Of a DNA stretch of 64,000 nucleotides, positions 1 to 64,000 are shown piece after piece (positions within the stretch are counted from its first letter, which is position 1; every line of letters begins with the position of its first letter). Both the position numbers and the translations under genes were made by a program. The notes under the pieces are model-generated. The model had not been told where the DNA came from. It saw nothing but the letters and a program-made list of their open reading frames with translations, and ran no database searches. Source of the stretch: Streptomyces sp. NBC_00425 (GTDB taxonomy: Bacteria > Actinomycetota > Actinomycetes > Streptomycetales > Streptomycetaceae); NCBI RefSeq assembly GCF_036030735.1, contig NZ_CP107928.1:3596001-3660000 (forward strand). The letters run 5' to 3'.

Positions 1-2263
1 GGATGATCACGGTGGTGACGCCCGCCCGGTGCGCGGCCAGCAGCTTCTGCTTCACGCCGCCGATCGGCAGGACCCGGCCGGTGAGGGACACCTCGCCGGT
101 CATCGCCACGTCCGTGCGCACGAGCCGGCCGGACAGCAGGGACGCGAGGGCGGTCGTCATGGTGACGCCGGCGCTCGGGCCGTCCTTGGGGACCGCGCCC
201 GCCGGGAAGTGGATGTGCACGCCCCGGTCCTTCAGATCGCCCACCGGCAGCTCCAGTTCGGCCCCGTGGCTGCGCAGGAAGCTGAGCGCGATCTGCGCCG
301 ACTCCTTCATCACGTCGCCGAGCTGACCGGTCAGGGTCAGGCCCGCCGCGCCCGTCTCCGGGTCGGCCAGCGAGGCCTCGACGTACAGGACGTCGCCGCC
401 CGCGCCGGTGACCGCGAGACCTGTCGCGACACCGGGCACGGCGGTCCGGCGCTCGGCCGGGTCCTGGGCGGACTCGGGCACGTGGTGCGGCCGGCCGATC
501 AGAGCGCGCAGGTCCTCGCTTCCGATGGTGAACGGCAGCTTCCGTTCGCCCAGTTCGTGCTGGGCCGCGACCTTGCGCAGCAGCCGCGCGACGGTCCGCT
601 CCAGGGTGCGCACGCCCGCCTCGCGGGTGTACTCGCCGGTGAGCCTGCGCAGCGCGCTCTCCTCGAGGGTGACCTCGTCCGCCGCGAGGCCCGCGCGCTC
701 CAGCTGGCGCGGGAGCAGGTGGTCGCGGGCGATGACGATCTTCTCGTCCTCGGTGTAGCCGTCGAGGCGGACCAGCTCCATGCGGTCGAGCAGGGCCTCC
801 GGGATGGCTTCGAGCACGTTGGCGGTGGCCAGGAACACCACGTCCGACAGGTCGAGCTCGACCTCCAGGTAGTGGTCGCGGAACGTGTGGTTCTGCGCCG
901 GGTCGAGCACTTCGAGGAGGGCCGCCGCCGGGTCGCCCCGGAAATCGGAGCCCACCTTGTCGATCTCGTCGAGGAGCACCACCGGGTTCATCGACCCGGC
1001 CTCCTTGATCGCCCGCACGATCCGGCCGGGCAGCGCGCCGACGTACGTACGCCGGTGGCCACGGATCTCGGCCTCGTCGCGGACGCCGCCGAGGGCGACG
1101 CGGACGAACTTGCGGCCCATGGCGTGCGCGACGGACTCGCCGAGGCTGGTCTTGCCGACGCCGGGCGGGCCCACGAGGGCCAGGACCGCGCCGCCGCGCC
1201 GGCCGCCGACCACGCCCAGACCGCGCTCGCCGCGGCGCTTGCGCACGGCCAGGTACTCGGTGATGCGCTCCTTCACGTCCTCAAGGCCCGCGTGCTCGGC
1301 GTCGAGGACGGACCTGGCGCCCCGGATGTCGTAGCGGTCCTCGGTGCGCTCGTTCCACGGAAGTTCGAGGACGGTGTCCAGCCAGGTGCGGATCCAGGAA
1401 CCCTCGGGCGACTGGTCGCTGGAGCGTTCCAGCTTGTCGACCTCCTTGAGGGCGGCCTCGCGGACCTTCTCGGGCAGGTCGGCGGCCTCGACGCGGGCGC
1501 GGTAGTCGTCGGACTCCTCGCCCTCCTGTTCGCCGTTCAGCTCGCGCAGTTCCTTGCGGACGGCTTCGAGCTGGCGGCGCAGCAGGAACTCGCGCTGCTG
1601 CTTGTCGACGCCTTCCTGGACGTCCTTGGCGATCGTCTCGGCGACGTCCTGTTCGGCGAGGTGGTCGCGCAGCTGCTGGGTGGCGAGCTTCAGGCGGGCC
1701 ACCGGGTCGGCGGTCTCCAGGAGCGCCACCTTCTGTTCGGTGGTCAGGAACGGCGAGTAGCCGGAGTTGTCGGCGAGCGCGGAGACGTCGTCGATGGCCT
1801 GGACGCGGTCGACGACCTGCCAGGCGGCGCGCTTGCGCAGCCAGGCGGTGGCGAGCGCCTTGTACTCCTTGACGAGTTCGGCGACGTGACCGGGCAGCGG
1901 CTCGGGGACGGTCTGGTCGACCTTCGTCCCCTCGACCCACAGCGCCGCGCCGGGCCCGGTCGTGCCGGCGCCGATCTTCACGCGGCCGCGGCCGCGGATC
2001 AGCGCGCCCGGGTCGCCGTCGGCCAGCCGGCCGACCTGTTCGACGGTGCCGAGCACACCGGTGCTCGCGTACGTGCCGTCGACACGCGGCACGAGGAGTA
2101 CCTGAGGCTTGCCCGGTGTTGAACGGGCGGCGGCCTGCGCGGCCTCCACCGCAGCGCGTACGTCGGCGTCGTTGAGGTCCAGCGGAACCACCATGCCGGG
2201 GAGCACGACCTCGTCATCAAGAGGCAGCACGGGCAGAGTGAGCGGAGCGGACGTCGATGCCAT
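1..2263 (-). CDS. lon: ATP-dependent protease Lon (C-terminus cut off by window edge)
   Basis: Cytosolic AAA+ serine protease that degrades misfolded and regulatory proteins. The ATG at 2263 opens with [20 protein letters not shown], a typical Lon N-terminal substrate domain start. The Walker A motif GPPGVGKT has its Lys near residue 371, followed by the LLDEIDKVG Walker B. The protease domain shows [10 protein letters not shown] with catalytic Ser near 697 and GGVKQK with the catalytic Lys near 740. About 754 codons lie in the window; Streptomyces Lon is about 800 residues, so roughly the last 50 are missing. It is monocistronic as far as can be seen. An HspR-type inverted repeat 22 bp upstream of the start suggests heat-shock repression, as known for lon in S. 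coelicolor. Confidence 0.97.
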
Positions 2264-2608
2264 GATCTCCCCTTCGGCAGTCAAGTTGAGCTATGCCGAC
2301 TCAATGCACCTGAGCCCCTGAATGTTCCCCGCGGACCGTTCCGTTCGCTGTGGGCGATCATCACCGCTCCGGCAGGGGGTGCCGGACGACGGGAGGGCGG
2401 GCACTGTACGAGCCTGCGGCGCAGGGCGCGAGTCGTCGCCGGCGAGCGCGGAGTTCACGGGGGACGCACAGGGGCGACCTCCGCCGGCCGAGGGGGCGCA
2501 CCCCGCACCGCCGCACGACGGGCCACGCCCCCCGCGCCCCCTGCCCGTACCCCGCCCACTTCCGGCATTCACCCCGAAGCGGCGCTGCGCCCCGACCACA
2601 ATGCGCTT
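2264..2608. other. Intergenic region between divergent lon and DUF5954 gene
   Basis: 345 bp holding the lon promoter side with its HAIR-like element at 2285-2305, and the upstream region of the plus-strand gene that starts at 2609. The rest is GC-rich and shows no open reading frame with a convincing ribosome binding site. Confidence 0.6.
2285..2305. promoter_or_regulatory. HAIR-like HspR operator upstream of lon
   Basis: GTTGAGC, 7 nt, ACTCAAT. The published HAIR consensus bound by HspR is CTTGAGT-N7-ACTCAAG; only the outermost bases and one inner base differ here and the 7-nt spacing is exact. It sits 22 bp before the lon start, where HspR would block transcription. S. coelicolor lon is an HspR target (established); binding at this copy is inferred. 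Confidence 0.85.
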
Positions 2609-3628
2609 ATGACCGATGACTGGAAGCGACGTCTCGACGCCCTCCACGCGGAGCTGGTCCTCCGCGACGACCCCGTCGCCTGGGTGACGGAGGCGGACGC
2701 CGTCGAGGCATCCAGGCGCTATCCGCACATCGCGCTGCGCGGGCCCGTCTTCGGCGTCGCCGCGCTGGACCCGGCCGCCGACGGGCCGTGCTGGCGGCTG
2801 CTGAAGCCGGTGGTGGACGGCATGCCCCAGCAGGCCCGGGACGGACTGAACTCGCACCTGTGGTTCCAGGCGAAGGACGGCGCCGGCGACCCGGCCGTGC
2901 GGCGGGAGCTGCTGACCGCCGTCGCCGTGCTGGAGAGGGCTCCCGCGGACGAGGTCGAGGCACTGGGGGTGCGCTACCGGGTGGTGCGCGGCGACGAGTT
3001 CGCCCGGACCGGCGACGACGGGCTGGAGCCGCCCCGGCCCACCGATCCGGAGGTCCCGGGCGCGTCGTGGGAGGACCCGGGAGCCGCTCCGTCGCCGGAC
3101 GTGGGCTTCGCCCTCGACCCCGGCCGGGACGAGGGGCCGATGGCGGGCGCGCTGCGGCTGGGACTGCGCGACTTCACGTACACGGGCGCCCGCTTCCCTG
3201 CCGACGTCCGCGAGGACTCCGCACGGGCGGCGCTGACCCACCCGGACGTGGTCCGGCTGCCGGTCGGCTTCTCGGTGGCGGAGCGCGAGGGCACGGACTG
3301 GACGCCGTTCGGCTCGCTGGCCGCGACCCCGCACGAGGCGCGCCGCGCGCTGTACGAGGGGATGGCCCGCGTCTGGGCGATGCTCTACCGCTTCGACGAG
3401 CGCAAGAAGGCCCTCTACGCGCGGGCCGCCGAGGCGTTCAGGGCGGCCGGCCGGGCGGACGAGGCGAGCGTGGAGGGCCGCCTGTTCCGGGTCTGCCGCG
3501 TCGAACGGATGATCCGGCTGGGCCCCGACGGTCCCGAACCGCCCCGCCCGTCCGACGTGGACGAGTACGGCCCCATGAAGCTCCATCCGACCCTGTGCGA
3601 GGACGGCACGGTCCGGTTCAACGACTGA
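2609..3628 (+). CDS. DUF5954 family protein
   Basis: 339-residue soluble protein from ATG at 2609, opening MTDDWKRRLDALHAELVLRD. It resembles the actinobacterial DUF5954 family, whose function is unknown. No signal peptide, membrane segment or enzyme motif is visible. The protein is acidic and rich in Pro, Asp and Arg, with several conserved-looking Trp residues. It is divergent from lon and convergent with the rhomboid-like gene, so it is probably a single-gene unit. The family name is from memory of the N-terminal sequence. Confidence 0.75.
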   Translation: MTDDWKRRLDALHAELVLRDDPVAWVTEADAVEASRRYPHIALRGPVFGVAALDPAADGPCWRLLKPVVDGMPQQARDGLNSHLWFQAKDGAGDPAVRRELLTAVAVLERAPADEVEALGVRYRVVRGDEFARTGDDGLEPPRPTDPEVPGASWEDPGAAPSPDVGFALDPGRDEGPMAGALRLGLRDFTYTGARFPADVREDSARAALTHPDVVRLPVGFSVAEREGTDWTPFGSLAATPHEARRALYEGMARVWAMLYRFDERKKALYARAAEAFRAAGRADEASVEGRLFRVCRVERMIRLGPDGPEPPRPSDVDEYGPMKLHPTLCEDGTVRFND

Positions 3629-3816
3629 GGCCCGCACGACTCCGACGACTGAGGCCCGCCCGACCGGAACTTGTCCGACCTCCAGGGCCCCCGCCCCTCG
3701 ATGCGTCCGACCCCGAACGGGTGCGGCCCCGCACGGGTCCGGCCCCGGACGTGTCCGACCGCACGGGTCCGGCCGGGACCCGCCCGCTCGACTCCCGGCG
3801 TCGCTGCCCGCGACGC

Positions 3817-4662
3817 TCACGCCGCGGGCAGCGACGCCGCCTGCCGAGGACGGGACGACCGGCCCGTCAGGTCCCAGCGCCGGACCCACGGCCAGAGGGC
3901 GACGCCTATCGCCAGCGCGATCACATGGCCCCAGTTGGTCAGCGGGTCGGTGTAGGCGATCAGGTCCTGCAGCAGCATCCCGCCGAACGCGACGAGCAGG
4001 AGCGCGCGCAGCCACGGCCCGAGCAGTCCGGCCAGCGCGCCGACGCTCGCGGCGACGCCGAAGCTGATGCCGTAGTCGAGGCGGTGGAGCGAGCTGTCGG
4101 GCAGCCGGCCCACCAGCACGGCCAGACCCACCGGGACCTCGGTCGCGAGGGTGGCCAGCACATGCCCGAGCAGGAAGACCACCGCCGTGCGGGCCCCGCC
4201 GATCCGCCGCTCCAGCGCGGTGAGGACGACCACGAATCCGAGGGTGAAGGGCGAGGCGAAACCGCCCGCCACCCACAGCGCGCTGGCCACCAGGACCAGC
4301 CCCGGCGTCTGCAGCAGGTGCGTCACATCGGTGCTGGAGCCCTGGTACAGGGCGTACACCAGGGCGGGGTCGGCGTGCGCGGCGACATACGAGGTGACGG
4401 CGAGGACGGCCGCGTAGGCGAGGGTGAAGGGTACGGGGACCCGCACGCGCGATCCTGCCCGGCGCCGGGGACGCGGGGCGGTGCTCGTCCGCACGGGCGG
4501 CTCGGCCGGACCTGCTGCGCACTGTGCGCCGGGCCGTTCGACGGGCGCCGGGAGGGGCCGCGCGCCACGCTGGCCGGGGATGCCGTCCAGCAGACCGGCG
4601 GCGTCGGGCAGTTCCGCGACGCCGGGCAGGGGCGGGCTCGTGGGTGAGGTCGTGCGCTCCAC
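3817..4662 (-). CDS. Rhomboid-like integral membrane protein
   Basis: 281 residues from GTG at 4662, chosen because an AAGGAG ribosome binding site lies 8 nt upstream; a longer reading frame to 4707 has no such site. The first 70 residues are Pro/Arg-rich and cytosolic. At least five hydrophobic segments follow. DYGISFG places Ser200 in a G-x-S-x-G arrangement inside a membrane helix and NWGHVIALAIG places His246 in the last helix, the pairing used by rhomboid intramembrane serine proteases. Activity is inferred; the protein could also be a non-catalytic rhomboid relative. No linked substrate gene is evident. Confidence 0.75.
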   Translation of the reverse strand: MERTTSPTSPPLPGVAELPDAAGLLDGIPGQRGARPLPAPVERPGAQCAAGPAEPPVRTSTAPRPRRRAGSRVRVPVPFTLAYAAVLAVTSYVAAHADPALVYALYQGSSTDVTHLLQTPGLVLVASALWVAGGFASPFTLGFVVVLTALERRIGGARTAVVFLLGHVLATLATEVPVGLAVLVGRLPDSSLHRLDYGISFGVAASVGALAGLLGPWLRALLLVAFGGMLLQDLIAYTDPLTNWGHVIALAIGVALWPWVRRWDLTGRSSRPRQAASLPAA

Positions 4663-4879
4663 CTGAGGCGCTCCTTCCGTTTCACCCCCACCCTTCGCGC
4701 CCCGCACGCCCCCTGTCTGTGATCCGCGCCACGCCTGGGCGGATTCACAGAAACCTCTGAGACTCCTCTCGGGCGATTCTCATACGACCCGAACCCGGCT
4801 CGAACGTCCGTACGTCAACTGCGCCCGCCGCACCCGGATTTCCCTCGCCCGGCCCCCGGCGGACTGCCAGGATGGACAC

Positions 4880-5566
4880 ATGCTTCTCCCGTACGACATG
4901 CCCGACGCCCCGGAAGTGCTGGACCGTCGCGAGGGCCCCTACGGCGAGGTGGTCCTGCGTCGGCACGGAAAGCTGCTCCAGATCATCGCCAACGGCTGCT
5001 TCCTGATGGACACCTCCGACGGCCGCTCGGAGCGCCTGCTGGTGGCGGCCGCGCGTGCGGCGCTCGACGACCGCGCGAACCCCCGTCTGCTGATCGGCGG
5101 CCTGGGCGTGGGCTTCTCGCTCGCCCACGCGGCCGCCGACCCGCACTGGGGCGAGGTCACGGTCGTGGAGCGCGAGCGGGCCGTGATCGACTGGCATCTC
5201 GACGGCCCGCTGGCCGCGCTGTCCGGGCCGGCGATCGCCGACCCCAGGTCGAGGATCGTGGCAGCGGATCTGCTCGACTACGTCCATGAGACTCACGACA
5301 CATTCGACGCGGTATGCCTCGACATCGACAACGGGCCCGACTGGACCGTCACCGAGGGCAACGAAAGCCTGTACTCCCCCGGTGGACTCGCGGACTGCGC
5401 ACGAGTGTTGAGACCGGGCGGCGTACTGGCCGTTTGGTCTGCCCGGCCCTCTCCGGAATTCGAGGGAACCTTGCGGAATGCCGGGTTCCGGCAGGTGCGT
5501 ACCGAAGAGATCCCCGTTGCCCGAGGAGTGCCGGACGTCGTGCATCTCGCCGTCCGGCCTGGATAG
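4880..5566 (+). CDS. Spermidine synthase-like SAM-fold protein
   Basis: 228 residues with a Rossmann methyltransferase fold of the spermidine synthase/spermine synthase superfamily. The glycine-rich nucleotide-binding motif is LLIGGLGVGFSLAHAA near residues 75-90; an acidic residue at the end of the next strand lies in VTVVERERAV; and DAVCLDIDNGPDW is at the position of the synthase active-site loop. In bacteria this family is often annotated as spermidine synthase without evidence of polyamine synthesis, and no S-adenosylmethionine decarboxylase gene is nearby, so the substrate is unknown. An inverted repeat 35 bp downstream of the stop probably ends the transcript. Confidence 0.82.
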   Translation: MLLPYDMPDAPEVLDRREGPYGEVVLRRHGKLLQIIANGCFLMDTSDGRSERLLVAAARAALDDRANPRLLIGGLGVGFSLAHAAADPHWGEVTVVERERAVIDWHLDGPLAALSGPAIADPRSRIVAADLLDYVHETHDTFDAVCLDIDNGPDWTVTEGNESLYSPGGLADCARVLRPGGVLAVWSARPSPEFEGTLRNAGFRQVRTEEIPVARGVPDVVHLAVRPG

Positions 5567-5600
5567 CAAAGCCGTGGTGACTCCCCGTACGCTGCACCCC

Positions 5601-5623
5601 TGACGCCGATCATTTAGGCGTCA
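5601..5623. terminator. Inverted repeat between methyltransferase and response regulator genes
   Basis: TGACGCC and GGCGTCA separated by 9 nt: a perfect 7-bp stem located 35 bp after one stop and 66 bp before the next start. It could be a weak terminator for the upstream gene or an operator for the two-component operon; there is no U-tract. Confidence 0.45.
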
Positions 5624-5688
5624 ACCGCAGTCATGCGCAGACATGGGATCACCCCACTGGTTCCGGAAAGCACACTCAGGGGCGGGCG

Positions 5689-6429
5689 ATGGAGCAGACA
5701 CACACCGCACACAACAGCACGGCGACCGCCACACCGGGCGCGCAGCGGCGCGTCCTGGTGGTCGAGGACGATCCGACGATCGTCGACGCCATCGCGGCCC
5801 GCCTGCGCGCCGAGGGATTCCTCGTGCAAACGGCGGGCGACGGCCCTGCGGCCGTCGACACGGCAGAGGCCTGGCAGCCCGACCTGCTGATCCTCGACAT
5901 CATGCTGCCCGGCTTCGACGGCCTGGAGGTCTGCCGTCGCGTGCAGGCCGCCCGCCCGGTGCCGGTGATGATGCTCACCGCGCGCGACGACGAGACCGAC
6001 ATGCTGGTCGGGCTCGGCGTGGGCGCCGACGACTACATGACCAAGCCGTTCTCCATGCGGGAGCTCGCGGCACGCGTGCACGTGCTGCTGCGCCGGGTGG
6101 AGCGGGCCGCGATCGCCGCGACCACGCCGCGCAGCGGGATCCTGCGGCTCGGCGAGCTGGAGATCGACCACGCGCAGCGCAGGGTGCGGGTGCGCTCGGA
6201 GGACGTGCACCTCACGCCCACCGAGTTCGACCTGCTGGTCTGCCTGGCGAACACCCCGCGCGCGGTGCTCTCCCGCGAGCAGCTCCTCGCCGAGGTCTGG
6301 GACTGGGCGGACGCCTCCGGCACCCGCACGGTCGACAGCCACATCAAGGCGCTGCGCCGGAAGATCGGCGCCGAGCGGATCCGCACGGTGCACGGCGTGG
6401 GCTACGCGCTGGAGACCCCGACGCCATGA
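5689..6429 (+). CDS. OmpR-family response regulator
   Basis: 246-residue DNA-binding regulator. The receiver domain has acidic residues Asp27-Asp28 (VVEDDPT), phosphoacceptor Asp70 (LLILDIMLPG) and Lys119 (TKPFS). A winged-helix output domain fills residues 145-240 (LTPTEFDLLVCLANTP and TVDSHIKALRRKIG are typical). Its stop overlaps the start of the histidine kinase gene (ATGA), so the two are co-translated and form one signalling pair. The sequence does not reveal the stimulus or regulon. Confidence 0.95.
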   Translation: MEQTHTAHNSTATATPGAQRRVLVVEDDPTIVDAIAARLRAEGFLVQTAGDGPAAVDTAEAWQPDLLILDIMLPGFDGLEVCRRVQAARPVPVMMLTARDDETDMLVGLGVGADDYMTKPFSMRELAARVHVLLRRVERAAIAATTPRSGILRLGELEIDHAQRRVRVRSEDVHLTPTEFDLLVCLANTPRAVLSREQLLAEVWDWADASGTRTVDSHIKALRRKIGAERIRTVHGVGYALETPTP

Positions 6430-7541
6430 GTCCCGGGCCGGACGGACCCAGAAGCCCCGCTCCCGGAACCGGGGAGCCCTGGGGCCGTCTGCGCCCGTTC
6501 TCGATCAAGACCAAGCTGGGCGCGCTGGTCGTCATCTCGGTGCTGATCACCACCGGTCTGTCGATGATCGCGGTGCACACCAAGACGGAGCTCCGCTTCA
6601 TCACGGTCTTCTCGATGGTCGCGACGCTGCTCATCACGCAGTTCGTGGCGCATTCGCTGACCGCGCCGCTGGACGAGATGAACACCGTGGCCCGCTCCAT
6701 CTCGCACGGTGACTACACCCGCCGGGTGAGCGAGAACCGCCGCGACGAGCTGGGCGACCTCGCCCAGACGATCAACGTCATGGCGGACGAGCTGGAGGCG
6801 CAGGACCGGCAGCGCAAGGAGCTGGTGGCCAACGTCTCGCACGAGCTGCGCACGCCCATCGCCGGTCTGCGCGCCGTCCTGGAGAACGTCGTCGACGGCA
6901 TCGCCGAGGCGGACACCGAGACGATGCGCACCGCGCTGAAGCAGACGGAGCGGCTCGGCCGACTCGTGGAGACCCTGCTGGACCTGTCGCGCCTCGACAA
7001 CGGCGTCGTCCCGCTGCGCAGGCGGCGCTTCGAGGTGTGGCCGTACCTGTCGGGCGTGCTGAAGGAGGCCAACATGGTCGCCTCGGCGCGCGCCACGATG
7101 GGCTCGGGCGGCAGCCACACCCGCACGGACGTCCATCTGCACCTGGACGTGTGCCCGCCGGAGCTGACCGCGCACGCGGACCCGGAGCGCATCCACCAGG
7201 TCGTCGCCAACCTGATCGACAACGCCGTCAAGCACAGCCCGCCGCACGGACGGGTGACGGTGAAGGCGCGGCGCGGGCCGCTGCCGGAGTCGCTGGAGAT
7301 CGAGGTCCTGGACGAGGGGCCCGGCATTCCGCGCTCGGAGTGGCGACGCGTGTTCGAGCGGTTCAACCGGGGCGCCGTGCGCCGGCCGCACGGTCCGGGC
7401 AGCGACGGCGGCACGGGGCTCGGGCTGGCGATCGCCCGCTGGGCGGTCGATCTCCACGGAGGCCGGATCGGAGTGGCCGAATCCGAGCGAGGCTGTCGGA
7501 TTCTTGTCACTCTTCCGGGAGAGTCCTCCATCCCAAGTTGA
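6426..7541 (+). CDS. Sensor histidine kinase, partner of the preceding regulator
   Basis: 371-residue membrane kinase. Two hydrophobic segments at about residues 33-50 and 58-75 are separated by only a few residues, so there is almost no extracytoplasmic sensor loop; it may sense the membrane itself or a partner protein. A HAMP-like linker (LTAPLDEMNTVARSISHGDY) leads to the DHp helix with phospho-His139 in NVSHELRTP. N, G1 and G2 boxes (NLIDNAVKHS, DEGPGIP, GTGLGLAI) complete an intact ATPase domain. Co-translated with the OmpR regulator. Confidence 0.95.
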   Translation: MSPGPDGPRSPAPGTGEPWGRLRPFSIKTKLGALVVISVLITTGLSMIAVHTKTELRFITVFSMVATLLITQFVAHSLTAPLDEMNTVARSISHGDYTRRVSENRRDELGDLAQTINVMADELEAQDRQRKELVANVSHELRTPIAGLRAVLENVVDGIAEADTETMRTALKQTERLGRLVETLLDLSRLDNGVVPLRRRRFEVWPYLSGVLKEANMVASARATMGSGGSHTRTDVHLHLDVCPPELTAHADPERIHQVVANLIDNAVKHSPPHGRVTVKARRGPLPESLEIEVLDEGPGIPRSEWRRVFERFNRGAVRRPHGPGSDGGTGLGLAIARWAVDLHGGRIGVAESERGCRILVTLPGESSIPS

Positions 7542-7843
7542 CGTAAAGTTCGAAGCGGAGCCGCAAGATCCACCGGTGTTCGCCCAGTCGGACACGTGTG
7601 ATCAGGCAGAGCGCCGCCGCAGGTCGGCGAAGGGTCCGCACGCCCGTCGTGCGTGACGGACATCAACACACCCTTTTGACGCGCAACCGCGCTTGTTTCC
7701 CGCCATTTCCACCCCCGAAACTCACCTTCCGATGTGACTTACGCGACGATGGACGGGCCCGGCCTGACTCTCCCCCTCCGGGGGGCGTAGCCTTTATTCC
7801 CGCTGTCCATCACCTTGTGAAGCGGAAGAGGGCGGTTGCCGCC
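7542..7843. other. Intergenic leader region upstream of odhA
   Basis: 302 bp between the kinase stop and the odhA GTG. It presumably carries the odhA promoter and leader. I see no confident -35/-10 pair, terminator or conserved RNA element. An upstream in-frame GTG at 7817 is a possible alternative odhA start. Confidence 0.4.
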
Positions 7844-10800
7844 GTGTCGCCACAGTCCCCCAGTAACGCATCGAGCATCTCGACCGACGCAGACCAAGCG
7901 GGCAAGAACCCCGCTGCCGCGTTCGGACCGAACGAGTGGCTCGTCGACGAGATCTATCAGCAGTACCTCCAGGACCCGAATTCGGTAGACCGCGCCTGGT
8001 GGGACTTCTTCGCCGACTACAAGCCAGGGGCCGCTGCCCCCTCGGCTACGGCGGGTACTGCGGCCGCGGGGGCCGCAGCGACCACCACCGCGCCCCCCGC
8101 GCCCGCCGCCCCGGCCCAGCCGGCTCCCGCTGCCGCACCGGCTCCCGCTCCTGCTCCGGCCGCCGTGCCGAAGCCCGCGGCCGCCGCTCCGGCTCCGGCG
8201 AAGGCTGCCCCGGCCCCCGCGGCCAAGCCGGCCGCCGCCGCGAAGCCCGCGCCCGCCGCCGCGGCGGCGCCCGCCTCCCCCGAGGGCCCGGAGTTCGTGA
8301 CGCTGCGCGGCCCGTCCGCCGCGGTCGCCAAGAACATGAACGCCTCGCTGGAGCTGCCCACGGCCACGTCCGTGCGCGCGGTCCCGGTGAAGCTGCTGTT
8401 CGACAACCGCATCGTCATCAACAACCACCTCAAGCGCGCCCGGGGCGGGAAGATCTCCTTCACGCACCTGATCGGCTTCGCGATGGTGCAGGCCATCAAG
8501 GCCATGCCGTCGATGAACTGGCACTACGCGGAGAAGGACGGGAAGCCCACCCTCGTCAAGCCCCCGCACGTCAACTTCGGCCTGGCCATCGACCTGGTGA
8601 AGGCCAACGGCGACCGCCAGCTCGTCGTCGCCGGCATCAAGAAGGCCGAGACGCTGAACTTCTTCGAGTTCTGGCAGGCCTACGAGGACATCGTCCGCCG
8701 CGCCCGCGACGGCAAGCTGACGATGGACGACTTCACCGGAGTCACGGTCTCCCTGACCAACCCCGGCGGCCTCGGCACCGTGCACTCCGTGCCGCGCCTG
8801 ATGCCCGGCCAGTCGGTCATCATGGGCGTCGGCTCCATGGACTACCCGGCGGAGTTCCAGGGCACCAGCCAGGACACCCTGAACAAGCTCGGCATCGCCA
8901 AGGTCATGACGCTCACGTCGACCTACGACCACCGGGTCATCCAGGGCGCGGCCTCCGGCGAGTTCCTGCGGATCGTCGCGAACTACCTGCTCGGCGAGAG
9001 CGGCTTCTACGACGAGATCTTCGAGGCGCTGCGCATCCCCTACGAGCCGGTCCGCTGGCTCAAGGACATCGACGCCAGCCACGACGACGACGTCACCAAG
9101 GCCGCCCGCGTCTTCGAGCTGATCCACTCCTACCGGGTCCGCGGCCACGTCATGGCCGACACCGACCCGCTGGAGTACCGCCAGCGCAAGCACCCCGACC
9201 TCGACATCACCGAGCACGGGCTCACCCTGTGGGACCTGGAGCGCGAGTTCGCCGTCGGCGGCTTCTCCGGCAAGTCCCTGATGAAGCTGCGCGACATCCT
9301 CGGCGTGCTGCGCGACTCGTACTGCCGCACCACCGGCGTCGAGTTCATGCACATCCAGGACCCCAAGCAGCGCCGCTGGATCCAGGACCGCATCGAGCGC
9401 CCGCACACCAAGCCGGAGCGCGAGGAGCAGCTGCGCATCCTGCGCCGGCTGAACGCGGCGGAGGCCTTCGAGACGTTCCTGCAGACGAAGTACGTCGGCC
9501 AGAAGCGCTTCTCGCTGGAGGGCGGCGAGTCCGTCATCCCGCTGCTCGACGCGGTACTGGACAGCGCGGCCGAGTCCCGTCTCGACGAGGTCGTCATCGG
9601 CATGGCCCACCGCGGCCGGCTGAACGTCCTCGCGAACATCGTCGGCAAGTCGTACGCGCAGATCTTCCGCGAGTTCGAGGGCAACCTCGACCCGAAGTCG
9701 ATGCACGGCTCCGGCGACGTGAAGTACCACCTGGGCGCCGAGGGGACCTTCACCGGCCTGGACGGCGAGCAGATCAAGGTGTCGCTGGCCGCGAACCCCT
9801 CCCACCTGGAGACGGTCGACCCGGTCATCGAGGGCATCGCCCGCGCCAAGCAGGACATCATCAACAAGGGCGGCTCGGACTTCACGGTCCTGCCGGTCGC
9901 CCTGCACGGCGACGCGGCCTTCGCGGGCCAGGGCGTGGTGGCCGAAACGCTGAACATGTCGCAGCTGCGCGGCTACCGCACCGGCGGCACGGTCCACATC
10001 GTCATCAACAACCAGGTCGGCTTCACGGCCGCCCCGGAGTCCTCGCGCTCGTCGATGTACGCCACCGACGTGGCGCGCATGATCGAGGCCCCGATCTTCC
10101 ACGTGAACGGCGACGACCCGGAGGCCGTCGTGCGCGTCGCGCGGCTCGCCTTCGAGTTCCGCCAGGCGTTCAACAAGGACGTGGTGATCGACCTCATCTG
10201 CTACCGCCGCCGCGGTCACAACGAGTCGGACAACCCGGCCTTCACCCAGCCGCTGATGTACGACCTGATCGACAAGAAGCGCTCGGTGCGCAAGCTCTAC
10301 ACCGAGTCCCTCATCGGTCGCGGCGACATCACCCTGGAAGAGGCCGAGCAGGCGCTGCAGGACTACCAGGGGCAGCTGGAGAAGGTCTTCACGGAGGTCC
10401 GCGAGGCCGTCACGGCCCAGCCGAGCGCCGGCCCGGTGTCGGACCCGCAGGCGGAGTTCCCGGTCGCCGTGAACACCGCGATCTCCGCCGAGACCGTCAA
10501 GCGGATCGCCGAGTCGCAGGTCAACATCCCCGACTACTTCCACGTCCACCCGCGTCTGCTGCCGCAGCTGCAGCGCCGGGCGTCGATGGTCGAGGACGGC
10601 ACGATCGACTGGGGCATGGGCGAGACCCTCGCGGTCGGCTCCCTCCTCCTCGAGGGCACGCCGGTCCGGCTGTCCGGCCAGGACTCCCAGCGCGGCACGT
10701 TCGGCCAGCGTCACGCGGTCCTCATCGACCGCGAGACGGGCGAGGAGCACACCCCGCTCCAGTACCTCGCCGAGGAGCAGGCGCGCTACAACGTCTACAA

Positions 10801-11653
10801 CTCCTTGCTGTCCGAGTACGCGGTCATGGGCTTCGAGTACGGCTACTCGCTGGCCCGCCCCGACGCGCTCGTGATGTGGGAGGCGCAGTTCGGCGACTTC
10901 GTCAACGGCGCTCAGACGGTCGTCGACGAGTACATCTCGGCCGCCGAGCAGAAGTGGGGCCAGACGTCCGGCGTCACCCTGCTCCTGCCGCACGGCTACG
11001 AGGGCCAGGGCCCGGACCACTCCTCGGCCCGTGTCGAGCGCTTCCTCCAGCTCTGCGCCCAGAACAACATGACGGTCGCGATGCCCACGCTCCCGTCGAA
11101 CTACTTCCACCTCCTGCGGTGGCAGGTGCACAACCCGCACCACAAGCCGCTGGTCGTCTTCACCCCGAAGTCGATGCTGCGCCTGAAGGCCGCCGCGTCG
11201 AAGGCGGAGGAGTTCACCACGGGCCAGTTCCGCCCGGTCATCGGCGACACGTCGGTCCAGGCCGACGCGGTGAAGAAGGTCGTCTTCTGCGCCGGCAAGG
11301 TGTACTACGACCTCGAGGCCGAGCGGCAGAAGCGCGGCATCACGGACACGGCGATCATCCGCCTCGAGCGGCTGTACCCGCTGCCGGGCGCCGAGGTCCA
11401 GGCCGAGGTGAACAAGTACCCGAACGCCGAGAAGTACCTGTGGGTGCAGGAGGAGCCGGCCAACCAGGGCGCCTGGCCGTTCATCGCCCTGAACCTGATC
11501 GACCACCTGGACCTGGCGGTCGGAGCCGACATCCCGCACGGCGAGCGTCTGCGCCGCATCTCCCGGCCGCACGGCTCGTCCCCGGCCGTCGGCTCGGCGA
11601 AGCGGCACCAGGCCGAGCAGGAGCAGCTGGTCCGCGAGGTCTTCGAGGCGTGA
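7844..11653 (+). CDS. odhA: Multifunctional 2-oxoglutarate dehydrogenase E1/E2-like protein (OdhA/Kgd type)
   Basis: Decarboxylates 2-oxoglutarate in the TCA cycle. This 1269-residue actinobacterial fusion lacks a lipoyl domain. It has an N-terminal ODH tail ([20 protein letters not shown]), an Ala/Pro-rich linker at about 62-147, an E2 acyltransferase-type domain at about 150-375, and a thiamine-dependent E1 from about 390 to the end ([14 protein letters not shown] and [16 protein letters not shown] are E1 hallmarks). The E2 active-site region reads DHRVIQGA, with His retained but Gln where canonical E2 enzymes have Asp; mycobacterial Kgd carries a similar change. The GTG at 7844 follows a GGAAGAGGGCGG ribosome binding region. 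Lipoylated E2 must come from elsewhere. In corynebacteria and mycobacteria a GarA/OdhI FHA protein inhibits this enzyme. Confidence 0.96.
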
Positions 11654-11695
11654 CCCGCTGACCGTCGAGAAAGCGTCGACGGCGTGATCCACGGC

Positions 11696-11732
11696 AAGGG
11701 CCCGCCCCCGGACATTTCGGGGGCGGGCCCTT
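11696..11732. terminator. Strong hairpin ending odhA (and facing fxsT)
   Basis: Perfect 15-bp stem (AAGGGCCCGCCCCCG with its complement) around a 7-nt loop, 42 bp past the odhA stop. It lies between convergent genes and can act in both directions. Confidence 0.88.
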
Positions 11733-11740
11733 CGCCGTGC

Positions 11741-11794
11741 GTCTGCACTGCTGTGCGTCTGTACTGCTGTGTGTCTGTACGGCTGTGCGTCTGC
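11741..11794. repeat. 16-bp imperfect tandem repeat
   Basis: Three and a third units of the form GTCTGYACKGCTGTGY, in the convergent gap between odhA and fxsT just after the terminator hairpin. The units differ at two or three positions. No role is apparent. Confidence 0.8.
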
Positions 11795-11847
11795 CGGTCC
11801 GGTCCGTACGGCCGCGCGGATGCGCGGCCGGTGCCGGGACCGGGGCC

Positions 11848-14800
11848 TCAGATGACCTGGGGTTCGAAGTCCCAGTAGGGCCGGTTGCGGGAGCGGGCCG
11901 AGACGGTGTGCGGATGCTTGCTGCCCAGCGTCGCGTCGAGGTCCGACAGCGCCTCCTGCTCGACCTTCTCCGCCTGCCGCCGGTCCCGCAGTCCGCGCAG
12001 GTCCGCCGCGTGGGCGATGCGCGCCGACAGGGTCAGCGGGTGGGTGCGGCCGAGCGTCTCGACGGCCCGGCCCACCGTGTCGTGGCTGAGCTCGGCGGCG
12101 CTCTCGGTGTCGCCGACGATGTTGCGCAGGGCGGAGGCGTTCAGGGCGCAGCCCAGCGTCCAGGGGTGATGCTCCCCCACCGCGTCGGTCATCGCCGCGA
12201 GCGCCTGCTCGAGGAGGACGTGGCCAGCCTCCCGCTCGCCGACGTTGCGCAGGATCAGCGCCTGGTTGGCGCGGGCCCCGGCGACGAACGGGTGCTCGTC
12301 TCCCAGCATCACCTCGTACCGTGCGACGACGGCCTCGCTGAGCTCGCGGGCCCGGTCGATGTCGCCGTGCTCGCGGGCGTAGCAGCTCTGGGCGGTCGCG
12401 AAGATCAGGGTCAGCGGATGGGTCTCGCCGAGCACGCGCTCGCCGCGCTCCAGCACGCTGGAGAGCAGCTCCCCGGGCTCCTCGCGTTCGGCGCCGCGGT
12501 CGCGGCCGCGGTCCCGTTCGCCCAGGCGGTAGCGGCACAGGGCGAGGTTGTGCTCGGCCTTGAGGGTCTGGGGGTTGTCGCGGCCCATCACGAGCCGGAT
12601 CTCGCGCACGTTCTTCGCCTGGATGGACTCGGCCTCCGCGTATCGCCCGAGCAGCCGCAGGTCGATGGCGTAGGAGATCTCGGAGCCGAGGGTCCACGGA
12701 TGGCGGGCCCGCAGGAGCAGGCGGCGCGATTCCATGGTCCGCCGGTCGTGCTCCAGGGCCTCCGGGTAGCGGCCGAGCAGCCGGAGGGAGACGGCGAGGT
12801 TGTTGAGCGAGTTGAGGCTGCGCGAGTCCTGGTCGCCCAGCAGGTCGCGGTAGGCCACCAGGACCCACTGGGAGAGTTCCAGCGCCTCGTCGTAGCGGCC
12901 GAGGCCGCGCAGGTCGGCGGCGAGGCCGGCGGCGGCCCGCAGATGCTCCAGGTCCTGTGGGCCGCGCTCCGCCTTCAGGTGTTCGGAGGCGGCCCGGCTG
13001 AGGGCCTCGGTGGCGGCGTAGTCGCCGACGGCCCGCAGCAGGTTGGTGTAGTGGTAGGTCAGTTCCCAGATCCGGGGGTGGGTCGGGCCGAGCAGTTCGC
13101 GCCAGGCCTTCATGGCGCGCTCGCCGAGCTTGATGCCGGCGACGTACTCGCCGGAGAAGTACATGTAGCGCAGGCAGTTGAAGACCAGTCGCTGGACGGT
13201 CGGTTCCTGGGTCTGCAGCACGTCGGCGTACTTCAGGTGCGGCACGATCTCGGCGTATCCGGGCCACAGGTCGGGGTCGGTGGGCCGGCGCGGGTCGGCC
13301 GCGGCGAGGGCCAGCCGGACGACGTCGATGAACTCCTTGCGGTCCGCGTCCGGCATGTCCTTGTGCACGATCTGGTGGACCATGCGGTGCAGGTACAGCG
13401 ACTCCCCTGAACCGGCTCCCTCGTCGCCGACGGCCTCGTGGGACTCCAGACGGACGACGGAGTACTGGCGGAGCTGGTTGATGGCCTTGTTCCACAGCAG
13501 CGGGTCGTTGAGCAGTCCGGCGAGCTGTTCGGGCAGTTCGTCGCTCGACATCTCGCGCAGCAGCCGGACGGGGATGAAGCCGGGGGCGAAGAAGGTGCAC
13601 AGCCGCAGCAGGTCCACGGACTCGGGGACGGTCTCGCGGAGTTTGTTCAGCAGTATCGACCAGGCGGTCTGGAAGGCGAGCGGGAAGTCCGCCGACACCT
13701 TCACCACGTCGCTGTCGATGCCGCCGTCCAGCAGGGCGATGTACTGGCGCACCGACAGGTCGGAGTCGTTCAGCCAGCCCGCCGTCTGGTCCAGGAGGAG
13801 CGGCAGGTCCTCCAGCGCGTCCGCGAGCTGGTCGGCCTCCCCCTCGGACAGCCGGGGCGCGCGACGCCTGATGAACGCCACCGACTCGTCGCGGGCGTAG
13901 ACGGGCACCTCCAGCAACTTGCTGTTGTGCTCGGTCCATTCGGGGTTGCGGGAGGTGATGATGACATGGCCGGGGCCGGTGGGCACCAGGTCCCAGATCT
14001 GGTCGGGCTCGTCGGCTCCGTCGAGGATCAGCAGCCATCGTCCGTACGGGTCGCCGCGGCGCAGCGAGTCACGGACGGCGCGCAGTCGTTCGCCGTACTC
14101 CTGTCCGGTCTGCAGGCCCAGTTTCGGGGCGAGTTCGGCGAGCAGCCTGCGGTAGGTGACGCGTTTCTCGGCGTTGACCCACCACACGACGTCGTACTCG
14201 GAGCCGAACCGGTAGACGTACTCGGCGGCCGTCTGGGTCTTGCCCACTCCGGACATGCCGTGCAGCGTGACGACGCCGGCGCCGGGCTCCGCGCCCTGCA
14301 GCAGGTGGTAGGCGTCGTTGAGCAGCGTCTCGCGGCCGGTGAAGCGGGTGTTGCGGCGCGGTACCCCGCCCCAGACCTCGGGCATGGCGGCCGGGAAGCG
14401 GGGGCCGCGGCGGGCGCCGTCGGGGACGTCGGGCTGCGGCTCGAAGGGCAGGTCGAGCCGGTCGAACAGGCGGCGCTCGGCCTCCTCGGCGCCCATGTTG
14501 GTGAGGTCGACGGGGGCGAGGACGGCGGTCGCCGCCGGTACGGAGGCCGTCGTCACCGAGACGGCGGCGAACCGGGACGGGTCGGGGGCGACGACCTCGC
14601 GCAGTGCCGCGTTCCACTCCTCCTGCGTACGGGGACCGAGCTGGAAGTACCACTCGCTGACGACGATGAGGACGCGGCCTTCGGCGAGTTCCAGGTCGCG
14701 CAGCAGATCGACCAGGGGCACCTCGGCCGGGGAGTCCCAGCGCAGGTACACCACGCGCAGGCCGCGGCGTTCGAGCCGGTCTCCGATCCATGCCGCCCAG

Positions 14801-14889
14801 GCCCGGTTGAATCCCGCGAAATGGATCGTGACCGCCTGCCTCGCGGCCCCTCTCCCGGTTGCCCCGACCGGCGTACGAGCTCCAGACAT
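11848..14889 (-). CDS. fxsT: TIR-like / NB-ARC / tetratricopeptide protein (FxsT-like)
   Basis: 1013 residues, last gene of the conflict/RiPP operon. Residues 20-150 form a TIR-like alpha/beta domain (VTIHFAGFNRAWAAWIGDRL, RVLIVVSEWYFQLG). A STAND ATPase follows: P-loop GMSGVGKT at 211-218, Walker B WLLILDGAD ending near 293, and an ITSRNPEW sensor. Residues 560-1000 are tetratricopeptide repeats of the NPHAT type (ARHPWTLG, DNPQTLKAEHNLA, EHPFVAGARANQA, THPLTLSARIAHA). Such proteins are sensors or scaffolds that oligomerise on ligand binding. The name follows the FxSxx-COOH system TPR protein; its job there is not established. A 133-bp gap separates it from the HExxH gene, so it may have its own promoter. 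Whether the TIR-like part keeps NADase residues is unclear. Confidence 0.88.
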   Translation of the reverse strand: MSGARTPVGATGRGAARQAVTIHFAGFNRAWAAWIGDRLERRGLRVVYLRWDSPAEVPLVDLLRDLELAEGRVLIVVSEWYFQLGPRTQEEWNAALREVVAPDPSRFAAVSVTTASVPAATAVLAPVDLTNMGAEEAERRLFDRLDLPFEPQPDVPDGARRGPRFPAAMPEVWGGVPRRNTRFTGRETLLNDAYHLLQGAEPGAGVVTLHGMSGVGKTQTAAEYVYRFGSEYDVVWWVNAEKRVTYRRLLAELAPKLGLQTGQEYGERLRAVRDSLRRGDPYGRWLLILDGADEPDQIWDLVPTGPGHVIITSRNPEWTEHNSKLLEVPVYARDESVAFIRRRAPRLSEGEADQLADALEDLPLLLDQTAGWLNDSDLSVRQYIALLDGGIDSDVVKVSADFPLAFQTAWSILLNKLRETVPESVDLLRLCTFFAPGFIPVRLLREMSSDELPEQLAGLLNDPLLWNKAINQLRQYSVVRLESHEAVGDEGAGSGESLYLHRMVHQIVHKDMPDADRKEFIDVVRLALAAADPRRPTDPDLWPGYAEIVPHLKYADVLQTQEPTVQRLVFNCLRYMYFSGEYVAGIKLGERAMKAWRELLGPTHPRIWELTYHYTNLLRAVGDYAATEALSRAASEHLKAERGPQDLEHLRAAAGLAADLRGLGRYDEALELSQWVLVAYRDLLGDQDSRSLNSLNNLAVSLRLLGRYPEALEHDRRTMESRRLLLRARHPWTLGSEISYAIDLRLLGRYAEAESIQAKNVREIRLVMGRDNPQTLKAEHNLALCRYRLGERDRGRDRGAEREEPGELLSSVLERGERVLGETHPLTLIFATAQSCYAREHGDIDRARELSEAVVARYEVMLGDEHPFVAGARANQALILRNVGEREAGHVLLEQALAAMTDAVGEHHPWTLGCALNASALRNIVGDTESAAELSHDTVGRAVETLGRTHPLTLSARIAHAADLRGLRDRRQAEKVEQEALSDLDATLGSKHPHTVSARSRNRPYWDFEPQVI

Positions 14890-15022
14890 GCAGCGGCCTC
14901 CAGCACGTAGTACCTCGAAAATCCTAGGACCTCGGCGCGGCGCGCGTAAGTCCGCCGACCTCTTCCGCGCGCGCCTCGGCCCGACGATCTTCGCTCACCG
15001 GACGGCCCCTCGCAGGCCATCC

Positions 15023-16522
15023 TCATTCTTTCGGGCGTGGCAGCGCGGGAGTATGACGCTGTGTCCACAAAGCGCGCGCGGCCTTCACGTAGGCCTCGGC
15101 CCGGGCGGTGTGGCTGCGGGGCGCCGGGTGTTCGGCCATGCGTTCGTAGGCGGCGGCCATCGCGTCGACGAACCGGCGTCCGCGGACGGTGAGGTCGGGC
15201 GAGCCGACGAGCGCCGGCAGCGCCGCCTTCACCTGGGCGCGGTAGCGGGCGTGCCGGGACCAGGCGTACTCGCCGTCGGGCGGCGAGCCGACGAGCGCCC
15301 GGTGCTGGTAGTAGTCGGCGAGGGCCAGATGGGAGTACACCCCCTGCAGCAGGGCGTCGTACGGCCGGGGTCCCGTCTTCCACGGGGCGAAGTAGCGCGC
15401 TTCGGAGTCGGCGTGATGGAGCGTCACCAGGTCTCCCAGGGCGGCGAGTTTGGCGTGGTGGAGTTCGTGGACGAGCGTGGCGGCGAGGGCGACGGCGTCC
15501 TGCGGGGGGCTGGCGAGCAGGGCGCCGAACGCCTCGTGCCGGGTCGCGCTGCAGCTGTCGCGGCCGTCGGCGCCCGGCGGGCTCTCCAGCGGGACCAGAC
15601 AGCGCAGCAGCGCCACCGCCTCGGCCACCCGGTGTGCGCCGCCGGAGCGCAGCGCGGCCTCGGTGCCCGACCAGGCCTGCAGCCAGCGTTTGTGGTCCGT
15701 GTCGTCGAGCACGGCCGGTCCGCCCAGGGTGCGGTGGCCGGGACCGGGCGCGGTGCGGTACGGGTCGACGTCGTCCAGCGGCAGGGGGGCGGTGCCGGGC
15801 AGCAGGCCGGGCAGGGTGCGCACGGGCGTCCAGGCGAGGGCGGCGGACCAGGCGCCGATCCCGCTCTCCAGGTGGACGACGACGTCCGGCGCGTCGGGTC
15901 CGCGAAGCGTCAGCCGCCCGTCGCGGTGGGCGACGTCGACGGGGGCGTCCGCGCGGGTGGCCGTGTGCAGCGCGCCGAGGGACGGCAGGGCGAGCACCCC
16001 GGCGCGGGCGGTGAGCCGCACGGTGAAGGGGATGCCGGCGCGCGCGGCGGCCACTGCGGCGAGGGCGCTGAAGTGGGCCAGGTCCTGGCGGAGGCGACGG
16101 TCGCGGTGTTCGCCCCCGGGGCCGCCGCGCTCGTCGAGTCCGCGCAGACAGCTCAGCGCCCAGGGGCCGGTCAACGGGTGGAAGAGACGGGCACGGGCGG
16201 GCGAGTGCGCGGCGCCGGACGCGCGGGGGTGACCCGCGGGCGGGCGGGGACCGTCGGCCGGCACACCGCAGGGGCCGGGGTGTTCCGCGGGCGGGCGGGG
16301 ACGGTCGGCCGCGGTGAGCAGGGACCAGTCGTCGCGCAGCCGGGCCTTGCGTGCCGTGGAGCAGACCGCCGGGTGCGCCGCTTCGGCCGCGTCGAGGACG
16401 GCGCGCAGGAGGAGCAGACGCCGGGTGTCCTGGTCACGCACCAGGAGGGCCAGGGTGTCGGGGCTCCCTTGGGTGCGGCCGAGTTCCAGGAGACTGCGTT
16501 CCGGGACCGCGGGCCGGATCAC
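15023..16522 (-). CDS. HExxH-motif protein, probable 2-oxoglutarate-dependent peptide beta-hydroxylase
   Basis: 499 residues from GTG at 16522, which overlaps the fxsB stop (GTGA), so translation is coupled. HELHHAKL places His352, Glu353 and His356 in an HExxH metal site. The family was first taken for zinc proteases and is now described as alpha-ketoglutarate HExxH peptide beta-hydroxylases in radical SAM RiPP pathways (remembered knowledge). In many genomes this domain is fused to FxsB (FxsBH); here the two are separate overlapping genes. The middle third is Ala/Pro/Arg-rich and less ordered. Predicted substrate: the FxsA C-terminus after FxsB has acted. Protease function remains a less likely alternative. 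Confidence 0.85.
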   Translation of the reverse strand: MIRPAVPERSLLELGRTQGSPDTLALLVRDQDTRRLLLLRAVLDAAEAAHPAVCSTARKARLRDDWSLLTAADRPRPPAEHPGPCGVPADGPRPPAGHPRASGAAHSPARARLFHPLTGPWALSCLRGLDERGGPGGEHRDRRLRQDLAHFSALAAVAAARAGIPFTVRLTARAGVLALPSLGALHTATRADAPVDVAHRDGRLTLRGPDAPDVVVHLESGIGAWSAALAWTPVRTLPGLLPGTAPLPLDDVDPYRTAPGPGHRTLGGPAVLDDTDHKRWLQAWSGTEAALRSGGAHRVAEAVALLRCLVPLESPPGADGRDSCSATRHEAFGALLASPPQDAVALAATLVHELHHAKLAALGDLVTLHHADSEARYFAPWKTGPRPYDALLQGVYSHLALADYYQHRALVGSPPDGEYAWSRHARYRAQVKAALPALVGSPDLTVRGRRFVDAMAAAYERMAEHPAPRSHTARAEAYVKAARALWTQRHTPALPRPKE

Positions 16523-17715
16523 GGAGCGTCCTCCTCGCGGGCGGCGGACACGGCGTGCCGGGCGGCTACGGCAGGGGCGTCGGTGGCCGCAGGGGTGGCG
16601 ACGGCTGTCTGCGCGGCGAGCCGGGCGGCGATGTGGCGGATCAGGCGCTGGAGGTCGGCGCAGTACACCGACGGGTTGCGGAAGCCGTGTCCGGCCCGGT
16701 AGCGGTGGGCGTAGTGACCGCCCCCGCAGACCGCGAGCAGGGGGCAGGCGCGGCACTGCCGCGCGAGGGACGCCGTGCCCGCCTGCCGGGCCGCGACGGC
16801 CGGGTGCCGCGACGCGTCGTCGAAGGAGTTGCGGAAGACGTCCAGGCCGGTGTGCGCGGCGCCGTCGTACGCGGACTTGAGGGAGTCCGTCTGCTCGATC
16901 GACCCGTCGGTCTCGACCACGACCGCGTCGAAGGGCGCGAGGCCCAGGGACTCGGTGGCGGCGGGCATGCCCAGCAGGAGGGCGAGGCACTCCTCGAAGA
17001 GACGCACGCGGGTCTCCCGGCGGCCGGCGTCCCACCAGCGGTCGAAGACGGCGCACAGCCACTCCCCGTGCCGCACGCCGGCCCAGTGCGGCGGCGGGGC
17101 GGACCAGTTGCCGTGCGGCAGCAGGAAGTTGACAGCGGGGGGACGCAGGCCGAGGAGGGACTCGTACGTCTCCACGGGGTCCAGCGTGGCGTCGACGACG
17201 GTGAGGATGCCTGCGTACGCCGACGGCGCGTGCTCGGCGGCCAGCAGGGCGCCGCGCGCGGCGGCGGGCCAGGAGGGGCGGCCGGCGTGGTCGACGCGGC
17301 GCGCGTTGTGCGCGGCCCGCCCTCCGTCGAGGCTGACGCTGATCCGGATGCCGCCGTCGGCGAGGACGGCCAGCCGTCGTGCGGTGAGCAGGGTGGCGTT
17401 GGTCTGGACGACGGCGTGGACCGTGCAGCCGGCCGGGACGCGGTCCCGGACCAGGCCGGTGAAGCGGGTGAGGGTCTCGGCGCCGGCCAGCAGGGGTTCG
17501 CCGCCGTGCAGGACGAGGGAGAGGTCCGTCAGGGCGTGGGCGCGGGCGTGCTCGGCGATGCGGGCCGCGGTGCGGTCGAGGACTTCGGGGGCCGCCGTCG
17601 CGGGTCGGGCGCGCCAGGTGCGGTCCGGGCCCTCGTAGAGGTAGCAGTAGGTGCAGGCGAGGTTGCAGCGGCCGTGCATCTTCACGATGAACTGCCGGAA
17701 GGCCTGTCCGGACAT
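16519..17715 (-). CDS. fxsB: FxsB family cyclophane-forming radical SAM/SPASM peptide maturase
   Basis: 398 residues. CNLACTYC gives Cys17, Cys21 and Cys24 for the SAM-binding [4Fe-4S] cluster. A C-terminal SPASM-type cysteine set is seen in QCRACPLLAVCGGGHYAHRY and, further on, NPSVYC. Enzymes of this group join an aromatic ring to the beta carbon of the residue two positions later, giving a three-residue cyclophane; for FxsA that is the Phe and the third residue of the C-terminal motif. The gene lies downstream of the fxsA precursor and overlaps the HExxH gene by 4 bp. The ATG at 17715 has a GGGGG ribosome binding region. Confidence 0.93.
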   Translation of the reverse strand: MSGQAFRQFIVKMHGRCNLACTYCYLYEGPDRTWRARPATAAPEVLDRTAARIAEHARAHALTDLSLVLHGGEPLLAGAETLTRFTGLVRDRVPAGCTVHAVVQTNATLLTARRLAVLADGGIRISVSLDGGRAAHNARRVDHAGRPSWPAAARGALLAAEHAPSAYAGILTVVDATLDPVETYESLLGLRPPAVNFLLPHGNWSAPPPHWAGVRHGEWLCAVFDRWWDAGRRETRVRLFEECLALLLGMPAATESLGLAPFDAVVVETDGSIEQTDSLKSAYDGAAHTGLDVFRNSFDDASRHPAVAARQAGTASLARQCRACPLLAVCGGGHYAHRYRAGHGFRNPSVYCADLQRLIRHIAARLAAQTAVATPAATDAPAVAARHAVSAAREEDAP

Positions 17716-17976
17716 CCAGCACCCCCATGCCCTGCGGCGGTCCTGAAGCGGCCCTGCGGCTGCCGTACGGCAGCCCTGCGGCGGCCCTGTGGCCGGCTTC
17801 GGCCCGTGCCGCCGTGTCCCCCGCTCCGCGGCGCGAGCGCCGCACGGGGCGCATGCCCGTATGTACCGCGGACACAAACCCCGCCCGACCGAACTTGTCC
17901 GAGTCGCGCGCATATGAGACCGAATTCGACTTCCGAGCGATCGAATGCGTCCTGTAGAGGGGTAGTGGCGGACCCG
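17716..17976. other. Gap between fxsA and fxsB
   Basis: 261 bp inside the operon, longer than any other gap in it. It contains short CCTGCGGC-type direct repeats able to form GC-rich stems (about 17732-17800). A stem here could lower expression of the maturase genes relative to the precursor, but no clear terminator with a U-tract or promoter is visible. Confidence 0.4.
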
Positions 17977-18192
17977 TCAGAGCACGGCGTCGAACCCCCA
18001 CAGCGTCTCGCTCGACCTCCCCGCCCGCTCCCGCAGGTCCTCCACCACCTCCCGCAGCACCGGATGCCCGATCGTCCGCAACTCCGCGAGGTCCAGCGCC
18101 AGCAGATCCGGCAGCGGCCCGCCCGCGCCGGGCTCACCCGCGCCGATGTCCTGCGCGGCCGCCTCCGCCACGGACTCGCCCCGTACGTCCAT
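17977..18192 (-). CDS. fxsA: FxsA-type cyclophane RiPP precursor with variant FDAVL terminus
   Basis: 71 residues from ATG at 18192, preceded by GGGGAGG. The leader contains LPDLLALDLAELRTIGHPVLREVVEDLRERA, a hydrophobic-helical pattern typical of FxSxx-COOH precursors. The last residues are ETLWGFDAVL. The family motif is F-x-S-x-x at the very C-terminus; here the Ser position is Ala (codon GCC). FxsB would link the Phe ring to the beta carbon of that third residue, which Ala still possesses, so modification remains chemically possible, while Ser-directed chemistry is excluded. It lies 26 bp after the vWA gene and directly before fxsB in transcription order. Confidence 0.88.
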   Translation of the reverse strand: MDVRGESVAEAAAQDIGAGEPGAGGPLPDLLALDLAELRTIGHPVLREVVEDLRERAGRSSETLWGFDAVL

Positions 18193-18218
18193 GCCCGTAC
18201 CTCCCCAACCCGCTCGGC

Positions 18219-21200
18219 TCACGTCACACGCTCCAGCGCGGCCAGCCGCTCCGCCGTTTTGGCGGCCGTCGGCCCGTCGGCGACCAGGCTGCCCTCCGGC
18301 AGCCGCGACCACTCCGTCCGGGCGGCCCGGTAGGCCTCCCGGGCGGCCCGTGGCCGCGAGGCCGCCTCATAGGACATACCCCGCCAGTGGTGCGCCTGCG
18401 CACCCGTCCGGACGGCCTCGTGCCGGCCGCGTTCCGTGGTGGCCGCCCCCTCGGCCTCCCGGGCCGACTCCGCCGCGTCGCGGAAGGCGTCGACCGCCAG
18501 GTCCAGGCGGGCCGGGCGGCGCAGGCTGCGGTAGGCCTCGAACTGGACCTGGCCGAGTTCCAGACGGCACCGGGAGGCCAGCAGCGGGTCCGCCGCGTCG
18601 GCGGCGGCGAGCCCGAAGAGGTGCTCGGCCTCCCGCAGGTCGACGCGGTCCCCGCGGCCCCGGTAGCGCAGCATCAGCGCACGGCCGAGCAGCAGCAGCC
18701 GGTGGGCGACCTGCGCGCTGCCCGCCGGGGTCTCCATCCGGCAGTCCCGCAGCACCCGGATCGCCCGGGAGAGCGTGCCCTGGGCCCGCGCCCCCGACTG
18801 CAGTCCCGCCAGCCGCAGCAGCGCCTCGCCCCACTCGGCGAGGACGTCGGCGTGCGCGGGCGCGTCGCGGGACATGCGCTGGGCGGCCTGCGCGAAGCGG
18901 TCGGCGGCCGTCTCCAGCTCCGCCGGATCGCCCGACTCCCGGTGGCGGGCGACGGCGATCCGGCCCGCCCGCGCCAGCAGCGCCGCCCGCCGGCCCTGCT
19001 CGCGGACCAGGGCGAGGGCCTCGTCGACGCGGGCCTGGGCGTCGTCGAGCGGGCCGCCCGCCCGGAGCAGGGCGTCGACCAGGTCGAGCAGGACGCGCAC
19101 CCGCGCGCGTACCGACTCCGCGGTGTCGGGCTCCTCCCCGGTGTCGAGGGCGGTGCGCAGCGACTGCGCGCCCTGCTCGGCGTAGAGGCGGGCCTGCACG
19201 GGGTCGGCGGTGGCTCCGGAGAGACGCAGCAGGACCCGGCCGTGCTCCAGGGGGAGTTCGGGCGGCCGCTGCCGGCGGTCGGGCCAGACGTCGGCGAAGG
19301 CCTCCAGCATGCCGACCGCGCCCTGGAGCAGCGCACTGTCCCCGCCGAGCCGCCACTGCGCCTCCAGGGCGCGCACCCGCTCCAGGGTGAGTCCGAGGGC
19401 CTGGTGGTGGTCGAGGTCGGGCGCCGCGCAGGCGACGGCGTACTCGCGGTCGGCGCGGCGCAGCAGGTCCAGGGCGCCGGCCGGGTCGCCGCGGCGTCTG
19501 CGGTCGGTCGCCGCGGCGTGCAGCACCCGCGCCAGGACGGCCCGTTCGCGCAGCCGCCTCGGGTGCGCCGCGGCGCGCTCCGCGGCCGCCTCCGCCTCCT
19601 GCAGCAGATCGTCGCCGCCCTGCACCTCCCACAGGCGCAGCGTGCAGTGCGCGTACTCGGCCCACAGCTCGGGGTCCGCCCCGGCGGGCCGCTCGTGCTC
19701 GGTGGCGCCGCGCAGCAGCTGCACCGCGTCGATGACGTCCTGGATCATGCCCTCGCGGTCGAAGCGCTCGATCAGCGTGCGGGCCCGGCGGACCGCCTGG
19801 TGCGTCGGCCGCTCCTCGGGACGGCCCGGGCCGGTGCGGCCGCCGGGCGTCTCGAACTGCTCGGGCAGCGGCATGAACCGTCGCAGCACGCGCGCGGCGA
19901 CCTCGGCGAAGGGCTGCGGCACGGGCGCCTCGTCGCCGTTGCCGCCGTTGTCCCCGTGGTCGGCCCGCTCGGCGCGGTCCGCGGCGCCGGCGGCGGGCGC
20001 GTAGGGGCGGCCCGCGCCGCCGTCGCCGAGCTGGGCGAGGGCCAGCGCCGGGAAGTTGGGACCGCCCTTGCCGAAGCGCTGCTCGATGTATTCCGAGCAG
20101 TGCTTGAGCACCAGCATGGCCTCGTCGCGGCCCAGCCGGGACAGCAGGGCGTCGCGCACGTCCGGATCGATGCGGTACCACTGGGCCCCGTCGTCGGCGT
20201 ACTCCTCCGACTCGCGCGTGAGGAGGCCGCCGACCAGGACCTCCGCCAGCTCGGACGGTCCCGAGTCGGGCAGCATCGTGCGCTGGACGAGCTGCATGAC
20301 CGGCAGGCACAGGGGCGCGGCGGCCAGGTACACGGCGAGCCGTCCGGCGGCCGGGGAGGCGCTGGAGCTGAACCTGCTGACCCGCTCGAGCGGTGTGCGC
20401 CGCCGGTCGGCGCGCCCGGCGGGGGCGGGCGGCTGGTCCGCGCGCACCCAGCCCACGGCGCCCGGCACCGGCCCCGCGCCGGCCCCTGACAGCAGCCTGG
20501 CCCAGGCGCCGAGGGCCACCGGTTCGGGCGGCAGCACGGGCACCGGCAGCGCCCCGCGGCGGGTCTCCGCCGGAACGCCGGACGGCGTGCGCACCCGCAG
20601 TGCGGCCGCCCCGCCCAGCGTCTCGCCCCGGCTCAACTCGCAGAAGACCACGGGCAGTCGGGTCCGGTTCCACAGACGCTGTGGAAGCGGCTGGAGCACG
20701 GCGACCGGGCCCTGCCGGGAGAGGTGGTGCAGCAGCCGGTGCGCCTGCCCGCTGTGCCACAGCGGGCCGGCGCAGTCGCTGACGAAGAGCACGATCCGGC
20801 GGCCGGTGGGGTCGCTGAGCCGGTCCGTGGAGTGCAGCGGCGCCGCGTACACGTCGGGGCTGCGGCTGACGGCGGGAGCGCCGTCCGGACCCTGGTGCAG
20901 ATGGCTGACCCTGATGTCCGAGAATGCCCCCAACTGGCCGAACACCTGCTCCAGTTCGAGGAAGAGCCGGTCCCAGACCCGCATCGACGACGAGGCGTCC
21001 AGGACCAGTTGGAGCCGGGCGTCGCCGCGGACGACGGCACGGTGGACGGGCATGATCAGGCCGCCCGCCTGCGCGCTGCGCTCCGCCGTCGCCGTCTCGT
21101 CGAGCCGCATGCGCAGCGGCGGCGCCGGGCTGCGGTAGCGCTGCAACCTCCGCAGAGCGCGCTGGAGTTCGAGCGGGGCGGGCAGCGCGGGGGCGGCGGG

Positions 21201-21659
21201 CACGCCCACCGGGAGCGCGGCGGCCCGGCCCGCGCCACGGGCGCGCTGCCCTCCGTCCTGGGGCACCGGGTACAGGCTCACGCGGCCGCCGGCGCCCACC
21301 TCCTGCGGGGGCGGTTCCGCACGCTCGGGCCGCTCCGCACGCGCCCCTGCGTGCGGCCCCCCGCCCCGACCGCCGTCGCGCCGGAACGCCGGCCGGTCGC
21401 CGGCCTCGGCACGCGGTTCCTCCGGTTCGGGCACGTCCACCGGCCGGGTCCACCGCGCCAGCCACAACGCGTCGCACAACTGCTCCACGTCGGGATCGAG
21501 CCCCACCCCGCGCAGGCGCGCGACCAGTTCGGCGAGCGGGTCACCCCCGTCCGGGGCCCGGGACGGGGCCCGGGTCCGGGGGGTCGAGGGGTCGTCGTGG
21601 TGGTCCTGGTGACGGTCGTCGGGCGGGACGGGGCCGTGGCGGGCCGCTGCGTCGGGCAT
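18219..21659 (-). CDS. SAV_2336-like vWA-domain / helical repeat protein
   Basis: 1146 residues. The N-terminal 60 residues match the start of SAV_2336-related proteins. Residues 80-160 are a Pro/Ala/Arg-rich linker. A von Willebrand factor A fold follows: LQLVLDASSSMRVWD supplies the metal-binding D-x-S-x-S (Asp221, Ser223, Ser225), and RIVLFVSDCAGPLW is a later core strand. Residues about 560-1140 are Ala/Leu-rich helical hairpins, probably TPR-like. It sits 7 bp after the MoxR gene; vWA and MoxR ATPases normally work as partners, the vWA binding substrate and MoxR remodelling it. Together with the VMAP protein this is the vWA-MoxR-VMAP ternary arrangement described for bacterial conflict systems. 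Confidence 0.82.
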   Translation of the reverse strand: MPDAAARHGPVPPDDRHQDHHDDPSTPRTRAPSRAPDGGDPLAELVARLRGVGLDPDVEQLCDALWLARWTRPVDVPEPEEPRAEAGDRPAFRRDGGRGGGPHAGARAERPERAEPPPQEVGAGGRVSLYPVPQDGGQRARGAGRAAALPVGVPAAPALPAPLELQRALRRLQRYRSPAPPLRMRLDETATAERSAQAGGLIMPVHRAVVRGDARLQLVLDASSSMRVWDRLFLELEQVFGQLGAFSDIRVSHLHQGPDGAPAVSRSPDVYAAPLHSTDRLSDPTGRRIVLFVSDCAGPLWHSGQAHRLLHHLSRQGPVAVLQPLPQRLWNRTRLPVVFCELSRGETLGGAAALRVRTPSGVPAETRRGALPVPVLPPEPVALGAWARLLSGAGAGPVPGAVGWVRADQPPAPAGRADRRRTPLERVSRFSSSASPAAGRLAVYLAAAPLCLPVMQLVQRTMLPDSGPSELAEVLVGGLLTRESEEYADDGAQWYRIDPDVRDALLSRLGRDEAMLVLKHCSEYIEQRFGKGGPNFPALALAQLGDGGAGRPYAPAAGAADRAERADHGDNGGNGDEAPVPQPFAEVAARVLRRFMPLPEQFETPGGRTGPGRPEERPTHQAVRRARTLIERFDREGMIQDVIDAVQLLRGATEHERPAGADPELWAEYAHCTLRLWEVQGGDDLLQEAEAAAERAAAHPRRLRERAVLARVLHAAATDRRRRGDPAGALDLLRRADREYAVACAAPDLDHHQALGLTLERVRALEAQWRLGGDSALLQGAVGMLEAFADVWPDRRQRPPELPLEHGRVLLRLSGATADPVQARLYAEQGAQSLRTALDTGEEPDTAESVRARVRVLLDLVDALLRAGGPLDDAQARVDEALALVREQGRRAALLARAGRIAVARHRESGDPAELETAADRFAQAAQRMSRDAPAHADVLAEWGEALLRLAGLQSGARAQGTLSRAIRVLRDCRMETPAGSAQVAHRLLLLGRALMLRYRGRGDRVDLREAEHLFGLAAADAADPLLASRCRLELGQVQFEAYRSLRRPARLDLAVDAFRDAAESAREAEGAATTERGRHEAVRTGAQAHHWRGMSYEAASRPRAAREAYRAARTEWSRLPEGSLVADGPTAAKTAERLAALERVT

Positions 21660-21666
21660 CAGGCCC

Positions 21667-22689
21667 TCACCTCGGGCGGTCGAGTCGCTGGATGAGCAGG
21701 TCGGCCAGCCGGTCACGACTGGGCGGCGCGGCCGCGTCGGTGAGGTAGATCGCGTTCAGCAGCTGGTCCGCGGCGAGGAGTTCACTGCGCGAGCGCTCCA
21801 GGAACCGCGTGATCAGATCGTCCCCCGCGCGGGCCGCCTCGTCACCGAGATGCGCGCGGACGAAGGTGGCGAGCCGGTTGTGGTCGGGGCGCCCCAGCTC
21901 CAGGTGGATGCACCGGCGCATCAGCGGGGCCGGGAAGTCGCGTTCGCCGTTGCTGGTGAGCACGACGAAGGGGAAGGCGCGGCAGCGCACCCGTCCGTCG
22001 CGCACCCGCACCTTCACGCCGTCGGCGGTCAGCACCTCCGCCTCGCCGTCCGGCAGCCGGTCGGCGATCCGCTCCAGCTCGGGTATCGCGAACTCGCCCT
22101 CCTCCAGGACGTTCAGCAGGTCGTTGGGCAGATCGATGTCGCTCTTGTCCAGCTCGTCGATGAGCAGCACGCGCGGTGTGTCGGAGGGCAGCAGGGCGGT
22201 GCCGAGCGGCCCCAGCCGGATATAGCTGCCGATGCCCTCGACCGCGCCCGGCGAGCCGGCCGCCGACCCGAACCCGCCCTGCGCGGCGATCTGCACGTCC
22301 TGGAGCCGGGCGATGGCGTCGTAGTGGTAGAGCCCGTCCTGCAGCGCGGAACGGCTGACGATGGACCAGCGCAGCACGTTGCCGAGTCCGAGTTCGTACG
22401 CCACCGAGTGGGCGAGGGTGCTCTTGCCCGCGCCGGGGCTGCCCGTGACGAGCAGCGGACGGCGCAGATACAGCGCCGCGTTGATCATCTCCAGCTCCTC
22501 GGCGCCCGGCCGGTGCAGTTCCGCCAGATGCCGGTGCGCGCCGAGCCTGCGGTCCTGGGAGCCGTCGCCCGACCCCGCCGCGTCCCGGCTGGTGAAGTCC
22601 CGCCACGGAGGAGGATCGGGCAGCCGCTCGATCCCGTCGTGCGGTTCGCCGGCGCCTCGGTAGATGAGCCACTCACTGGATTCGGTCAT
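21667..22689 (-). CDS. MoxR family AAA+ ATPase
   Basis: 340 residues. Walker A GSPGAGKS ends at Ser90 and Walker B VLLIDELDKSDID has Asp178-Glu179. TSNGERDFPAPLMRRC is the sensor/arginine-finger region (about 245-260) and LPNDLLNVLEEGEF is the helix insert typical of MoxR proteins. ATP-driven remodelling of a partner via the adjacent vWA protein is the expected role. Its stop is 7 bp before the vWA gene start, and 108 bp separate it from the protease/VMAP gene upstream. Confidence 0.93.
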   Translation of the reverse strand: MTESSEWLIYRGAGEPHDGIERLPDPPPWRDFTSRDAAGSGDGSQDRRLGAHRHLAELHRPGAEELEMINAALYLRRPLLVTGSPGAGKSTLAHSVAYELGLGNVLRWSIVSRSALQDGLYHYDAIARLQDVQIAAQGGFGSAAGSPGAVEGIGSYIRLGPLGTALLPSDTPRVLLIDELDKSDIDLPNDLLNVLEEGEFAIPELERIADRLPDGEAEVLTADGVKVRVRDGRVRCRAFPFVVLTSNGERDFPAPLMRRCIHLELGRPDHNRLATFVRAHLGDEAARAGDDLITRFLERSRSELLAADQLLNAIYLTDAAAPPSRDRLADLLIQRLDRPR

Positions 22690-22797
22690 GATCCGGTCCT
22701 CGTCACTCGTCCACTGCCGCGGCGGTCCGAACGTGCATCACGTTATCCATCCTGGGGGTGCCTGGTAAGGGGCCGGCCGGCCCCGCGGACGGGTGGC

Positions 22798-25122
22798 TCA
22801 AGGGGCCTCCAGCAGGTCACCCGTGCCGGGGAGGGGCTGGTGAGGGTCGTCGTACAACAGGGCCACGCCGTCGGCCCAGAACGACTCCGTGCGGCCCTCT
22901 CGGAGCCGCACCCGGAGATCGTGCACGGCCTCGGGAAGGTGCTGCGCGGTGGGCGGTTCGGCGATCTCGTCGATCGTGCCGCGGTGGAACTCGCCGCAGA
23001 CGGCGTCCGACCGGCCGCGCCGCCGGCGCCACAGGGCCACGCCGTAGCCGCCGAGCACGATCCGGGCGAGCGCCTCCGCGTCGTCCTCGTAACGGAGGTC
23101 GCCGTAGCGGCAGAGCACCGGGACGGTGCCGTGCGACAGGGCACGCAACTGCTCCACGGTCGGCACCGGTTTGCGCAACCCCTCGTCGCAGTCGAGGACT
23201 TCGGCCCGCGCCCGGTGCGCGTGCAGCCAGCGCCAACGGGCCCGGCGCTCCGCGTCCACGTCCTCGTCGCCGTACTCGTCGTCGCCGTATCCGTCGTCGC
23301 CGTATCCGTCGTTCTCGCCGTGCACGTCGTTCTCGCCGGCGTCTCCTGGGCCTTCCGGGCCTTCCGGGGCCTGCGGGGCGCGCCAGTGGCCCCCGGCGTC
23401 GCCGTCGGCCGCGTCGTGAGCCCCTGACTCCTCGTCGGACAGCCGGTCACGGTCGGCGCAGCGCACGACGACGGGCCGCAGGGCGCCCAACGGCACTTCT
23501 TCCGGCGGGAGTTGCCAGGCGTCCACCTCGAGGCCGAGCAGCGCCTGGGGCAGCGCCACCTGGAGCAGCGCCGGCCTGCCGGGCTCGTCGCAGTGACGGA
23601 AGGCCTCCGCGAGGGGTCCGGCGAGGCGGCCGGGCAGCTCGGCCAGCGGCGTGCGCTCGGCCTCGCGCAGCCGTACGGCCTCTCCGCCGGGGACGGTCAC
23701 GCAGACCGACCAGTCGCAGCGGTCCGGCTCCCAGCCCCGCCGCACCAGCTCGAGCAGGACGGAGGGCCGCGCCACGCTGCCCGGGGCGCGGTCACGGGCA
23801 CGCGCGCGTGCGGCCCGCCCGCGCCGCCGGTCGCGCCCGCGCCCGCCGGGACCGTCGCTCGCGTGCCCGCCTGCGGAGACCGTGTCGGGGGCGTCGCGCT
23901 CCGCGCCGTCCCGTCGGCGCAGCCGCGCGATCCGCTGCTCGGCGAGGCCGGACCGGTAGCGAACGCTCAGCCGCTGCGCGGCCTGCCAGACCCAGACCCA
24001 CAGGGCCTTCTCGGCGTCCGGGGTGCTGGGCACCACGAACGGGCGCGGCGCGGACATCGCCCGCATCGCGTAGTCGAGCACCAGCTCCAGCGCCCCGTCG
24101 TCGCTCGCGCTCTCGTACAGCGCGCCGAGACCGTCGCGCCAGCCGCGCGGCGCGGGCAGCGGAACGGGACCCTGGAGGTCGGGCAGGGAGTCGAGGATGT
24201 CCAGCAGACCGCGGGTGCTCTCGGGCGGCGGGAGTTCGGCGAGCCGGCCCAGCAGCTGGATCCGCTCGTCCGGGCTGAGGGTGCGGCCCGGGCGGGCGCC
24301 CAGCCTGCCCTGCACGTCGGTCCAGGTCTGCCGCCGGGAGGCGGGGTGGCGCTGCCGGTCACGGTGGTAACGGTCATGGGCGTGGAAGACCGCCTGGTAG
24401 AGGTCGCTGTGCTCGGCCGGCACCGCCTCCGCAGGCACTCGCAGGGTGCGCAGCTGCTCGATCCCGGTGGAGGTGCCGCCGGGCCGGTGGTCCGAGCGCG
24501 CCTTCAGGACGCCGATCACCTCGCCGCGCACCGGGTCGATCACCGGCCCGCCCGAGACGCCGTAGGGCAGGTCGTTGTCGCCCAGCCGCATCTGCACGTC
24601 CGAGGACCAGCCGCCGATCGTCCCCTGCACCGTGAGCGTGCCGTCCAGGACCTGTAAGCGGCCCTCGTTCTCGGTCCAGCCGGCGTACAGCACCCGGCCT
24701 TCGCCGTAGTACGCCGCCGGACGCTCGGAGACGTACACGCACTCGTGGTCGTCGACCGGCTCGGTCAGCTGTACCAGGGCCAGGTCCGGCGCCGGCCAGT
24801 TGCCGGCGGACGCGCCCCGCTCGGCGCGCTCGGGCAGCGTCGCCACCACCCTGCCGGGCGCGCTCGAGGCACCCCGTCCCGGAGCCGTCTCATACACCAC
24901 GGCAACCTTGCCCCCCTCCCCGCCGCAGGCCACGTGTGCGCAGGTCAGAACCCAGTTGGGAGCGACGAAGAAGCCGCTGCCGAGGAACGTCCCGGGCTCA
25001 TCCAGGGCATACCCGACCACCGGGCGATGAATGCGCACGGTGGCCGCCACGACGAGTCCACGCAGCGCACGGCGGGCCGCATCGAACGCGTTCGATGCGC
25101 CCGGGGCGTGCCCGCCCGTCAT
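22798..25122 (-). CDS. Trypsin-like serine protease with VMAP-C domain
   Basis: 774 residues. The N-terminal trypsin/S1-like domain (about 20-225) has an apparently complete triad: His63 in LTCAHVACGG, Asp113 in APDLALVQL, Ser190 in GVSGGPV. No signal peptide is seen, so the protease is cytosolic. The middle (about 260-400) holds a helical segment reminiscent of effector-associated domains. The C-terminal 300 residues resemble VMAP-C (vWA-MoxR associated protein), ending with SFWADGVALLYDDP. An acidic, Gly/Asp/Tyr-rich insert at about 594-621 is encoded by 15-bp repeats. The gene overlaps the Trypco1 gene by 4 bp (ATGA). Inferred role: a protease effector held inactive until MoxR/vWA signalling releases it. 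Confidence 0.87.
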   Translation of the reverse strand: MTGGHAPGASNAFDAARRALRGLVVAATVRIHRPVVGYALDEPGTFLGSGFFVAPNWVLTCAHVACGGEGGKVAVVYETAPGRGASSAPGRVVATLPERAERGASAGNWPAPDLALVQLTEPVDDHECVYVSERPAAYYGEGRVLYAGWTENEGRLQVLDGTLTVQGTIGGWSSDVQMRLGDNDLPYGVSGGPVIDPVRGEVIGVLKARSDHRPGGTSTGIEQLRTLRVPAEAVPAEHSDLYQAVFHAHDRYHRDRQRHPASRRQTWTDVQGRLGARPGRTLSPDERIQLLGRLAELPPPESTRGLLDILDSLPDLQGPVPLPAPRGWRDGLGALYESASDDGALELVLDYAMRAMSAPRPFVVPSTPDAEKALWVWVWQAAQRLSVRYRSGLAEQRIARLRRRDGAERDAPDTVSAGGHASDGPGGRGRDRRRGRAARARARDRAPGSVARPSVLLELVRRGWEPDRCDWSVCVTVPGGEAVRLREAERTPLAELPGRLAGPLAEAFRHCDEPGRPALLQVALPQALLGLEVDAWQLPPEEVPLGALRPVVVRCADRDRLSDEESGAHDAADGDAGGHWRAPQAPEGPEGPGDAGENDVHGENDGYGDDGYGDDEYGDEDVDAERRARWRWLHAHRARAEVLDCDEGLRKPVPTVEQLRALSHGTVPVLCRYGDLRYEDDAEALARIVLGGYGVALWRRRRGRSDAVCGEFHRGTIDEIAEPPTAQHLPEAVHDLRVRLREGRTESFWADGVALLYDDPHQPLPGTGDLLEAP
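23278..23325. repeat. In-frame 15-bp repeats within the VMAP-C region
   Basis: GTCGTCGCCGTATCC occurs twice in tandem, flanked by degenerate copies from 23261 to 23340, encoding Asp/Gly/Tyr-rich acidic units (GYGDD, GYGDDEYGDED). The length is expected to vary between strains through slippage. Confidence 0.8.
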
Positions 25123-25769
25123 GCTCCGCCCCCGCCGACTGCGTCGTCGGCCCCCCCGTGCATCGGCGCGCCGGGAGACGCGCCCGCGCGCCGCCCCCCG
25201 TCGGCGAGGGACGCGTCCGGCGAGGGGGGTGAGGCCGGTGGCGGGGGTGCGGCGGGGAGCGGAGGCGAGGGGGGTGAGGCCGGTGGCGGAGGTGAGGCGG
25301 GGGGAGCCGGCGCGGTCGGCGCGCCGGTCGAGGAGCCGCCACGCGCACGGAAGGCCGTACCGGCACCGCCGCCGGAGGCCGTGCCGGAGTCCGTGCCGGC
25401 AGGCGGTGCGTCGAGGTCGGGGGGCCCGCTGTTCCAGGTCAGGGTGACCGTGATGGCGGCCTTGGCCTCGCCGTCGGCCAGCAGTCCGACGACCTTCCCG
25501 GCCTTGGCGGTCAGCTCGATGCCGAACTCGACGCTCACCTCGTCCGGCCGCACCGCCCGCAGCGGCTCCGCCAGCGACCGCGCGACCCCGGTGACGAGCG
25601 TGTGCAGGCTCTCCACGCTCGCCTCCACCCGCTCGGCGAACCCGGTGTCGCTGTACGACAGCCGCCCGGAGGGCGCGGACAGCTCTCCGGCGCCCGAGAT
25701 CCGGGCCCAGACGGGCGTCCCGTCCGGCAGCGCGACGCGCGCCACCCGTGTCACGTCCTCACCGCTCAT
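25119..25769 (-). CDS. Trypco1-like (CU044_2847 family) trypsin co-occurring protein
   Basis: 216 residues. Residues 1-112 form a small beta-rich domain (RVARVALPDGTPVWARISG, VSVEFGIELTAKAGKVVG, AAITVTLTWN) that matches the trypsin co-occurring domain 1 pattern. The remainder is a Pro/Ala/Ser/Gly tail of low complexity partly built by a duplicated 45-bp block. The stop overlaps the start of the trypsin/VMAP gene (ATGA), so the two proteins are co-translated; a direct protease partner or inhibitor role is inferred. It is the first gene of the operon, and the promoter should lie in the 232 bp shared with the divergent DUF6104 gene. Confidence 0.8.
   Translation of the reverse strand: MSGEDVTRVARVALPDGTPVWARISGAGELSAPSGRLSYSDTGFAERVEASVESLHTLVTGVARSLAEPLRAVRPDEVSVEFGIELTAKAGKVVGLLADGEAKAAITVTLTWNSGPPDLDAPPAGTDSGTASGGGAGTAFRARGGSSTGAPTAPAPPASPPPPASPPSPPLPAAPPPPASPPSPDASLADGGRRAGASPGAPMHGGADDAVGGGGA
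25219..25289. repeat. 26-bp direct repeat within Trypco1 tail
   Basis: GGCGAGGGGGGTGAGGCCGG... (26 bp) at 25219-25244 is repeated exactly at 25264-25289. The offset of 45 bp keeps the reading frame, adding 15 Pro/Ala/Ser residues per copy to the disordered tail. Confidence 0.88.
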
Positions 25770-26001
25770 GCCACTCCCCCGTTCCCCCAGTCCCTCCTGC
25801 CCTCCCGCGCGTGCGCAGGCCGACAGCGGGCTCCGTCCGCGCGGAGGTCCGGCGGCCCGCAGACCTGCGCCCCCCTGCGCCTATCCTTTTCCTGTCCCCT
25901 CCCCCACCGGAGAGCGGAGCACTTCCTCCCCTCGCAGGAACAAGGGTCCTTCCCCCGACGGAGGGCCCCTACCCCTGCGACCGACCCACGGAGCACGTTC
26001 C

Positions 26002-26184
26002 ATGTACTTCACCGATCGCGGAATCGAGGAACTCGAGAAGCGGCGCGGCGAGGAGGAGGTCACCTTCGAGTGGCTCGCCGAGCAGCTGAGGACGTTCGTC
26101 GACCTGAACCCGGACTTCGAGGTGCCGGTGGAGCGGCTGGCGACATGGCTGGCGCGGCTGGACGACGACGAGGACGACGAGTAG
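26002..26184 (+). CDS. DUF6104 family small protein
   Basis: 60-residue acidic protein, MYFTDRGIEELEKRRGEEEV at the start and a DDDEDDE tail. It belongs to a small actinobacterial family of unknown function (DUF6104). Predicted to be mainly helical and soluble, with the segment FEVPVERLATWLARL resembling an amphipathic docking helix. It is divergent from the Trypco1-VMAP operon and followed by a textbook intrinsic terminator, so it is a one-gene transcript. Confidence 0.85.
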   Translation: MYFTDRGIEELEKRRGEEEVTFEWLAEQLRTFVDLNPDFEVPVERLATWLARLDDDEDDE

Positions 26185-26221
26185 GCGATACGCGGCGGCC
26201 CGACGGCCGACCGCGCGGGAA

Positions 26222-26250
26222 GGGGCGTCCGGGACGCCCCTTTTTTCTTT
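26222..26250 (+). terminator. Intrinsic terminator after DUF6104 gene
   Basis: GGGGCGTC and GACGCCCC form an 8-bp stem with a 3-nt loop, followed by TTTTTTCTTTT, 37 bp past the stop. U-rich terminators are rare in this GC-rich window, which makes it stand out. Confidence 0.92.
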
Positions 26251-26252
26251 TC

Positions 26253-26301
26253 TTGACTTTCGACGGCCGCGATATATCGTGTTTTACGCGAGACGCGATA
26301 T
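26253..26301 (+). promoter_or_regulatory. Promoter and candidate PadR operator of the DUF4097-padR operon
   Basis: A TTGACT -35-like hexamer at 26253 precedes a -10-like TATCGT at 26275, 16 bp later. The octamer CGCGATAT occurs at 26268-26275 and again at 26294-26301, and CGATATATCG at 26270-26279 is a perfect 10-bp palindrome over the -10. The PadR protein encoded two genes downstream is the obvious candidate autorepressor. Confidence 0.65.
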
Positions 26302-26339
26302 GGCGCGTCGCGTTCGTGCCGTTCAAGGAGGTCCGCACC

Positions 26340-27365
26340 ATGTCCGAGTGGTCCGTCGCCGAACCGAGGAAACTCTCCTTCGACGAGCCCGTGAGCGAAC
26401 TGCACGTGCGCATCGTCGAAGGCGCCGTGAACGTGGTGGGCACCGACGAGGGCCCCGCCCGCCTGGAGGTCTCCGAGGTCGACGGGCCGCCGCTGGTGGT
26501 CAGCCACCGCGACGGGACCCTGACCGTGGCCTACGAGGACCTGCCCTGGAAGGGCTTCCTCAAGTGGCTCGACCGCAAGGGCTGGCGGCGCAGGGCCGTC
26601 GTCTCGCTCGCCGTTCCGGCCGGCACCCGGGTGGAGGTCGGCGTGGTGAGCGCCGCCGCGGTGGTCTCCGGCATCGACGGCAGCGCCGAGGTGAAGGGCG
26701 TCAACGGGGACACCACCCTGGTCGGCCTCGCCGGCCCGGTGCGCGCCGACACCGTCTCGGGCAGCGTGGAGGCGCAGGCCCTCACCGGCGACCTGCGCTT
26801 CAACTCCGTCTCCGGGGACCTGACCGTGGTCGAGGCCGGATCCTCCGTGAAGGCCGACTCCGTGAGCGGGTCGATGATCGTCGACCTCGACCCCGCGAGC
26901 CGCCCCACACGAATCGACCTGACCAGCGTCTCGGGCGAGCTCGCCATCCGGCTGCCCCATCCGGCCGACGCCCAGGTGGAGGCGAACACCGCGAGCGGCT
27001 CGGTCTCCAACGCCTTCGAGGACCTGCGGGTCAGCGGCCAGTGGGGCGCCAAGCGCATCACGGGCCGACTGGGCGCGGGCAACGGCAAGCTCAGGGCGAC
27101 CACGATCTCCGGCTCGATCGCCCTCCTCAGAAGGCCTCCGACGGAGGACGCGACGGACACGGCGGACACAGCGGGGCATGCGAAGGGACACCCGACGGCG
27201 GACACCCGGGAGGGCGGGCGCACGGAGGCACGCAGGGCGGACCGGGGGCCGCAGGAGCACGCCGGCGCGTCCTCCCACCCGGGGGACAATGCCGTTTCCG
27301 GCCCGGGCGGCGAGACCTCCTCGGGCGCCCCGGCCGACAGCACGACCGACAAGAAGGTGTTCTGA
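26340..27365 (+). CDS. DUF4097 family beta-strand repeat protein
   Basis: 341 residues from ATG at 26340, with AAGGAGG 9 nt upstream. Short repeating units (VSGIDGSAEVKGVNGDTTL, VRADTVSGSVEAQALTGD, VKADSVSGSMIVDLDP) predict a right-handed beta-helix or solenoid, the adhesin-like DUF4097 fold. No signal peptide or membrane span. After residue 265 the tail is a disordered Thr/Glu/Arg-rich stretch. It is 1 bp from padR, and this pairing is common in actinobacteria, where it is thought to form an envelope- or drug-responsive unit; the actual role is unknown. Confidence 0.88.
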   Translation: MSEWSVAEPRKLSFDEPVSELHVRIVEGAVNVVGTDEGPARLEVSEVDGPPLVVSHRDGTLTVAYEDLPWKGFLKWLDRKGWRRRAVVSLAVPAGTRVEVGVVSAAAVVSGIDGSAEVKGVNGDTTLVGLAGPVRADTVSGSVEAQALTGDLRFNSVSGDLTVVEAGSSVKADSVSGSMIVDLDPASRPTRIDLTSVSGELAIRLPHPADAQVEANTASGSVSNAFEDLRVSGQWGAKRITGRLGAGNGKLRATTISGSIALLRRPPTEDATDTADTAGHAKGHPTADTREGGRTEARRADRGPQEHAGASSHPGDNAVSGPGGETSSGAPADSTTDKKVF

Positions 27366-27366
27366 C

Positions 27367-28587
27367 ATGCCTCCCGTCTTCGCACACGGCCGTCTCCGCC
27401 TCTACCTGCTGAAGCTGCTCGACGAGGCGCCGCGCCACGGCTACGAGGTGATCCGCCTCCTGGAGGAGCGCTTCCAGGGCCTCTACGCGCCCTCGGCGGG
27501 CACGGTGTACCCGCGGCTGGCCAAGCTGGAGGCCGAGGGTCTGGTCACCCACACCACCGAGGGCGGCCGCAAGGTGTACGCCATCACGGACGCGGGCCGT
27601 GCCGAACTCGCGGACCGCAGTGGTGAACTGGCCGATCTGGAACTGGAGATCCGCGACTCGGTCGCCGAACTCGCCGCGGAGATCCGTGCCGATGTGCGCG
27701 GGGCGGCGGGCGATCTGCGTCGCGAGATGCGGGCGGCGGCCTCCGAGGCCCGCCAGGGCGCCGGCCGCCCGAAGACGGCGGAGCACACCGGCCACGGAAC
27801 CCACGGCGAGGACGGCGAGAACGGCGAGAACGGCGAGTACGGCGACAAGGAGGCCTGGCGTGCCGCCAAGGAGGAGATGCGCCGCGTCAAGCAGGAGTGG
27901 AAGGAACAGGCGCGCCGGGCGAAGGACGAGAGCCGCCGCGCCCGCGAGGAGGCCCAGCGGGCCCGCCGCCAGGCCAAGGAGGCGCAGGAGAACGCCCGCA
28001 GCCAGGCCCAGGAAGAGGTGCAGCGCATCGCCCGCCGGGTGCAGGAACAGGTCCAGGACCACTTCTCCCGGGGCGACTGGCCGACGGGCGTCCGCGAGGG
28101 CCTGACCGAACTGGCCAAGGAGTTCGGCGAGTTCGGCAAGGACTTCGGCAGGGAGTACGGCAGGGACTTCGGCTTCGGCCGCACCGCCGACACGGGCAGC
28201 ACCACCGGCACGGGCGGCACGGGCAGCAGCACGACGGACCGGAAGACGACCACGCGTCCCGGACACCCGGGGACGCCGGACCGCTCCCCCACCCAGGACC
28301 ACGCCCCCGCCCAGGACCACTCGGTCGCCCAGGACCGCTCGGGCACCCCGGACTACTCCGGCACCCCGGAGGGCTTCCCCGCCGCGTACGAGCCGGCCTG
28401 GGCCCATGAGGACGCCGGCGGCGACCCGGCCCGCGACCTGGACCGCCTCCTGGACCGCTTCCGGGACGATATCCGGGACGCGGCCCGCGACCACGGCGTC
28501 ACGGCGGACCAACTCCGCGAGGCGCGCCGCCACCTGTCCACGGCGGCGGCTCACATCGGAGTGATCCTGCGGGTCCCCAAGGCGTGA
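27367..28587 (+). CDS. PadR family transcriptional regulator with long coiled-coil extension
   Basis: 406 residues. The N-terminal 75 residues are a PadR winged helix (LRLYLLKLLDEAPRHGYEVIRLLEE, GTVYPRLAKLEAEGLV). Residues 85-230 are strongly charged Glu/Arg/Lys/Ala helix, probably a long coiled coil. A Thr/Gly/Asp/Pro-rich disordered stretch follows, then a C-terminal helical segment (DLDRLLDRFRDDIRDAARDHGVTADQLREARRHL). Canonical PadR proteins are 110-190 residues, so this is more than twice the usual size. Likely autoregulates through the palindromes before DUF4097. Confidence 0.92.
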   Translation: MPPVFAHGRLRLYLLKLLDEAPRHGYEVIRLLEERFQGLYAPSAGTVYPRLAKLEAEGLVTHTTEGGRKVYAITDAGRAELADRSGELADLELEIRDSVAELAAEIRADVRGAAGDLRREMRAAASEARQGAGRPKTAEHTGHGTHGEDGENGENGEYGDKEAWRAAKEEMRRVKQEWKEQARRAKDESRRAREEAQRARRQAKEAQENARSQAQEEVQRIARRVQEQVQDHFSRGDWPTGVREGLTELAKEFGEFGKDFGREYGRDFGFGRTADTGSTTGTGGTGSSTTDRKTTTRPGHPGTPDRSPTQDHAPAQDHSVAQDRSGTPDYSGTPEGFPAAYEPAWAHEDAGGDPARDLDRLLDRFRDDIRDAARDHGVTADQLREARRHLSTAAAHIGVILRVPKA

Positions 28588-28601
28588 CGCTCACGGCCGA
28601 C

Positions 28602-28628
28602 GGGCGCCGGCGGTCTCAGCCGGCGCCC
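28602..28628. terminator. Convergent hairpin between padR and Clp_N gene
   Basis: 10-bp stem GGGCGCCGGC / GCCGGCGCCC with a 7-nt loop, 15 bp past padR and overlapping the last codons of the opposite gene. Confidence 0.7.
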
Positions 28629-29206
28629 GCGCCGGGCTCGCCTCCTCGCTCCTGGCCGCCGTAGAGCACCCGGGTCAGCGACGCGTGTGTGACGCCGTGG
28701 TCGGCGAGGATCTCCGAGGGGACACCGCGGCGGGCGGTCAGGGCGAGCAGCAGGTGCTCGTCGCCGATGTGCCGTTCGCCGTGGGCGACGGCGACGCGCA
28801 GGGTCCCGGTGAGCAGGTCCTTGGCGCCACGGCCGAACGGCCGCCGGCCGGACCGTCCGCCGAGGAGGCCGCCCCGGCCGACCGCGGCCAGCGCGCCTTC
28901 GCCGTGTGTCTCCTCGACCCGTGACACGATCTCCGCCAGGTCGATGCCCAGTCCGGACAGGGCGTCCGCGTCGGCCCGGGAGAGTCCGCCGCGGCGGCGC
29001 GTCTCGTCGAGATCCCGCACCAGCCCCGCCCGACCGCCGGGCGGCAGACCGAGCGAGGCCAGCGCGAAGGAACCGCGACTGCCCTCGCGGTCGAGGAGGG
29101 ACAGCAGGACGTGCGTCTCCTCGACCCGTGTCGCGCCCTCCCGCTCGGCGTGCCCCACGGCGCCCTCGACCACCGCACGGGCGTCCTTCGTGAATCGCTC
29201 GAACAT
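28616..29206 (-). CDS. Clp amino-terminal (Clp_N) domain protein
   Basis: 196 residues: two Clp_N repeats, the first from MFERFTKDARAVVEGAVGHA to about residue 70, the second around LLTGTLRVAVAHGERHIGDEHLLLAL (about 105-170). There is no AAA+ module, so it resembles stand-alone ClpC/ClpS-like substrate- or adaptor-binding domains. The start overlaps the stop of the HTH gene by one base (TGATG), so the pair is translationally coupled. Possible roles are an adaptor for a Clp ATPase or a modulator of the HTH partner's stability. Confidence 0.9.
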   Translation of the reverse strand: MFERFTKDARAVVEGAVGHAEREGATRVEETHVLLSLLDREGSRGSFALASLGLPPGGRAGLVRDLDETRRRGGLSRADADALSGLGIDLAEIVSRVEETHGEGALAAVGRGGLLGGRSGRRPFGRGAKDLLTGTLRVAVAHGERHIGDEHLLLALTARRGVPSEILADHGVTHASLTRVLYGGQERGGEPGAGAG

Positions 29207-29415
29207 CACTGCCTCCCGTACTTCTTGTGCACGGCCTGCCTGCTGACTCCGAGCTCCGCGGCGATCTCCTGCCACGACCAGCCCTGATTGCGCGCGCTGC
29301 GCACCTGCACCGCCTCCAACTGCTCCAGCAGCCGGCGCAGTGCCGCCACGGCGCGCAGTCCGACCCGTGGATCGCGGTCGCCGGCGCGCTCGGCGAGATC
29401 CGTCGCTTCCGTCAT
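29206..29415 (-). CDS. Small helix-turn-helix regulator linked to Clp_N protein
   Basis: 69 residues ending SWQEIAAELGVSRQAVHKKYGR, a clear helix-turn-helix recognition segment at the very C-terminus. The N-terminal half is helical and likely dimerises. Two nearly identical inverted repeats begin 3 bp upstream of the start codon, which strongly suggests autorepression. Forms a two-gene operon with the Clp_N protein. Confidence 0.85.
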   Translation of the reverse strand: MTEATDLAERAGDRDPRVGLRAVAALRRLLEQLEAVQVRSARNQGWSWQEIAAELGVSRQAVHKKYGRQ

Positions 29416-29418
29416 GAC

Positions 29419-29463
29419 TGTCAACCTACGTTGACAGTCTGTCGGTGTCAACCACGATTGACA
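29419..29463. promoter_or_regulatory. Tandem operators TGTCAA-N6-TTGACA before the HTH gene
   Basis: TGTCAACCTACGTTGACA at 29419-29436 (7-bp perfect arms) and TGTCAACCACGATTGACA at 29446-29463 (6-bp arms), 27 bp apart centre to centre. The TTGACA halves can double as -35 hexamers on either strand. Likely binding sites for the adjacent HTH protein. Confidence 0.8.
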
Positions 29464-29530
29464 TAACCGGCATGCGAAAGGCGGGCCCGGATTCCCCGGA
29501 CCCGCCCGTTCGCCCCCCGTTGCCGGCCGC

Positions 29531-30496
29531 TCAGCCGCCGGTGAGCACGATCTTGCCGAACAGGTCGCCGGACGCGAGCCGTTCGAACCCCTCGCGGGCC
29601 CGGTCGAGCGGCAGCGTCTCGTCGATGACGGGGCGGACGCCCGTGGCCGCACAGAAGGACAGCAGGTCCTCCAGTTCGTCCTTCGAGCCCATGGTGGAGC
29701 CGACGACCTTGAGCTCGAGGAAGAAGATCCGGGTCAGCTCGGCGTGCGAGGGACGGTCGCCGCTCGTGGCGCCGGAGATGACGAGCGTGCCGCCGGGCCG
29801 CAGGGACTTGACCGAGTGCGACCAGGTCGCCGCGCCGACGGTCTCGATGACGGCGTCCACCCGCTGCGGCAGCCGCGCACCCGGCTCCACCGCCTCGACG
29901 GCGCCCAGCTCCAGGGCCCGCTTCCGCTTGGCCTCGTCCCGGCTGGTGGCGAAGACCCGCAGCCCGGCCGCCCTGCCCAGCACGATGGCCGCCGTGGCGA
30001 CGCCGCCGCCGGCGCCCTGCACGAGAACGGAGTCGCCGGGACGCACCCCGGCGTTGGTGAAGAGCATCCGGTACGCCGTCAGCCAGGCCGTGGGCAGACA
30101 GGCGGCCTCCGCGAAGGAGAGCTCCTTCGGCTTGGGCAGGATGTTCCAGGTCGGCACGGCGACCTGCTCGGCGAAGGTGCCCTGGTACCGCTCGGTGAGG
30201 ATCGAGCGCGGCTCGTCGGGCCCGACGCCGTGCCCCGTCTGCCCGATGACGGAGTGCAGGACGACCTCGTTGCCGTCCTGGTCGACGCCGGCGGCGTCGC
30301 AACCGAGGATCATCGGCAGCCGGCCCTCCGGGAGGCCGACGCCCTTGAGCGACCAGAGATCGTGGTGGTTGAGGGAGGCGGCCCTGACGTCGACGGTGCT
30401 CCAGCCGGGCCGGGCCTCGGGAGCCGGACGCTCCCCCAACTCCAGTCCGGAAAGCGGCTGGTCACGGTCGATGCGGGCGGCGTAGACGGCGAACAT
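29531..30496 (-). CDS. MDR-superfamily zinc-binding dehydrogenase / quinone oxidoreductase-like
   Basis: 321 residues from ATG at 30496. GroES-like N-terminal domain (SLNHHDLWSLKGVGLPEGRLPMILGCDAAG) and a Rossmann domain with the NADP motif VLVQGAGGGVATAAIVLGRAAG. It lacks the four-Cys structural zinc loop of alcohol dehydrogenases, so it is closer to zinc-independent quinone oxidoreductases. Substrate cannot be read from sequence. Transcribed alone, converging on nothing obvious downstream but the Clp_N/HTH operators lie just beyond its 3' end. Confidence 0.88.
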   Translation of the reverse strand: MFAVYAARIDRDQPLSGLELGERPAPEARPGWSTVDVRAASLNHHDLWSLKGVGLPEGRLPMILGCDAAGVDQDGNEVVLHSVIGQTGHGVGPDEPRSILTERYQGTFAEQVAVPTWNILPKPKELSFAEAACLPTAWLTAYRMLFTNAGVRPGDSVLVQGAGGGVATAAIVLGRAAGLRVFATSRDEAKRKRALELGAVEAVEPGARLPQRVDAVIETVGAATWSHSVKSLRPGGTLVISGATSGDRPSHAELTRIFFLELKVVGSTMGSKDELEDLLSFCAATGVRPVIDETLPLDRAREGFERLASGDLFGKIVLTGG

Positions 30497-30600
30497 GCAA
30501 CCGACCCTAGGGTCCGGCGGCGGCAAGCGAAACCGGACGGCACTGTGACACATGCCCTCTTGCGCTCCCACCCCGCCCCAGCACGCCGAACACCGCGCGC

Positions 30601-30690
30601 GACTTCAGCCCGTCCCGCGACTTCAGACCGTCCGGCGACTTCAGACCGTCCGGCGACTTCAGCCCGTCCGGCGACTTCAGCCCGTCCGGC
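30601..30690. repeat. Five tandem 18-bp repeats
   Basis: Unit GACTTCAGMCCGTCCSGC, five head-to-tail copies: units 2 and 3 are identical, units 4 and 5 are identical, unit 1 differs by one or two bases. Followed by a partial copy running into GATTGAGGACGAG. Located behind the malic enzyme gene and upstream of the oxidoreductase start. Confidence 0.92.
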
Positions 30691-30793
30691 GATTGAGGAC
30701 GAGGCTCGTCCAGGGCCGAAGCGGGCGTCCAGGGGCGGCAGCCCCGGGGCCGGCGCCCTCGTCATCACCCGAACGGACGGACGGGTGGGTGGG

Positions 30794-30830
30794 CCAAAAA
30801 AATGGCCCCGCCCTCCCGGACGGGACCATT
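30794..30830 (-). terminator. Intrinsic terminator of malic enzyme gene
   Basis: On the minus strand AATGGTCCCG and CGGGGCCATT form a 10-bp stem (one G-U pair) followed by a run of seven T, 13 bp past the stop codon. Confidence 0.88.
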
Positions 30831-30842
30831 CGCAGGCGCACG

Positions 30843-32072
<1,230 letters not shown>

Positions 32073-32707
32073 TGTGTCTTACCCCTTAGGTCTGCATGGT
32101 TTGAGGGTGGCCACTCCTGATTGAGAAGTGGGCGGGCATCGCGCAGAGCCGAGGTGATGCGTACGGGCGTCTGCGCGTCGGGCGCGCCGCACACGCGCCC
32201 TGAGCCCCGGATGAGGGGTGTGAAGAACCTTCTTACCGGACGGGGACCACAGCCGACGAGTCCATTCGGTGCAAGGTCACACCGCTCGGTGTGTGGACCT
32301 TCGACAGAGGTCGCCACGAGTGACATGACTCATGCGGGGGGAGGCATGAGACTCCGCCGGTCCCCTTGACAATGCCTTGACAAGAAAGCATGTCGGCGCA
32401 CGCACCTCACCACGATGATCTCCGCGCGTGAGGAACCGAAGATTTTTCGGCCGGAACGGGGGATTCCCGCAGATGGTCCGGCTCCGTCCGGTCGTGATGT
32501 ACCGGACTGAGGCGGTTCGGGGGTCGCCCGTTATCCGATTTTGACATGGCTGCCCCCCTGAATGGCGTCGTCCGAATGGCAAGATGCCGTTATCACACGA
32601 GGTCGCGACACCCGAAGGTGTGTGTTCTCGTCGACCCAACGGCATGGTCGGCCCCTCGGCTGTGTCGCGCCATCGGCATCTCCATCCATCCGCCGGAGGA
32701 ACCCACC
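32073..32707. other. Divergent intergenic region, malic enzyme / ABC transporter
   Basis: 635 bp, the largest gap in the window. It must carry the promoters of both divergent units. Direct repeats CCTTGACAA at 32364-32372 and 32375-32383 give two overlapping -35-like hexamers. A short stem CCGAA/TTCGG lies near 32437-32451. No GlnR box and no reading frame with a believable start was found. Confidence 0.5.
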
Positions 32708-33670
32708 ATGACCGCACGCTCCACCCGAACCACGACCGCCGCGCGCACCCGCCTGGCAGCGGTCGGATCCCTCGCGGTCGCGGGCGCCCTGCTGCTCACC
32801 GCCTGCGGGGACCAGACCAACAGCGGCGGAAGCTCCTCCGAGTCGTCCAGCGGCTCCGACAAGGCCCCGCTCTTCTCGAAGCTGCCGGCGGAGATCCAGA
32901 AGTCGGGCGTCATCAAGGTCGGCACCAACGCCGAGTACGCCCCGATGGAGTCCGTCGAGGGCGGCAAGATCGTGGGCGTCGACCCGGACATCGCCGCCGC
33001 GCTCGGCAAGCAGCTCGGCGTCGACTTCCAGTTCACCTCGGGCGGTTTCGACACCCTGATCACCGCGGTCAACACCGGCCGCTACAACGTCGCCATGTCG
33101 TCCATCACGGACAACAAGCAGCGCCAGGAGGGCCTGGACGACAAGGGCAAGAAGCTGGGCGAGGGCGTCGACTTCGTCGACTACTTCACCGCCGGCACGG
33201 CCATCTACGTCAAGAAGGGCAACCCCAAGGGCGTCAAGACCATGGACGACCTGTGCGGTCAGACGGTCGCGGTGCAGCGGGGCACCACCTACGAGGAGGC
33301 CCTGAAGGCGCAGTCCAAGAAGTGCACGGACGGCGGCAAGAAGGCCCTCAAGATCGAGTCCTTCGAGAACGACACCGAGGCCCAGACCCGCGTGAAGTCC
33401 GGCGGCGCCGTGGCCGGCGTCAACGACTACCCGGTCGCCGTGGACATGGCCCGCAAGGCGGGCAACGGCAACACCTTCGAGGTGCTCGACGAGCAGTACG
33501 AGGCCGCTCCGTTCGGCATCGTCGTCGACAAGAAGAACACCCAGCTGCGCGACGCCCTCAAGGAGGCCGTCGACGCGATCATCAAGGACGGCTCCTACCA
33601 GAAGGTGCTGGAGAAGTGGGGCGCCGAGAGCGGCGCGATCAAGGCTGCCGCGGTCAACGGCGGCAAGTGA
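32708..33670 (+). CDS. Polar amino acid ABC transporter, substrate-binding lipoprotein
   Basis: 320 residues with a lipoprotein signal: basic start, hydrophobic stretch and lipobox LLTAC with Cys33. Mature protein is a family 3 periplasmic-type binding domain (VIKVGTNAEYAPMESVEGGKIVGVDPDIAAALG is diagnostic) and DLCGQTVAVQRGTTYEEAL follows. Anchored outside the membrane, it delivers an amino acid such as glutamate or a basic amino acid to the permease encoded next. First of three genes in a tight operon. Confidence 0.94.
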   Translation: MTARSTRTTTAARTRLAAVGSLAVAGALLLTACGDQTNSGGSSSESSSGSDKAPLFSKLPAEIQKSGVIKVGTNAEYAPMESVEGGKIVGVDPDIAAALGKQLGVDFQFTSGGFDTLITAVNTGRYNVAMSSITDNKQRQEGLDDKGKKLGEGVDFVDYFTAGTAIYVKKGNPKGVKTMDDLCGQTVAVQRGTTYEEALKAQSKKCTDGGKKALKIESFENDTEAQTRVKSGGAVAGVNDYPVAVDMARKAGNGNTFEVLDEQYEAAPFGIVVDKKNTQLRDALKEAVDAIIKDGSYQKVLEKWGAESGAIKAAAVNGGK

Positions 33671-33709
33671 TCCACCCCGCACCTCCTGAAGTCTTCGAAG
33701 GGCAGTCCC

Positions 33710-34674
33710 ATGACTGACAAGCTCGACAAGTCCTCCGCGGGCGCACCACCCGAGGACACCCCGCCGGTCGCCAAGGACGCGGCGTTCTCCGGGCCGCCGG
33801 AGGCCATCAAGGCGATCCCGGTGCGCCACTACGGCCGCTGGGTCAGCGCCGTGATCGTCATCGCGCTGCTCGCGCTGCTGGTCAACGCCTTCGCCCACGG
33901 CGACATCCAGTGGGACACGGTCGGCGACCAGCTGTTCGACTCGACCGTGATCGCGGGTGCCGGGCGCACCCTGCTGATCAGCATCCTGTCCATGGTGCTG
34001 GGCGTCGTCCTGGGCGTCGTACTGGCCGTGATGCGGCTGTCGAAGAACCCGGTGACCAGCACGGTCGCCTGGCTGTACATCTGGTTCTTCCGGGGCACCC
34101 CGGTGTACGTGCAGCTGCTGATGTGGTTCAACCTGGCGCTGATCTTCCCGATGCTGAACCTCGGTCCGATCTACAAGGACGAGATGACGGACGTCATGAC
34201 GCCGTTCATGTGCGCCCTGCTCGGCCTGGGTCTGAACGAGGCCGCGTACATGGCCGAGATCTGCCGGGCCGGCCTGCTGGCCGTCGACGAGGGTCAGACC
34301 GAGGCGGCCCACGCGCTCGGCATGAGCCACGGCAAGACGCTGCGCCGGATCGTCATCCCGCAGGCGATGCGGGTGATCGTGCCGCCGACCGGCAACGAGT
34401 TCATCAACATGCTGAAGACCTCGTCGCTGGTGTACGTGGTGACGTACAACGAGCTGCTGCGCTCGACGTCGGTGATCGGCTCCTCGTCGTTCGCCGTGAT
34501 GGAGCTGCTGTTCGTCGCCTCCATCTGGTACCTGGTCATGACCAGCGTCTTCAGCGTCTTCCAGTACTACCTGGAGCGCTACTACGCCCGCGGTTCGAGC
34601 CGTAGCCTGCCGCCCACGGTCTTCCAGAAGATCCGGGCCAACCTGTTCACGATCGGCCGCGAAAGGGGTGCGGC

Positions 34675-34678
<4 letters not shown>
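33710..34678 (+). CDS. Amino acid ABC transporter permease
   Basis: 322 residues of the HisMQ type. A 40-residue cytosolic N-terminal extension ([20 protein letters not shown]) precedes at least five hydrophobic helices. The EAA loop that docks the ATPase reads [29 protein letters not shown]. Only one permease gene is present, so it probably forms a homodimer. Starts 39 bp after the binding protein and overlaps the ATPase gene (ATGA). Confidence 0.94.
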
Positions 34679-35436
<758 letters not shown>

Positions 35437-35450
35437 CGGTACGGCACGCG

Positions 35451-35490
35451 GGGAAGGGGCGGTACGGGGATTCCCGTACCGCCCCTTCCC
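35451..35490. terminator. Bidirectional hairpin after ABC operon
   Basis: Perfect 18-bp stem (GGGAAGGGGCGGTACGGG and complement) with a 4-nt loop, between convergent genes ending at 35436 and 35503. Confidence 0.92.
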
Positions 35491-35502
35491 GTACCTGCGC
35501 GC

Positions 35503-36246
35503 TCAGGGCAACAGCGCCGGATTCAGCGCCAGTTGCCGCAGCTGGGCCTTCGTCAGCGGGTAGGTCTTCAGCGGCGGCCCCTCCTTGCCGGGGCCACTCC
35601 GGGTGCCCATCCAGTCCTGTACGAGCAGCACCTTGCCGTCGCCCCGTACCAGCCGGGCCTCCATCCAGCCGTCCGACTCCTTGTCGGCCTTCGGGCCCGA
35701 CTTCCGGATCGACAGCAGACCGACGCCGGGCACCTTCTCGCTGGTGCACTCTGCCACCAAGTTCGTGTCTCTGCGGAAGGCGCACGGGTCGAAGCCCGCG
35801 TCCTCGCCCTTCTCGCGCACCCGGACCGTCACGTAACCGACGCCCCCGTCCCGCGCGACGGCGTAATCCCCGTCGTACGGTCCGGTCCCCTTCTTGGTCA
35901 TCGGCGAGGTCCTCCAGCCGAACACCTTGGTCAACGTGACCTCGTGCACCTTGCCCACCCCCGCGGGCAGCAGCTTCGCGAAGCCGGCCGCCCCCGTGCC
36001 GGCCCCCGCGCTGCCGGTTCCCGCGGCTGCCGCGCTCCGACCCCCGCTCCCGTCCGGCAGGACACCCGGCCCGAGGACTGCTCCCGCGACGGCCACGGCC
36101 GCCACCGTGCCCGTGAGCACCACCCGCCGCCGGCGCCGTAGCGTCGCCGCCCGAGCGAAGACGCTCTCGCCGCTCCGGCCCACCGGCGCCTCCACCCTGT
36201 CGGCCACGCGCGCCAGCAGATCCCGCACCGTCTCCTGCTCGTTCAT
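35503..36246 (-). CDS. Membrane protein linked to small sigma factor (candidate regulator)
   Basis: 247 residues. Residues 1-37 are cytosolic (ETVRDLLARVADRVEAP), a single membrane span follows RRRRR at about 41-60 (VVLTGTVAAVAVAGAVLG), and the rest is outside the membrane with a Cys pair (DPCAF, AECTSEK). Its start overlaps the stop of the sigma factor gene (ATGA). Layout and coupling match anti-sigma-type partners of SigE-family sigma factors, but no zinc-binding anti-sigma motif is present and the family is not recognised, so this is inference. Confidence 0.72.
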   Translation of the reverse strand: MNEQETVRDLLARVADRVEAPVGRSGESVFARAATLRRRRRVVLTGTVAAVAVAGAVLGPGVLPDGSGGRSAAAAGTGSAGAGTGAAGFAKLLPAGVGKVHEVTLTKVFGWRTSPMTKKGTGPYDGDYAVARDGGVGYVTVRVREKGEDAGFDPCAFRRDTNLVAECTSEKVPGVGLLSIRKSGPKADKESDGWMEARLVRGDGKVLLVQDWMGTRSGPGKEGPPLKTYPLTKAQLRQLALNPALLP

Positions 36247-36731
36247 ACGAACTCCTCCCGTACCGCGGCCCGCAGCGCCGCGAGTCCCCTCGCCGTGTGG
36301 CTCTTGACCGTGCTCTCCCGCATCCCCAGCAGCTCGGCGGTCGCGGCGACGCCTAGGTCCTCCCAGTAGCGCAGCACCAGCACCGCCCGCTGCTTCGGCG
36401 GCAGTGCGGCGAGCGCGGCGCGGACCATCAGGCCGGCGTCCCGGTCCGTCGGCTGTGCCGCGACGTCGGGCAGCTCCCCGTAGGCGCGCTCGCGCCGCCA
36501 GAACCGGCGCCGCCCCGCGATGAAGGTGTTGACCAGCGTCTTGCGGGCGTAGGCCTCCAGGTTGTCCAGCCGCCCGTGCCGGCGTGCCCCGAGGACGACC
36601 TTGACGAGCGTCGTCTGGACGAGGTCGTCGGCCTCGTCGCGGTTGCCGCACAGCAGGAATGCGCTGCGGAACAACGCCGTCCGTCTTCCCTCGACGAAGG
36701 CGTGCAGAGCCGTTTCCGCGCCCCGCGTCAT
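36243..36731 (-). CDS. SigE-family ECF RNA polymerase sigma factor
   Basis: 162 residues. Region 2 is RTALFRSAFLLCGNRDEADDLVQTTLVKVV and region 4 is LPPKQRAVLVLRYWEDLGVAATAELLGMRESTVKSHTARGL. Length and the SFLLCGN-type start are typical of the abundant actinobacterial SigE/Sig-50-like group. A GGGGGAGGG ribosome binding site precedes ATG 36731. Co-translated with the single-span membrane protein, which probably controls it. Target promoters unknown. Confidence 0.92.
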   Translation of the reverse strand: MTRGAETALHAFVEGRRTALFRSAFLLCGNRDEADDLVQTTLVKVVLGARRHGRLDNLEAYARKTLVNTFIAGRRRFWRRERAYGELPDVAAQPTDRDAGLMVRAALAALPPKQRAVLVLRYWEDLGVAATAELLGMRESTVKSHTARGLAALRAAVREEFV

Positions 36732-36936
36732 CCCTCCCCCTCTCCCGGTCCGCCCGGTGGCGGACCGTCTCACCCTTCCAGTGCGCCGGGGAGCCCCGCA
36801 GGACGCAGCAGCCGCCCAGGAAATCGCCGGGGCCTTCCTTGCGGCGCAGGCGTAATACCCTGGGAGCACCCTCAGCCGTTACCCGGCCGCGTCCACGACG
36901 CGTGCACGACCATCGAGCCCCCGGTAAGGACTACAA

Positions 36937-37566
36937 GTGGAACTTGCCCATTACTCGGATTACGCCGTGCGTCTCGTCAACAGCGAGGACCCGGCCCGGG
37001 GCAAGGACGCGCTGACCTCGGTCGAGGCCGTCCGCGCGCTCTTCGGCGCCAGCCGGTCGGCCGCCCGCCGCGCCACCGACGCGGACGTCACCCGGTTCCG
37101 CTCGGTCCGCGGCCGGCTGCGCGCGGTCTTCGAGGCGGCCGACGACGGCGACGAGACCCTCGCGGTGGACCTGCTGAACTCCCTGCTGCTGGAGTTCCCG
37201 GTGAGCCCGCAGATCTCCGGTCACGACGTCCGCGACGACGACGGCCGTCCGCTGTGGCACATGCACCTGGCCGACCACCCCTCGAACGCGACGGCGGGGT
37301 ACGCGGCGATCGCGGCCATGGGCCTGGCCTTCCACCTGACCGAGCACGGCGTGGACCGGCTCGGCCTGTGCGAGGCGAGCCCGTGTCGCAACGCCTACCT
37401 CGACACGTCGACCAACCGCTCCCGGCGCTACTGCTCCGACCGCTGCGCCACCCGCGCCAACGTGGCCGCCTACCGCGCCCGCAAGCGCCTGGAGACGGAA
37501 CCGAAGCCCCCCACGGGCCTCGCGGCCGACAGCGCCCAGCGCAGCATCGCCAGCGGCGAGCGCTGA
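36937..37566 (+). CDS. CGNR zinc finger / ABATE domain regulator
   Basis: 209 residues from GTG at 36937 (AAGGA 6 nt upstream). The N-terminal ABATE-type stress domain covers about 1-140 (YSDYAVRLVNSEDPARGKDALTSVEAVRALF). The C-terminal zinc finger has Cys ligands in LCEASPCRNAYLD and RRYCSDRCATRANVAAYRAR; the name-giving CGN is CRN here. Probable transcriptional regulator. Its 3' end overlaps the convergent sodX gene by 97 bp. Confidence 0.9.
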   Translation: MELAHYSDYAVRLVNSEDPARGKDALTSVEAVRALFGASRSAARRATDADVTRFRSVRGRLRAVFEAADDGDETLAVDLLNSLLLEFPVSPQISGHDVRDDDGRPLWHMHLADHPSNATAGYAAIAAMGLAFHLTEHGVDRLGLCEASPCRNAYLDTSTNRSRRYCSDRCATRANVAAYRARKRLETEPKPPTGLAADSAQRSIASGER

Positions 37567-37904
37567 TTGCGCGGCCGGGGGCGGTAGCGCAGCCGTACCC
37601 TGCCCAGGACCAGCTCGTCGGGCACCGTGCCGTAGTCCGTGCTGTCGCCGCCCGCGAAGGCGTTGTCGCCGAGCACCCACCAACCGCCCTCGCGGCGCTC
37701 CGCGGCCCGTTTGACGACCAGCAGGTCCTGCTGGAAGGGATGCCGAAGCACCACCACGTCACCGGGCCGTACGCGGGCGCCGTACTGCACCACCAGCTGA
37801 TCCCCGTGGTGGAGCGTGGGCACCATGGACGGACCGGTCACCTCGGCCAGCCCGAAGAGCGGGGCCGTCCTCCCCCGCTCGGTCTCCTGCGACGGTTCCG
37901 GCAT
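37470..37904 (-). CDS. sodX: Nickel-type superoxide dismutase maturation protease (S26 family)
   Basis: 144 residues from ATG at 37904 with GGGGAGG upstream. Signal peptidase I-like fold: catalytic Ser in VTGPSMVPTLHHGDQ, Lys in QQDLLVVKRAAERR, and the GDNAFAGGDSTDYG box. It lacks a membrane anchor and acts in the cytosol to remove the SodN propeptide so that the N-terminal His/Cys nickel hook can form. Divergent from sodN with 145 bp between. Overlaps the convergent CGNR gene by 97 bp at its 3' end, an unusually long antisense overlap. Confidence 0.93.
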   Translation of the reverse strand: MPEPSQETERGRTAPLFGLAEVTGPSMVPTLHHGDQLVVQYGARVRPGDVVVLRHPFQQDLLVVKRAAERREGGWWVLGDNAFAGGDSTDYGTVPDELVLGRVRLRYRPRPRNQRSPLAMLRWALSAARPVGGFGSVSRRLRAR

Positions 37905-38049
37905 CCCCGGCACCTCCCCGGTCCGTTCCTCCACCAGTCCCAGTCTGACCCCGGACTTTTGTCCTAAGCCCATGGGGGCACCCGCGAAAAGCCGTCCCCC
38001 AGGGAGTAATGTCCCACCTGAGAAGACGATCACGAGGAAGGAACGCTCC

Positions 38050-38445
38050 ATGCTTTCCCGCCTGTTTGCCCCCAAGGTCAAGGTCAGCGCGCACTGCGAC
38101 CTGCCCTGCGGCGTGTACGACCCGGCCCAGGCCCGCATCGAGGCGGAGTCGGTGAAGGCCGTGCAGGAGAAGATGGCCGCCAACGACGACCCGCACTTCC
38201 AGGCGCGCGCCACCGTCATCAAGGAGCAGCGCGCAGAGCTCGCGAAGCACCACGTCTCCGTGTTGTGGAGCGACTACTTCAAGCCCCCGCACTTCGAGAA
38301 GTACCCGGAGCTGCACCAGCTGGTCAACGACACCCTGAAGGCCCTGTCGGCCGCCAAGGCCTCGACGGACCCGAAGACCGGTGAGAAGGCCCTGGAGCTC
38401 ATCGCCCAGATCGACAAGATCTTCTGGGAGACGAAGAAGGCCTGA
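38050..38445 (+). CDS. sodN: Nickel superoxide dismutase precursor
   Basis: 131 residues. The 14-residue propeptide MLSRLFAPKVKVSA precedes HCDLPCGVYDPAQ, in which His1, Cys2 and Cys6 of the mature protein bind nickel. Length and sequence match the hexameric Streptomyces NiSOD. Processed by SodX encoded next to it. In S. coelicolor nickel favours SodN, and the small RNA s-SodF from the sodF 3' UTR pairs near the sodN ribosome binding site; the GAGGAAGGAACGC leader here is the matching position. No sodF is in the window. Confidence 0.98.
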   Translation: MLSRLFAPKVKVSAHCDLPCGVYDPAQARIEAESVKAVQEKMAANDDPHFQARATVIKEQRAELAKHHVSVLWSDYFKPPHFEKYPELHQLVNDTLKALSAAKASTDPKTGEKALELIAQIDKIFWETKKA

Positions 38446-38593
38446 CCTTCTCCGCACCCACTGACCTGCGTTTCTTTCGGCCGCAGCGTCACTCTCCCCG
38501 CACCCGGCCCGCAGGCCGCCGCCCCTCGGCGGCCGCCCGCGGTCCGGGTGCGGTGTCGTCCGGTGCCGTGCGGGCCGGCGGCGGGGTCCGGGT

Positions 38594-38696
38594 GCGATGC
38601 CCTGGGGTACCCGAGCGATGCCCTGGGGTACCCGAGCGATGCCGTGCGGGTACCCCGGCCCGGCAGGGGCCCCGGCAGGGGCCCCGGCAGGGGCCC
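38594..38696. repeat. Two kinds of short tandem repeat between sodN and ppk2
   Basis: A 21-bp unit (GCGATGCCCTGGGGTACCCGA, given here by its period) recurs three times at 38594-38656, the third copy diverged. It is followed at 38661-38696 by three exact copies of the 12-mer CGGCAGGGGCCC. The segment lies in the convergent gap just past the ppk2 stop. Confidence 0.9.
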
Positions 38697-38723
38697 GTGC
38701 CGGTCACGTCGCGTCCGTGCCCG

Positions 38724-39650
38724 TCACGCCTCGCGCCAGCGCGGCCGGGACCGGTCCGTCGTGTCTGCCTCGCCGGCCTCCAGCAGCCCCGCCGCGGCGC
38801 CCACGACGCGCGGATCCGGGGTGCCGACGACCTCCTCGTCCTTGTCGGCGTAGGCGAACCGGGCGAGCACGCTGCGCATGGCCTCCACACGGGCCCGCTT
38901 CTTGTCGTTGCTCTTGACGACGGTCCAGGGCGCCCACGCCGTGTCCGTGTCGTGGAACATGGCGACCTTGGCCGCGGTGTAGTCCTCCCAGCGGTCCAGC
39001 GAGGCGAGGTCCATCGGGCTCAGCTTCCACTGCCGCACGGGGTCGATCCGGCGGATCGTGAAGCGGGTGCGCTGCTCGCTCTGCGACACCGAGAACCAGA
39101 ACTTCACCAGGTCGACGCCGTCGTCCACGAGCATCCGCTCGAACATCGGCGCCTGGCGGGCGAAGCGCCGGTACTCGTCGTCGGTGCAGAAGCCCATGAC
39201 CCGCTCGACCCCGGCCCGGTTGTACCAGGACCGGTCGAAGAGCACGATCTCACCCGCGGTCGGCAACTGCTCGACGTACCGCTGGAAATACCACTGCCCC
39301 CGCTCCCGCTCGGTCGGCTTCTCCAGGGCCACCACCCGGGCGCCCCGCGGGTTGAGGTGCTCGGTGAACCTCTTGATGGTGCCGCCCTTGCCGGCCGCGT
39401 CGCGGCCTTCGAAGACGATGACGAGTCGGCGTCCCGTGTCCTTGATCCAGCTCTGCAGCTTCAGGAGCTCGATCTGCTGGAGCCGCTTGTGCCAGTCGTA
39501 CTCCCTGCGTTCCATGCGCTGCGCGTAGGGGTAGTTCTCCCGCCAGGTGTCGACCGGGGTCCCGTCGGGCCGGATGAGAACGGGCTCGTCGTGGTCGCTG
39601 TAGTCGACGCGCAGGTCGGCCAGCTCGGACTGCGGGGGCGGTATCGCCAT
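38724..39650 (-). CDS. ppk2: Polyphosphate kinase 2 family protein
   Basis: 308 residues, one-domain PPK2. Walker A FEGRDAAGKGGTIKRF and Walker B DRSWYNRAGVERVMGF are intact, with the lid region LEKPTERERGQWYFQRY. Uses inorganic polyphosphate to phosphorylate nucleoside diphosphates or monophosphates (or the reverse). The N-terminal 45 residues (MAIPPPQSELADLRVDYSDH) are an extension typical of class I enzymes. Transcribed alone. Confidence 0.94.
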   Translation of the reverse strand: MAIPPPQSELADLRVDYSDHDEPVLIRPDGTPVDTWRENYPYAQRMERREYDWHKRLQQIELLKLQSWIKDTGRRLVIVFEGRDAAGKGGTIKRFTEHLNPRGARVVALEKPTERERGQWYFQRYVEQLPTAGEIVLFDRSWYNRAGVERVMGFCTDDEYRRFARQAPMFERMLVDDGVDLVKFWFSVSQSEQRTRFTIRRIDPVRQWKLSPMDLASLDRWEDYTAAKVAMFHDTDTAWAPWTVVKSNDKKRARVEAMRSVLARFAYADKDEEVVGTPDPRVVGAAAGLLEAGEADTTDRSRPRWREA

Positions 39651-39901
39651 GCCCTCTACCTCCCGGTCTCGGACCTCGGGCCCGTGTATGGACGGCGAGG
39701 TGACCAGCCATGCGTTCACCATGCGCCCGCCGACGCCCCGCCGCACCCCAGAGGGCCGCGGCCCGGCCGGGCGGCCGGAATCCCGCGACGTCGATCCGTC
39801 GCCCCAGGGGATCAGACGTCCGTGTACGCGAGGCGAAGCGCGGGCGAAGCCCTGTCGGCGCCCCGTACCCGCCGGGCGCGGCACCGTGCCATGCTGGCAG
39901 G

Positions 39902-40312
39902 GTGAAACGGGAGGACCTGGTCAGACTGCGGCAGGCACGGGACCGCATGGACCGTGAGTACGCCGAACCCCTCGACGTCGCCGCGCTCGCGCGCACCGCG
40001 CTGATGTCCTGCGGCCACTTCCAGCGCAGCTTCCGCGAGGCCTACGGCGAGACGCCCTACAGCTATCTGATGACCCGCAGGGTCGAGCGCGCCAAGGCAC
40101 TGCTGCGCCGGGGCGACCTCACCGTCACCGAGGTGTGCATGGCCGTCGGCTGCACCTCGCTCGGCTCGTTCAGCGCCCGGTTCACCGAACTGGTCGGCGA
40201 GACCCCGAGCGCGTACCGGGCGCGGTCGCACGAGCCGAGCGCGGTGATCCCGCCGTGCGTGGCCCGCAAGTTCACCCGCCCGCGACGCTCCGGACCTCCT
40301 CTACGCCCGTAA
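39902..40312 (+). CDS. AraC family regulator (DNA-binding domain only)
   Basis: 136 residues from GTG at 39902. Two helix-turn-helix units: LDVAALARTALMSCGHFQRSFREAYGETPYSYL and LTVTEVCMAVGCTSLGSFSARFTELVGETPSAYR. There is no ligand domain, so it may act as a short AraC protein. The next gene starts 12 bp later and encodes a VOC protein; AraC-VOC pairs are common in Streptomyces and probably act in the same response. Confidence 0.92.
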   Translation: MKREDLVRLRQARDRMDREYAEPLDVAALARTALMSCGHFQRSFREAYGETPYSYLMTRRVERAKALLRRGDLTVTEVCMAVGCTSLGSFSARFTELVGETPSAYRARSHEPSAVIPPCVARKFTRPRRSGPPLRP

Positions 40313-40323
40313 GGCTGGACACC

Positions 40324-40758
40324 ATGGACCTGCTGCTGCACCAGTGCTTCATCGCCGTGGACGACCACGACAAGGCCGTGTACTTCTACCGTGACGTCCT
40401 CGGGCTGGAGGTCCGCAACGACGTCGGCTTCGAGGGGATGCGCTGGGTGACCCTCGGCTCACCGCTCCAGCCGGACGTCAGCATCGTGCTGGAACCGCCG
40501 GGCGCCGATCCCGACGCCTCCCCCGCCGACAAGGACGCGTTGGCCCGGCTGCTCGCCAAGGGCATGCTGCGCGGGGTCATCTTCTCCACCGCCGACTGCG
40601 ACGCGCTGCACGCGCGCGTGCAGGAGGCCGGCGTCGACGTGCTGCAGGAGCCGACCGACCAGCCGTACGGGGTGCGTGACTGCGCGTTCCGAGACCCCGC
40701 CGGGAACCTGCTGCGGTTCATGGAGCGCAAGGACGCCGCCGGGCGTCCCGGCGGGTGA
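40324..40758 (+). CDS. VOC (glyoxalase/bleomycin resistance) family protein
   Basis: 144 residues: a single VOC module starting MDLLLHQCFIAVDDHDKAVYFYRDVLGLEV and ending FRDPAGNLLRFME, with metal-ligand type positions (His7, Glu near the end). Forms an operon with the AraC regulator. Possible roles are lactoylglutathione-type lyase, dioxygenase or binding protein; the substrate is unknown. Confidence 0.92.
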   Translation: MDLLLHQCFIAVDDHDKAVYFYRDVLGLEVRNDVGFEGMRWVTLGSPLQPDVSIVLEPPGADPDASPADKDALARLLAKGMLRGVIFSTADCDALHARVQEAGVDVLQEPTDQPYGVRDCAFRDPAGNLLRFMERKDAAGRPGG

Positions 40759-40801
40759 GAAGGGGAGGCTCCCGCTCCCGCCGCCGCTCTACGATCGGCC
40801 C

Positions 40802-41593
40802 ATGAGCACCCCGGCCGCCCGCCCCGCCCCCGCCGTCCGCTGGACGTACGCCTTCGTCGACCGGCCCGCCCATCTCTTCGAGCGGGCGTGCGCGTTCTGG
40901 ACGGCGGTCACCGACACCGGCCTGTCCGGACTGCGCGGCGACGAGGGCGAGTTCGTCACGCTGATGCCGCGGGGCGGCGCGGACGCCTGTGTGAAGGTCC
41001 AGGGGGTCGCGGCCGGCGACGGCGGCGCGCATCTCGACCTCGCCGTCGAGGACGTGACCGCGTTCACGGCCGAGGCGTCACGGCTGGGGGCGGGGACGGC
41101 CGGCGCGCACGAGGGCTGGTCCGTGCTGCGCTCCCCCGGCGGACTGTCGTTCTGCGCGGTGCCCTGGAACGGGGAGGCAAAGCGGCCGCCCGTGGTGGCG
41201 GACAGCCGGCTGGACCAGGTGTGCCTGGATCTCGCGCCGTCCGCGTTCGAAACCGAAGTCGCCTTCTGGAGCGCGCTGTTGCCCGACTGGTCGTCCAGGC
41301 CGGGCTCCCGGTCCGAGTTCCATGTGGTCGAACAGCCGGCCGGGCTGCCGATCCGCATCCTGCTCCAGCGGCTCGACGAGGAACGCCCCGGCGGCGCGGA
41401 CCGGGCCTCGGCCCATCTCGACCTGGCGTGCGGGACGGACGTCGACGCGGTGCGCGTCCGCCACGAGCAGCTCGGCGCGCTCCTGGTCGCGCGCGAGCCG
41501 CACTGGACGGTGATGCGCGACCCGGCCGGCGGCCTGTACTGCCTGACCGGACGCGACCCGGAGACCGGCGGCCTGCCGCGAACCGCCTCCTGA
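40802..41593 (+). CDS. Two-module VOC family protein
   Basis: 263 residues with two VOC halves, each about 125 residues (FVDRPAHLFERACAFWTAVTDTGLS; LDQVCLDLAPSAFETEVAFWSALLPDW) and each ending in a glycine-rich DPAG/SPGG loop. Follows the first VOC gene by 43 bp on the same strand, so may belong to the same operon. Function unknown. Confidence 0.9.
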   Translation: MSTPAARPAPAVRWTYAFVDRPAHLFERACAFWTAVTDTGLSGLRGDEGEFVTLMPRGGADACVKVQGVAAGDGGAHLDLAVEDVTAFTAEASRLGAGTAGAHEGWSVLRSPGGLSFCAVPWNGEAKRPPVVADSRLDQVCLDLAPSAFETEVAFWSALLPDWSSRPGSRSEFHVVEQPAGLPIRILLQRLDEERPGGADRASAHLDLACGTDVDAVRVRHEQLGALLVAREPHWTVMRDPAGGLYCLTGRDPETGGLPRTAS

Positions 41594-41686
41594 CCCGCTG
41601 ACGGCCCGACCCGCTGACGGCCCGACCTCCCGACGCCGCGGTCCGCCCGTCCGGCAGCGGGCGCGGCAGGTGGGCGTCGGCCGGTG

Positions 41687-41881
41687 TCAGGAGGCGGGGG
41701 CGGCGGGGGCCTGGGGCTTCTGGTCGGGCTCGGCGACCGCGTCCGCGTACGCCTCGCACTCCTGGTTGTGGCACGGCCCCGCCGTCCAGCGCGGCACCCA
41801 CGCGCCCAGCGTCTTGTGCCGCCGGACCACGGACTGCACGGGCTGCCCGCAGGCGGGACACACTCGTTGTTCCCTGTCCAT
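41687..41881 (-). CDS. Small zinc-ribbon-like protein
   Basis: 64 residues: VCPACGQPV and CHNQECEAY provide two Cys pairs that can bind zinc. The C-terminus is Pro/Ala rich. A ribosome binding site is weak, but the coding pattern is typical of Streptomyces and it fits the gap. Not recognised beyond this; possibly a regulatory or nucleic acid-binding protein. Confidence 0.68.
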   Translation of the reverse strand: MDREQRVCPACGQPVQSVVRRHKTLGAWVPRWTAGPCHNQECEAYADAVAEPDQKPQAPAAPAS

Positions 41882-41934
41882 GACCTCAGGGTAGGGCGGC
41901 CCGGGCGCGAGCGCTCCCCGCGTGCACCGGTGAG

Positions 41935-42519
41935 TCAGCGTGACCGGTCGTAGGTGCGCACCACGGCGCCGTTGCCGAAGGAGCGCACGTCTCCGAGAAC
42001 GAAGCGGGCGACGTCGCAGTCGGCGCCGAACATCGGCATGCCGGTGCCGTAGACCATCGGGTACGTCTTGATCACCAGCTGGTCGATCTCGTCGAACAGC
42101 TCCCCCGCCAGACGGGAACCGCCGCACAGGTAGATGTCGAGGCCGCCGTCCTGCGCCTTCAGCTCACGCACCGTGTCGAGCAGCCCGTCCCGGACGATCT
42201 CGACCTCCGGGCTCGGCGATGCGGCGAGGGTGCGGGAGGCGACGTACTGGCGCAGGTGGGCGTACGGGCTGACGTTGCCCTCCTTCAGGGCCAGGTCGTA
42301 GCTGACCCGGCCCTGGATGATCGTGTCGAACCGCTTGTTCTCCAGGTCGTCGAAGCCGAGGGCGCGCCGGCCGGCGGTCGGCACGGTCTCCGGGTACTCG
42401 GACTTCAGGAAGTCCAGGAACTCCTCGTCGACGTAGGAGAGCATCGCCGTGGCGTCGCCGGTGGTGTCGCCGATGAAGCCGTCGAGGGAGCAGGCGACGT
42501 AGTAGGTGAGCTTTCGCAA
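41935..42519 (-). CDS. RibD C-terminal / dihydrofolate reductase-like protein
   Basis: 194 residues, starting at TTG 42519 (LRKLTYYVACSLDGFIGD), the conserved start in the family; a longer frame from GTG 42552 is possible. GGAAAGAGA lies upstream of the TTG. Rossmann-like reductase core with DIYLCGGSRLAGELFDEIDQLVIKTYPMVYGTG. NAD(P)H-dependent reductase of unknown substrate. Divergent from a TetR regulator across a palindrome, so it is probably that regulator's target. Confidence 0.9.
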   Translation of the reverse strand: MRKLTYYVACSLDGFIGDTTGDATAMLSYVDEEFLDFLKSEYPETVPTAGRRALGFDDLENKRFDTIIQGRVSYDLALKEGNVSPYAHLRQYVASRTLAASPSPEVEIVRDGLLDTVRELKAQDGGLDIYLCGGSRLAGELFDEIDQLVIKTYPMVYGTGMPMFGADCDVARFVLGDVRSFGNGAVVRTYDRSR

Positions 42520-42564
42520 GTGGGTCTCTTTCCGTAGGCTGCTCTGAACCACTCCAGTTGTAGT

Positions 42565-42578
42565 ACTTCACGTGTAGT
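42565..42578. promoter_or_regulatory. Candidate TetR operator in divergent promoter
   Basis: ACTTCACGTGTAGT is a near-perfect 14-bp palindrome (one mismatched pair) centred on CACGTG. It lies 46 bp before the reductase TTG and 63 bp before the TetR gene. The region around it, TTGTAGT and TGTAGTGG, extends the dyad weakly. Typical placement for an autoregulating TetR repressor. Confidence 0.6.
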
Positions 42579-42640
42579 GGTTGCAAGAGAATTGCGTGAT
42601 GCGGTCCGGGAACCGCGTCAAGTGAGCGAGAGGGTTCCGC

Positions 42641-43234
42641 ATGGCCGGAAATCCGGAGCGCCGGGCGGCCCTGGTCGACGCCGGGGTCGAGGTGCTCGCC
42701 CGTGAGGGGGCGCGGGGGCTGACCTTCCGTGCGGTGGACGCGGCGGCGGCGGTGCCGGTGGGCACCGCCTCCAACTACTTCACCGGGCGGGACGACCTGC
42801 TCCGGCAGATCGACGCCCGGCTGCACGTCCGGCTGGCGCCCGACCCCGAGGTGCTCGGCGGGCTGATGGCACAGCCGCGCGACCGCTCGCTGGTCGCCGC
42901 CTTCATGCACGACCTGATGGCCCGCGCGACCCGTGACCGGACGGGCTACCTCGCCCTGCTGGAGATGCGCCTCGAAGCGACCCGGCGTCCTGAACTGCGG
43001 TCCTCCTTCACCGCGTCGGTGCGCGGCGACCTCCGGGAAGGGATGGACTTCCACCGTGCGGCGGGCCTGCCCGGCGGCGACGAGACCGTGGTGGTCCTCT
43101 ACCTCGCCATGCTCGGCCTGCTCCTGGAACACCTGACCCTGCCGGACGTCCTGGACGGCGTCCTGCCCGCCGTCTCCGTGCCGGACGGGCTGATCGACCG
43201 CATCGTGGCGACGGTGGTCCCGGAGCACCCCTGA
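42641..43234 (+). CDS. TetR family transcriptional regulator
   Basis: 197 residues. HTH at about 20-55 (REGARGLTFRAVDAAAAVPVGTASNYFTGRDDLLRQI) and an all-helical ligand domain. It divergently faces the RibD-like reductase with a palindrome between, which suggests it represses that gene and itself. Ends next to a very strong hairpin. Confidence 0.93.
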   Translation: MAGNPERRAALVDAGVEVLAREGARGLTFRAVDAAAAVPVGTASNYFTGRDDLLRQIDARLHVRLAPDPEVLGGLMAQPRDRSLVAAFMHDLMARATRDRTGYLALLEMRLEATRRPELRSSFTASVRGDLREGMDFHRAAGLPGGDETVVVLYLAMLGLLLEHLTLPDVLDGVLPAVSVPDGLIDRIVATVVPEHP

Positions 43235-43268
43235 CGCCCTCGGGGACCCGATCCCGGCGACGCCGGAC

Positions 43269-43325
43269 GCGCCGGTGTGCGGAGTGCACGGGTCTCCCGA
43301 CCTGCCGCACTCCGCACACCGGCGC
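43269..43325. terminator. Very long perfect hairpin between convergent tetR and polyprenyl synthase genes
   Basis: 19-bp perfect arms (GCGCCGGTGTGCGGAGTGC and its complement) with a 19-nt loop that can itself fold (CGGG-TCT-CCCG). Placed between convergent genes, so bidirectional termination is likely. Confidence 0.9.
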
Positions 43326-43440
43326 CCCGATCCCCACCCGAGCCCCCGCTCGCCCTCCCCCTCGTCCTCCTCACGCCCCGTTCCCCGGCGGGGCTCCCCC
43401 TTTGCCTCCTCACCCCTCGGCGGGGCTCACCCCCCTGCGC

Positions 43441-44553
43441 CTATGCGCTGCGCCGGGTCACGAACTCAGCCAGGGACAGCAGACCGCCCGCCGACTCCGG
43501 GTCCGGTACGGCCCGGGTCAGTTCGTGCAGGGCACGGGACATGCGGTCGGCCGCCTGCTCCTGCGCCCACGCACGGCCGCCGGCCTGTTCGACGGCCAGC
43601 GTGGTGCGGTCCAGGTCGGCGGGCCGGTAGGGCGCCGCGTACAGCTCGGCCAGCTCCCCGGCCGCCGGGGTGCCGGAGGTGAGCGCGGCGACCACCGGCA
43701 GGGACTTCTTGCGGGCGGCGAGGTCGGCGCCCGCCGGCTTGCCGGTCTGCCGCGGGTCGCCCCAGACGCCGATGACGTCGTCGATGAGCTGGAAGGCGAG
43801 TCCGGCCTCCCGTCCGAACGCGTTCAGCGCGTCGACGTCCGCCTCCGCCGCCCCCGCGTACAGCGCGCCCACCGCACAGGCGCAGCCGAGCAACGCGCCC
43901 GTCTTGGCCTCGGCCATCGCGAGCACCTCGTCGAGGGTGATCTCGGTGGGGCCACGCCTTTCCATGGCCGTGTCCGCCTGCTGGCCGGCGCACAGCTCGA
44001 CCACACAGGCCGCGACACGCGCGGTGGCCGCCGCGGACGCGGGGTGCGGGTCCGCGGCGAGCATCCCGAGGGCCAGGGCCTGCAGGGCGTCTCCCGTGAG
44101 GATCGCGTCGGCGTCGCCGAACACGGCCCAGGCGGTGGGGCGGTGGCGGCGGGTGGCGTCCCGGTCCATCACGTCGTCGTGCAGCAGCGTGAAGTTGTGG
44201 ACCAGTTCGACCGCCGCGGCGGCCCGGACGGCCGCCGCGCGGGCCGCCGGGCCGCCGAGCGCCGCGGCCGCGGCGAGCACGAGGGCCGGACGGATCGCCT
44301 TGCCCGCGTTGCCCGCCGCCGGGGTGCCGTCCGCGTGCTGCCACCCGAAGTGGTAGAGCGCGACCCTTCGCAGGGAACCGGGCAACGAGTCGATCGCCGA
44401 CCGCAGTTCCGGATCGACCGAGGCCCTGGCCCCCTCCAGGACGGCCGCCGCCTCGTGCCCGTCGGCCGGCCCCGCACCGCCGTCGTCCTGGCTCCCGACG
44501 GGCCCCCGCCCTTCCCGCGCCCCGCCTTGATGCCGCCTGACGGCGGAGGTCAC
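43441..44553 (-). CDS. Polyprenyl synthetase family protein, probable encapsulin cargo
   Basis: 370 residues from GTG at 44553, overlapping the encapsulin stop (GTGA). The trans-isoprenyl diphosphate synthase core has the first Asp-rich motif HDDVMDRD and second [12 protein letters not shown] disordered Gly/Ala/Asp-rich N-terminal extension of about 50 residues ([18 protein letters not shown]) precedes the fold, as seen in cargo of family 2 encapsulins. Makes prenyl diphosphates (chain length not determined); likely packaged in the shell encoded next door. Confidence 0.92.
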
Positions 44554-45956
44554 CGCCAGCGGCCGATCTCGACGTTCTCCAGGACGCCCAGCGCGTCCGG
44601 CACCAGGACGGCGGCCGAGTAGTAGGCCGTGACCAGGTACTTGATGATGGCCTGTTCGTTGATGCCCATGAACCGCACGGACAGGCTCGGCTCGATCTCG
44701 TCCGGCAGACCCGACTGGCGCAGCCCGATGACGCCCTGGTCCTGCTCGCCCAGACGCATCGCGATGATCGAGCTGGTGCGGGCCTCGGTGACCGGGATCT
44801 TGTTGCACGGGTAGATCGGCACCCCGCGCCACGTCGGGATCCGGTTGCCGCCGACGTCGATCGTCTCGGGGACGAGTCCGCGCTTGTTGAGCTCGCGGCC
44901 GATCGCGGAGATCGCGCGCGGGTGGGCGAGCAGCAGCTTGGTGCCGCGCCGCCTGCTCAGCAGTTCGTCCAGGTCGTCGGGGCTCGGCACGCCGTCGTGC
45001 GGCTGGAGCCGCTGGTCGTACTCGCAGTTGTGGAGCAGCCCGAACTCCCGGTTGTTGACGAGCTCGTGCTCCTGACGCTCCTTGAGCGCCTCGACCGTCA
45101 GCCGCAGCTGCTGCTCGGTCTGGTTCATCGGCTGGTTGTACAGGTCCGCCACCCGCGAGTGGATGCGCAGGACGGTCTGCGCGATGCTCAGTTCGTACTC
45201 ACGGGGCCTCGCGTCGTAGTCCACGAAGGTGTGCGGGATGTCCTGCTCGCCGGCGTGACCCGCGGCGAGGTCGACCTCCTTCTCTCCGTACTTGTTGGTG
45301 CGCTGCTCGGGAATCGCGCGCAACTGCCGCAGGTGCTCGCCCAGCGACTCGGCGCGCTCGGCGACCTGCTCGACGTCCTGCCGGGAGAGGACCAGCACCG
45401 TGCAGGCGGTGTCGGCGCGGGCCGTGTACTCCCAGATGGCGTCCGCGTCGAGCAGCGACTGGTCGCCGAAGTACGCGCCGTCGGCGAGCACCCCGAGCAC
45501 CTGGTCGTCGCCGTAGGGGCCGGTGCCGACCTTCTCCACACGGCCGTGCGCCAGCAGGTAGGCCTCCTCGCTCCGGCTGCCGAAGGAGGCGATCACCTCG
45601 CCCGGGCCGAACTCCCGCTGCCGGCAGCGCTGGGCGAGTTCCGAGAGGACCTCCTCGTCCTCGTAGGAGCGCAGTGCGGGCAGTTCGCCCAGCTCCGCCG
45701 GGATGACCTCGACGCGGTCGCCGGTCTTGACGAACGTGATGCGGCCGTCGCCGACCGCGTACGTCAGACGCCGGTTGACCCGGTACGTCCCACCCTGCAC
45801 ATCCACCCAGGGCAGATTCCGCAGCAGCCAGCGGGAGCTGATCTCCTGCATCTGCGGCGCGGACTTGGTCGTGGTGGCCAGGTTCCGCGCGGCCGCAGTG
45901 CCGAGGCTCTGCTGCGGCTTGCCCGACTCCGTGCGGACCTCTTCGCCTACCGACAT
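44550..45956 (-). CDS. eshB: Family 2B encapsulin nanocompartment shell protein with cyclic nucleotide-binding domain
   Basis: 468 residues. An HK97-type shell fold is interrupted at about 100-215 by a cyclic nucleotide-binding domain ([33 protein letters not shown]), the mark of family 2B. The shell part contains [38 protein letters not shown] and the C-terminal [25 protein letters not shown]. Streptomyces homologues EshA/EshB were first described through development and ppGpp effects. It is the first gene of a two-gene operon with the polyprenyl synthase. The symbol is by similarity and context; ligand and loading signal are not shown here. Confidence 0.94.
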
Positions 45957-46112
45957 GAGAAATGCCCTCCCGATTCATGCACGGGCGCCGAACTGCGCCG
46001 GTGCACTTCGTTCACGCGGCAAGCCTTCCATCACCGTGTGTGCTCGTGCTATTACCCGAAAGAGCGGGAATGGATCATCGCGGGCCTGGGAACAGGCACG
46101 TTTCACCGAACG

Positions 46113-47018
46113 ATGTTCGACAATGGGCGGGTGACCGACCTGCGCCCCCGACTGCCCTCCCCCCTCCAGGAGGTGACCGACGACCGGTTCGCCCGGCACG
46201 GGGTACGGCTGCTGCTGAAGCGGGACGACCTGATCCATCCCGAGCTGATCGGCAACAAGTGGCGCAAGCTCGCGCCCAACCTGGAGCGGGCGGCCGGCCG
46301 GACGCTCCTCACCTTCGGCGGCGCCTACTCCAACCATCTGCGGGCCACGGCCGCCGCCGGCCGCCTCCTGGGGCTGCCCACGGTCGGCGTGGTGCGCGGC
46401 GACGAGCTGGCCGGCCGGCCGCTGAACCCCTCGCTGGCCCGGTGCGCCGCGGACGGTATGCGCCTGCACTTCGTGGACCGTGCGACGTACCGCCGCAAGA
46501 CCGAGCCGGACACCCTCGCGGCCGTCCTGCGGGCGGCCGGCGCCGAGGACGCGTACGTCGTCCCCGAGGGCGGCAGCAACGCGGCGGCGGTCCGCGGCTG
46601 CCGGGCGCTCGGCGAGGAGCTGCGTGACCACGCCGACGTCGTCGCCCTCGCGTGCGGCACCGGCGGCACGCTCGCGGGCCTGGCCGCCGGTCTCGCCCCC
46701 GGCCGGCGGGCGCTGGGTGTACCGGTCCTCAAGGGCGGTTTCCTGGGCGAGGAGATACGGGCCCTGCAGGAGGAGGCGTTCGGGGGCCGGCGGGGCGACT
46801 GGAGGCTCGACGAGCGTTTCCACTTCGGCGGATACGCCCGGGTCACCCCCGAGCTGGAGGCCTTCGCGGCGGATTTCGAACACCGCCACGGGCTGCCCGT
46901 CGAACGTCTCTATGTCGCCAAGTCGCTCTATGCCCTGGTCGTGCTGGCCGAGGAGGGCGCCTTCACGCCCGGGACGCGGCTCGCGGCCGTCGTGACGGGC
47001 TCGCCGTTCACCGCGTGA
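46113..47018 (+). CDS. PLP-dependent D-cysteine desulfhydrase / ACC deaminase-like enzyme
   Basis: 301 residues from ATG 46113 (GTG 46131 is an equally likely start). Fold type II PLP enzyme: the Schiff-base Lys is in LIGNKWRKL, GGAYSNHLRA binds the substrate carboxylate, and CGTGGTLAGL binds the phosphate. The family includes D-cysteine desulfhydrase and 1-aminocyclopropane-1-carboxylate deaminase; the sequence cannot separate them. Divergent from the encapsulin operon with 156 bp between. Confidence 0.9.
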   Translation: MFDNGRVTDLRPRLPSPLQEVTDDRFARHGVRLLLKRDDLIHPELIGNKWRKLAPNLERAAGRTLLTFGGAYSNHLRATAAAGRLLGLPTVGVVRGDELAGRPLNPSLARCAADGMRLHFVDRATYRRKTEPDTLAAVLRAAGAEDAYVVPEGGSNAAAVRGCRALGEELRDHADVVALACGTGGTLAGLAAGLAPGRRALGVPVLKGGFLGEEIRALQEEAFGGRRGDWRLDERFHFGGYARVTPELEAFAADFEHRHGLPVERLYVAKSLYALVVLAEEGAFTPGTRLAAVVTGSPFTA

Positions 47019-47072
47019 GAGCCGGGCGGCTCGCCCGCAAGGACCCGCCGCCGCCCCTCCCGCGCGGGATGC

Positions 47073-48671
47073 TCAGGTCGCCTCCCGGAACGCGGCGGCC
47101 TCCTCCAGGTCGAGCCGGCGCAGCAACGTGCGCAGCATCTCGTCGTCGATGTAGCGGCCGTCGCGGAGCCGGACGAACATCTCGCGCTCGGCGCTGATCA
47201 TCTCCCGCGACAGACGCCGGTAGGTGTCGTCGACGGTCTCCCCGGTGACCGGGTTGACCTGCCCGAGGCGCTCCCAGACGGCGTTGCGGCGGCGCTCCAG
47301 GACGCTGCGCAGCCGGTCGGCGAGAGGTGGGGGCAGGGCGTTGCGTTCGTCGGCCAGCAGGGCGTCCAGCCGCTCCTCGGCGACCCGTGAGGCCTGCGCC
47401 TGCGCGTTGGCCTCGGCGAGCGTCGCGGCCTGCGGGTCGGCCTCGGGGAACTTCAGCAGGCGGATCAGCGGCGGCAGCGTCAGCCCCTGCACCACCAGGG
47501 TGCCGATGACGGTCGTGAAGGTGAGGAAGAGGATGAGGTTGCGGTGCGGGAAGGGCGCGTCGCCGTCCTCCACGGTGAGCGGGATGGAGAAGGCGATGGC
47601 GAGCGACACCACGCCCCGCATGCCGGCCCAGCCGATGACGACCGGTCCGCGCCAGGTCGGGTTGTCCTCCCGCGCGCGGATGCGCGCCGACGCCATCCGC
47701 GGGAGGAAGGTCGCCGGGTACACCCACAGGAATCGCGCCGCCACGACCACGAGGAAGAGGGCGACGGCGTACCAGGCGGCGTCCATGCCCTCGTAGTCGC
47801 CGAGGCCGCGCAGCACCACCGGGAGCTGGAGGCCGATCAGCGCGAAGACGGCGGACTCCAGGACGAAGGCGACCATCTTCCACACCGCCTCCTCCTGGAG
47901 ACGGGTCGCGAAGTCGACCTCCCACGCACGGTGGCCCAGGTACAGCGCCACGACGACCACGGCGAGCACCCCGGAGGCGTGGAACTGCTCGGCGGCCGAG
48001 TAGGCGACGAACGGGATCAGCAGGGAGAGCGTGTTCTGCAGGAGGGGTTCCTTGAGGTGGGTGCGCAGCCAGTGCAGGGGGGCCATCAGGATCAGCCCCG
48101 CGGCGACCCCGCCGACCGCCGCGACCAGGAACTCCTCGATGCCGCCGCCCCACGAGGCGCCCTCGCCGACGACGACCGCGAGGGCCACCTTGTATGCGGT
48201 GATGGCGGTGGCGTCGTTCAGCAGCGACTCGCCCTGGAGGATGGTGGTGATCTTCGACGGCAGGCCGACCCGGCGGGCCACCGCGGTGGCCGCGACCGCG
48301 TCCGGCGGCGCCACCACCGCGCCGAGCACGAGCGCCGCCGTCAGCGGCAGCCCGGGCACGATGAGGTAGGCGGCCCAGCCGACGGCGAACGTCGCGAAGA
48401 GCACGTACCCGACCGACAGCAGCGCCACCGGCCGCAGCTGGGCGCGCAGGTCCAGGTAGGAGCTGTCGGTGGCCGAGGTGTAGAGCAGCGGCGGCAGCAG
48501 GAGCGGCAGGACGACGTCCGGGTCCAGGGTGTAGTCCGGGACCCCGGGCAGGTACGACACCGCCAGGCCCACGGCCACCAGCAGCAGCGGCGCCGGGGCC
48601 GGGGTGCGCCGGGCCGCCGCCGCGACAGCCGCACTGCCGGCCACCAGCAACAGCAGTGGCATCACGTCCAT
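47073..48671 (-). CDS. Na+/H+ antiporter (CPA1 type)
   Basis: 532 residues with about 12 hydrophobic segments in the first 410. The ion-binding region VVAPPDAVAATAVARRVGLPS and the conserved LLNDATA follow the NhaP/NHE pattern. The last 120 residues are a soluble helical tail (RLRSVLERRRNAVWERLGQVNP). Exchanges cytosolic Na+ (or K+) for protons. Divergent from the UBP zinc finger gene, only 59 bp apart. Confidence 0.93.
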   Translation of the reverse strand: MDVMPLLLLVAGSAAVAAAARRTPAPAPLLLVAVGLAVSYLPGVPDYTLDPDVVLPLLLPPLLYTSATDSSYLDLRAQLRPVALLSVGYVLFATFAVGWAAYLIVPGLPLTAALVLGAVVAPPDAVAATAVARRVGLPSKITTILQGESLLNDATAITAYKVALAVVVGEGASWGGGIEEFLVAAVGGVAAGLILMAPLHWLRTHLKEPLLQNTLSLLIPFVAYSAAEQFHASGVLAVVVVALYLGHRAWEVDFATRLQEEAVWKMVAFVLESAVFALIGLQLPVVLRGLGDYEGMDAAWYAVALFLVVVAARFLWVYPATFLPRMASARIRAREDNPTWRGPVVIGWAGMRGVVSLAIAFSIPLTVEDGDAPFPHRNLILFLTFTTVIGTLVVQGLTLPPLIRLLKFPEADPQAATLAEANAQAQASRVAEERLDALLADERNALPPPLADRLRSVLERRRNAVWERLGQVNPVTGETVDDTYRRLSREMISAEREMFVRLRDGRYIDDEMLRTLLRRLDLEEAAAFREAT

Positions 48672-48730
48672 GTCTGGCCCGCCCTCTTTTTCCGCGCGGT
48701 CGTCCGCACGTCCGTCGTAATCTGGCAATC

Positions 48731-48991
48731 ATGAAACAGTGCACGCACGCCGACGCGCTGCCCGACCCCGAACCCGTCCCGCTCGGCGAGACCTGTCCCG
48801 AGTGTCTGCGGGACGGCACCCACCCCGTACAGCTGCGGCTGTGCATGACATGCGGCCACGTCGGCTGCTGCGACTCCTCGCCGAGCCGGCACGCCACGGC
48901 GCACCACAAGGAGTCCGGCCACCCGGTGATGCGGACGTTCGAGCCGGGCGAGAACTGGCGCTGGTGCTTCGTCGACCACGTCCTCGTCTGA
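48731..48991 (+). CDS. UBP-type zinc finger protein
   Basis: 86 residues: CTHADALPDPEPVPLGETCPECL, CMTCGHVGCCDSSPSRHATAHH and HPVMRTFEPGENWRWCFVDHVL match a ubiquitin-specific protease zinc finger (Zf-UBP), with three pairs of Cys/His ligands. Bacteria lack ubiquitin, so the partner is unknown; such proteins often neighbour Na+/H+ antiporter genes, as here, and some are fused to them. Confidence 0.93.
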   Translation: MKQCTHADALPDPEPVPLGETCPECLRDGTHPVQLRLCMTCGHVGCCDSSPSRHATAHHKESGHPVMRTFEPGENWRWCFVDHVLV

Positions 48992-49326
48992 CCCCCGCGA
49001 CGGGCCCGTCCGCGACGGGTTCGCCGCGGGGCGAACTTCCGGGACGGTGCGTGCGTTGAACTCATGAGACGTTCCCGCCGCCGGGCGGGTACGGTTCGAC
49101 CGTCCGACGCCTGGGTACGTCAACCCGGCGCGCCTTCTTCCCCTTTGGCTCCGCACACCCCTAGACACGGAGCGTGTTCACAGCTTTACTGTGAGTGACG
49201 CCAGGGGGTTGGGGTCCCGGGGACAGGAAACGTGAGAGCGCGATAGCGTCACCGCTGCACCACACACGCGTTACCCCGGGGGGCGACCCTCGGCCCCGAA
49301 AAGCTTGTACCACCTTGGAGGTGAGG
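48992..49326 (+). promoter_or_regulatory. Upstream region of the ushX-sigH operon
   Basis: 335 bp without a gene. In S. coelicolor this is where several sigH promoters lie and BldD represses one of them (established). Here TCACAG-CTTTA-CTGTGA at 49178-49194 is a perfect 6-bp inverted repeat with a TCAC/GTGA character like BldD sites, followed by GTGAGTGACG. Site identity is inferred. Confidence 0.5.
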
Positions 49327-49740
49327 GTGTCCCAGATCGCAGGCGAGCCCGCGACCCAGGACTTCGTGGAAGTCCGGCTGCCGGCTGCGGGTGCCTACCT
49401 GTCGGTGCTGCGGACGGCCACGGCCGGCCTCGCGGCCCGTTTGGACTTCACCCTGGACGAGATCGAGGACCTGCGCATCGCGGTGGACGAGGCCTGCGCG
49501 ATCCTGCTCCAGCAGGCCGTGCCCGGCTCGGTGCTCAGTTGCGTCTTCCGCCTCGTCGACGACTCGCTCGAAGTCACCGTCTCGGCGCCGACCACGGACG
49601 GCCACGCCCCCTCGCGGGACACCTTCGCCTGGACCGTCCTGTCCGCCCTCGCGGGCAAGGTGTCCTCCGCCGTCGACGAGGACAAGACCGTGTCGATCAG
49701 CCTCTACAAACAGCGCGGCGCGGGACCCGGGCCGGCGTGA
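49327..49740 (+). CDS. ushX: Anti-sigma factor of SigH (RsbW-like ATPase)
   Basis: 137 residues. GHKL ATPase fold: LRIAVDEACAILLQ is the N-box helix and the C-terminus VSSAVDEDKTVSISLYKQ ends the fold. Two in-frame GTGs exist (49321, 49327); the second leaves correct spacing from GGAGG at 49317-49321. Sequesters SigH until an anti-anti-sigma factor releases it (UshX/PrsH function known in S. coelicolor). Overlaps sigH by 4 bp (GTGA), ensuring paired synthesis. Confidence 0.92.
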   Translation: MSQIAGEPATQDFVEVRLPAAGAYLSVLRTATAGLAARLDFTLDEIEDLRIAVDEACAILLQQAVPGSVLSCVFRLVDDSLEVTVSAPTTDGHAPSRDTFAWTVLSALAGKVSSAVDEDKTVSISLYKQRGAGPGPA

Positions 49741-50846
49741 GGAACGGGGACGGGCCGGTGCGGGACGAAGAGCGCGGCACACAGGAGCTGCCGGCCGGGA
49801 GCGCCGACGTGCCAGTCTCTCCGGACGGTTCCCGACACCTGGCGGACAACATCGACGGCATTCCCGAGCAGGCCCGGCCGCATCCGGAGGACGACTCGTC
49901 CTCCGTGCAGGCGAGCATGCCGGGCGGTGCCGGGCAGGGCTCGCCCCGGGAGGGGCGGATCGGGGGCTCGCCCCCGGGCCGAGCGCAGGCGAGGGCTCGA
50001 CAGAGGGCGACGGGCGGGACAATGAGCGAGCACGAGCGAGACGGCGAGCAGAGCGTGCCGGGCACACAGCACACACCCTCGCCCACGTCGGCGACGGACC
50101 GCAGCGGGGCGCGGGCGATGTTCGTCGAGCTGCGGCAGCTGGACGACGGCAGCGCCGAGTACGCGGAGATGCGCAACCGGCTGGTCCGCATGCATCTGCC
50201 GCTGGTCGAGCACCTCGCGCGTCGCTTCCGCAACCGCGGCGAGCCGCTGGACGACCTCACCCAGGTCGCCACCATCGGCCTGATCAAGTCGGTCGACCGT
50301 TTCGACCCGGAGCGCGGAGTGGAGTTCTCCACGTACGCGACCCCGACGGTCGTCGGCGAGATCAAGCGGCACTTCCGCGACAAGGGCTGGGCGGTCCGGG
50401 TACCGCGCAGACTCCAGGAGCTGCGCCTCGCGCTGACCACCGCGACGGCCGAGCTTTCACAGCAGCACGGCCGCTCCCCCACGGTGCACGAGCTCGCCGA
50501 GAAGCTGGCGATCTCGGAGGAGGAGGTCCTGGAGGGCCTGGAGTCCGCGAACGCGTACTCCACCCTGTCGCTGGACGTCCCCGACACCGACGACGAGTCC
50601 CCCGCGGTCGCGGACACCCTCGGCGCGGAGGACGAGGCGCTGGAGGGCGTCGAGTACCGGGAGTCGCTCAAGCCGCTCCTGGAGGACCTGCCGCCCCGGG
50701 AGAAGCGGATCCTGCTGCTGCGGTTCTTCGGCAACATGACGCAGTCGCAGATCGCGCAGGAGGTCGGCATCTCGCAGATGCACGTCTCCCGGCTCCTTGC
50801 GCGCACCCTGGCCCAGCTGCGGGAGAAGCTGCTCGTCGAGGAGTAG
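49737..50846 (+). CDS. sigH: Stress and development sigma factor SigH
   Basis: 369 residues from GTG 49737, coupled to the anti-sigma stop. Residues 1-95 are a low-complexity extension; ATG 50023 (MSEHERDGEQS) gives a shorter form. The sigma-70 group 3 core covers about 125-365: region 2 DLTQVATIGLIKSVDRFDPERGVEFSTYATPTVVGEIKRHFRDKG and region 4 LPPREKRILLLRFFGNMTQSQIAQEVGISQMHVSRLL. S. coelicolor SigH is made as several sizes by alternative starts and processing, and the same starts are visible here. Directs osmotic and developmental genes. Confidence 0.95.
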   Translation: MRNGDGPVRDEERGTQELPAGSADVPVSPDGSRHLADNIDGIPEQARPHPEDDSSSVQASMPGGAGQGSPREGRIGGSPPGRAQARARQRATGGTMSEHERDGEQSVPGTQHTPSPTSATDRSGARAMFVELRQLDDGSAEYAEMRNRLVRMHLPLVEHLARRFRNRGEPLDDLTQVATIGLIKSVDRFDPERGVEFSTYATPTVVGEIKRHFRDKGWAVRVPRRLQELRLALTTATAELSQQHGRSPTVHELAEKLAISEEEVLEGLESANAYSTLSLDVPDTDDESPAVADTLGAEDEALEGVEYRESLKPLLEDLPPREKRILLLRFFGNMTQSQIAQEVGISQMHVSRLLARTLAQLREKLLVEE

Positions 50847-50865
50847 CGGCCGCCCCGCGTCCGCT

Positions 50866-51306
50866 CTACTCCGGTGTGCGGCCGGGCCCCCGGATCCCGA
50901 GGGCCCGGGTCGTCTCCCCGTTGACCAGCAGCACGAGCGAGGCGATCGCGACGGCGGCCAGCGCGATGCCCGCCGGGATGGCCATGCTGTCGGCCTGCAG
51001 CAGGTTGTAGGCCACCGGCAGCGCCATGATCTGTGTGATGACGGCGGGTCCCCGGCTCCAGCCGCGCAGACCCCACAGGCCGCGCGCGGCGAGCAGCGGC
51101 AGCAGCGCGAGCACCATCAGCGTGACCCCGCCGGTGACGGCCTGCTGACGGTCGTCCGGGTCTGCGGAGATCCCGAGGACGAGCATCCAGAGCCCGCCGA
51201 CCACCAGCGCCAGCCCTTCGAGGGCGGCGAGCGCGGCGGCGTACGTCAGCCGGCGCGGGCGGGGTTCTGCGGTCTCCGGGGCTGCGGGGGTCTGCTCACT
51301 GCTCAC
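50866..51306 (-). CDS. Small four-helix integral membrane protein
   Basis: 146 residues from GTG 51306. Four hydrophobic segments (AALAALEGLALVVGGLWML; GGVTLMVLALLPLLAAR; VITQIMALPVAYNLL; AGIALAAVAIASLVLLV) with short loops. Both ends lie on the same side of the membrane. Conserved next to sigH in Streptomyces but of unknown function. Ends 20 bp from the convergent sigH stop. Confidence 0.85.
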   Translation of the reverse strand: MSSEQTPAAPETAEPRPRRLTYAAALAALEGLALVVGGLWMLVLGISADPDDRQQAVTGGVTLMVLALLPLLAARGLWGLRGWSRGPAVITQIMALPVAYNLLQADSMAIPAGIALAAVAIASLVLLVNGETTRALGIRGPGRTPE

Positions 51307-51432
51307 CCCTGAAGGGTAGCCCGCACGCTCGCCGCGCCCCGGTCCGCCCGTGTCGAGGCTCACCTCGCGATCTCTTACCCGATCCCCACCTCGGCCTGTG
51401 CCCGGTACCACCCAGTAGGTACCCTGCAACTC

Positions 51433-52401
51433 ATGCGTGCACTTCTCGTGGTCAATCCGGCGGCAACCACCACCAGTGCACGGACGCGCGACGTCCTCAT
51501 CCACGCGCTCGCCAGCGAGATGAAGCTCGAGGCGATCACCACCGAATACCGTGGACACGCACGTGACCTGGGCCGGCAGGCCGCCGAGAGCGGCAACGTC
51601 GACCTGGTGGTGGCCCTCGGCGGGGACGGCACGGTCAACGAGGTCGTGAACGGACTGCTCCACGACGGCCCGGATCCGGAGAACCTGCCCCGTCTCGCGG
51701 TGGTCCCCGGCGGCTCCACCAACGTCTTCGCCCGGGCCCTGGACCTGCCCAACCATCCCGTGGAGGCCACCGGCGCCCTGCTGGACGCGCTGCGTGAGGG
51801 CCGTGAACGCACGGTCGGTCTGGGTCTGGCGGCCGGCACGCCCGGCACCGAGGACGAGGCGGTGCCCTCGCGCTGGTTCACCTTCAACGCCGGGCTCGGC
51901 TTCGACGCCGGAGTGGTGGGGCGTGTGGAGCAGCAGCGTGAACGCGGCAGGAAATCCACGCACGCTCTTTACATCCGCCAGGCCGTCCGTCAGTTGTTGG
52001 GCGAATCACAGCGCCGGCACGGCTCGATCACCCTGGAGCGGCCGGGCGCCGAACCGGTGACGGGTTTGGTGCTTTCCATAGTCTGCAACACGGCCCCGTG
52101 GACCTATCTGGGCAATCGCCCGGTGTACGCGTCACCTAAGGCCTCGTTCGATACCGGGCTCGACGTACTCGGTCTCAGCCGTCTGTCCACCGCCTCGCTT
52201 GCCCGATATGGCACTCAGTTGCTCACTTCGTCCCCCGAGCGGGGACCCCAGGGAAAGCATGCGGTCTCACTGCACGACCTGGACCAGTTCACCTTGCATT
52301 CGAAGGTCCCGTTGCCCCTCCAGATGGACGGTGACCACCTGGGGCTGCGAACCAGCGTGACGTTCACAGGCGTACGCCGTGCACTGCGTGTGATTGTGTG
52401 A
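51433..52401 (+). CDS. Diacylglycerol kinase / sphingosine kinase family lipid kinase
   Basis: 322 residues. VVALGGDGTVNEVVNGL is the nucleotide-binding GGDGT motif, and PGGSTNVFARALDLP is the following conserved loop. Catalyses phosphorylation of diacylglycerol or related lipid, recycling it to phosphatidate; substrate is by family only. Cytosolic, membrane-associating. Monocistronic, 126 bp after the divergent small membrane protein. Confidence 0.92.
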   Translation: MRALLVVNPAATTTSARTRDVLIHALASEMKLEAITTEYRGHARDLGRQAAESGNVDLVVALGGDGTVNEVVNGLLHDGPDPENLPRLAVVPGGSTNVFARALDLPNHPVEATGALLDALREGRERTVGLGLAAGTPGTEDEAVPSRWFTFNAGLGFDAGVVGRVEQQRERGRKSTHALYIRQAVRQLLGESQRRHGSITLERPGAEPVTGLVLSIVCNTAPWTYLGNRPVYASPKASFDTGLDVLGLSRLSTASLARYGTQLLTSSPERGPQGKHAVSLHDLDQFTLHSKVPLPLQMDGDHLGLRTSVTFTGVRRALRVIV

Positions 52402-52720
52402 GCAGAAAGGGCTGAAGTCCTTTCACTCGAACGTTTAGGCCAGGGTCCACCCCATGGAAGTACGGCTGTGACCTAGTCGACACCGAGGAATCAAAAAAAA
52501 CTTTCCGGTAGGGGTTGTATCCGTCGCTGAGGTTTGCGAGTCTCTACGTGGCGATCGGGACAGCCCGCAACACCGGCATCCACTGATCACCGGAACCCCT
52601 CTTCACACACAGGACCAACGCCAGTGCATCTGGCTGGTGGCCCTTCACTTGTTGAGGGATTCGTGAAAGCGTTCACATTCACAAGCAACCTGCATGTAAT
52701 ACCAAGGAGAGGTAGCAGCC
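52402..52720 (+). promoter_or_regulatory. Upstream region of wblE
   Basis: 319 bp without a gene. It has an eight-A run at 52493-52500 and is less GC-rich than its surroundings, as usual for a strong, regulated promoter. I could not fix a promoter: a GGAAT at 52487 is 22 nt from the next GTT, too far for a standard SigR promoter. Confidence 0.4.
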
Positions 52721-52978
52721 ATGGACTGGCGTCACAACGCCGTTTGCCGCGAGGAAGACCCCGAGCTCTTCTTCCCCATCGGCAACACCGGTCCTGCGCT
52801 GCTGCAGATCGAGGAAGCCAAGGCCGTCTGTCGTCGCTGCCCGGTTATGGAGCAGTGTCTGCAGTGGGCGCTCGAGTCCGGCCAGGACTCCGGCGTCTGG
52901 GGTGGCCTCAGCGAGGACGAGCGCCGTGCAATGAAGCGTCGCGCCGCCCGCAACCGGGCCCGCCAGGCAACCGCCTGA
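52721..52978 (+). CDS. wblE: WhiB-like iron-sulfur regulator WblE
   Basis: 85 residues: Cys9, Cys37, Cys40 and Cys46 bind a [4Fe-4S] cluster, followed by the GVWGGLSEDERR turn and a basic C-terminal tail (RRAMKRRAARNRARQATA) for DNA contact. A strong AAGGAGAGG ribosome binding site precedes ATG 52721. WhiB-like proteins bind the principal sigma factor and sense redox or gas ligands. WblE is among the most conserved family members. A strong hairpin follows. Confidence 0.96.
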   Translation: MDWRHNAVCREEDPELFFPIGNTGPALLQIEEAKAVCRRCPVMEQCLQWALESGQDSGVWGGLSEDERRAMKRRAARNRARQATA

Positions 52979-53097
52979 CGACACCCGCCCCGCAAGCCTG
53001 AGCTTGGCGGCGCGTACAGCGAGTACGCATCTCCCGCCCCCGAGCCGCAGCGCGCAGTACCCCCGATGCGCAGCACACGCTGGCAACGAGCATTCGA

Positions 53098-53124
53098 GCC
53101 CCGGACCCCTGAACGGTCCGGGGC
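53098..53124. terminator. Convergent hairpin after wblE
   Basis: 10-bp perfect stem GCCCCGGACC / GGTCCGGGGC with a 7-nt loop, between wblE and the opposite histidine kinase gene. Confidence 0.88.
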
Positions 53125-53179
53125 TTCGTGCTGTGCGCGGTCCGCCGAGCGGCTGCGCCCGGCACGCCGCCCGCACGGC

Positions 53180-54655
53180 TCACTTGTGGGCGCGCACCGG
53201 GATGTCGAGGATCACCTGGGTCCCGCGGTCCGGAGCGGGGACCATGTCGAAGGTCCCGCCCAACTCCCCCTCCACCAGCGTCCGCACGATCTGCAGGCCC
53301 AGGTTGCCCGAGGTGTGCGGGTCGAAACCGGCGGGCAGGCCGACGCCGTCGTCCTGGACGGTGACGAGGAGCCGGGCTTCCTTGGCGGTGCCGCCGCGGA
53401 CGGCCGAGACCTCGACCGTGCCGGTGTCGCCCTCGCGGAAACCGTGCTCCAGGGCGTTCTGCAGGATCTCGGTGAGGACCATGGAGAGCGGGGTGGCGAC
53501 CTCGGCGTCCAGAATGCCGAAGCGTCCGCTGCGCCGGCCGGCGACCTTGCCCGGGGAGATCTCGGCGACCATCGCCAGCACACGGTCGGCGATCTCGTCG
53601 AACTCCACCCGCTCGTCCAGGTTCTGGGACAGCGTCTCATGGACGATGGCGATCGAGCCGACCCTGCGGACCGCCTCCTCCAGGGCCTCCCGGCCGCGCT
53701 CCGACTCGATGCGCCGGGCCTGCAGGCGCAACAGGGCCGCCACCGTCTGGAGGTTGTTCTTCACCCGGTGGTGGATCTCCCGGATGGTCGCGTCCTTCGT
53801 GATCAACTCGCGCTCGCGGCGGCGCAGTTCGGTCACGTCACGCAGCAGCACCAGCGCGCCGATGCGGGTGCCCTTGGGCTTCAGCGGGATGGCCCGGAAC
53901 TGGATGACCCCGTCGTTGGCCTCGATCTCGAACTCGCGGGGCGCCCAGCCGCTGGCGACCTTGGCGAGCGCCTCGTCCACCGGGCCCCGGGTCGGGGCGA
54001 GTTCGGCGGTGGTCAGGCCGAGGTGCTGGCCGACCAGGTCGGAGGCGAGCCCCATCCGGTGGTACGCGGAGAGCGCGTTCGGGGAGGCGTACTGGACGAG
54101 GCCGTCGCCGTCGACCCGGATCAGGCCGTCGCCGACGCGCGGGGCCGCGTCCATGTCCATCTGCTGGTCGGGGAACGGGAAGGAGCCGGCCGCGATCATC
54201 TGCGCGAGGTCGGATGCGCTCTGCAGGTAGGTCAGCTCCAGCCGGCTCGGGGTGCGCACGGTGAGCAGGTTGGTGTTGCGGGCGATGACGCCGAGAACGC
54301 GGCCCTCCCGCCGCACGGGGATCGACTCGACCCGTACGGGGACCTCTTCGCGCCACTCCGGGTCGCCCTCACGCACGATCCGGCCCTCGTCCAGGGCGGC
54401 GTCCAGCAGCGGGCGGCGGCCGCGCGGGACGAGGTGGCCGACCATGTCGTCCTGGTAGGAGGTGGGGCCGGTGTTGGGACGCATCTGGGCGACGGAGACG
54501 TAACGCGCGCCGTCACGGGTGGGCACCCACAGGACCAGGTCGGCGAAGGAGAGGTCGGAGAGCAGCTGCCACTCCGAGACCAGCAGATGGAGCCACTCGA
54601 GGTCGGAGTCGTCGAGTGCGGTGTGCTGGCGTACGAGTTCGTTCATGGAGGGCAC
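53180..54655 (-). CDS. Cytosolic PAS-type sensor histidine kinase (HisKA_2)
   Basis: 491 residues from GTG 54655 (ATG 54646 is possible). No membrane span: a GAF-like N-terminal domain (1-160), a PAS domain at about 175-285 (IRVDGDGLVQYASPNALSAYHRMGL; REFEIEANDGVIQFRAIPLKP) and a HisKA_2 DHp with His295/His296 in REIHHRVKNNLQTVAALLRL. HATPase boxes are TEILQNALEHGF and DDGVGLP. No response regulator is next to it, so it is an orphan kinase. It faces away from nagB, with a dre site between. Confidence 0.93.
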   Translation of the reverse strand: MPSMNELVRQHTALDDSDLEWLHLLVSEWQLLSDLSFADLVLWVPTRDGARYVSVAQMRPNTGPTSYQDDMVGHLVPRGRRPLLDAALDEGRIVREGDPEWREEVPVRVESIPVRREGRVLGVIARNTNLLTVRTPSRLELTYLQSASDLAQMIAAGSFPFPDQQMDMDAAPRVGDGLIRVDGDGLVQYASPNALSAYHRMGLASDLVGQHLGLTTAELAPTRGPVDEALAKVASGWAPREFEIEANDGVIQFRAIPLKPKGTRIGALVLLRDVTELRRRERELITKDATIREIHHRVKNNLQTVAALLRLQARRIESERGREALEEAVRRVGSIAIVHETLSQNLDERVEFDEIADRVLAMVAEISPGKVAGRRSGRFGILDAEVATPLSMVLTEILQNALEHGFREGDTGTVEVSAVRGGTAKEARLLVTVQDDGVGLPAGFDPHTSGNLGLQIVRTLVEGELGGTFDMVPAPDRGTQVILDIPVRAHK

Positions 54656-54889
54656 GTCCGTGAGCGTACCCGGGCAGCCGGAGTGTCCGGAAAAACACCC
54701 GCGGGCCGCGGCGCCTGGGAGGGACCCTCAACCCTCCCGGCACCGCAGCCCGGAGCAATATCGGCCACGGGGTGTGCGGTCCCGTCGGCCGAAGGTGAGG
54801 ACCGGGGCAGTCAGGGCAGAGAGCTCCGGGTCCTCGGTCCGCCTTCCTGTGCGGGGAAGGCGGAGGTTCTGTGTCGCACTCCCTGCCAT

Positions 54890-54905
54890 TGTGGACTAGA
54901 CCACT
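54890..54905. promoter_or_regulatory. dre site (DasR operator), distal to nagB
   Basis: TGTGGACTAGACCACT, an almost perfect dyad whose complement AGTGGTCTAGTCCACA differs from the dre consensus ACTGGTCTAGACCACT at few positions. It is 264 bp before nagB and 235 bp before the divergent kinase, so could control either or act through looping with the proximal site. Confidence 0.88.
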
Positions 54906-55106
54906 AAGGGTGTCCATGCGTGGGAGCTTGTTCGTTGTTGTGGGTATTCGGATGCCCTGACATCCATCACGCAGCCTAGCCTGTGCGGGTTCCCGTGCGG
55001 GGCGGATGCGCGGGGCAATTTCCCCGACGGGCCGCGGATCCGGCCCGCCGACCGTACCCCTCGGCCGCAGACGGGGGCTCCCGATTCTGTTAGATTGAAC
55101 CCCTGG

Positions 55107-55122
55107 ATTGGTCTAAACCACA
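55107..55122 (+). promoter_or_regulatory. dre site (DasR operator), proximal to nagB
   Basis: ATTGGTCTAAACCACA, 47 bp upstream of the nagB GTG: central TGGTCTAAACCA has one change from the consensus TGGTCTAGACCA. Position suits direct repression of nagB by DasR. Confidence 0.92.
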
Positions 55123-55168
55123 TAGCCCTTCCGGGCCCTCGGAGCCCCTCTCAGAACGGCAGGCCAGC

Positions 55169-55954
55169 GTGGAAGTTGTCATCGTTGCGGACGCCCGGTC
55201 GGGCGGCGAGCTCATCGCCGGAGCCATGGCCCAGCTCCTTCGGCGCAAGCCGGACGCGCTGCTCGGCGTGGCCACGGGTTCCACCCCGCTGCCCGTCTAC
55301 GAGGCGCTGGCCGCCCAGGTGCGCGCCGGCGCCGTGGACACCTCGCGCGCCAGGATCGCCCAGCTCGACGAGTACGTCGGCCTGCCCGCCGAGCACCCCG
55401 AGTCCTACCGCTCGGTCCTGCGGCGCGAGGTGCTCGAACCGCTGGGCGTGAAGATGGAGGCGTTCCTCGGTCCGGACGGCACGGCCGAGGACGTGCAGGC
55501 CGCCTGCGAGGCCTACGACCGGGCGCTGGCGGCGGCCGGCGGCGTGGACCTCCAGCTGCTCGGGATCGGCACCGACGGGCACATCGGGTTCAACGAGCCG
55601 TGCTCGTCGCTGCGCTCGCGGACCCGGATCAAGACGCTGACCGAGCAGACCCGGGTGGACAACGCGAGGTTCTTCGACGGAGACGTCGAGCAGGTCCCGC
55701 ACCACGTCATCACCCAGGGGATCGGGACGATCCTGGAGGCCCGGCACGTGGTGCTGCTCGCCACCGGGGAGGGCAAGGCGGACGCGGTCGCCGCCTCCGT
55801 CGAGGGGCCGGTCGCCGCCGTGTGCCCGGCCTCCGCGCTGCAGCTGCACCCGCACGCCACGGTCGTCGTCGACGAGGCCGCCGCGTCCAAGCTGAAGCTC
55901 GCCGACTACTTCCGGCACACCTACGCCCACAAGCCGCAGTGGCAGGGGATCTGA
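55169..55954 (+). CDS. nagB: Glucosamine-6-phosphate deaminase
   Basis: 261 residues from GTG 55169. Converts glucosamine-6-phosphate to fructose-6-phosphate and ammonia, the last step of GlcNAc use. Motifs ATGSTPLPVYEAL, AQLDEYVGLP (active-site Asp) and GIGTDGHIGFNEP are intact. NagB is the junction where DasR control meets central metabolism: two dre sites lie upstream. Convergent with the dasABCD operon. Confidence 0.97.
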   Translation: MEVVIVADARSGGELIAGAMAQLLRRKPDALLGVATGSTPLPVYEALAAQVRAGAVDTSRARIAQLDEYVGLPAEHPESYRSVLRREVLEPLGVKMEAFLGPDGTAEDVQAACEAYDRALAAAGGVDLQLLGIGTDGHIGFNEPCSSLRSRTRIKTLTEQTRVDNARFFDGDVEQVPHHVITQGIGTILEARHVVLLATGEGKADAVAASVEGPVAAVCPASALQLHPHATVVVDEAAASKLKLADYFRHTYAHKPQWQGI

Positions 55955-55994
55955 GCCGACGCCCCGCCTCCGCCGCCCACCGCGGTCGCCGCTA

Positions 55995-56040
55995 CGAGGA
56001 AGGCGCCGGGTCCCCGTCCAGGGACCCGGCGCCTTCCTCG
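55995..56040. terminator. Bidirectional hairpin between nagB and dasD
   Basis: Perfect 20-bp arms (CGAGGAAGGCGCC... and complement) with a 6-nt loop, 40 bp after nagB and 9 bp before the dasD stop: one of the strongest stems in the window. Confidence 0.93.
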
Positions 56041-56049
56041 TCGTCGTGC

Positions 56050-57552
56050 TCACGGCACTGGGGCGACGACCTCCGCCGCTGCACGGCCGCACACCCGGGC
56101 GGCGCCGTGGGTGGCGATGTGCAGGGCGCCCCGGGGCGGCGCCTGGGGGACGCCCATCTCGACGACCACCGTGTCCGGACGGGCCGCGAGGAGGGTGTCG
56201 AGGGCGGTCGTCATCCAGGGATGCCGGTGCTCGTCGCGGACCACGGCGACGATCCGCCGCTCCCCCGCCGCGACCAGCGCGGCGTGCCCCGCGTCCGGGC
56301 CGGCGAAGCTCCCGGTCTCCGTTCCCGGCAGCAGCCGGATCAGCTCGGCGGCCATCCCCCACGGCGTCTCGTCGCCGACGGCGATGTTGGCCACCGGGGT
56401 GAGGGCGGCGACGTACGGCGGCTCGGTGAGCGGGGTGAAGGCCTCGTCGCCGGTCAGCCGCAGGGCACGGCGGGCGGCGATCAGGCCGACGTCGGCGCGC
56501 ACGGCCGCACCGGTCGGCGACCCGGTCCCGGCCGTGGCTCCCGTCGCCGTCCAGCGGGCGAGGGCCCGTACCCGCCGCGCCGCGTCGGCGAGGCGCTCCT
56601 CGGCGAGTTCGCCCGTGCGGACGGCGGTGACCAGGGCGTCGCGCAGCCGGCACACCGTCTCGTCGTCGGCGAGGCCGCCGCCCACGCAGATGGCGTCGGC
56701 GCCCGCGGCGATCGCGAGGACGCTGCCCCGCTCGATGCCGTAGGTGGCGGCGACGGCCTGCATCTCCATGCCGTCGGTGACGATCAGGCCGTCGTAGCCG
56801 AGTTCGTCGCGCAGGAGGGCGGTGAGGACGCGGGGGGACAACGTTGCCGGGTGCGCCGGGTCGAGGGCCGGGACCAGGATGTGCGCGCTCATCACGGCGC
56901 GGGTGCCGGCGGCGATGGCCGCTCGGAACGGGGTCAGCTCGCGTTCGGCCAGCACCGCCGGGTCGGCGTCGATGCGCGGCAGCGCGTGATGGGAGTCGAC
57001 GGCCGTGTCGCCGTGCCCCGGGAAGTGCTTGGTGCAGGCCGCGACGCCCGCCGACTGCAGTCCGGTGACGTAGGCGGCGGTGTGCCGGGCGACCAGCGCG
57101 GGGTCGGCGCCGAAGGAGCGCACGCCGATGACCGGGTTCGCGGCGTTGGAGTTGACGTCGGCGGAGGGCGCCCAGTTCAGGTTGACTCCGCATGCGGCGA
57201 GGCGGCGGCCCAGCTCGGCGGCGACCTCCAGGGTGAGCGAGACGTCGTCCACCGCGCCCAGTGCGTGGTTGCCGGGGAAGCTGGAGCCGGTGCGCACCTC
57301 GAGCCGGGTGACGTCCCCGCCCTCCTCGTCGATCGCGACCAGGACGTCGTCGCGTTCCGCCCGCAACCGGGCGGTCAGGGCGCTGAGTTGTCCGGGCGAG
57401 GCGATGTTCCTGCCGAACAGGCCGACCGACGCCAGTCCCTCGCCGAGCCGGCGGAGCAGCCAGTCGGGGGCGGTGGTGCCGGGGAAGCCGGGCTGCAGGA
57501 CCGTCAGGGCGTCGCGGGTGAGTGTGTCGGTGCCGCTGGCGAGTGTCGTCAT
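56050..57552 (-). CDS. dasD: Glycoside hydrolase family 3 beta-N-acetylglucosaminidase
   Basis: 500 residues. VAIDEEGGDVTRLEV and KHFPGHGDTAVDSHHALP form the NagZ-type site (His of the GHGDTAVDSH loop acts as acid/base) and VTDGMEM carries the nucleophile Asp. No signal peptide, so it works in the cytosol on sugars imported by DasABC, releasing GlcNAc from chitooligosaccharides. Starts 7 bp after dasC, hence last gene of dasABCD. Confidence 0.92.
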   Translation of the reverse strand: MTTLASGTDTLTRDALTVLQPGFPGTTAPDWLLRRLGEGLASVGLFGRNIASPGQLSALTARLRAERDDVLVAIDEEGGDVTRLEVRTGSSFPGNHALGAVDDVSLTLEVAAELGRRLAACGVNLNWAPSADVNSNAANPVIGVRSFGADPALVARHTAAYVTGLQSAGVAACTKHFPGHGDTAVDSHHALPRIDADPAVLAERELTPFRAAIAAGTRAVMSAHILVPALDPAHPATLSPRVLTALLRDELGYDGLIVTDGMEMQAVAATYGIERGSVLAIAAGADAICVGGGLADDETVCRLRDALVTAVRTGELAEERLADAARRVRALARWTATGATAGTGSPTGAAVRADVGLIAARRALRLTGDEAFTPLTEPPYVAALTPVANIAVGDETPWGMAAELIRLLPGTETGSFAGPDAGHAALVAAGERRIVAVVRDEHRHPWMTTALDTLLAARPDTVVVEMGVPQAPPRGALHIATHGAARVCGRAAAEVVAPVP

Positions 57553-57559
57553 CGGGGCG

Positions 57560-58408
57560 TCATCCCTTCACGGCGCCCGCGGTCAGCCCCGCGGCCATCT
57601 TGCGCTGGACGAGGAGGAAGAGGGCGACGATCGGCAGGGCCATCATCGTGGCGCCGGCCATCATCGGGGCGTACTCGGTGCCGTGCTTGGTGGAGAAGTT
57701 GCTGAGCCACACGGTCGCCGTCTGGTTCTTCTGGCTGAGCAGCATCAGGGCGTACAGGTACTCGTTCCAGGCCTGGATGAAGCCGTAGACCGAGGTGGCG
57801 ACCATGCCGGGGGCCAGGAGGGGGAAGACGACCCGGACGAAGGCGCCGGTGCGGGAGCAGCCGTCGACCATCGCGGCCTCCTCCAGCTCCTTGGGGATGT
57901 TGACGATGAAGCCGCGCAGGGTCCACACCGTGAAGGGGAGGATGAACGTCAGGTACGTGATGATCAGGCCGGACAGCTTGTCGTACTGGTCCAGGTCGTT
58001 CAGCAGCAGGAAGACCGGGATGATCATGGCGACGAGCGGAACCATCTGCACCGCCAGGATGCCGACGATGACGACCTTGCGACCGCGGAAGGCGAACCGG
58101 GAGATGGCGAGGGCGGCCAGCATGCCCACGACGACGCCGATCGCGACGACCGCCAGGGAGACGAGCAGGCTGCGGCCCACCGGCCCCCAGAAGTCGGCGA
58201 TGTGCAGCGCGCGACTGAAGTTGTCGAGGGTCAGGTGCGTCGGCAGCAGGCTGGGGTCCGGGTCGATCGCGTCCTTCGCCGGCTTGAACGCCGTGTTGAG
58301 CATCCAGTAGACGGGGAATCCCGCGACGGCGAAGACCAGCAGGCCGAGGAGGTTCCAGCCGAGCCGTGACGTCCGGCGCGGCGCGGCGAGGGTGCGCACG
58401 CTGGTCAT
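57560..58408 (-). CDS. dasC: Chitobiose ABC transporter permease DasC
   Basis: 282 residues, MalG type, six hydrophobic segments. The EAA loop is EEAAMVDGCSRTGAFVRVVFPLLAPG. Start ATG 58408 overlaps the dasB stop (ATGA). With DasB forms the channel for N,N'-diacetylchitobiose and longer oligomers. The ATPase is not encoded here; in streptomycetes the shared MsiK energises this transporter. Confidence 0.95.
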   Translation of the reverse strand: MTSVRTLAAPRRTSRLGWNLLGLLVFAVAGFPVYWMLNTAFKPAKDAIDPDPSLLPTHLTLDNFSRALHIADFWGPVGRSLLVSLAVVAIGVVVGMLAALAISRFAFRGRKVVIVGILAVQMVPLVAMIIPVFLLLNDLDQYDKLSGLIITYLTFILPFTVWTLRGFIVNIPKELEEAAMVDGCSRTGAFVRVVFPLLAPGMVATSVYGFIQAWNEYLYALMLLSQKNQTATVWLSNFSTKHGTEYAPMMAGATMMALPIVALFLLVQRKMAAGLTAGAVKG

Positions 58409-59388
58409 TCCACCTCTCCGATCTTCAGCATCTGGCGCATGTAGACGGCGACCACCCCGAGCAGCAGCAGCACGGTGATCAGCGCGATGGCCGAGCCCTG
58501 TCCGTAGTCGTTGACGACGAAGGCGCGGTCGTAGGAGTACGTCGTCAGGAGCTGGAACTCGGCCTCGGGGTGGCCGTTGCGCATGACGAAGACCTGGGGG
58601 AAGACGCCCATGTCCCAGATGACCGACAGGGTCGTGAGCATCACGATGATCGGCTTGAGGATGGGCAGGGTGACGTACCGGAAGACGCCCCAGGCGCCGG
58701 CGCCGTCGAGCCGGGCGGCCTCCTCCAGCTCGGCAGGCACCTGGGTGAGGCCGGCACTGAGGGTGATCACCACGAAGGGCACCGCGCCCCAGATCACCAG
58801 CAGCATGATCACCGCGAGGCCCTGCGGTCCGCTGGCGAACCAGTTGTGGCCGATCAGCTCGACGCCGGGCAGTCTGCTGAGGACGGCGTTGAGGATGCCG
58901 TAGTCGGAGTCGAACAGCCACTTGAAGACGGTGGTGGCGACGATGACCGGCATGCCCCAGCTGGCCACGAGCGCGATGTTGACGAGGGTCTTCACCCAAC
59001 CGGAGACCCGCTGGAGGAGCAGCGCGACCATCATGCCGAGGACCATGGTGAGGACGGCGCAGCCGGCCGCGAAGACGATCGTGCGCAGGACGACCTGCCA
59101 GAACTCGCCGTCGCCCAGCACGCCGGCGAAGTTGTCGAACCCGACCGACTCGGCCGGCTGGAAGCCCCACAGCTGGGACTGCCCGAACTTCTGGAAGGAC
59201 AGGGTGACGAGCCGGACCAGCGGATAGCCCATCACCAGGGCGAGCACCAGCAGGCAGGGCGCGAGGAGCAGCCAGGGGGTTCCGGCGGACGGGCGTTTCG
59301 CCCGTGGTCTGCCCGGTGGCGCGGGCGGTGGCGGTGACGGCCGCCGCGGCGGCGCCTTGGCAGGGGTGGTCGTGTCTGCGGCACTCAT
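58405..59388 (-). CDS. dasB: Chitobiose ABC transporter permease DasB
   Basis: 327 residues, MalF type with a 35-residue Pro/Ala-rich cytosolic N-terminus and six hydrophobic segments. The EAA loop is EEAARLDGAGAWGVFRYVTLPILKP. A hairpin between dasA and dasB separates its translation start from the binding-protein gene by 74 bp. Works with DasC. Confidence 0.95.
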   Translation of the reverse strand: MSAADTTTPAKAPPRRPSPPPPAPPGRPRAKRPSAGTPWLLLAPCLLVLALVMGYPLVRLVTLSFQKFGQSQLWGFQPAESVGFDNFAGVLGDGEFWQVVLRTIVFAAGCAVLTMVLGMMVALLLQRVSGWVKTLVNIALVASWGMPVIVATTVFKWLFDSDYGILNAVLSRLPGVELIGHNWFASGPQGLAVIMLLVIWGAVPFVVITLSAGLTQVPAELEEAARLDGAGAWGVFRYVTLPILKPIIVMLTTLSVIWDMGVFPQVFVMRNGHPEAEFQLLTTYSYDRAFVVNDYGQGSAIALITVLLLLGVVAVYMRQMLKIGEVE

Positions 59389-59425
59389 CCGCGCGCTCCT
59401 CAGCGGTCCTTCGGGTCGTACGGGA

Positions 59426-59455
59426 GGCAGGGCCCGGGAGGTCGCGGGCCCTGCC
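59426..59455 (-). terminator. Intercistronic stem-loop between dasA and dasB
   Basis: 11-bp perfect stem (CGGGCCCTGCC / GGCAGGGCCCG) with an 8-nt loop, starting 7 bp past the dasA stop, no U-tract. Placed where binding-protein operons often carry an attenuator or mRNA-stabilising stem that gives excess binding protein. Confidence 0.8.
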
Positions 59456-59461
59456 CTCAGG

Positions 59462-60742
59462 TCACTTGGTGTTGATGACCTTGTCGATCGCGGCGTCCGC
59501 GTCCTTCGCGGCGGCCTCGACCGTCTTCTTGCCGGTGCCGATGCTCTGGAGCATGGTCTGGAGCACCTGGGCCTTCTCGACCTGGCCCCAGCCGGGGGCC
59601 ATCGGGACGAACCAGTTGGACTCGGCCGCGGTGGCCGGGACCGCCGTCGCCGGGTCGTTCTTGAGGGTCGCGAGGTCGGTCTTGTTGTTGGGCAGGTTGC
59701 CCTTGGCGATCAGGCCCTTCTGCCCGGCGGGACCGGTGAAGGCGTTGATCCACTCGGCGGCGAGGCCCTGCGCGTCGGACTTCACCGGGACGGCGAGGTC
59801 GGAACCGCCGAGGAAGACGGGGAGGTTCTTGCCGGACGGGCCGGGCATCACGAAGTTCTCGACGTTGCCGGCCAGCTTGCCGGTCTTGTCGTTCTCCTTG
59901 GCGGCGGCGGTCGCGCCCTCCCAGGCGGGGGCGAAGATCATGCCGGACTTGCCCTGGCCGTAGACGATGTAGCGGTCGGACTCGTCCTTGGTCTTGTCGC
60001 CGTGCATGTACTTGTCGAGGACCGTCTTGAACTCGTTCAGGCCCTTGAGGGACTCCGGCGAGGAGAGACTGGCCTTCCACTGGCCGCCGTCCTCCTTGGC
60101 GATGGAGCCGCCGGCGTCGTAGACGAAGGACATGGCCGCGTACCAGTCACGGCTGGGCTGGTACCAGGCGGAGAACTTGCCGCCCTCCTTCTTCTGCACC
60201 TTGTCCAGCGCCGCGGTGAGCTCCGCGTACGTCTTCGGCGTGGACGTCACCCCGGCGGCGGCGAAGACGTCCTTGCGCCAGTTGGCGACGCGGCCGCCGG
60301 CGTAGTACGGCACGCCGTAGGTCTTGCCGTCGTAGGTCACCGAGGCCTTGAGGCCGTCGAGCCAGGCGGAGGAGTTGTCGAACTTGCCCGCGTCGAGGGG
60401 GGCGAAGGCGCCCTTGACCATGTAGCCGAGCATCTCGGTGTTGCCCATCTCGACGACGTCGGGGGCCTTGTCGGTGGCGAGGACGGCGTCCAGCTTGGCG
60501 TTCTTGTCCGGCCAGCCGTAGTACTCGTGGTTGATCTTGACGCCGGGGTGCGACTTCTGGACCGCCGCGTCGGCGGCCTTCACCAGCTCGGGCCAGTTGT
60601 TCTGCGCGTCGACGGTGAGCCAGACGGTCAGCTCCTTGGCGTCGGTGCCCTTCGAGTCCCCACTGCCGCTGTCGTCCCCGCACGCCGCGATGGAGACCAT
60701 CATGCCCGCGATACCGATCGCGGCTATCAGCTTGCGCTTCAC
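59462..60742 (-). CDS. dasA: Chitobiose-binding lipoprotein DasA
   Basis: 426 residues from GTG 60742 (GAGGAGGAT ribosome binding site). Lipoprotein signal with lipobox SIAAC (Cys21). Family 1 sugar-binding protein: TVWLTVDAQNNWPELVKAADAAVQ near the N-terminus. Captures chitobiose for DasBC. In S. coelicolor it links nutrient sensing to development. Upstream are a strong and a weak dre site. Confidence 0.96.
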   Translation of the reverse strand: MKRKLIAAIGIAGMMVSIAACGDDSGSGDSKGTDAKELTVWLTVDAQNNWPELVKAADAAVQKSHPGVKINHEYYGWPDKNAKLDAVLATDKAPDVVEMGNTEMLGYMVKGAFAPLDAGKFDNSSAWLDGLKASVTYDGKTYGVPYYAGGRVANWRKDVFAAAGVTSTPKTYAELTAALDKVQKKEGGKFSAWYQPSRDWYAAMSFVYDAGGSIAKEDGGQWKASLSSPESLKGLNEFKTVLDKYMHGDKTKDESDRYIVYGQGKSGMIFAPAWEGATAAAKENDKTGKLAGNVENFVMPGPSGKNLPVFLGGSDLAVPVKSDAQGLAAEWINAFTGPAGQKGLIAKGNLPNNKTDLATLKNDPATAVPATAAESNWFVPMAPGWGQVEKAQVLQTMLQSIGTGKKTVEAAAKDADAAIDKVINTK

Positions 60743-60803
60743 GCCATCCTCCTCAGGGATGCCACACCCCCCGCCCACGGGCCGGGACCTCGATCTCTGG
60801 ACC

Positions 60804-60819
60804 AATGGTGTAGACCAGT
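60804..60819 (-). promoter_or_regulatory. dre site upstream of dasA
   Basis: AATGGTGTAGACCAGT: core TGGTGTAGACCA has one difference from TGGTCTAGACCA; 62 bp upstream of the dasA GTG. A second, weaker copy CTTGGCTCAGACCATT (two core changes) follows at 60828-60843, making a tandem site. Confidence 0.9.
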
Positions 60820-60970
60820 GCGCAGAGCTTGGCTCAGACCATTAAGCCTGTCAAGGGTGGCCGAATCCCCTCCGACCAGCTGTTATGGGACCTACATATG
60901 CAGGAACCTTTAAGTAAGAAGCCGTCGAAAACATCGACGTCGGAGGCCATCGCTCCGGTAGACCATTTGA

Positions 60971-61855
<885 letters not shown>

Positions 61856-61954
61856 AGGGTCTGTGGAGGGCCTTCCGCTGGGCTTATCCGTCACTTACAT
61901 TGCCTGCGCATTACATCTGTGATCAAGGCGATCGAGTGAGGGGCGGAGCCGCCG

Positions 61955-62230
61955 ATGTCAGAGACCCCGGAAGTGACCAAGGGGCCGGTGGTGACGCCGT
62001 TGCGCGTCGCCATCGGCCTCTGCCTGTTCGCGCCCTTCGTGGCGATGCTGTGGGTGGGTTCGTACGCGAAGGTGGATCCGGCGTTCATCGGGATCCCCTT
62101 CTTCTACTGGTACCAGATGCTGTGGGTGCTGATCTCCACCGTGCTCACCGTGGTCGCGTACAAGCTGTGGCAGCTCGACCAGCGCGGTCGTGCGGGCTCC
62201 TCCTCCGCGAAGGGCGGTGCGTCGCGGTGA
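61955..62230 (+). CDS. DUF3311 small membrane protein
   Basis: 91 residues, two membrane helices (LRVAIGLCLFAPFVAMLWVGSYA; IPFFYWYQMLWVLISTVLTVVAYKLW), the usual DUF3311 partner of sodium:solute symporters. Overlaps the symporter start (GTGA), so probably a small subunit or assembly factor. Confidence 0.93.
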   Translation: MSETPEVTKGPVVTPLRVAIGLCLFAPFVAMLWVGSYAKVDPAFIGIPFFYWYQMLWVLISTVLTVVAYKLWQLDQRGRAGSSSAKGGASR

Positions 62231-63852
62231 AGGACGGCGTGAACGGCGTGGCGCTCGCCGTCTTCATCTTCTTCTTCCTGGCCGTCACGGTCATGGGCTT
62301 CCTGGCCGCGCGCTGGCGCAAGGCCGAGAACGACAGCCTCGACGAATGGGGCCTGGGCGGCCGCTCGTTCGGCACCTGGGTCACCTGGTTCCTGCTCGGC
62401 GGCGACCTGTACACCGCGTACACCTTCGTCGCGGTGCCCGCGGCGATCTACGCGGCGGGCGCGGCCGGCTTCTTCGCGGTGCCGTACACGATCCTCGTCT
62501 ACCCGCTGATCTTCACGTTCCTGCCCCGCCTGTGGTCGGTGTCCCACAAGCACGGCTATGTGACGACCTCGGACTTCGTGCGGGGCCGGTTCGGCTCGAA
62601 GGGCCTGTCACTTGCGGTCGCCGTCACCGGCATCCTCGCGACGATGCCGTACATCGCGCTCCAACTGGTCGGCATCCAGGCCGTGCTGGACGTGATGGGC
62701 GTCGGCGGCGGGGAGAACACCAACTGGTTCGTGAAGGACCTGCCGCTGCTGATCGCCTTCGGCGTGCTGGCCGCCTACACCTACTCCTCCGGTCTGCGGG
62801 CCCCCGCGCTGATCGCGTTCGTGAAGGACACGCTGATCTACATCGTCATCGCGGTGGCGATCATCTACATCCCGATCAAGCTCGGCGGCTTCGACGACAT
62901 CTTCGCCAAGGCGGGCGAGGCGTTCAGCCAGACCAACCCTGCGACGGGCAAGCCGCGCGGTGCGCTGACCCCGGCCGAACCCGGCCAGTGGACGTACGCG
63001 ACGCTCGCGCTCGGCTCGGCGCTGGCGCTGTTCATGTACCCGCACTCCATCACCGCGACGCTGTCCTCGCGCAGCCGTGAGGTGATCCGCCGCAACACCA
63101 CGATCCTGCCCCTGTACTCGCTGATGCTGGGCCTGCTCGCGCTGCTGGGCTTCATGGCGATCGCGGCCGGGGTCAAGGTCACCAACGGGCAGCTGGCGAT
63201 CCCGCAGCTGTTCGAGGACATGTTCCCCTCCTGGTTCGCGGGCGTCGCGTTCGCGGCGATCGGCATCGGCGCGCTCGTGCCGGCGGCCATCATGTCGATC
63301 GCGGCCGCGAACCTCTTCACCCGCAACATCTACAAGGACTTCATCAGGCCGGACGCGACGCCCGCGCAGGAGACCAAGGTCTCCAAGCTGGTCTCGCTCC
63401 TTGTGAAGGTGGGCGCGCTGGTCTTCGTCCTGACCATGGACAAGACGGTGGCCATCAACTTCCAGCTGCTGGGCGGCATCTGGATCCTGCAGACGTTCCC
63501 CTCCCTGGTCGGCGGCCTCTTCACCCGCTGGTTCCACCGCTGGGCGCTGCTCGCCGGCTGGGCGGTCGGCATGGTCTACGGCACCTTCGCCGCGTACGGG
63601 GTCGCCTCCCCGACGCAGAAGCACTTCGGCGGTTCGGCGAAGGAGATCCCCGGCATCGGCGAGATCGGCTACATCGGCCTGACGGCGTTCGTCCTCAACG
63701 TCGTCGTCACGGTGGTCCTGACCTTCGTCCTGAAGGCCGCCAAGGCCCCCGACGGCGTCGACGAGACGACTCCGTCGGACTACACGGCGGACGCGGGCGA
63801 CCCGGGCGTCCAGGTGGAGCTGCCCCCGGCGACCGCGGGCACGTCCCACTAG
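62227..63852 (+). CDS. mctP: Sodium:solute symporter family, monocarboxylate permease MctP-like
   Basis: 541 residues from GTG 62227, 13 hydrophobic segments. LGGRSFGTWVTWFLLGGDLYTAYTFVAVPAAIYAAGA and GIGALVPAAIMSIAAANLFTRNIYKDF are typical of the SSS family subgroup that takes up pyruvate, lactate or other monocarboxylates. The C-terminus is a Thr/Asp/Pro-rich tail. The exact substrate is not determinable here. Co-translated with the DUF3311 protein. Confidence 0.9.
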   Translation: MKDGVNGVALAVFIFFFLAVTVMGFLAARWRKAENDSLDEWGLGGRSFGTWVTWFLLGGDLYTAYTFVAVPAAIYAAGAAGFFAVPYTILVYPLIFTFLPRLWSVSHKHGYVTTSDFVRGRFGSKGLSLAVAVTGILATMPYIALQLVGIQAVLDVMGVGGGENTNWFVKDLPLLIAFGVLAAYTYSSGLRAPALIAFVKDTLIYIVIAVAIIYIPIKLGGFDDIFAKAGEAFSQTNPATGKPRGALTPAEPGQWTYATLALGSALALFMYPHSITATLSSRSREVIRRNTTILPLYSLMLGLLALLGFMAIAAGVKVTNGQLAIPQLFEDMFPSWFAGVAFAAIGIGALVPAAIMSIAAANLFTRNIYKDFIRPDATPAQETKVSKLVSLLVKVGALVFVLTMDKTVAINFQLLGGIWILQTFPSLVGGLFTRWFHRWALLAGWAVGMVYGTFAAYGVASPTQKHFGGSAKEIPGIGEIGYIGLTAFVLNVVVTVVLTFVLKAAKAPDGVDETTPSDYTADAGDPGVQVELPPATAGTSH

Positions 63853-63933
63853 TCCCGCAAGTCCCGCAAGTCCCTACGGAGGACGGAAGGACGGAAGGAC
63901 GACACGACGGCAGGACGGCAGGACGGCAGGACA
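63853..63933. repeat. Short tandem repeats downstream of mctP
   Basis: AGTCCCGCA-type 9-mers, then GGACGGAA repeated, then GGCAGGAC repeated three times. A slippage-prone low-complexity gap between convergent genes; no terminator stem is evident. Confidence 0.75.
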
Positions 63934-63955
63934 CGGGCTGGTGCCGTGACCGGCA

Positions 63956-64000
63956 CTAGTCGCGTGTCCGTCGGGCCATCGCGTCCCAGAAGCGGTCCAG
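63956..64000 (-). CDS. 3' end of an unidentified gene (window edge)
   Basis: The last 14 codons and stop of a minus-strand reading frame: LDRFWDAMARRTRD. Codon usage (GC third positions) fits coding sequence and the stop faces mctP convergently. Too short to identify. Confidence 0.55.
   Translation of the reverse strand: MDRFWDAMARRTRD

Follow-up and report, generated by a model that had tools for sequence, protein, structure and literature searches.

We found that the trypsin-VMAP protease triad and the genes of an FxsA peptide pathway form one conserved locus in a 64,000-nucleotide stretch of Streptomyces sp. NBC_00425 DNA (the window). The locus is a run of eight genes on the minus strand (positions 11848–25769; Table 1) whose coordinates were checked by translation; each gene has one start codon and a single terminal stop. 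The gene count and the gaps of –4, 108, 7, 26, 261, –4 and 133 bp given in an earlier note on this DNA matched exactly on re-translation, and its family assignments were supported by profile searches with two corrections, one to the tail of FxsA and one to the basis on which the vWA protein is identified.

Table 1. Genes, motifs and the gap element of the eight-gene locus, in the order of the minus strand.
Feature	Position in window	Strand	Evidence
Trypco1 (trypsin-co-occurring domain 1) protein, 216 aa	25119..25769	-	PF19493 72.1 bits; NF041216 68.6
Trypsin-VMAP-C protein, 774 aa	22798..25122	-	PF20028 125.6 bits (cut-off 27); Trypsin_2 PF13365 56.2
VMAP catalytic His in TCAHV	24931-24945	-	motif search
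VMAP catalytic Asp in PDLAL	24775-24789	-	motif search
VMAP catalytic Ser in GVSGGP	24544-24561	-	motif search
MoxR-type AAA+ ATPase, 340 aa, Walker A and B	21667..22689	-	AAA_5/AAA only, 25.8 bits each
vWA protein (SAV_2336 type), 1146 aa	18219..21659	-	NF041121 508 bits
vWA MIDAS motif DASSS	20985-20999	-	motif search
FxsA RiPP precursor, 71 aa	17977..18192	-	TIGR04268 40 bits (cut-off 28)
FxsA leader LPDLLALDLAEL	18079-18114	-	alignment of 81 tails, motif search
FxsA core WGFDAVL	17980-18000	-	alignment of 81 tails, motif search
Promoter-like element CGGACA-N16-GTTTG, conserved, fxsA-fxsB gap	17875..17901	-	pattern counts, genome search
FxsB radical SAM/SPASM cyclophane maturase	16519..17715	-	TIGR04269 426.5 bits (cut-off 370)
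FxsB motif CNLACTYCY	17641-17667	-	motif search
aKG-HExxH peptide beta-hydroxylase family protein, GTG start	15023..16522	-	TIGR04267 160.8 bits (cut-off 40)
HExxH motif HELHH	15455-15469	-	motif search
FxsT: TIR - NB-ARC (AP-ATPase) - TPR, 1013 aa	11848..14889	-	NF040586 838.7 bits (cut-off 300); TIR_2, NB-ARC, TPR_12

Among the FxsB loci of the best 80 of 304 relatives, 61 have at least 8.5 kb of upstream and at least 5.5 kb of downstream sequence. All eight genes are present in order at 52 of these 61 loci, so the order proposed from the window alone is kept in relatives; when Trypco1 is left out, the seven other genes are in order at 54 and not in 7. In a tree of vWA proteins, the 48 coupled loci whose FxsT is unfused, the window among them, all fall in one clade of 49 rows (SH-aLRT 100). 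Protein distances correlate across the border between the triad and the fxs genes (rho about 0.80–0.952 at 81 loci, with species history still in the figure), and the highest border-crossing correlation, 0.952, is between vWA and FxsT. An FxsT-like module is fused into the vWA protein in 12/119 vWA loci, a best-scoring sample (119 of the best 120 rows by score, the other row being the window itself) whose class frequencies are not population frequencies. These fusions argue against the idea that two independent modules, separately regulated and without a common mechanism, simply share one stable chromosomal site. The site itself is indeed fixed, with kgd convergent to and adjoining FxsT at 84/114 loci, and one clade has kept the fxs genes without the triad, as independent modules would allow.

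The same idea would also account for what we found in the gap between fxsA and fxsB, where a promoter-like element points to separate transcription. The element is bipartite and non-coding, and is conserved in the fxsA-fxsB gaps of relatives (core form GGACA-N16-GTTTG); a search of the whole genome found its CGGACA version a single time and served, together with exact-pattern counts, as the control. The strict pattern is absent from 84/115 gaps. With a weight matrix, 98/116 gaps score above the shuffled 99th percentile, a figure that is circular because the matrix was fitted on those gaps. An RNA hairpin at the element was rejected, as pairing fractions at 67 sites equalled those of shuffled controls, and so was a copy of the element upstream of the first gene, where 13 of 95 stretches (up to 700 bases, with a threshold from shorter shuffled gaps) pass and the best scores 13.8 bits vs up to 46.9 bits in the gaps. 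Given its conserved position in the fxsA-fxsB gap, a split in transcription is likely to come after fxsA and not between the triad and the fxs genes. This suggests a second unit of fxsB, the HExxH gene and fxsT, with fxsA, which is on the same side of the element as the triad and 26 bp from vWA, staying with the triad; this position of fxsA counts against independent modules, which we consider quite unlikely. Thus, the earlier view of the two halves as one unit holds for the conserved, shared locus, whereas a single transcript for all eight genes is doubtful from the position of the element.

The tail of FxsA in the window reads F-D-A-V-L and is therefore FxAxx, not FxSxx; the same WGFDAVL core is found in the nearest relative (L094). 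FxsA is nearly constant among 81 aligned tails, of which only 15 are literal FxSxx and 53 are FxNxx, so the family is broader than its name. The core position that is Ala in the window is Asn or Ser in relatives.

The earlier note had proposed that the modified FxsA peptide, or its cleavage, is the signal. In a closely similar model, the VMAP trypsin, gated by MoxR and vWA, would cut FxsA and free its modified C-terminal peptide, which FxsT would sense. The trypsin is the operon's sole unambiguous protease in profile searches, and its H, D and S are invariant columns in 24/24 coupled VMAPs of the first sample. A structure search with its AlphaFold model (pLDDT 84, pTM 0.86) gave chymotrypsin-fold proteins alone among the 50 matches listed, and no fold match to the VMAP-C domain was among those 50. 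Coupled FxsA proteins retain an Arg ahead of the core, and S-6, a putative pocket residue six positions N-terminal to the catalytic Ser, is Asp or Glu in 16/16 full systems among the first 24 coupled loci. In the larger set, however, S-6 is acidic in only 49/79 (D36 E13 V10 W8 Q6 G2 R2 T1 L1), with V, W, Q and others occurring beside nearly identical FxsA, and stand-alone FxsA, which has no trypsin beside it, retains the Arg too; co-variation of trypsin and FxsA, with the Arg as trypsin site, was therefore rejected. Together with the fxs loci that lack the triad, the variable S-6 beside a near-constant FxsA weakens the cleavage-as-signal model, and we regard it as unlikely.

When compared with the PDB, FxsB matches the radical SAM domain of ChlB (E 1e-70), and the HExxH protein matches 22nu (E 1e-26) and, weakly, ChlH (8s5f, E 0.003). 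By family, the HExxH gene would encode an alpha-ketoglutarate peptide hydroxylase, and a peptidase role is not clear. This differs from Kaur et al., who state that this zincin-like metallopeptidase cuts the peptide and propose that the product is a toxin or a signal (Kaur et al., 2020, PMC7159879). The HExxH enzyme could cut FxsA hydrolytically, as in that proposal, or by oxidative backbone cleavage, to yield a toxin or an amplifying signal. The aKG-HExxH enzymes PflC and PosC do cleave the backbone oxidatively, PflC being proteolytic, and cleavage is favoured by small residues, Ala or Gly for example (PMC12636437); the core in the window has an Ala. However, PflC and PosC work on a different motif (PMC12636437) and the activity named for the family is beta-hydroxylation (TIGR04267; ChlH, PMC12636437). 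Moreover, at 12 coupled loci FxsB and FxsT are present and HExxH is absent, and cleavage by the HExxH enzyme appears improbable. With HExxH missing from these 12 coupled loci and FxsB from 4 others, the arrangement does not depend on the exact modification.

A Pfam scan of the 1146-aa vWA protein found no domain, and no TPR at E 0.001, so its identity comes from the NF041121 match and the DASSS MIDAS motif. Kaur et al. describe C-terminal TPRs in the vWA protein of the FxSxx subtype and, for vWA proteins of VMAP ternary systems, an N-terminal [D/E]xxx[D/E]xxxa motif and residues of a C-terminal extension. Strict DxSxS is found in 42/44 vWA proteins with FxsB nearby vs 5/72 without (116 rows including the window; L111, L204 and L219, on short contigs, and L218, with no aligned motif, were left out). 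A link between MIDAS and FxsB was rejected, as there are only 2 independent pairs on the tree, which makes the strict MIDAS one inherited state. Among loci selected by FxsB, eight more coupled vWA proteins depart from DxSxS (L017, L031, L038, L041, L046, L048, L053 and L062). The MoxR protein carries the N-terminal motifs WLIYRG and PPWRDF, which match WxhapG and PsWRxa of Kaur et al., and the patterns W.[IVLM][YF].G and P.WR are present in 81/81 MoxR proteins. In the TIR domain of FxsT, E91-W92 is invariant in 15/15. The window has W92-NAAL in place of the TIR motif W-x-x-E, and no TIR in the PDB matched the profile that was to place the catalytic Glu.

In 26/113 loci with FxsB and FxsT, we found a second, caspase-like protease cassette, absent from the window, that consists of Trypco1, a ChlI-like AAA+ protein, a ChlD-like vWA protein, a CHAT protein and, wherever it is fully read, a second FxsT. 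The cassette directly follows FxsT in 26/26 cases and, in a 150-genome sample, its ChlD-like protein lies beside a full fxs locus in 4/5 genomes, which both argue further against independent modules. The model of the ChlD-like protein is weak (pTM 0.43), and the matches listed are MCM-family AAA proteins. In one clade the CHAT cassette is present and the trypsin triad absent; five related loci carry fxsA-fxsB-HExxH-fxsT and the CHAT set with no trypsin triad in view. The set occurs at 19/95 loci with the triad vs 4/6 without (Fisher p 0.023, short-flank rows left out). On the FxsT tree, with the triad counted present unless seen absent, the numbers are 19/101 vs 6/8, and 17 changes are needed to explain the set (FastTree; 109 labelled rows, of which 25 carry the set). 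The idea that the CHAT set makes up for a lost triad was rejected, since only 4 independent pairs allow no statistical claim. Two further loci, L075 and L092, keep the fxs genes with neither the VMAP/MoxR nor the CHAT set in view.

Taken together, the reading we prefer, to which we give a little less than an even chance, is that of an FxSxx-type VMAP ternary conflict system in which modified FxsA serves as a signal or licensing ligand, not as a dedicated protease substrate. FxsA would be made together with the triad, FxsB would forge a cyclophane in the C-terminal core (WGFDAVL) and oxidation by the HExxH enzyme would follow. The modified peptide might be read by the vWA protein, the TPRs of FxsT or both; MoxR and vWA would remodel VMAP so that the trypsin acts, and FxsT would assemble through NB-ARC and act through TIR, so that an infected or damaged compartment is arrested or dies. 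We favour this reading because the peptide pathway stays constant while the protease can be exchanged or doubled, because S-6 varies beside near-constant FxsA, and because gene order, the single vWA clade, the border correlations and the vWA-FxsT fusions tie the halves together. The conserved catalytic residues of the trypsin also support it, as does a proposal by another group in which the vWA protein is the sensor and the effector is the VMAP protease (PMC10907252). Against it we count the coupled loci that lack a maturase, W92-NAAL in the TIR domain, the two loci without either protease set, and the PADLOC-DB 2023 defence models, which gave weak partial matches only, with a viperin model scoring highest at 31.3 bits, and none convincing. 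A wider form of the signal reading, which we hold more tentatively, is that one ribosomal peptide pathway may signal to two unrelated protease complexes that can replace each other, one of trypsin-VMAP, MoxR and vWA and the other of CHAT and the ChlI/ChlD-like AAA+/vWA pair, each with its own Trypco1 and TIR-STAND protein. At a single chromosomal site, an executioner protease under control of the peptide would be retained, duplicated or exchanged; the enzymes that modify the peptide, together with FxsT, would be under their own internal promoter, and the precursor would be made with the triad.

Stand-alone FxsBH/FxsT systems of actinobacteria share FxsA, FxsB, an HExxH domain and an FxsT-like protein with the window. 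In 20 stand-alone FxsB loci (NCBIfam TIGR04268/69, NF040586), no triad genes were detected within each stretch, and the precursors found there differ in their leader and end in FNSAL- or FQSSI-like tails, unlike FxsA in the window. The ChlB/ChlH triceptide enzymes (9gm3, 8s5f) combine a radical SAM cyclophane with aKG-HExxH beta-hydroxylation, as is predicted here; however, ChlBH is a fused enzyme, whereas the window has two genes (PMC12636437). DGR-diversified VMAP loci share trypsin-VMAP, MoxR, vWA, Trypco1 and TIR with the window, and one of them has Trypco2 beside a CHAT-TIR protein; in contrast to the window, they sense through hypervariable lectin domains, and the term 'radical SAM' does not occur in that paper (PMC10907252).

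The closest known system is the FxSxx-type VMAP ternary system in section 24 of Kaur et al., 2020 (PMC7159879), which already joins the two halves, contrary to the earlier note. That system shares Trypco1, trypsin-VMAP, MoxR, vWA (with VMAP, MoxR and vWA in the same 5' to 3' order), an FxSxx precursor, where the window core is FxAxx, and the genes of the FxSxx subtype, all present in the window: a zincin-like gene, a radical SAM-SPASM gene and a separate downstream TIR-AP-ATPase. Stand-alone forms are mentioned there as well. The window is thus a further example of a published association, and the gain is testability. With the zincin family now known mainly as hydroxylases, the role of the trypsin is reopened; loci that pair two protease sets with a single peptide pathway, and the clade that has the CHAT set only, offer natural experiments to tell a substrate role of the peptide from a signalling one in a bacterial system that resembles an apoptosome, and we favour a shared signal over a dedicated substrate. 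Section 24 describes no element before fxsB, and 'CHAT' occurs 0 times in the main text of that paper (PMC7159879). Beyond Kaur et al., our analysis adds the reading of the HExxH family, the element before fxsB, the CHAT set, and a variable S-6 with near-constant FxsA.

Translating the window coordinates reproduced the eight genes and seven gaps given in the earlier note. Family models back these genes as Trypco1, trypsin-VMAP-C, MoxR-type AAA+, SAV_2336-type vWA, FxsA, FxsB, aKG-HExxH and FxsT, and the motifs of the window proteins are intact. The HExxH gene matches TIGR04267, the curated aKG-HExxH peptide beta-hydroxylase family; by sequence, its closest solved structure is 22nu, a radical SAM core-domain protein (E 1e-26), and it matches ChlH (8s5f) weakly (E 0.003). 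FxsT has a match to APAF-1 in its NB-ARC region (E 3e-6). The same genome holds a second VMAP/vWA locus beyond the window (L200), and we detected no FxsB, HExxH or FxsT near it.

The eight-gene order, which the earlier note had proposed to check across genomes, is conserved. Searching GTDB genomes with FxsB, we found 304 relatives and analysed the best 80, of which 79 are titled Streptomyces and one (L040) 'Actinobacteria bacterium'. We limited the gene-order count to the 61 loci from these best 80 of 304 whose flanks reached at least 8.5 kb on the upstream and 5.5 kb on the downstream side, and found that the order is complete in 52 and, with Trypco1 disregarded, that seven genes are in order in 54; the seven exceptions are L047, L058, L060, L065, L074, L075 and L092. 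In a family sample of 150 genomes, the vWA N-terminal domain is present in 112, FxsB (E 1e-60) in 123 and an FxsT-type protein (E 1e-60) in 143. The FxsT site adjoins a convergent kgd gene in 84/114 loci, as in the window, and in 26 of the 30 others a CHAT cassette lies between FxsT and kgd; the chromosomal site of the locus is fixed. That an operon with an alpha-ketoglutarate enzyme adjoins alpha-ketoglutarate dehydrogenase may be coincidence. A homologue of the divergent PadR gene, a candidate regulator, was seen in many relatives, triad-less loci among them.

Among 119 vWA loci (vWA matches 1-120 minus the window), there are 47 in which FxsB, HExxH or both occur with FxsT unfused or absent (30 with FxsB, HExxH and FxsT, 12 with FxsB and FxsT, four with HExxH and FxsT, and one with FxsB and HExxH, FxsT unseen), and FxsB, HExxH and FxsT were all undetected in 60. 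The remaining 12 carry an FxsT-like module fused into the vWA protein, which supports vWA and FxsT as direct partners. Protein distances of triad and fxs genes across 81 full loci correlate at rho 0.80-0.95, shared species history included, most strongly for vWA-FxsT (0.952, likewise including that history).

In a vWA tree of 116 rows (IQ-TREE quick, SH-aLRT support only), the 47 coupled loci, the window and L210 form one clade (49 rows, support 100), and the coupling looks to have had one origin. Within this clade, the full systems form a branch of 32 rows (support 93), 12 rows that keep FxsB but lack HExxH group with L210 (support 97), and four rows that keep HExxH but lack FxsB group together (support 98); either maturase is dispensable. 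The 12 loci without HExxH are L110, L112, L116, L126, L181, L185, L186, L189, L190, L191, L193 and L206, and the precursor cores in the four that we inspected (L110, L112, L116, L126) are YxED- or FGDS-like. In the four without FxsB (L096, L097, L115, L120) the vWA MIDAS lacks a strict DxSxS. L210 has a vWA-containing open frame of 2508 aa with DxSxS intact, and no fxs genes were detected there.

Five loci (L040, L047, L051, L065 and L074) that form one clade in a FastTree tree of FxsT have no triad genes upstream of fxs, the view being about 4 kb in L040 and L051. SAV_2336-type vWA is absent from the whole genomes of L047 and L051 and present elsewhere in those of L040 (one), L065 (one) and L074 (three). 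In L047, FxsT is followed by genes for Trypco1 (54.6 bits), an AAA+ protein, one undescribed protein and a CHAT protein (PF12770, 28.3 bits). Similarity to chelatase subunits (TIGR02442) was found for the AAA+ protein at 6e-80 and for the undescribed one at 3e-19, each scoring far under that model's curated cut-off. Recognised elsewhere by similarity to L047 and L060, this CHAT set follows FxsT in 26 of the 113 FxsB+FxsT loci with sufficient view: 19 with the trypsin triad, four without, and three with too short an upstream region (L040 and L051 among them). It lies on the FxsT strand in 26/26, and its first match is 51-130 bp past FxsT in 25 and overlaps FxsT in L184. Reading through L239-L242, we found a five-gene set whose last gene encodes a second FxsT-like protein (1096-1260 aa); the L239 protein is TIR-NB-ARC-TPR, with kgd next to it, and in L240-L242 the following gene was assessed by size alone. 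Cassette loci also include L020, L022, L045, L047 and L060. A His/Cys pair, which we take to be a caspase-type motif, is present in 19 of 20 CHAT proteins. In the 150-genome sample (E 1e-20, eight candidates scored per genome among the matches listed), a ChlD-like protein occurs in five genomes and adjoins a full fxs locus in four; the remaining one, a 40% match, has AAA+ and CHAT-like genes beside it on a short contig. This search found none in the window's genome, and the cassette is absent from the window. L075 and L092 show no complete protease set within view. In L075 one open frame holds both the Trypco1 match and vWA, apparently through an in-frame deletion.

Coordinates of individual features
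Feature	Location	Strand	Remark
kgd-like multidomain 2-oxoglutarate dehydrogenase/decarboxylase	window 7598-11653	+	convergent neighbour of FxsT
FxsA core WGFDAVL	window 17980-18000		
PadR-type regulator	window 27178-28587	+	divergent, upstream of unit
Five-gene CHAT cassette: Trypco1, ChlI-like AAA+, ChlD-like vWA, CHAT, second TIR-NB-ARC-TPR	L239:11607-19564		after FxsT
Reduced locus	L075:5936-9364		upstream VMAP and MoxR gone, vWA and fxs genes kept
Reduced locus	L060:4958-9331		upstream VMAP and MoxR gone, vWA and fxs genes kept
Second VMAP/vWA locus (L200)	G000:C1:2405254-2408805		MIDAS non-canonical

What stays constant is the peptide pathway together with FxsT, and the protease varies (trypsin, CHAT or both). 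The earlier note had the modified FxsA peptide, or its cleavage, as the signal; that the VMAP trypsin is a dedicated FxsA leader peptidase is unlikely, because such a peptidase would hardly give way to an unrelated protease while the peptide remains alike, and because the residue six before its catalytic Ser (presumably position 189, in the S1 pocket) differs between loci whose FxsA is nearly identical. We favour a scheme in which the modified FxsA peptide would be a shared signal that has vWA, FxsT or both as its sensors and the proteases and the TIR protein as executioners. PMC10907252 likewise proposes that the vWA protein is the sensor and acts towards the VMAP protease, in opposition to what it quotes from Kaur, who proposed that the protease frees effectors from the vWA protein.

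The third-last FxsA residue is Asn in 53 of 81 aligned tails (FxN) and Ser in 15 (FxS), and FxA occurs in the window only; L094, the nearest relative, also has FxA, so this is no reading error. The window HExxH protein may have a cutting role, since PMC12636437 describes oxidative backbone cleavage by two HExxH enzymes, one also with some proteolysis; it adds that Ala and similar small residues promote backbone cleavage by an HExxH enzyme other than the window's.

With the FxsB start guessed as the nearest ATG/GTG, the fxsA-fxsB gap has a median of 195 bp (116 loci) and is at least 60 bp in 113; in L092 and L178 the distance is about 7 kb (7246 and 6952 bp), apparently through inserted genes. 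The gap holds a bipartite element with a consensus of about GAAYCGGACA-N16-GTTTG. GGACA...GTTTG at a spacing of 8-28 lies within the gap of 31/115 loci, in 26 at exactly 16, and occurs three times outside gaps in 4.3 million bases on both strands, the gaps totalling 28,439 bases. In the 9.8-Mb window genome, CGGACA-N16-GTTTG occurs once, at the fxsA-fxsB gap, and its reversed control has zero occurrences. The element is non-coding, because 19 of 68 strong sites precede the FxsB open frame, with the rest spread over all three phases. We saw no pairing signal in it, and a sigma-70 scan did not report it. There are likely two transcription units, Trypco1-VMAP-MoxR-vWA-FxsA and FxsB-HExxH-FxsT.

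In the literature searched, from 2020 on, VMAP, radical SAM and Streptomyces came together in Kaur et al. 2020 (PMC7159879) alone, which, judged by titles, was also the only one of four FxSxx papers on this topic. 'CHAT' is absent from its main text, and we saw no description of the cassette in the openly available main texts searched. New, as far as our searches reach, are the dedicated element preceding fxsB, the branching in which one or the other maturase is lost, and the CHAT cassette as an exchangeable unit. Kaur et al. 2020 place a peptide-processing system in about 20% of actinobacterial VMAP-ternary systems, with a radical SAM-SPASM gene as part of the FxSxx type and TIR-AP-ATPase as a separate downstream gene. 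The window has this published composition; therefore the earlier note's claim that no description accounts for the linkage of the two halves was wrong. The window is a known system, observed correctly, whose publication had been missed: the FxSxx-type VMAP-ternary system.
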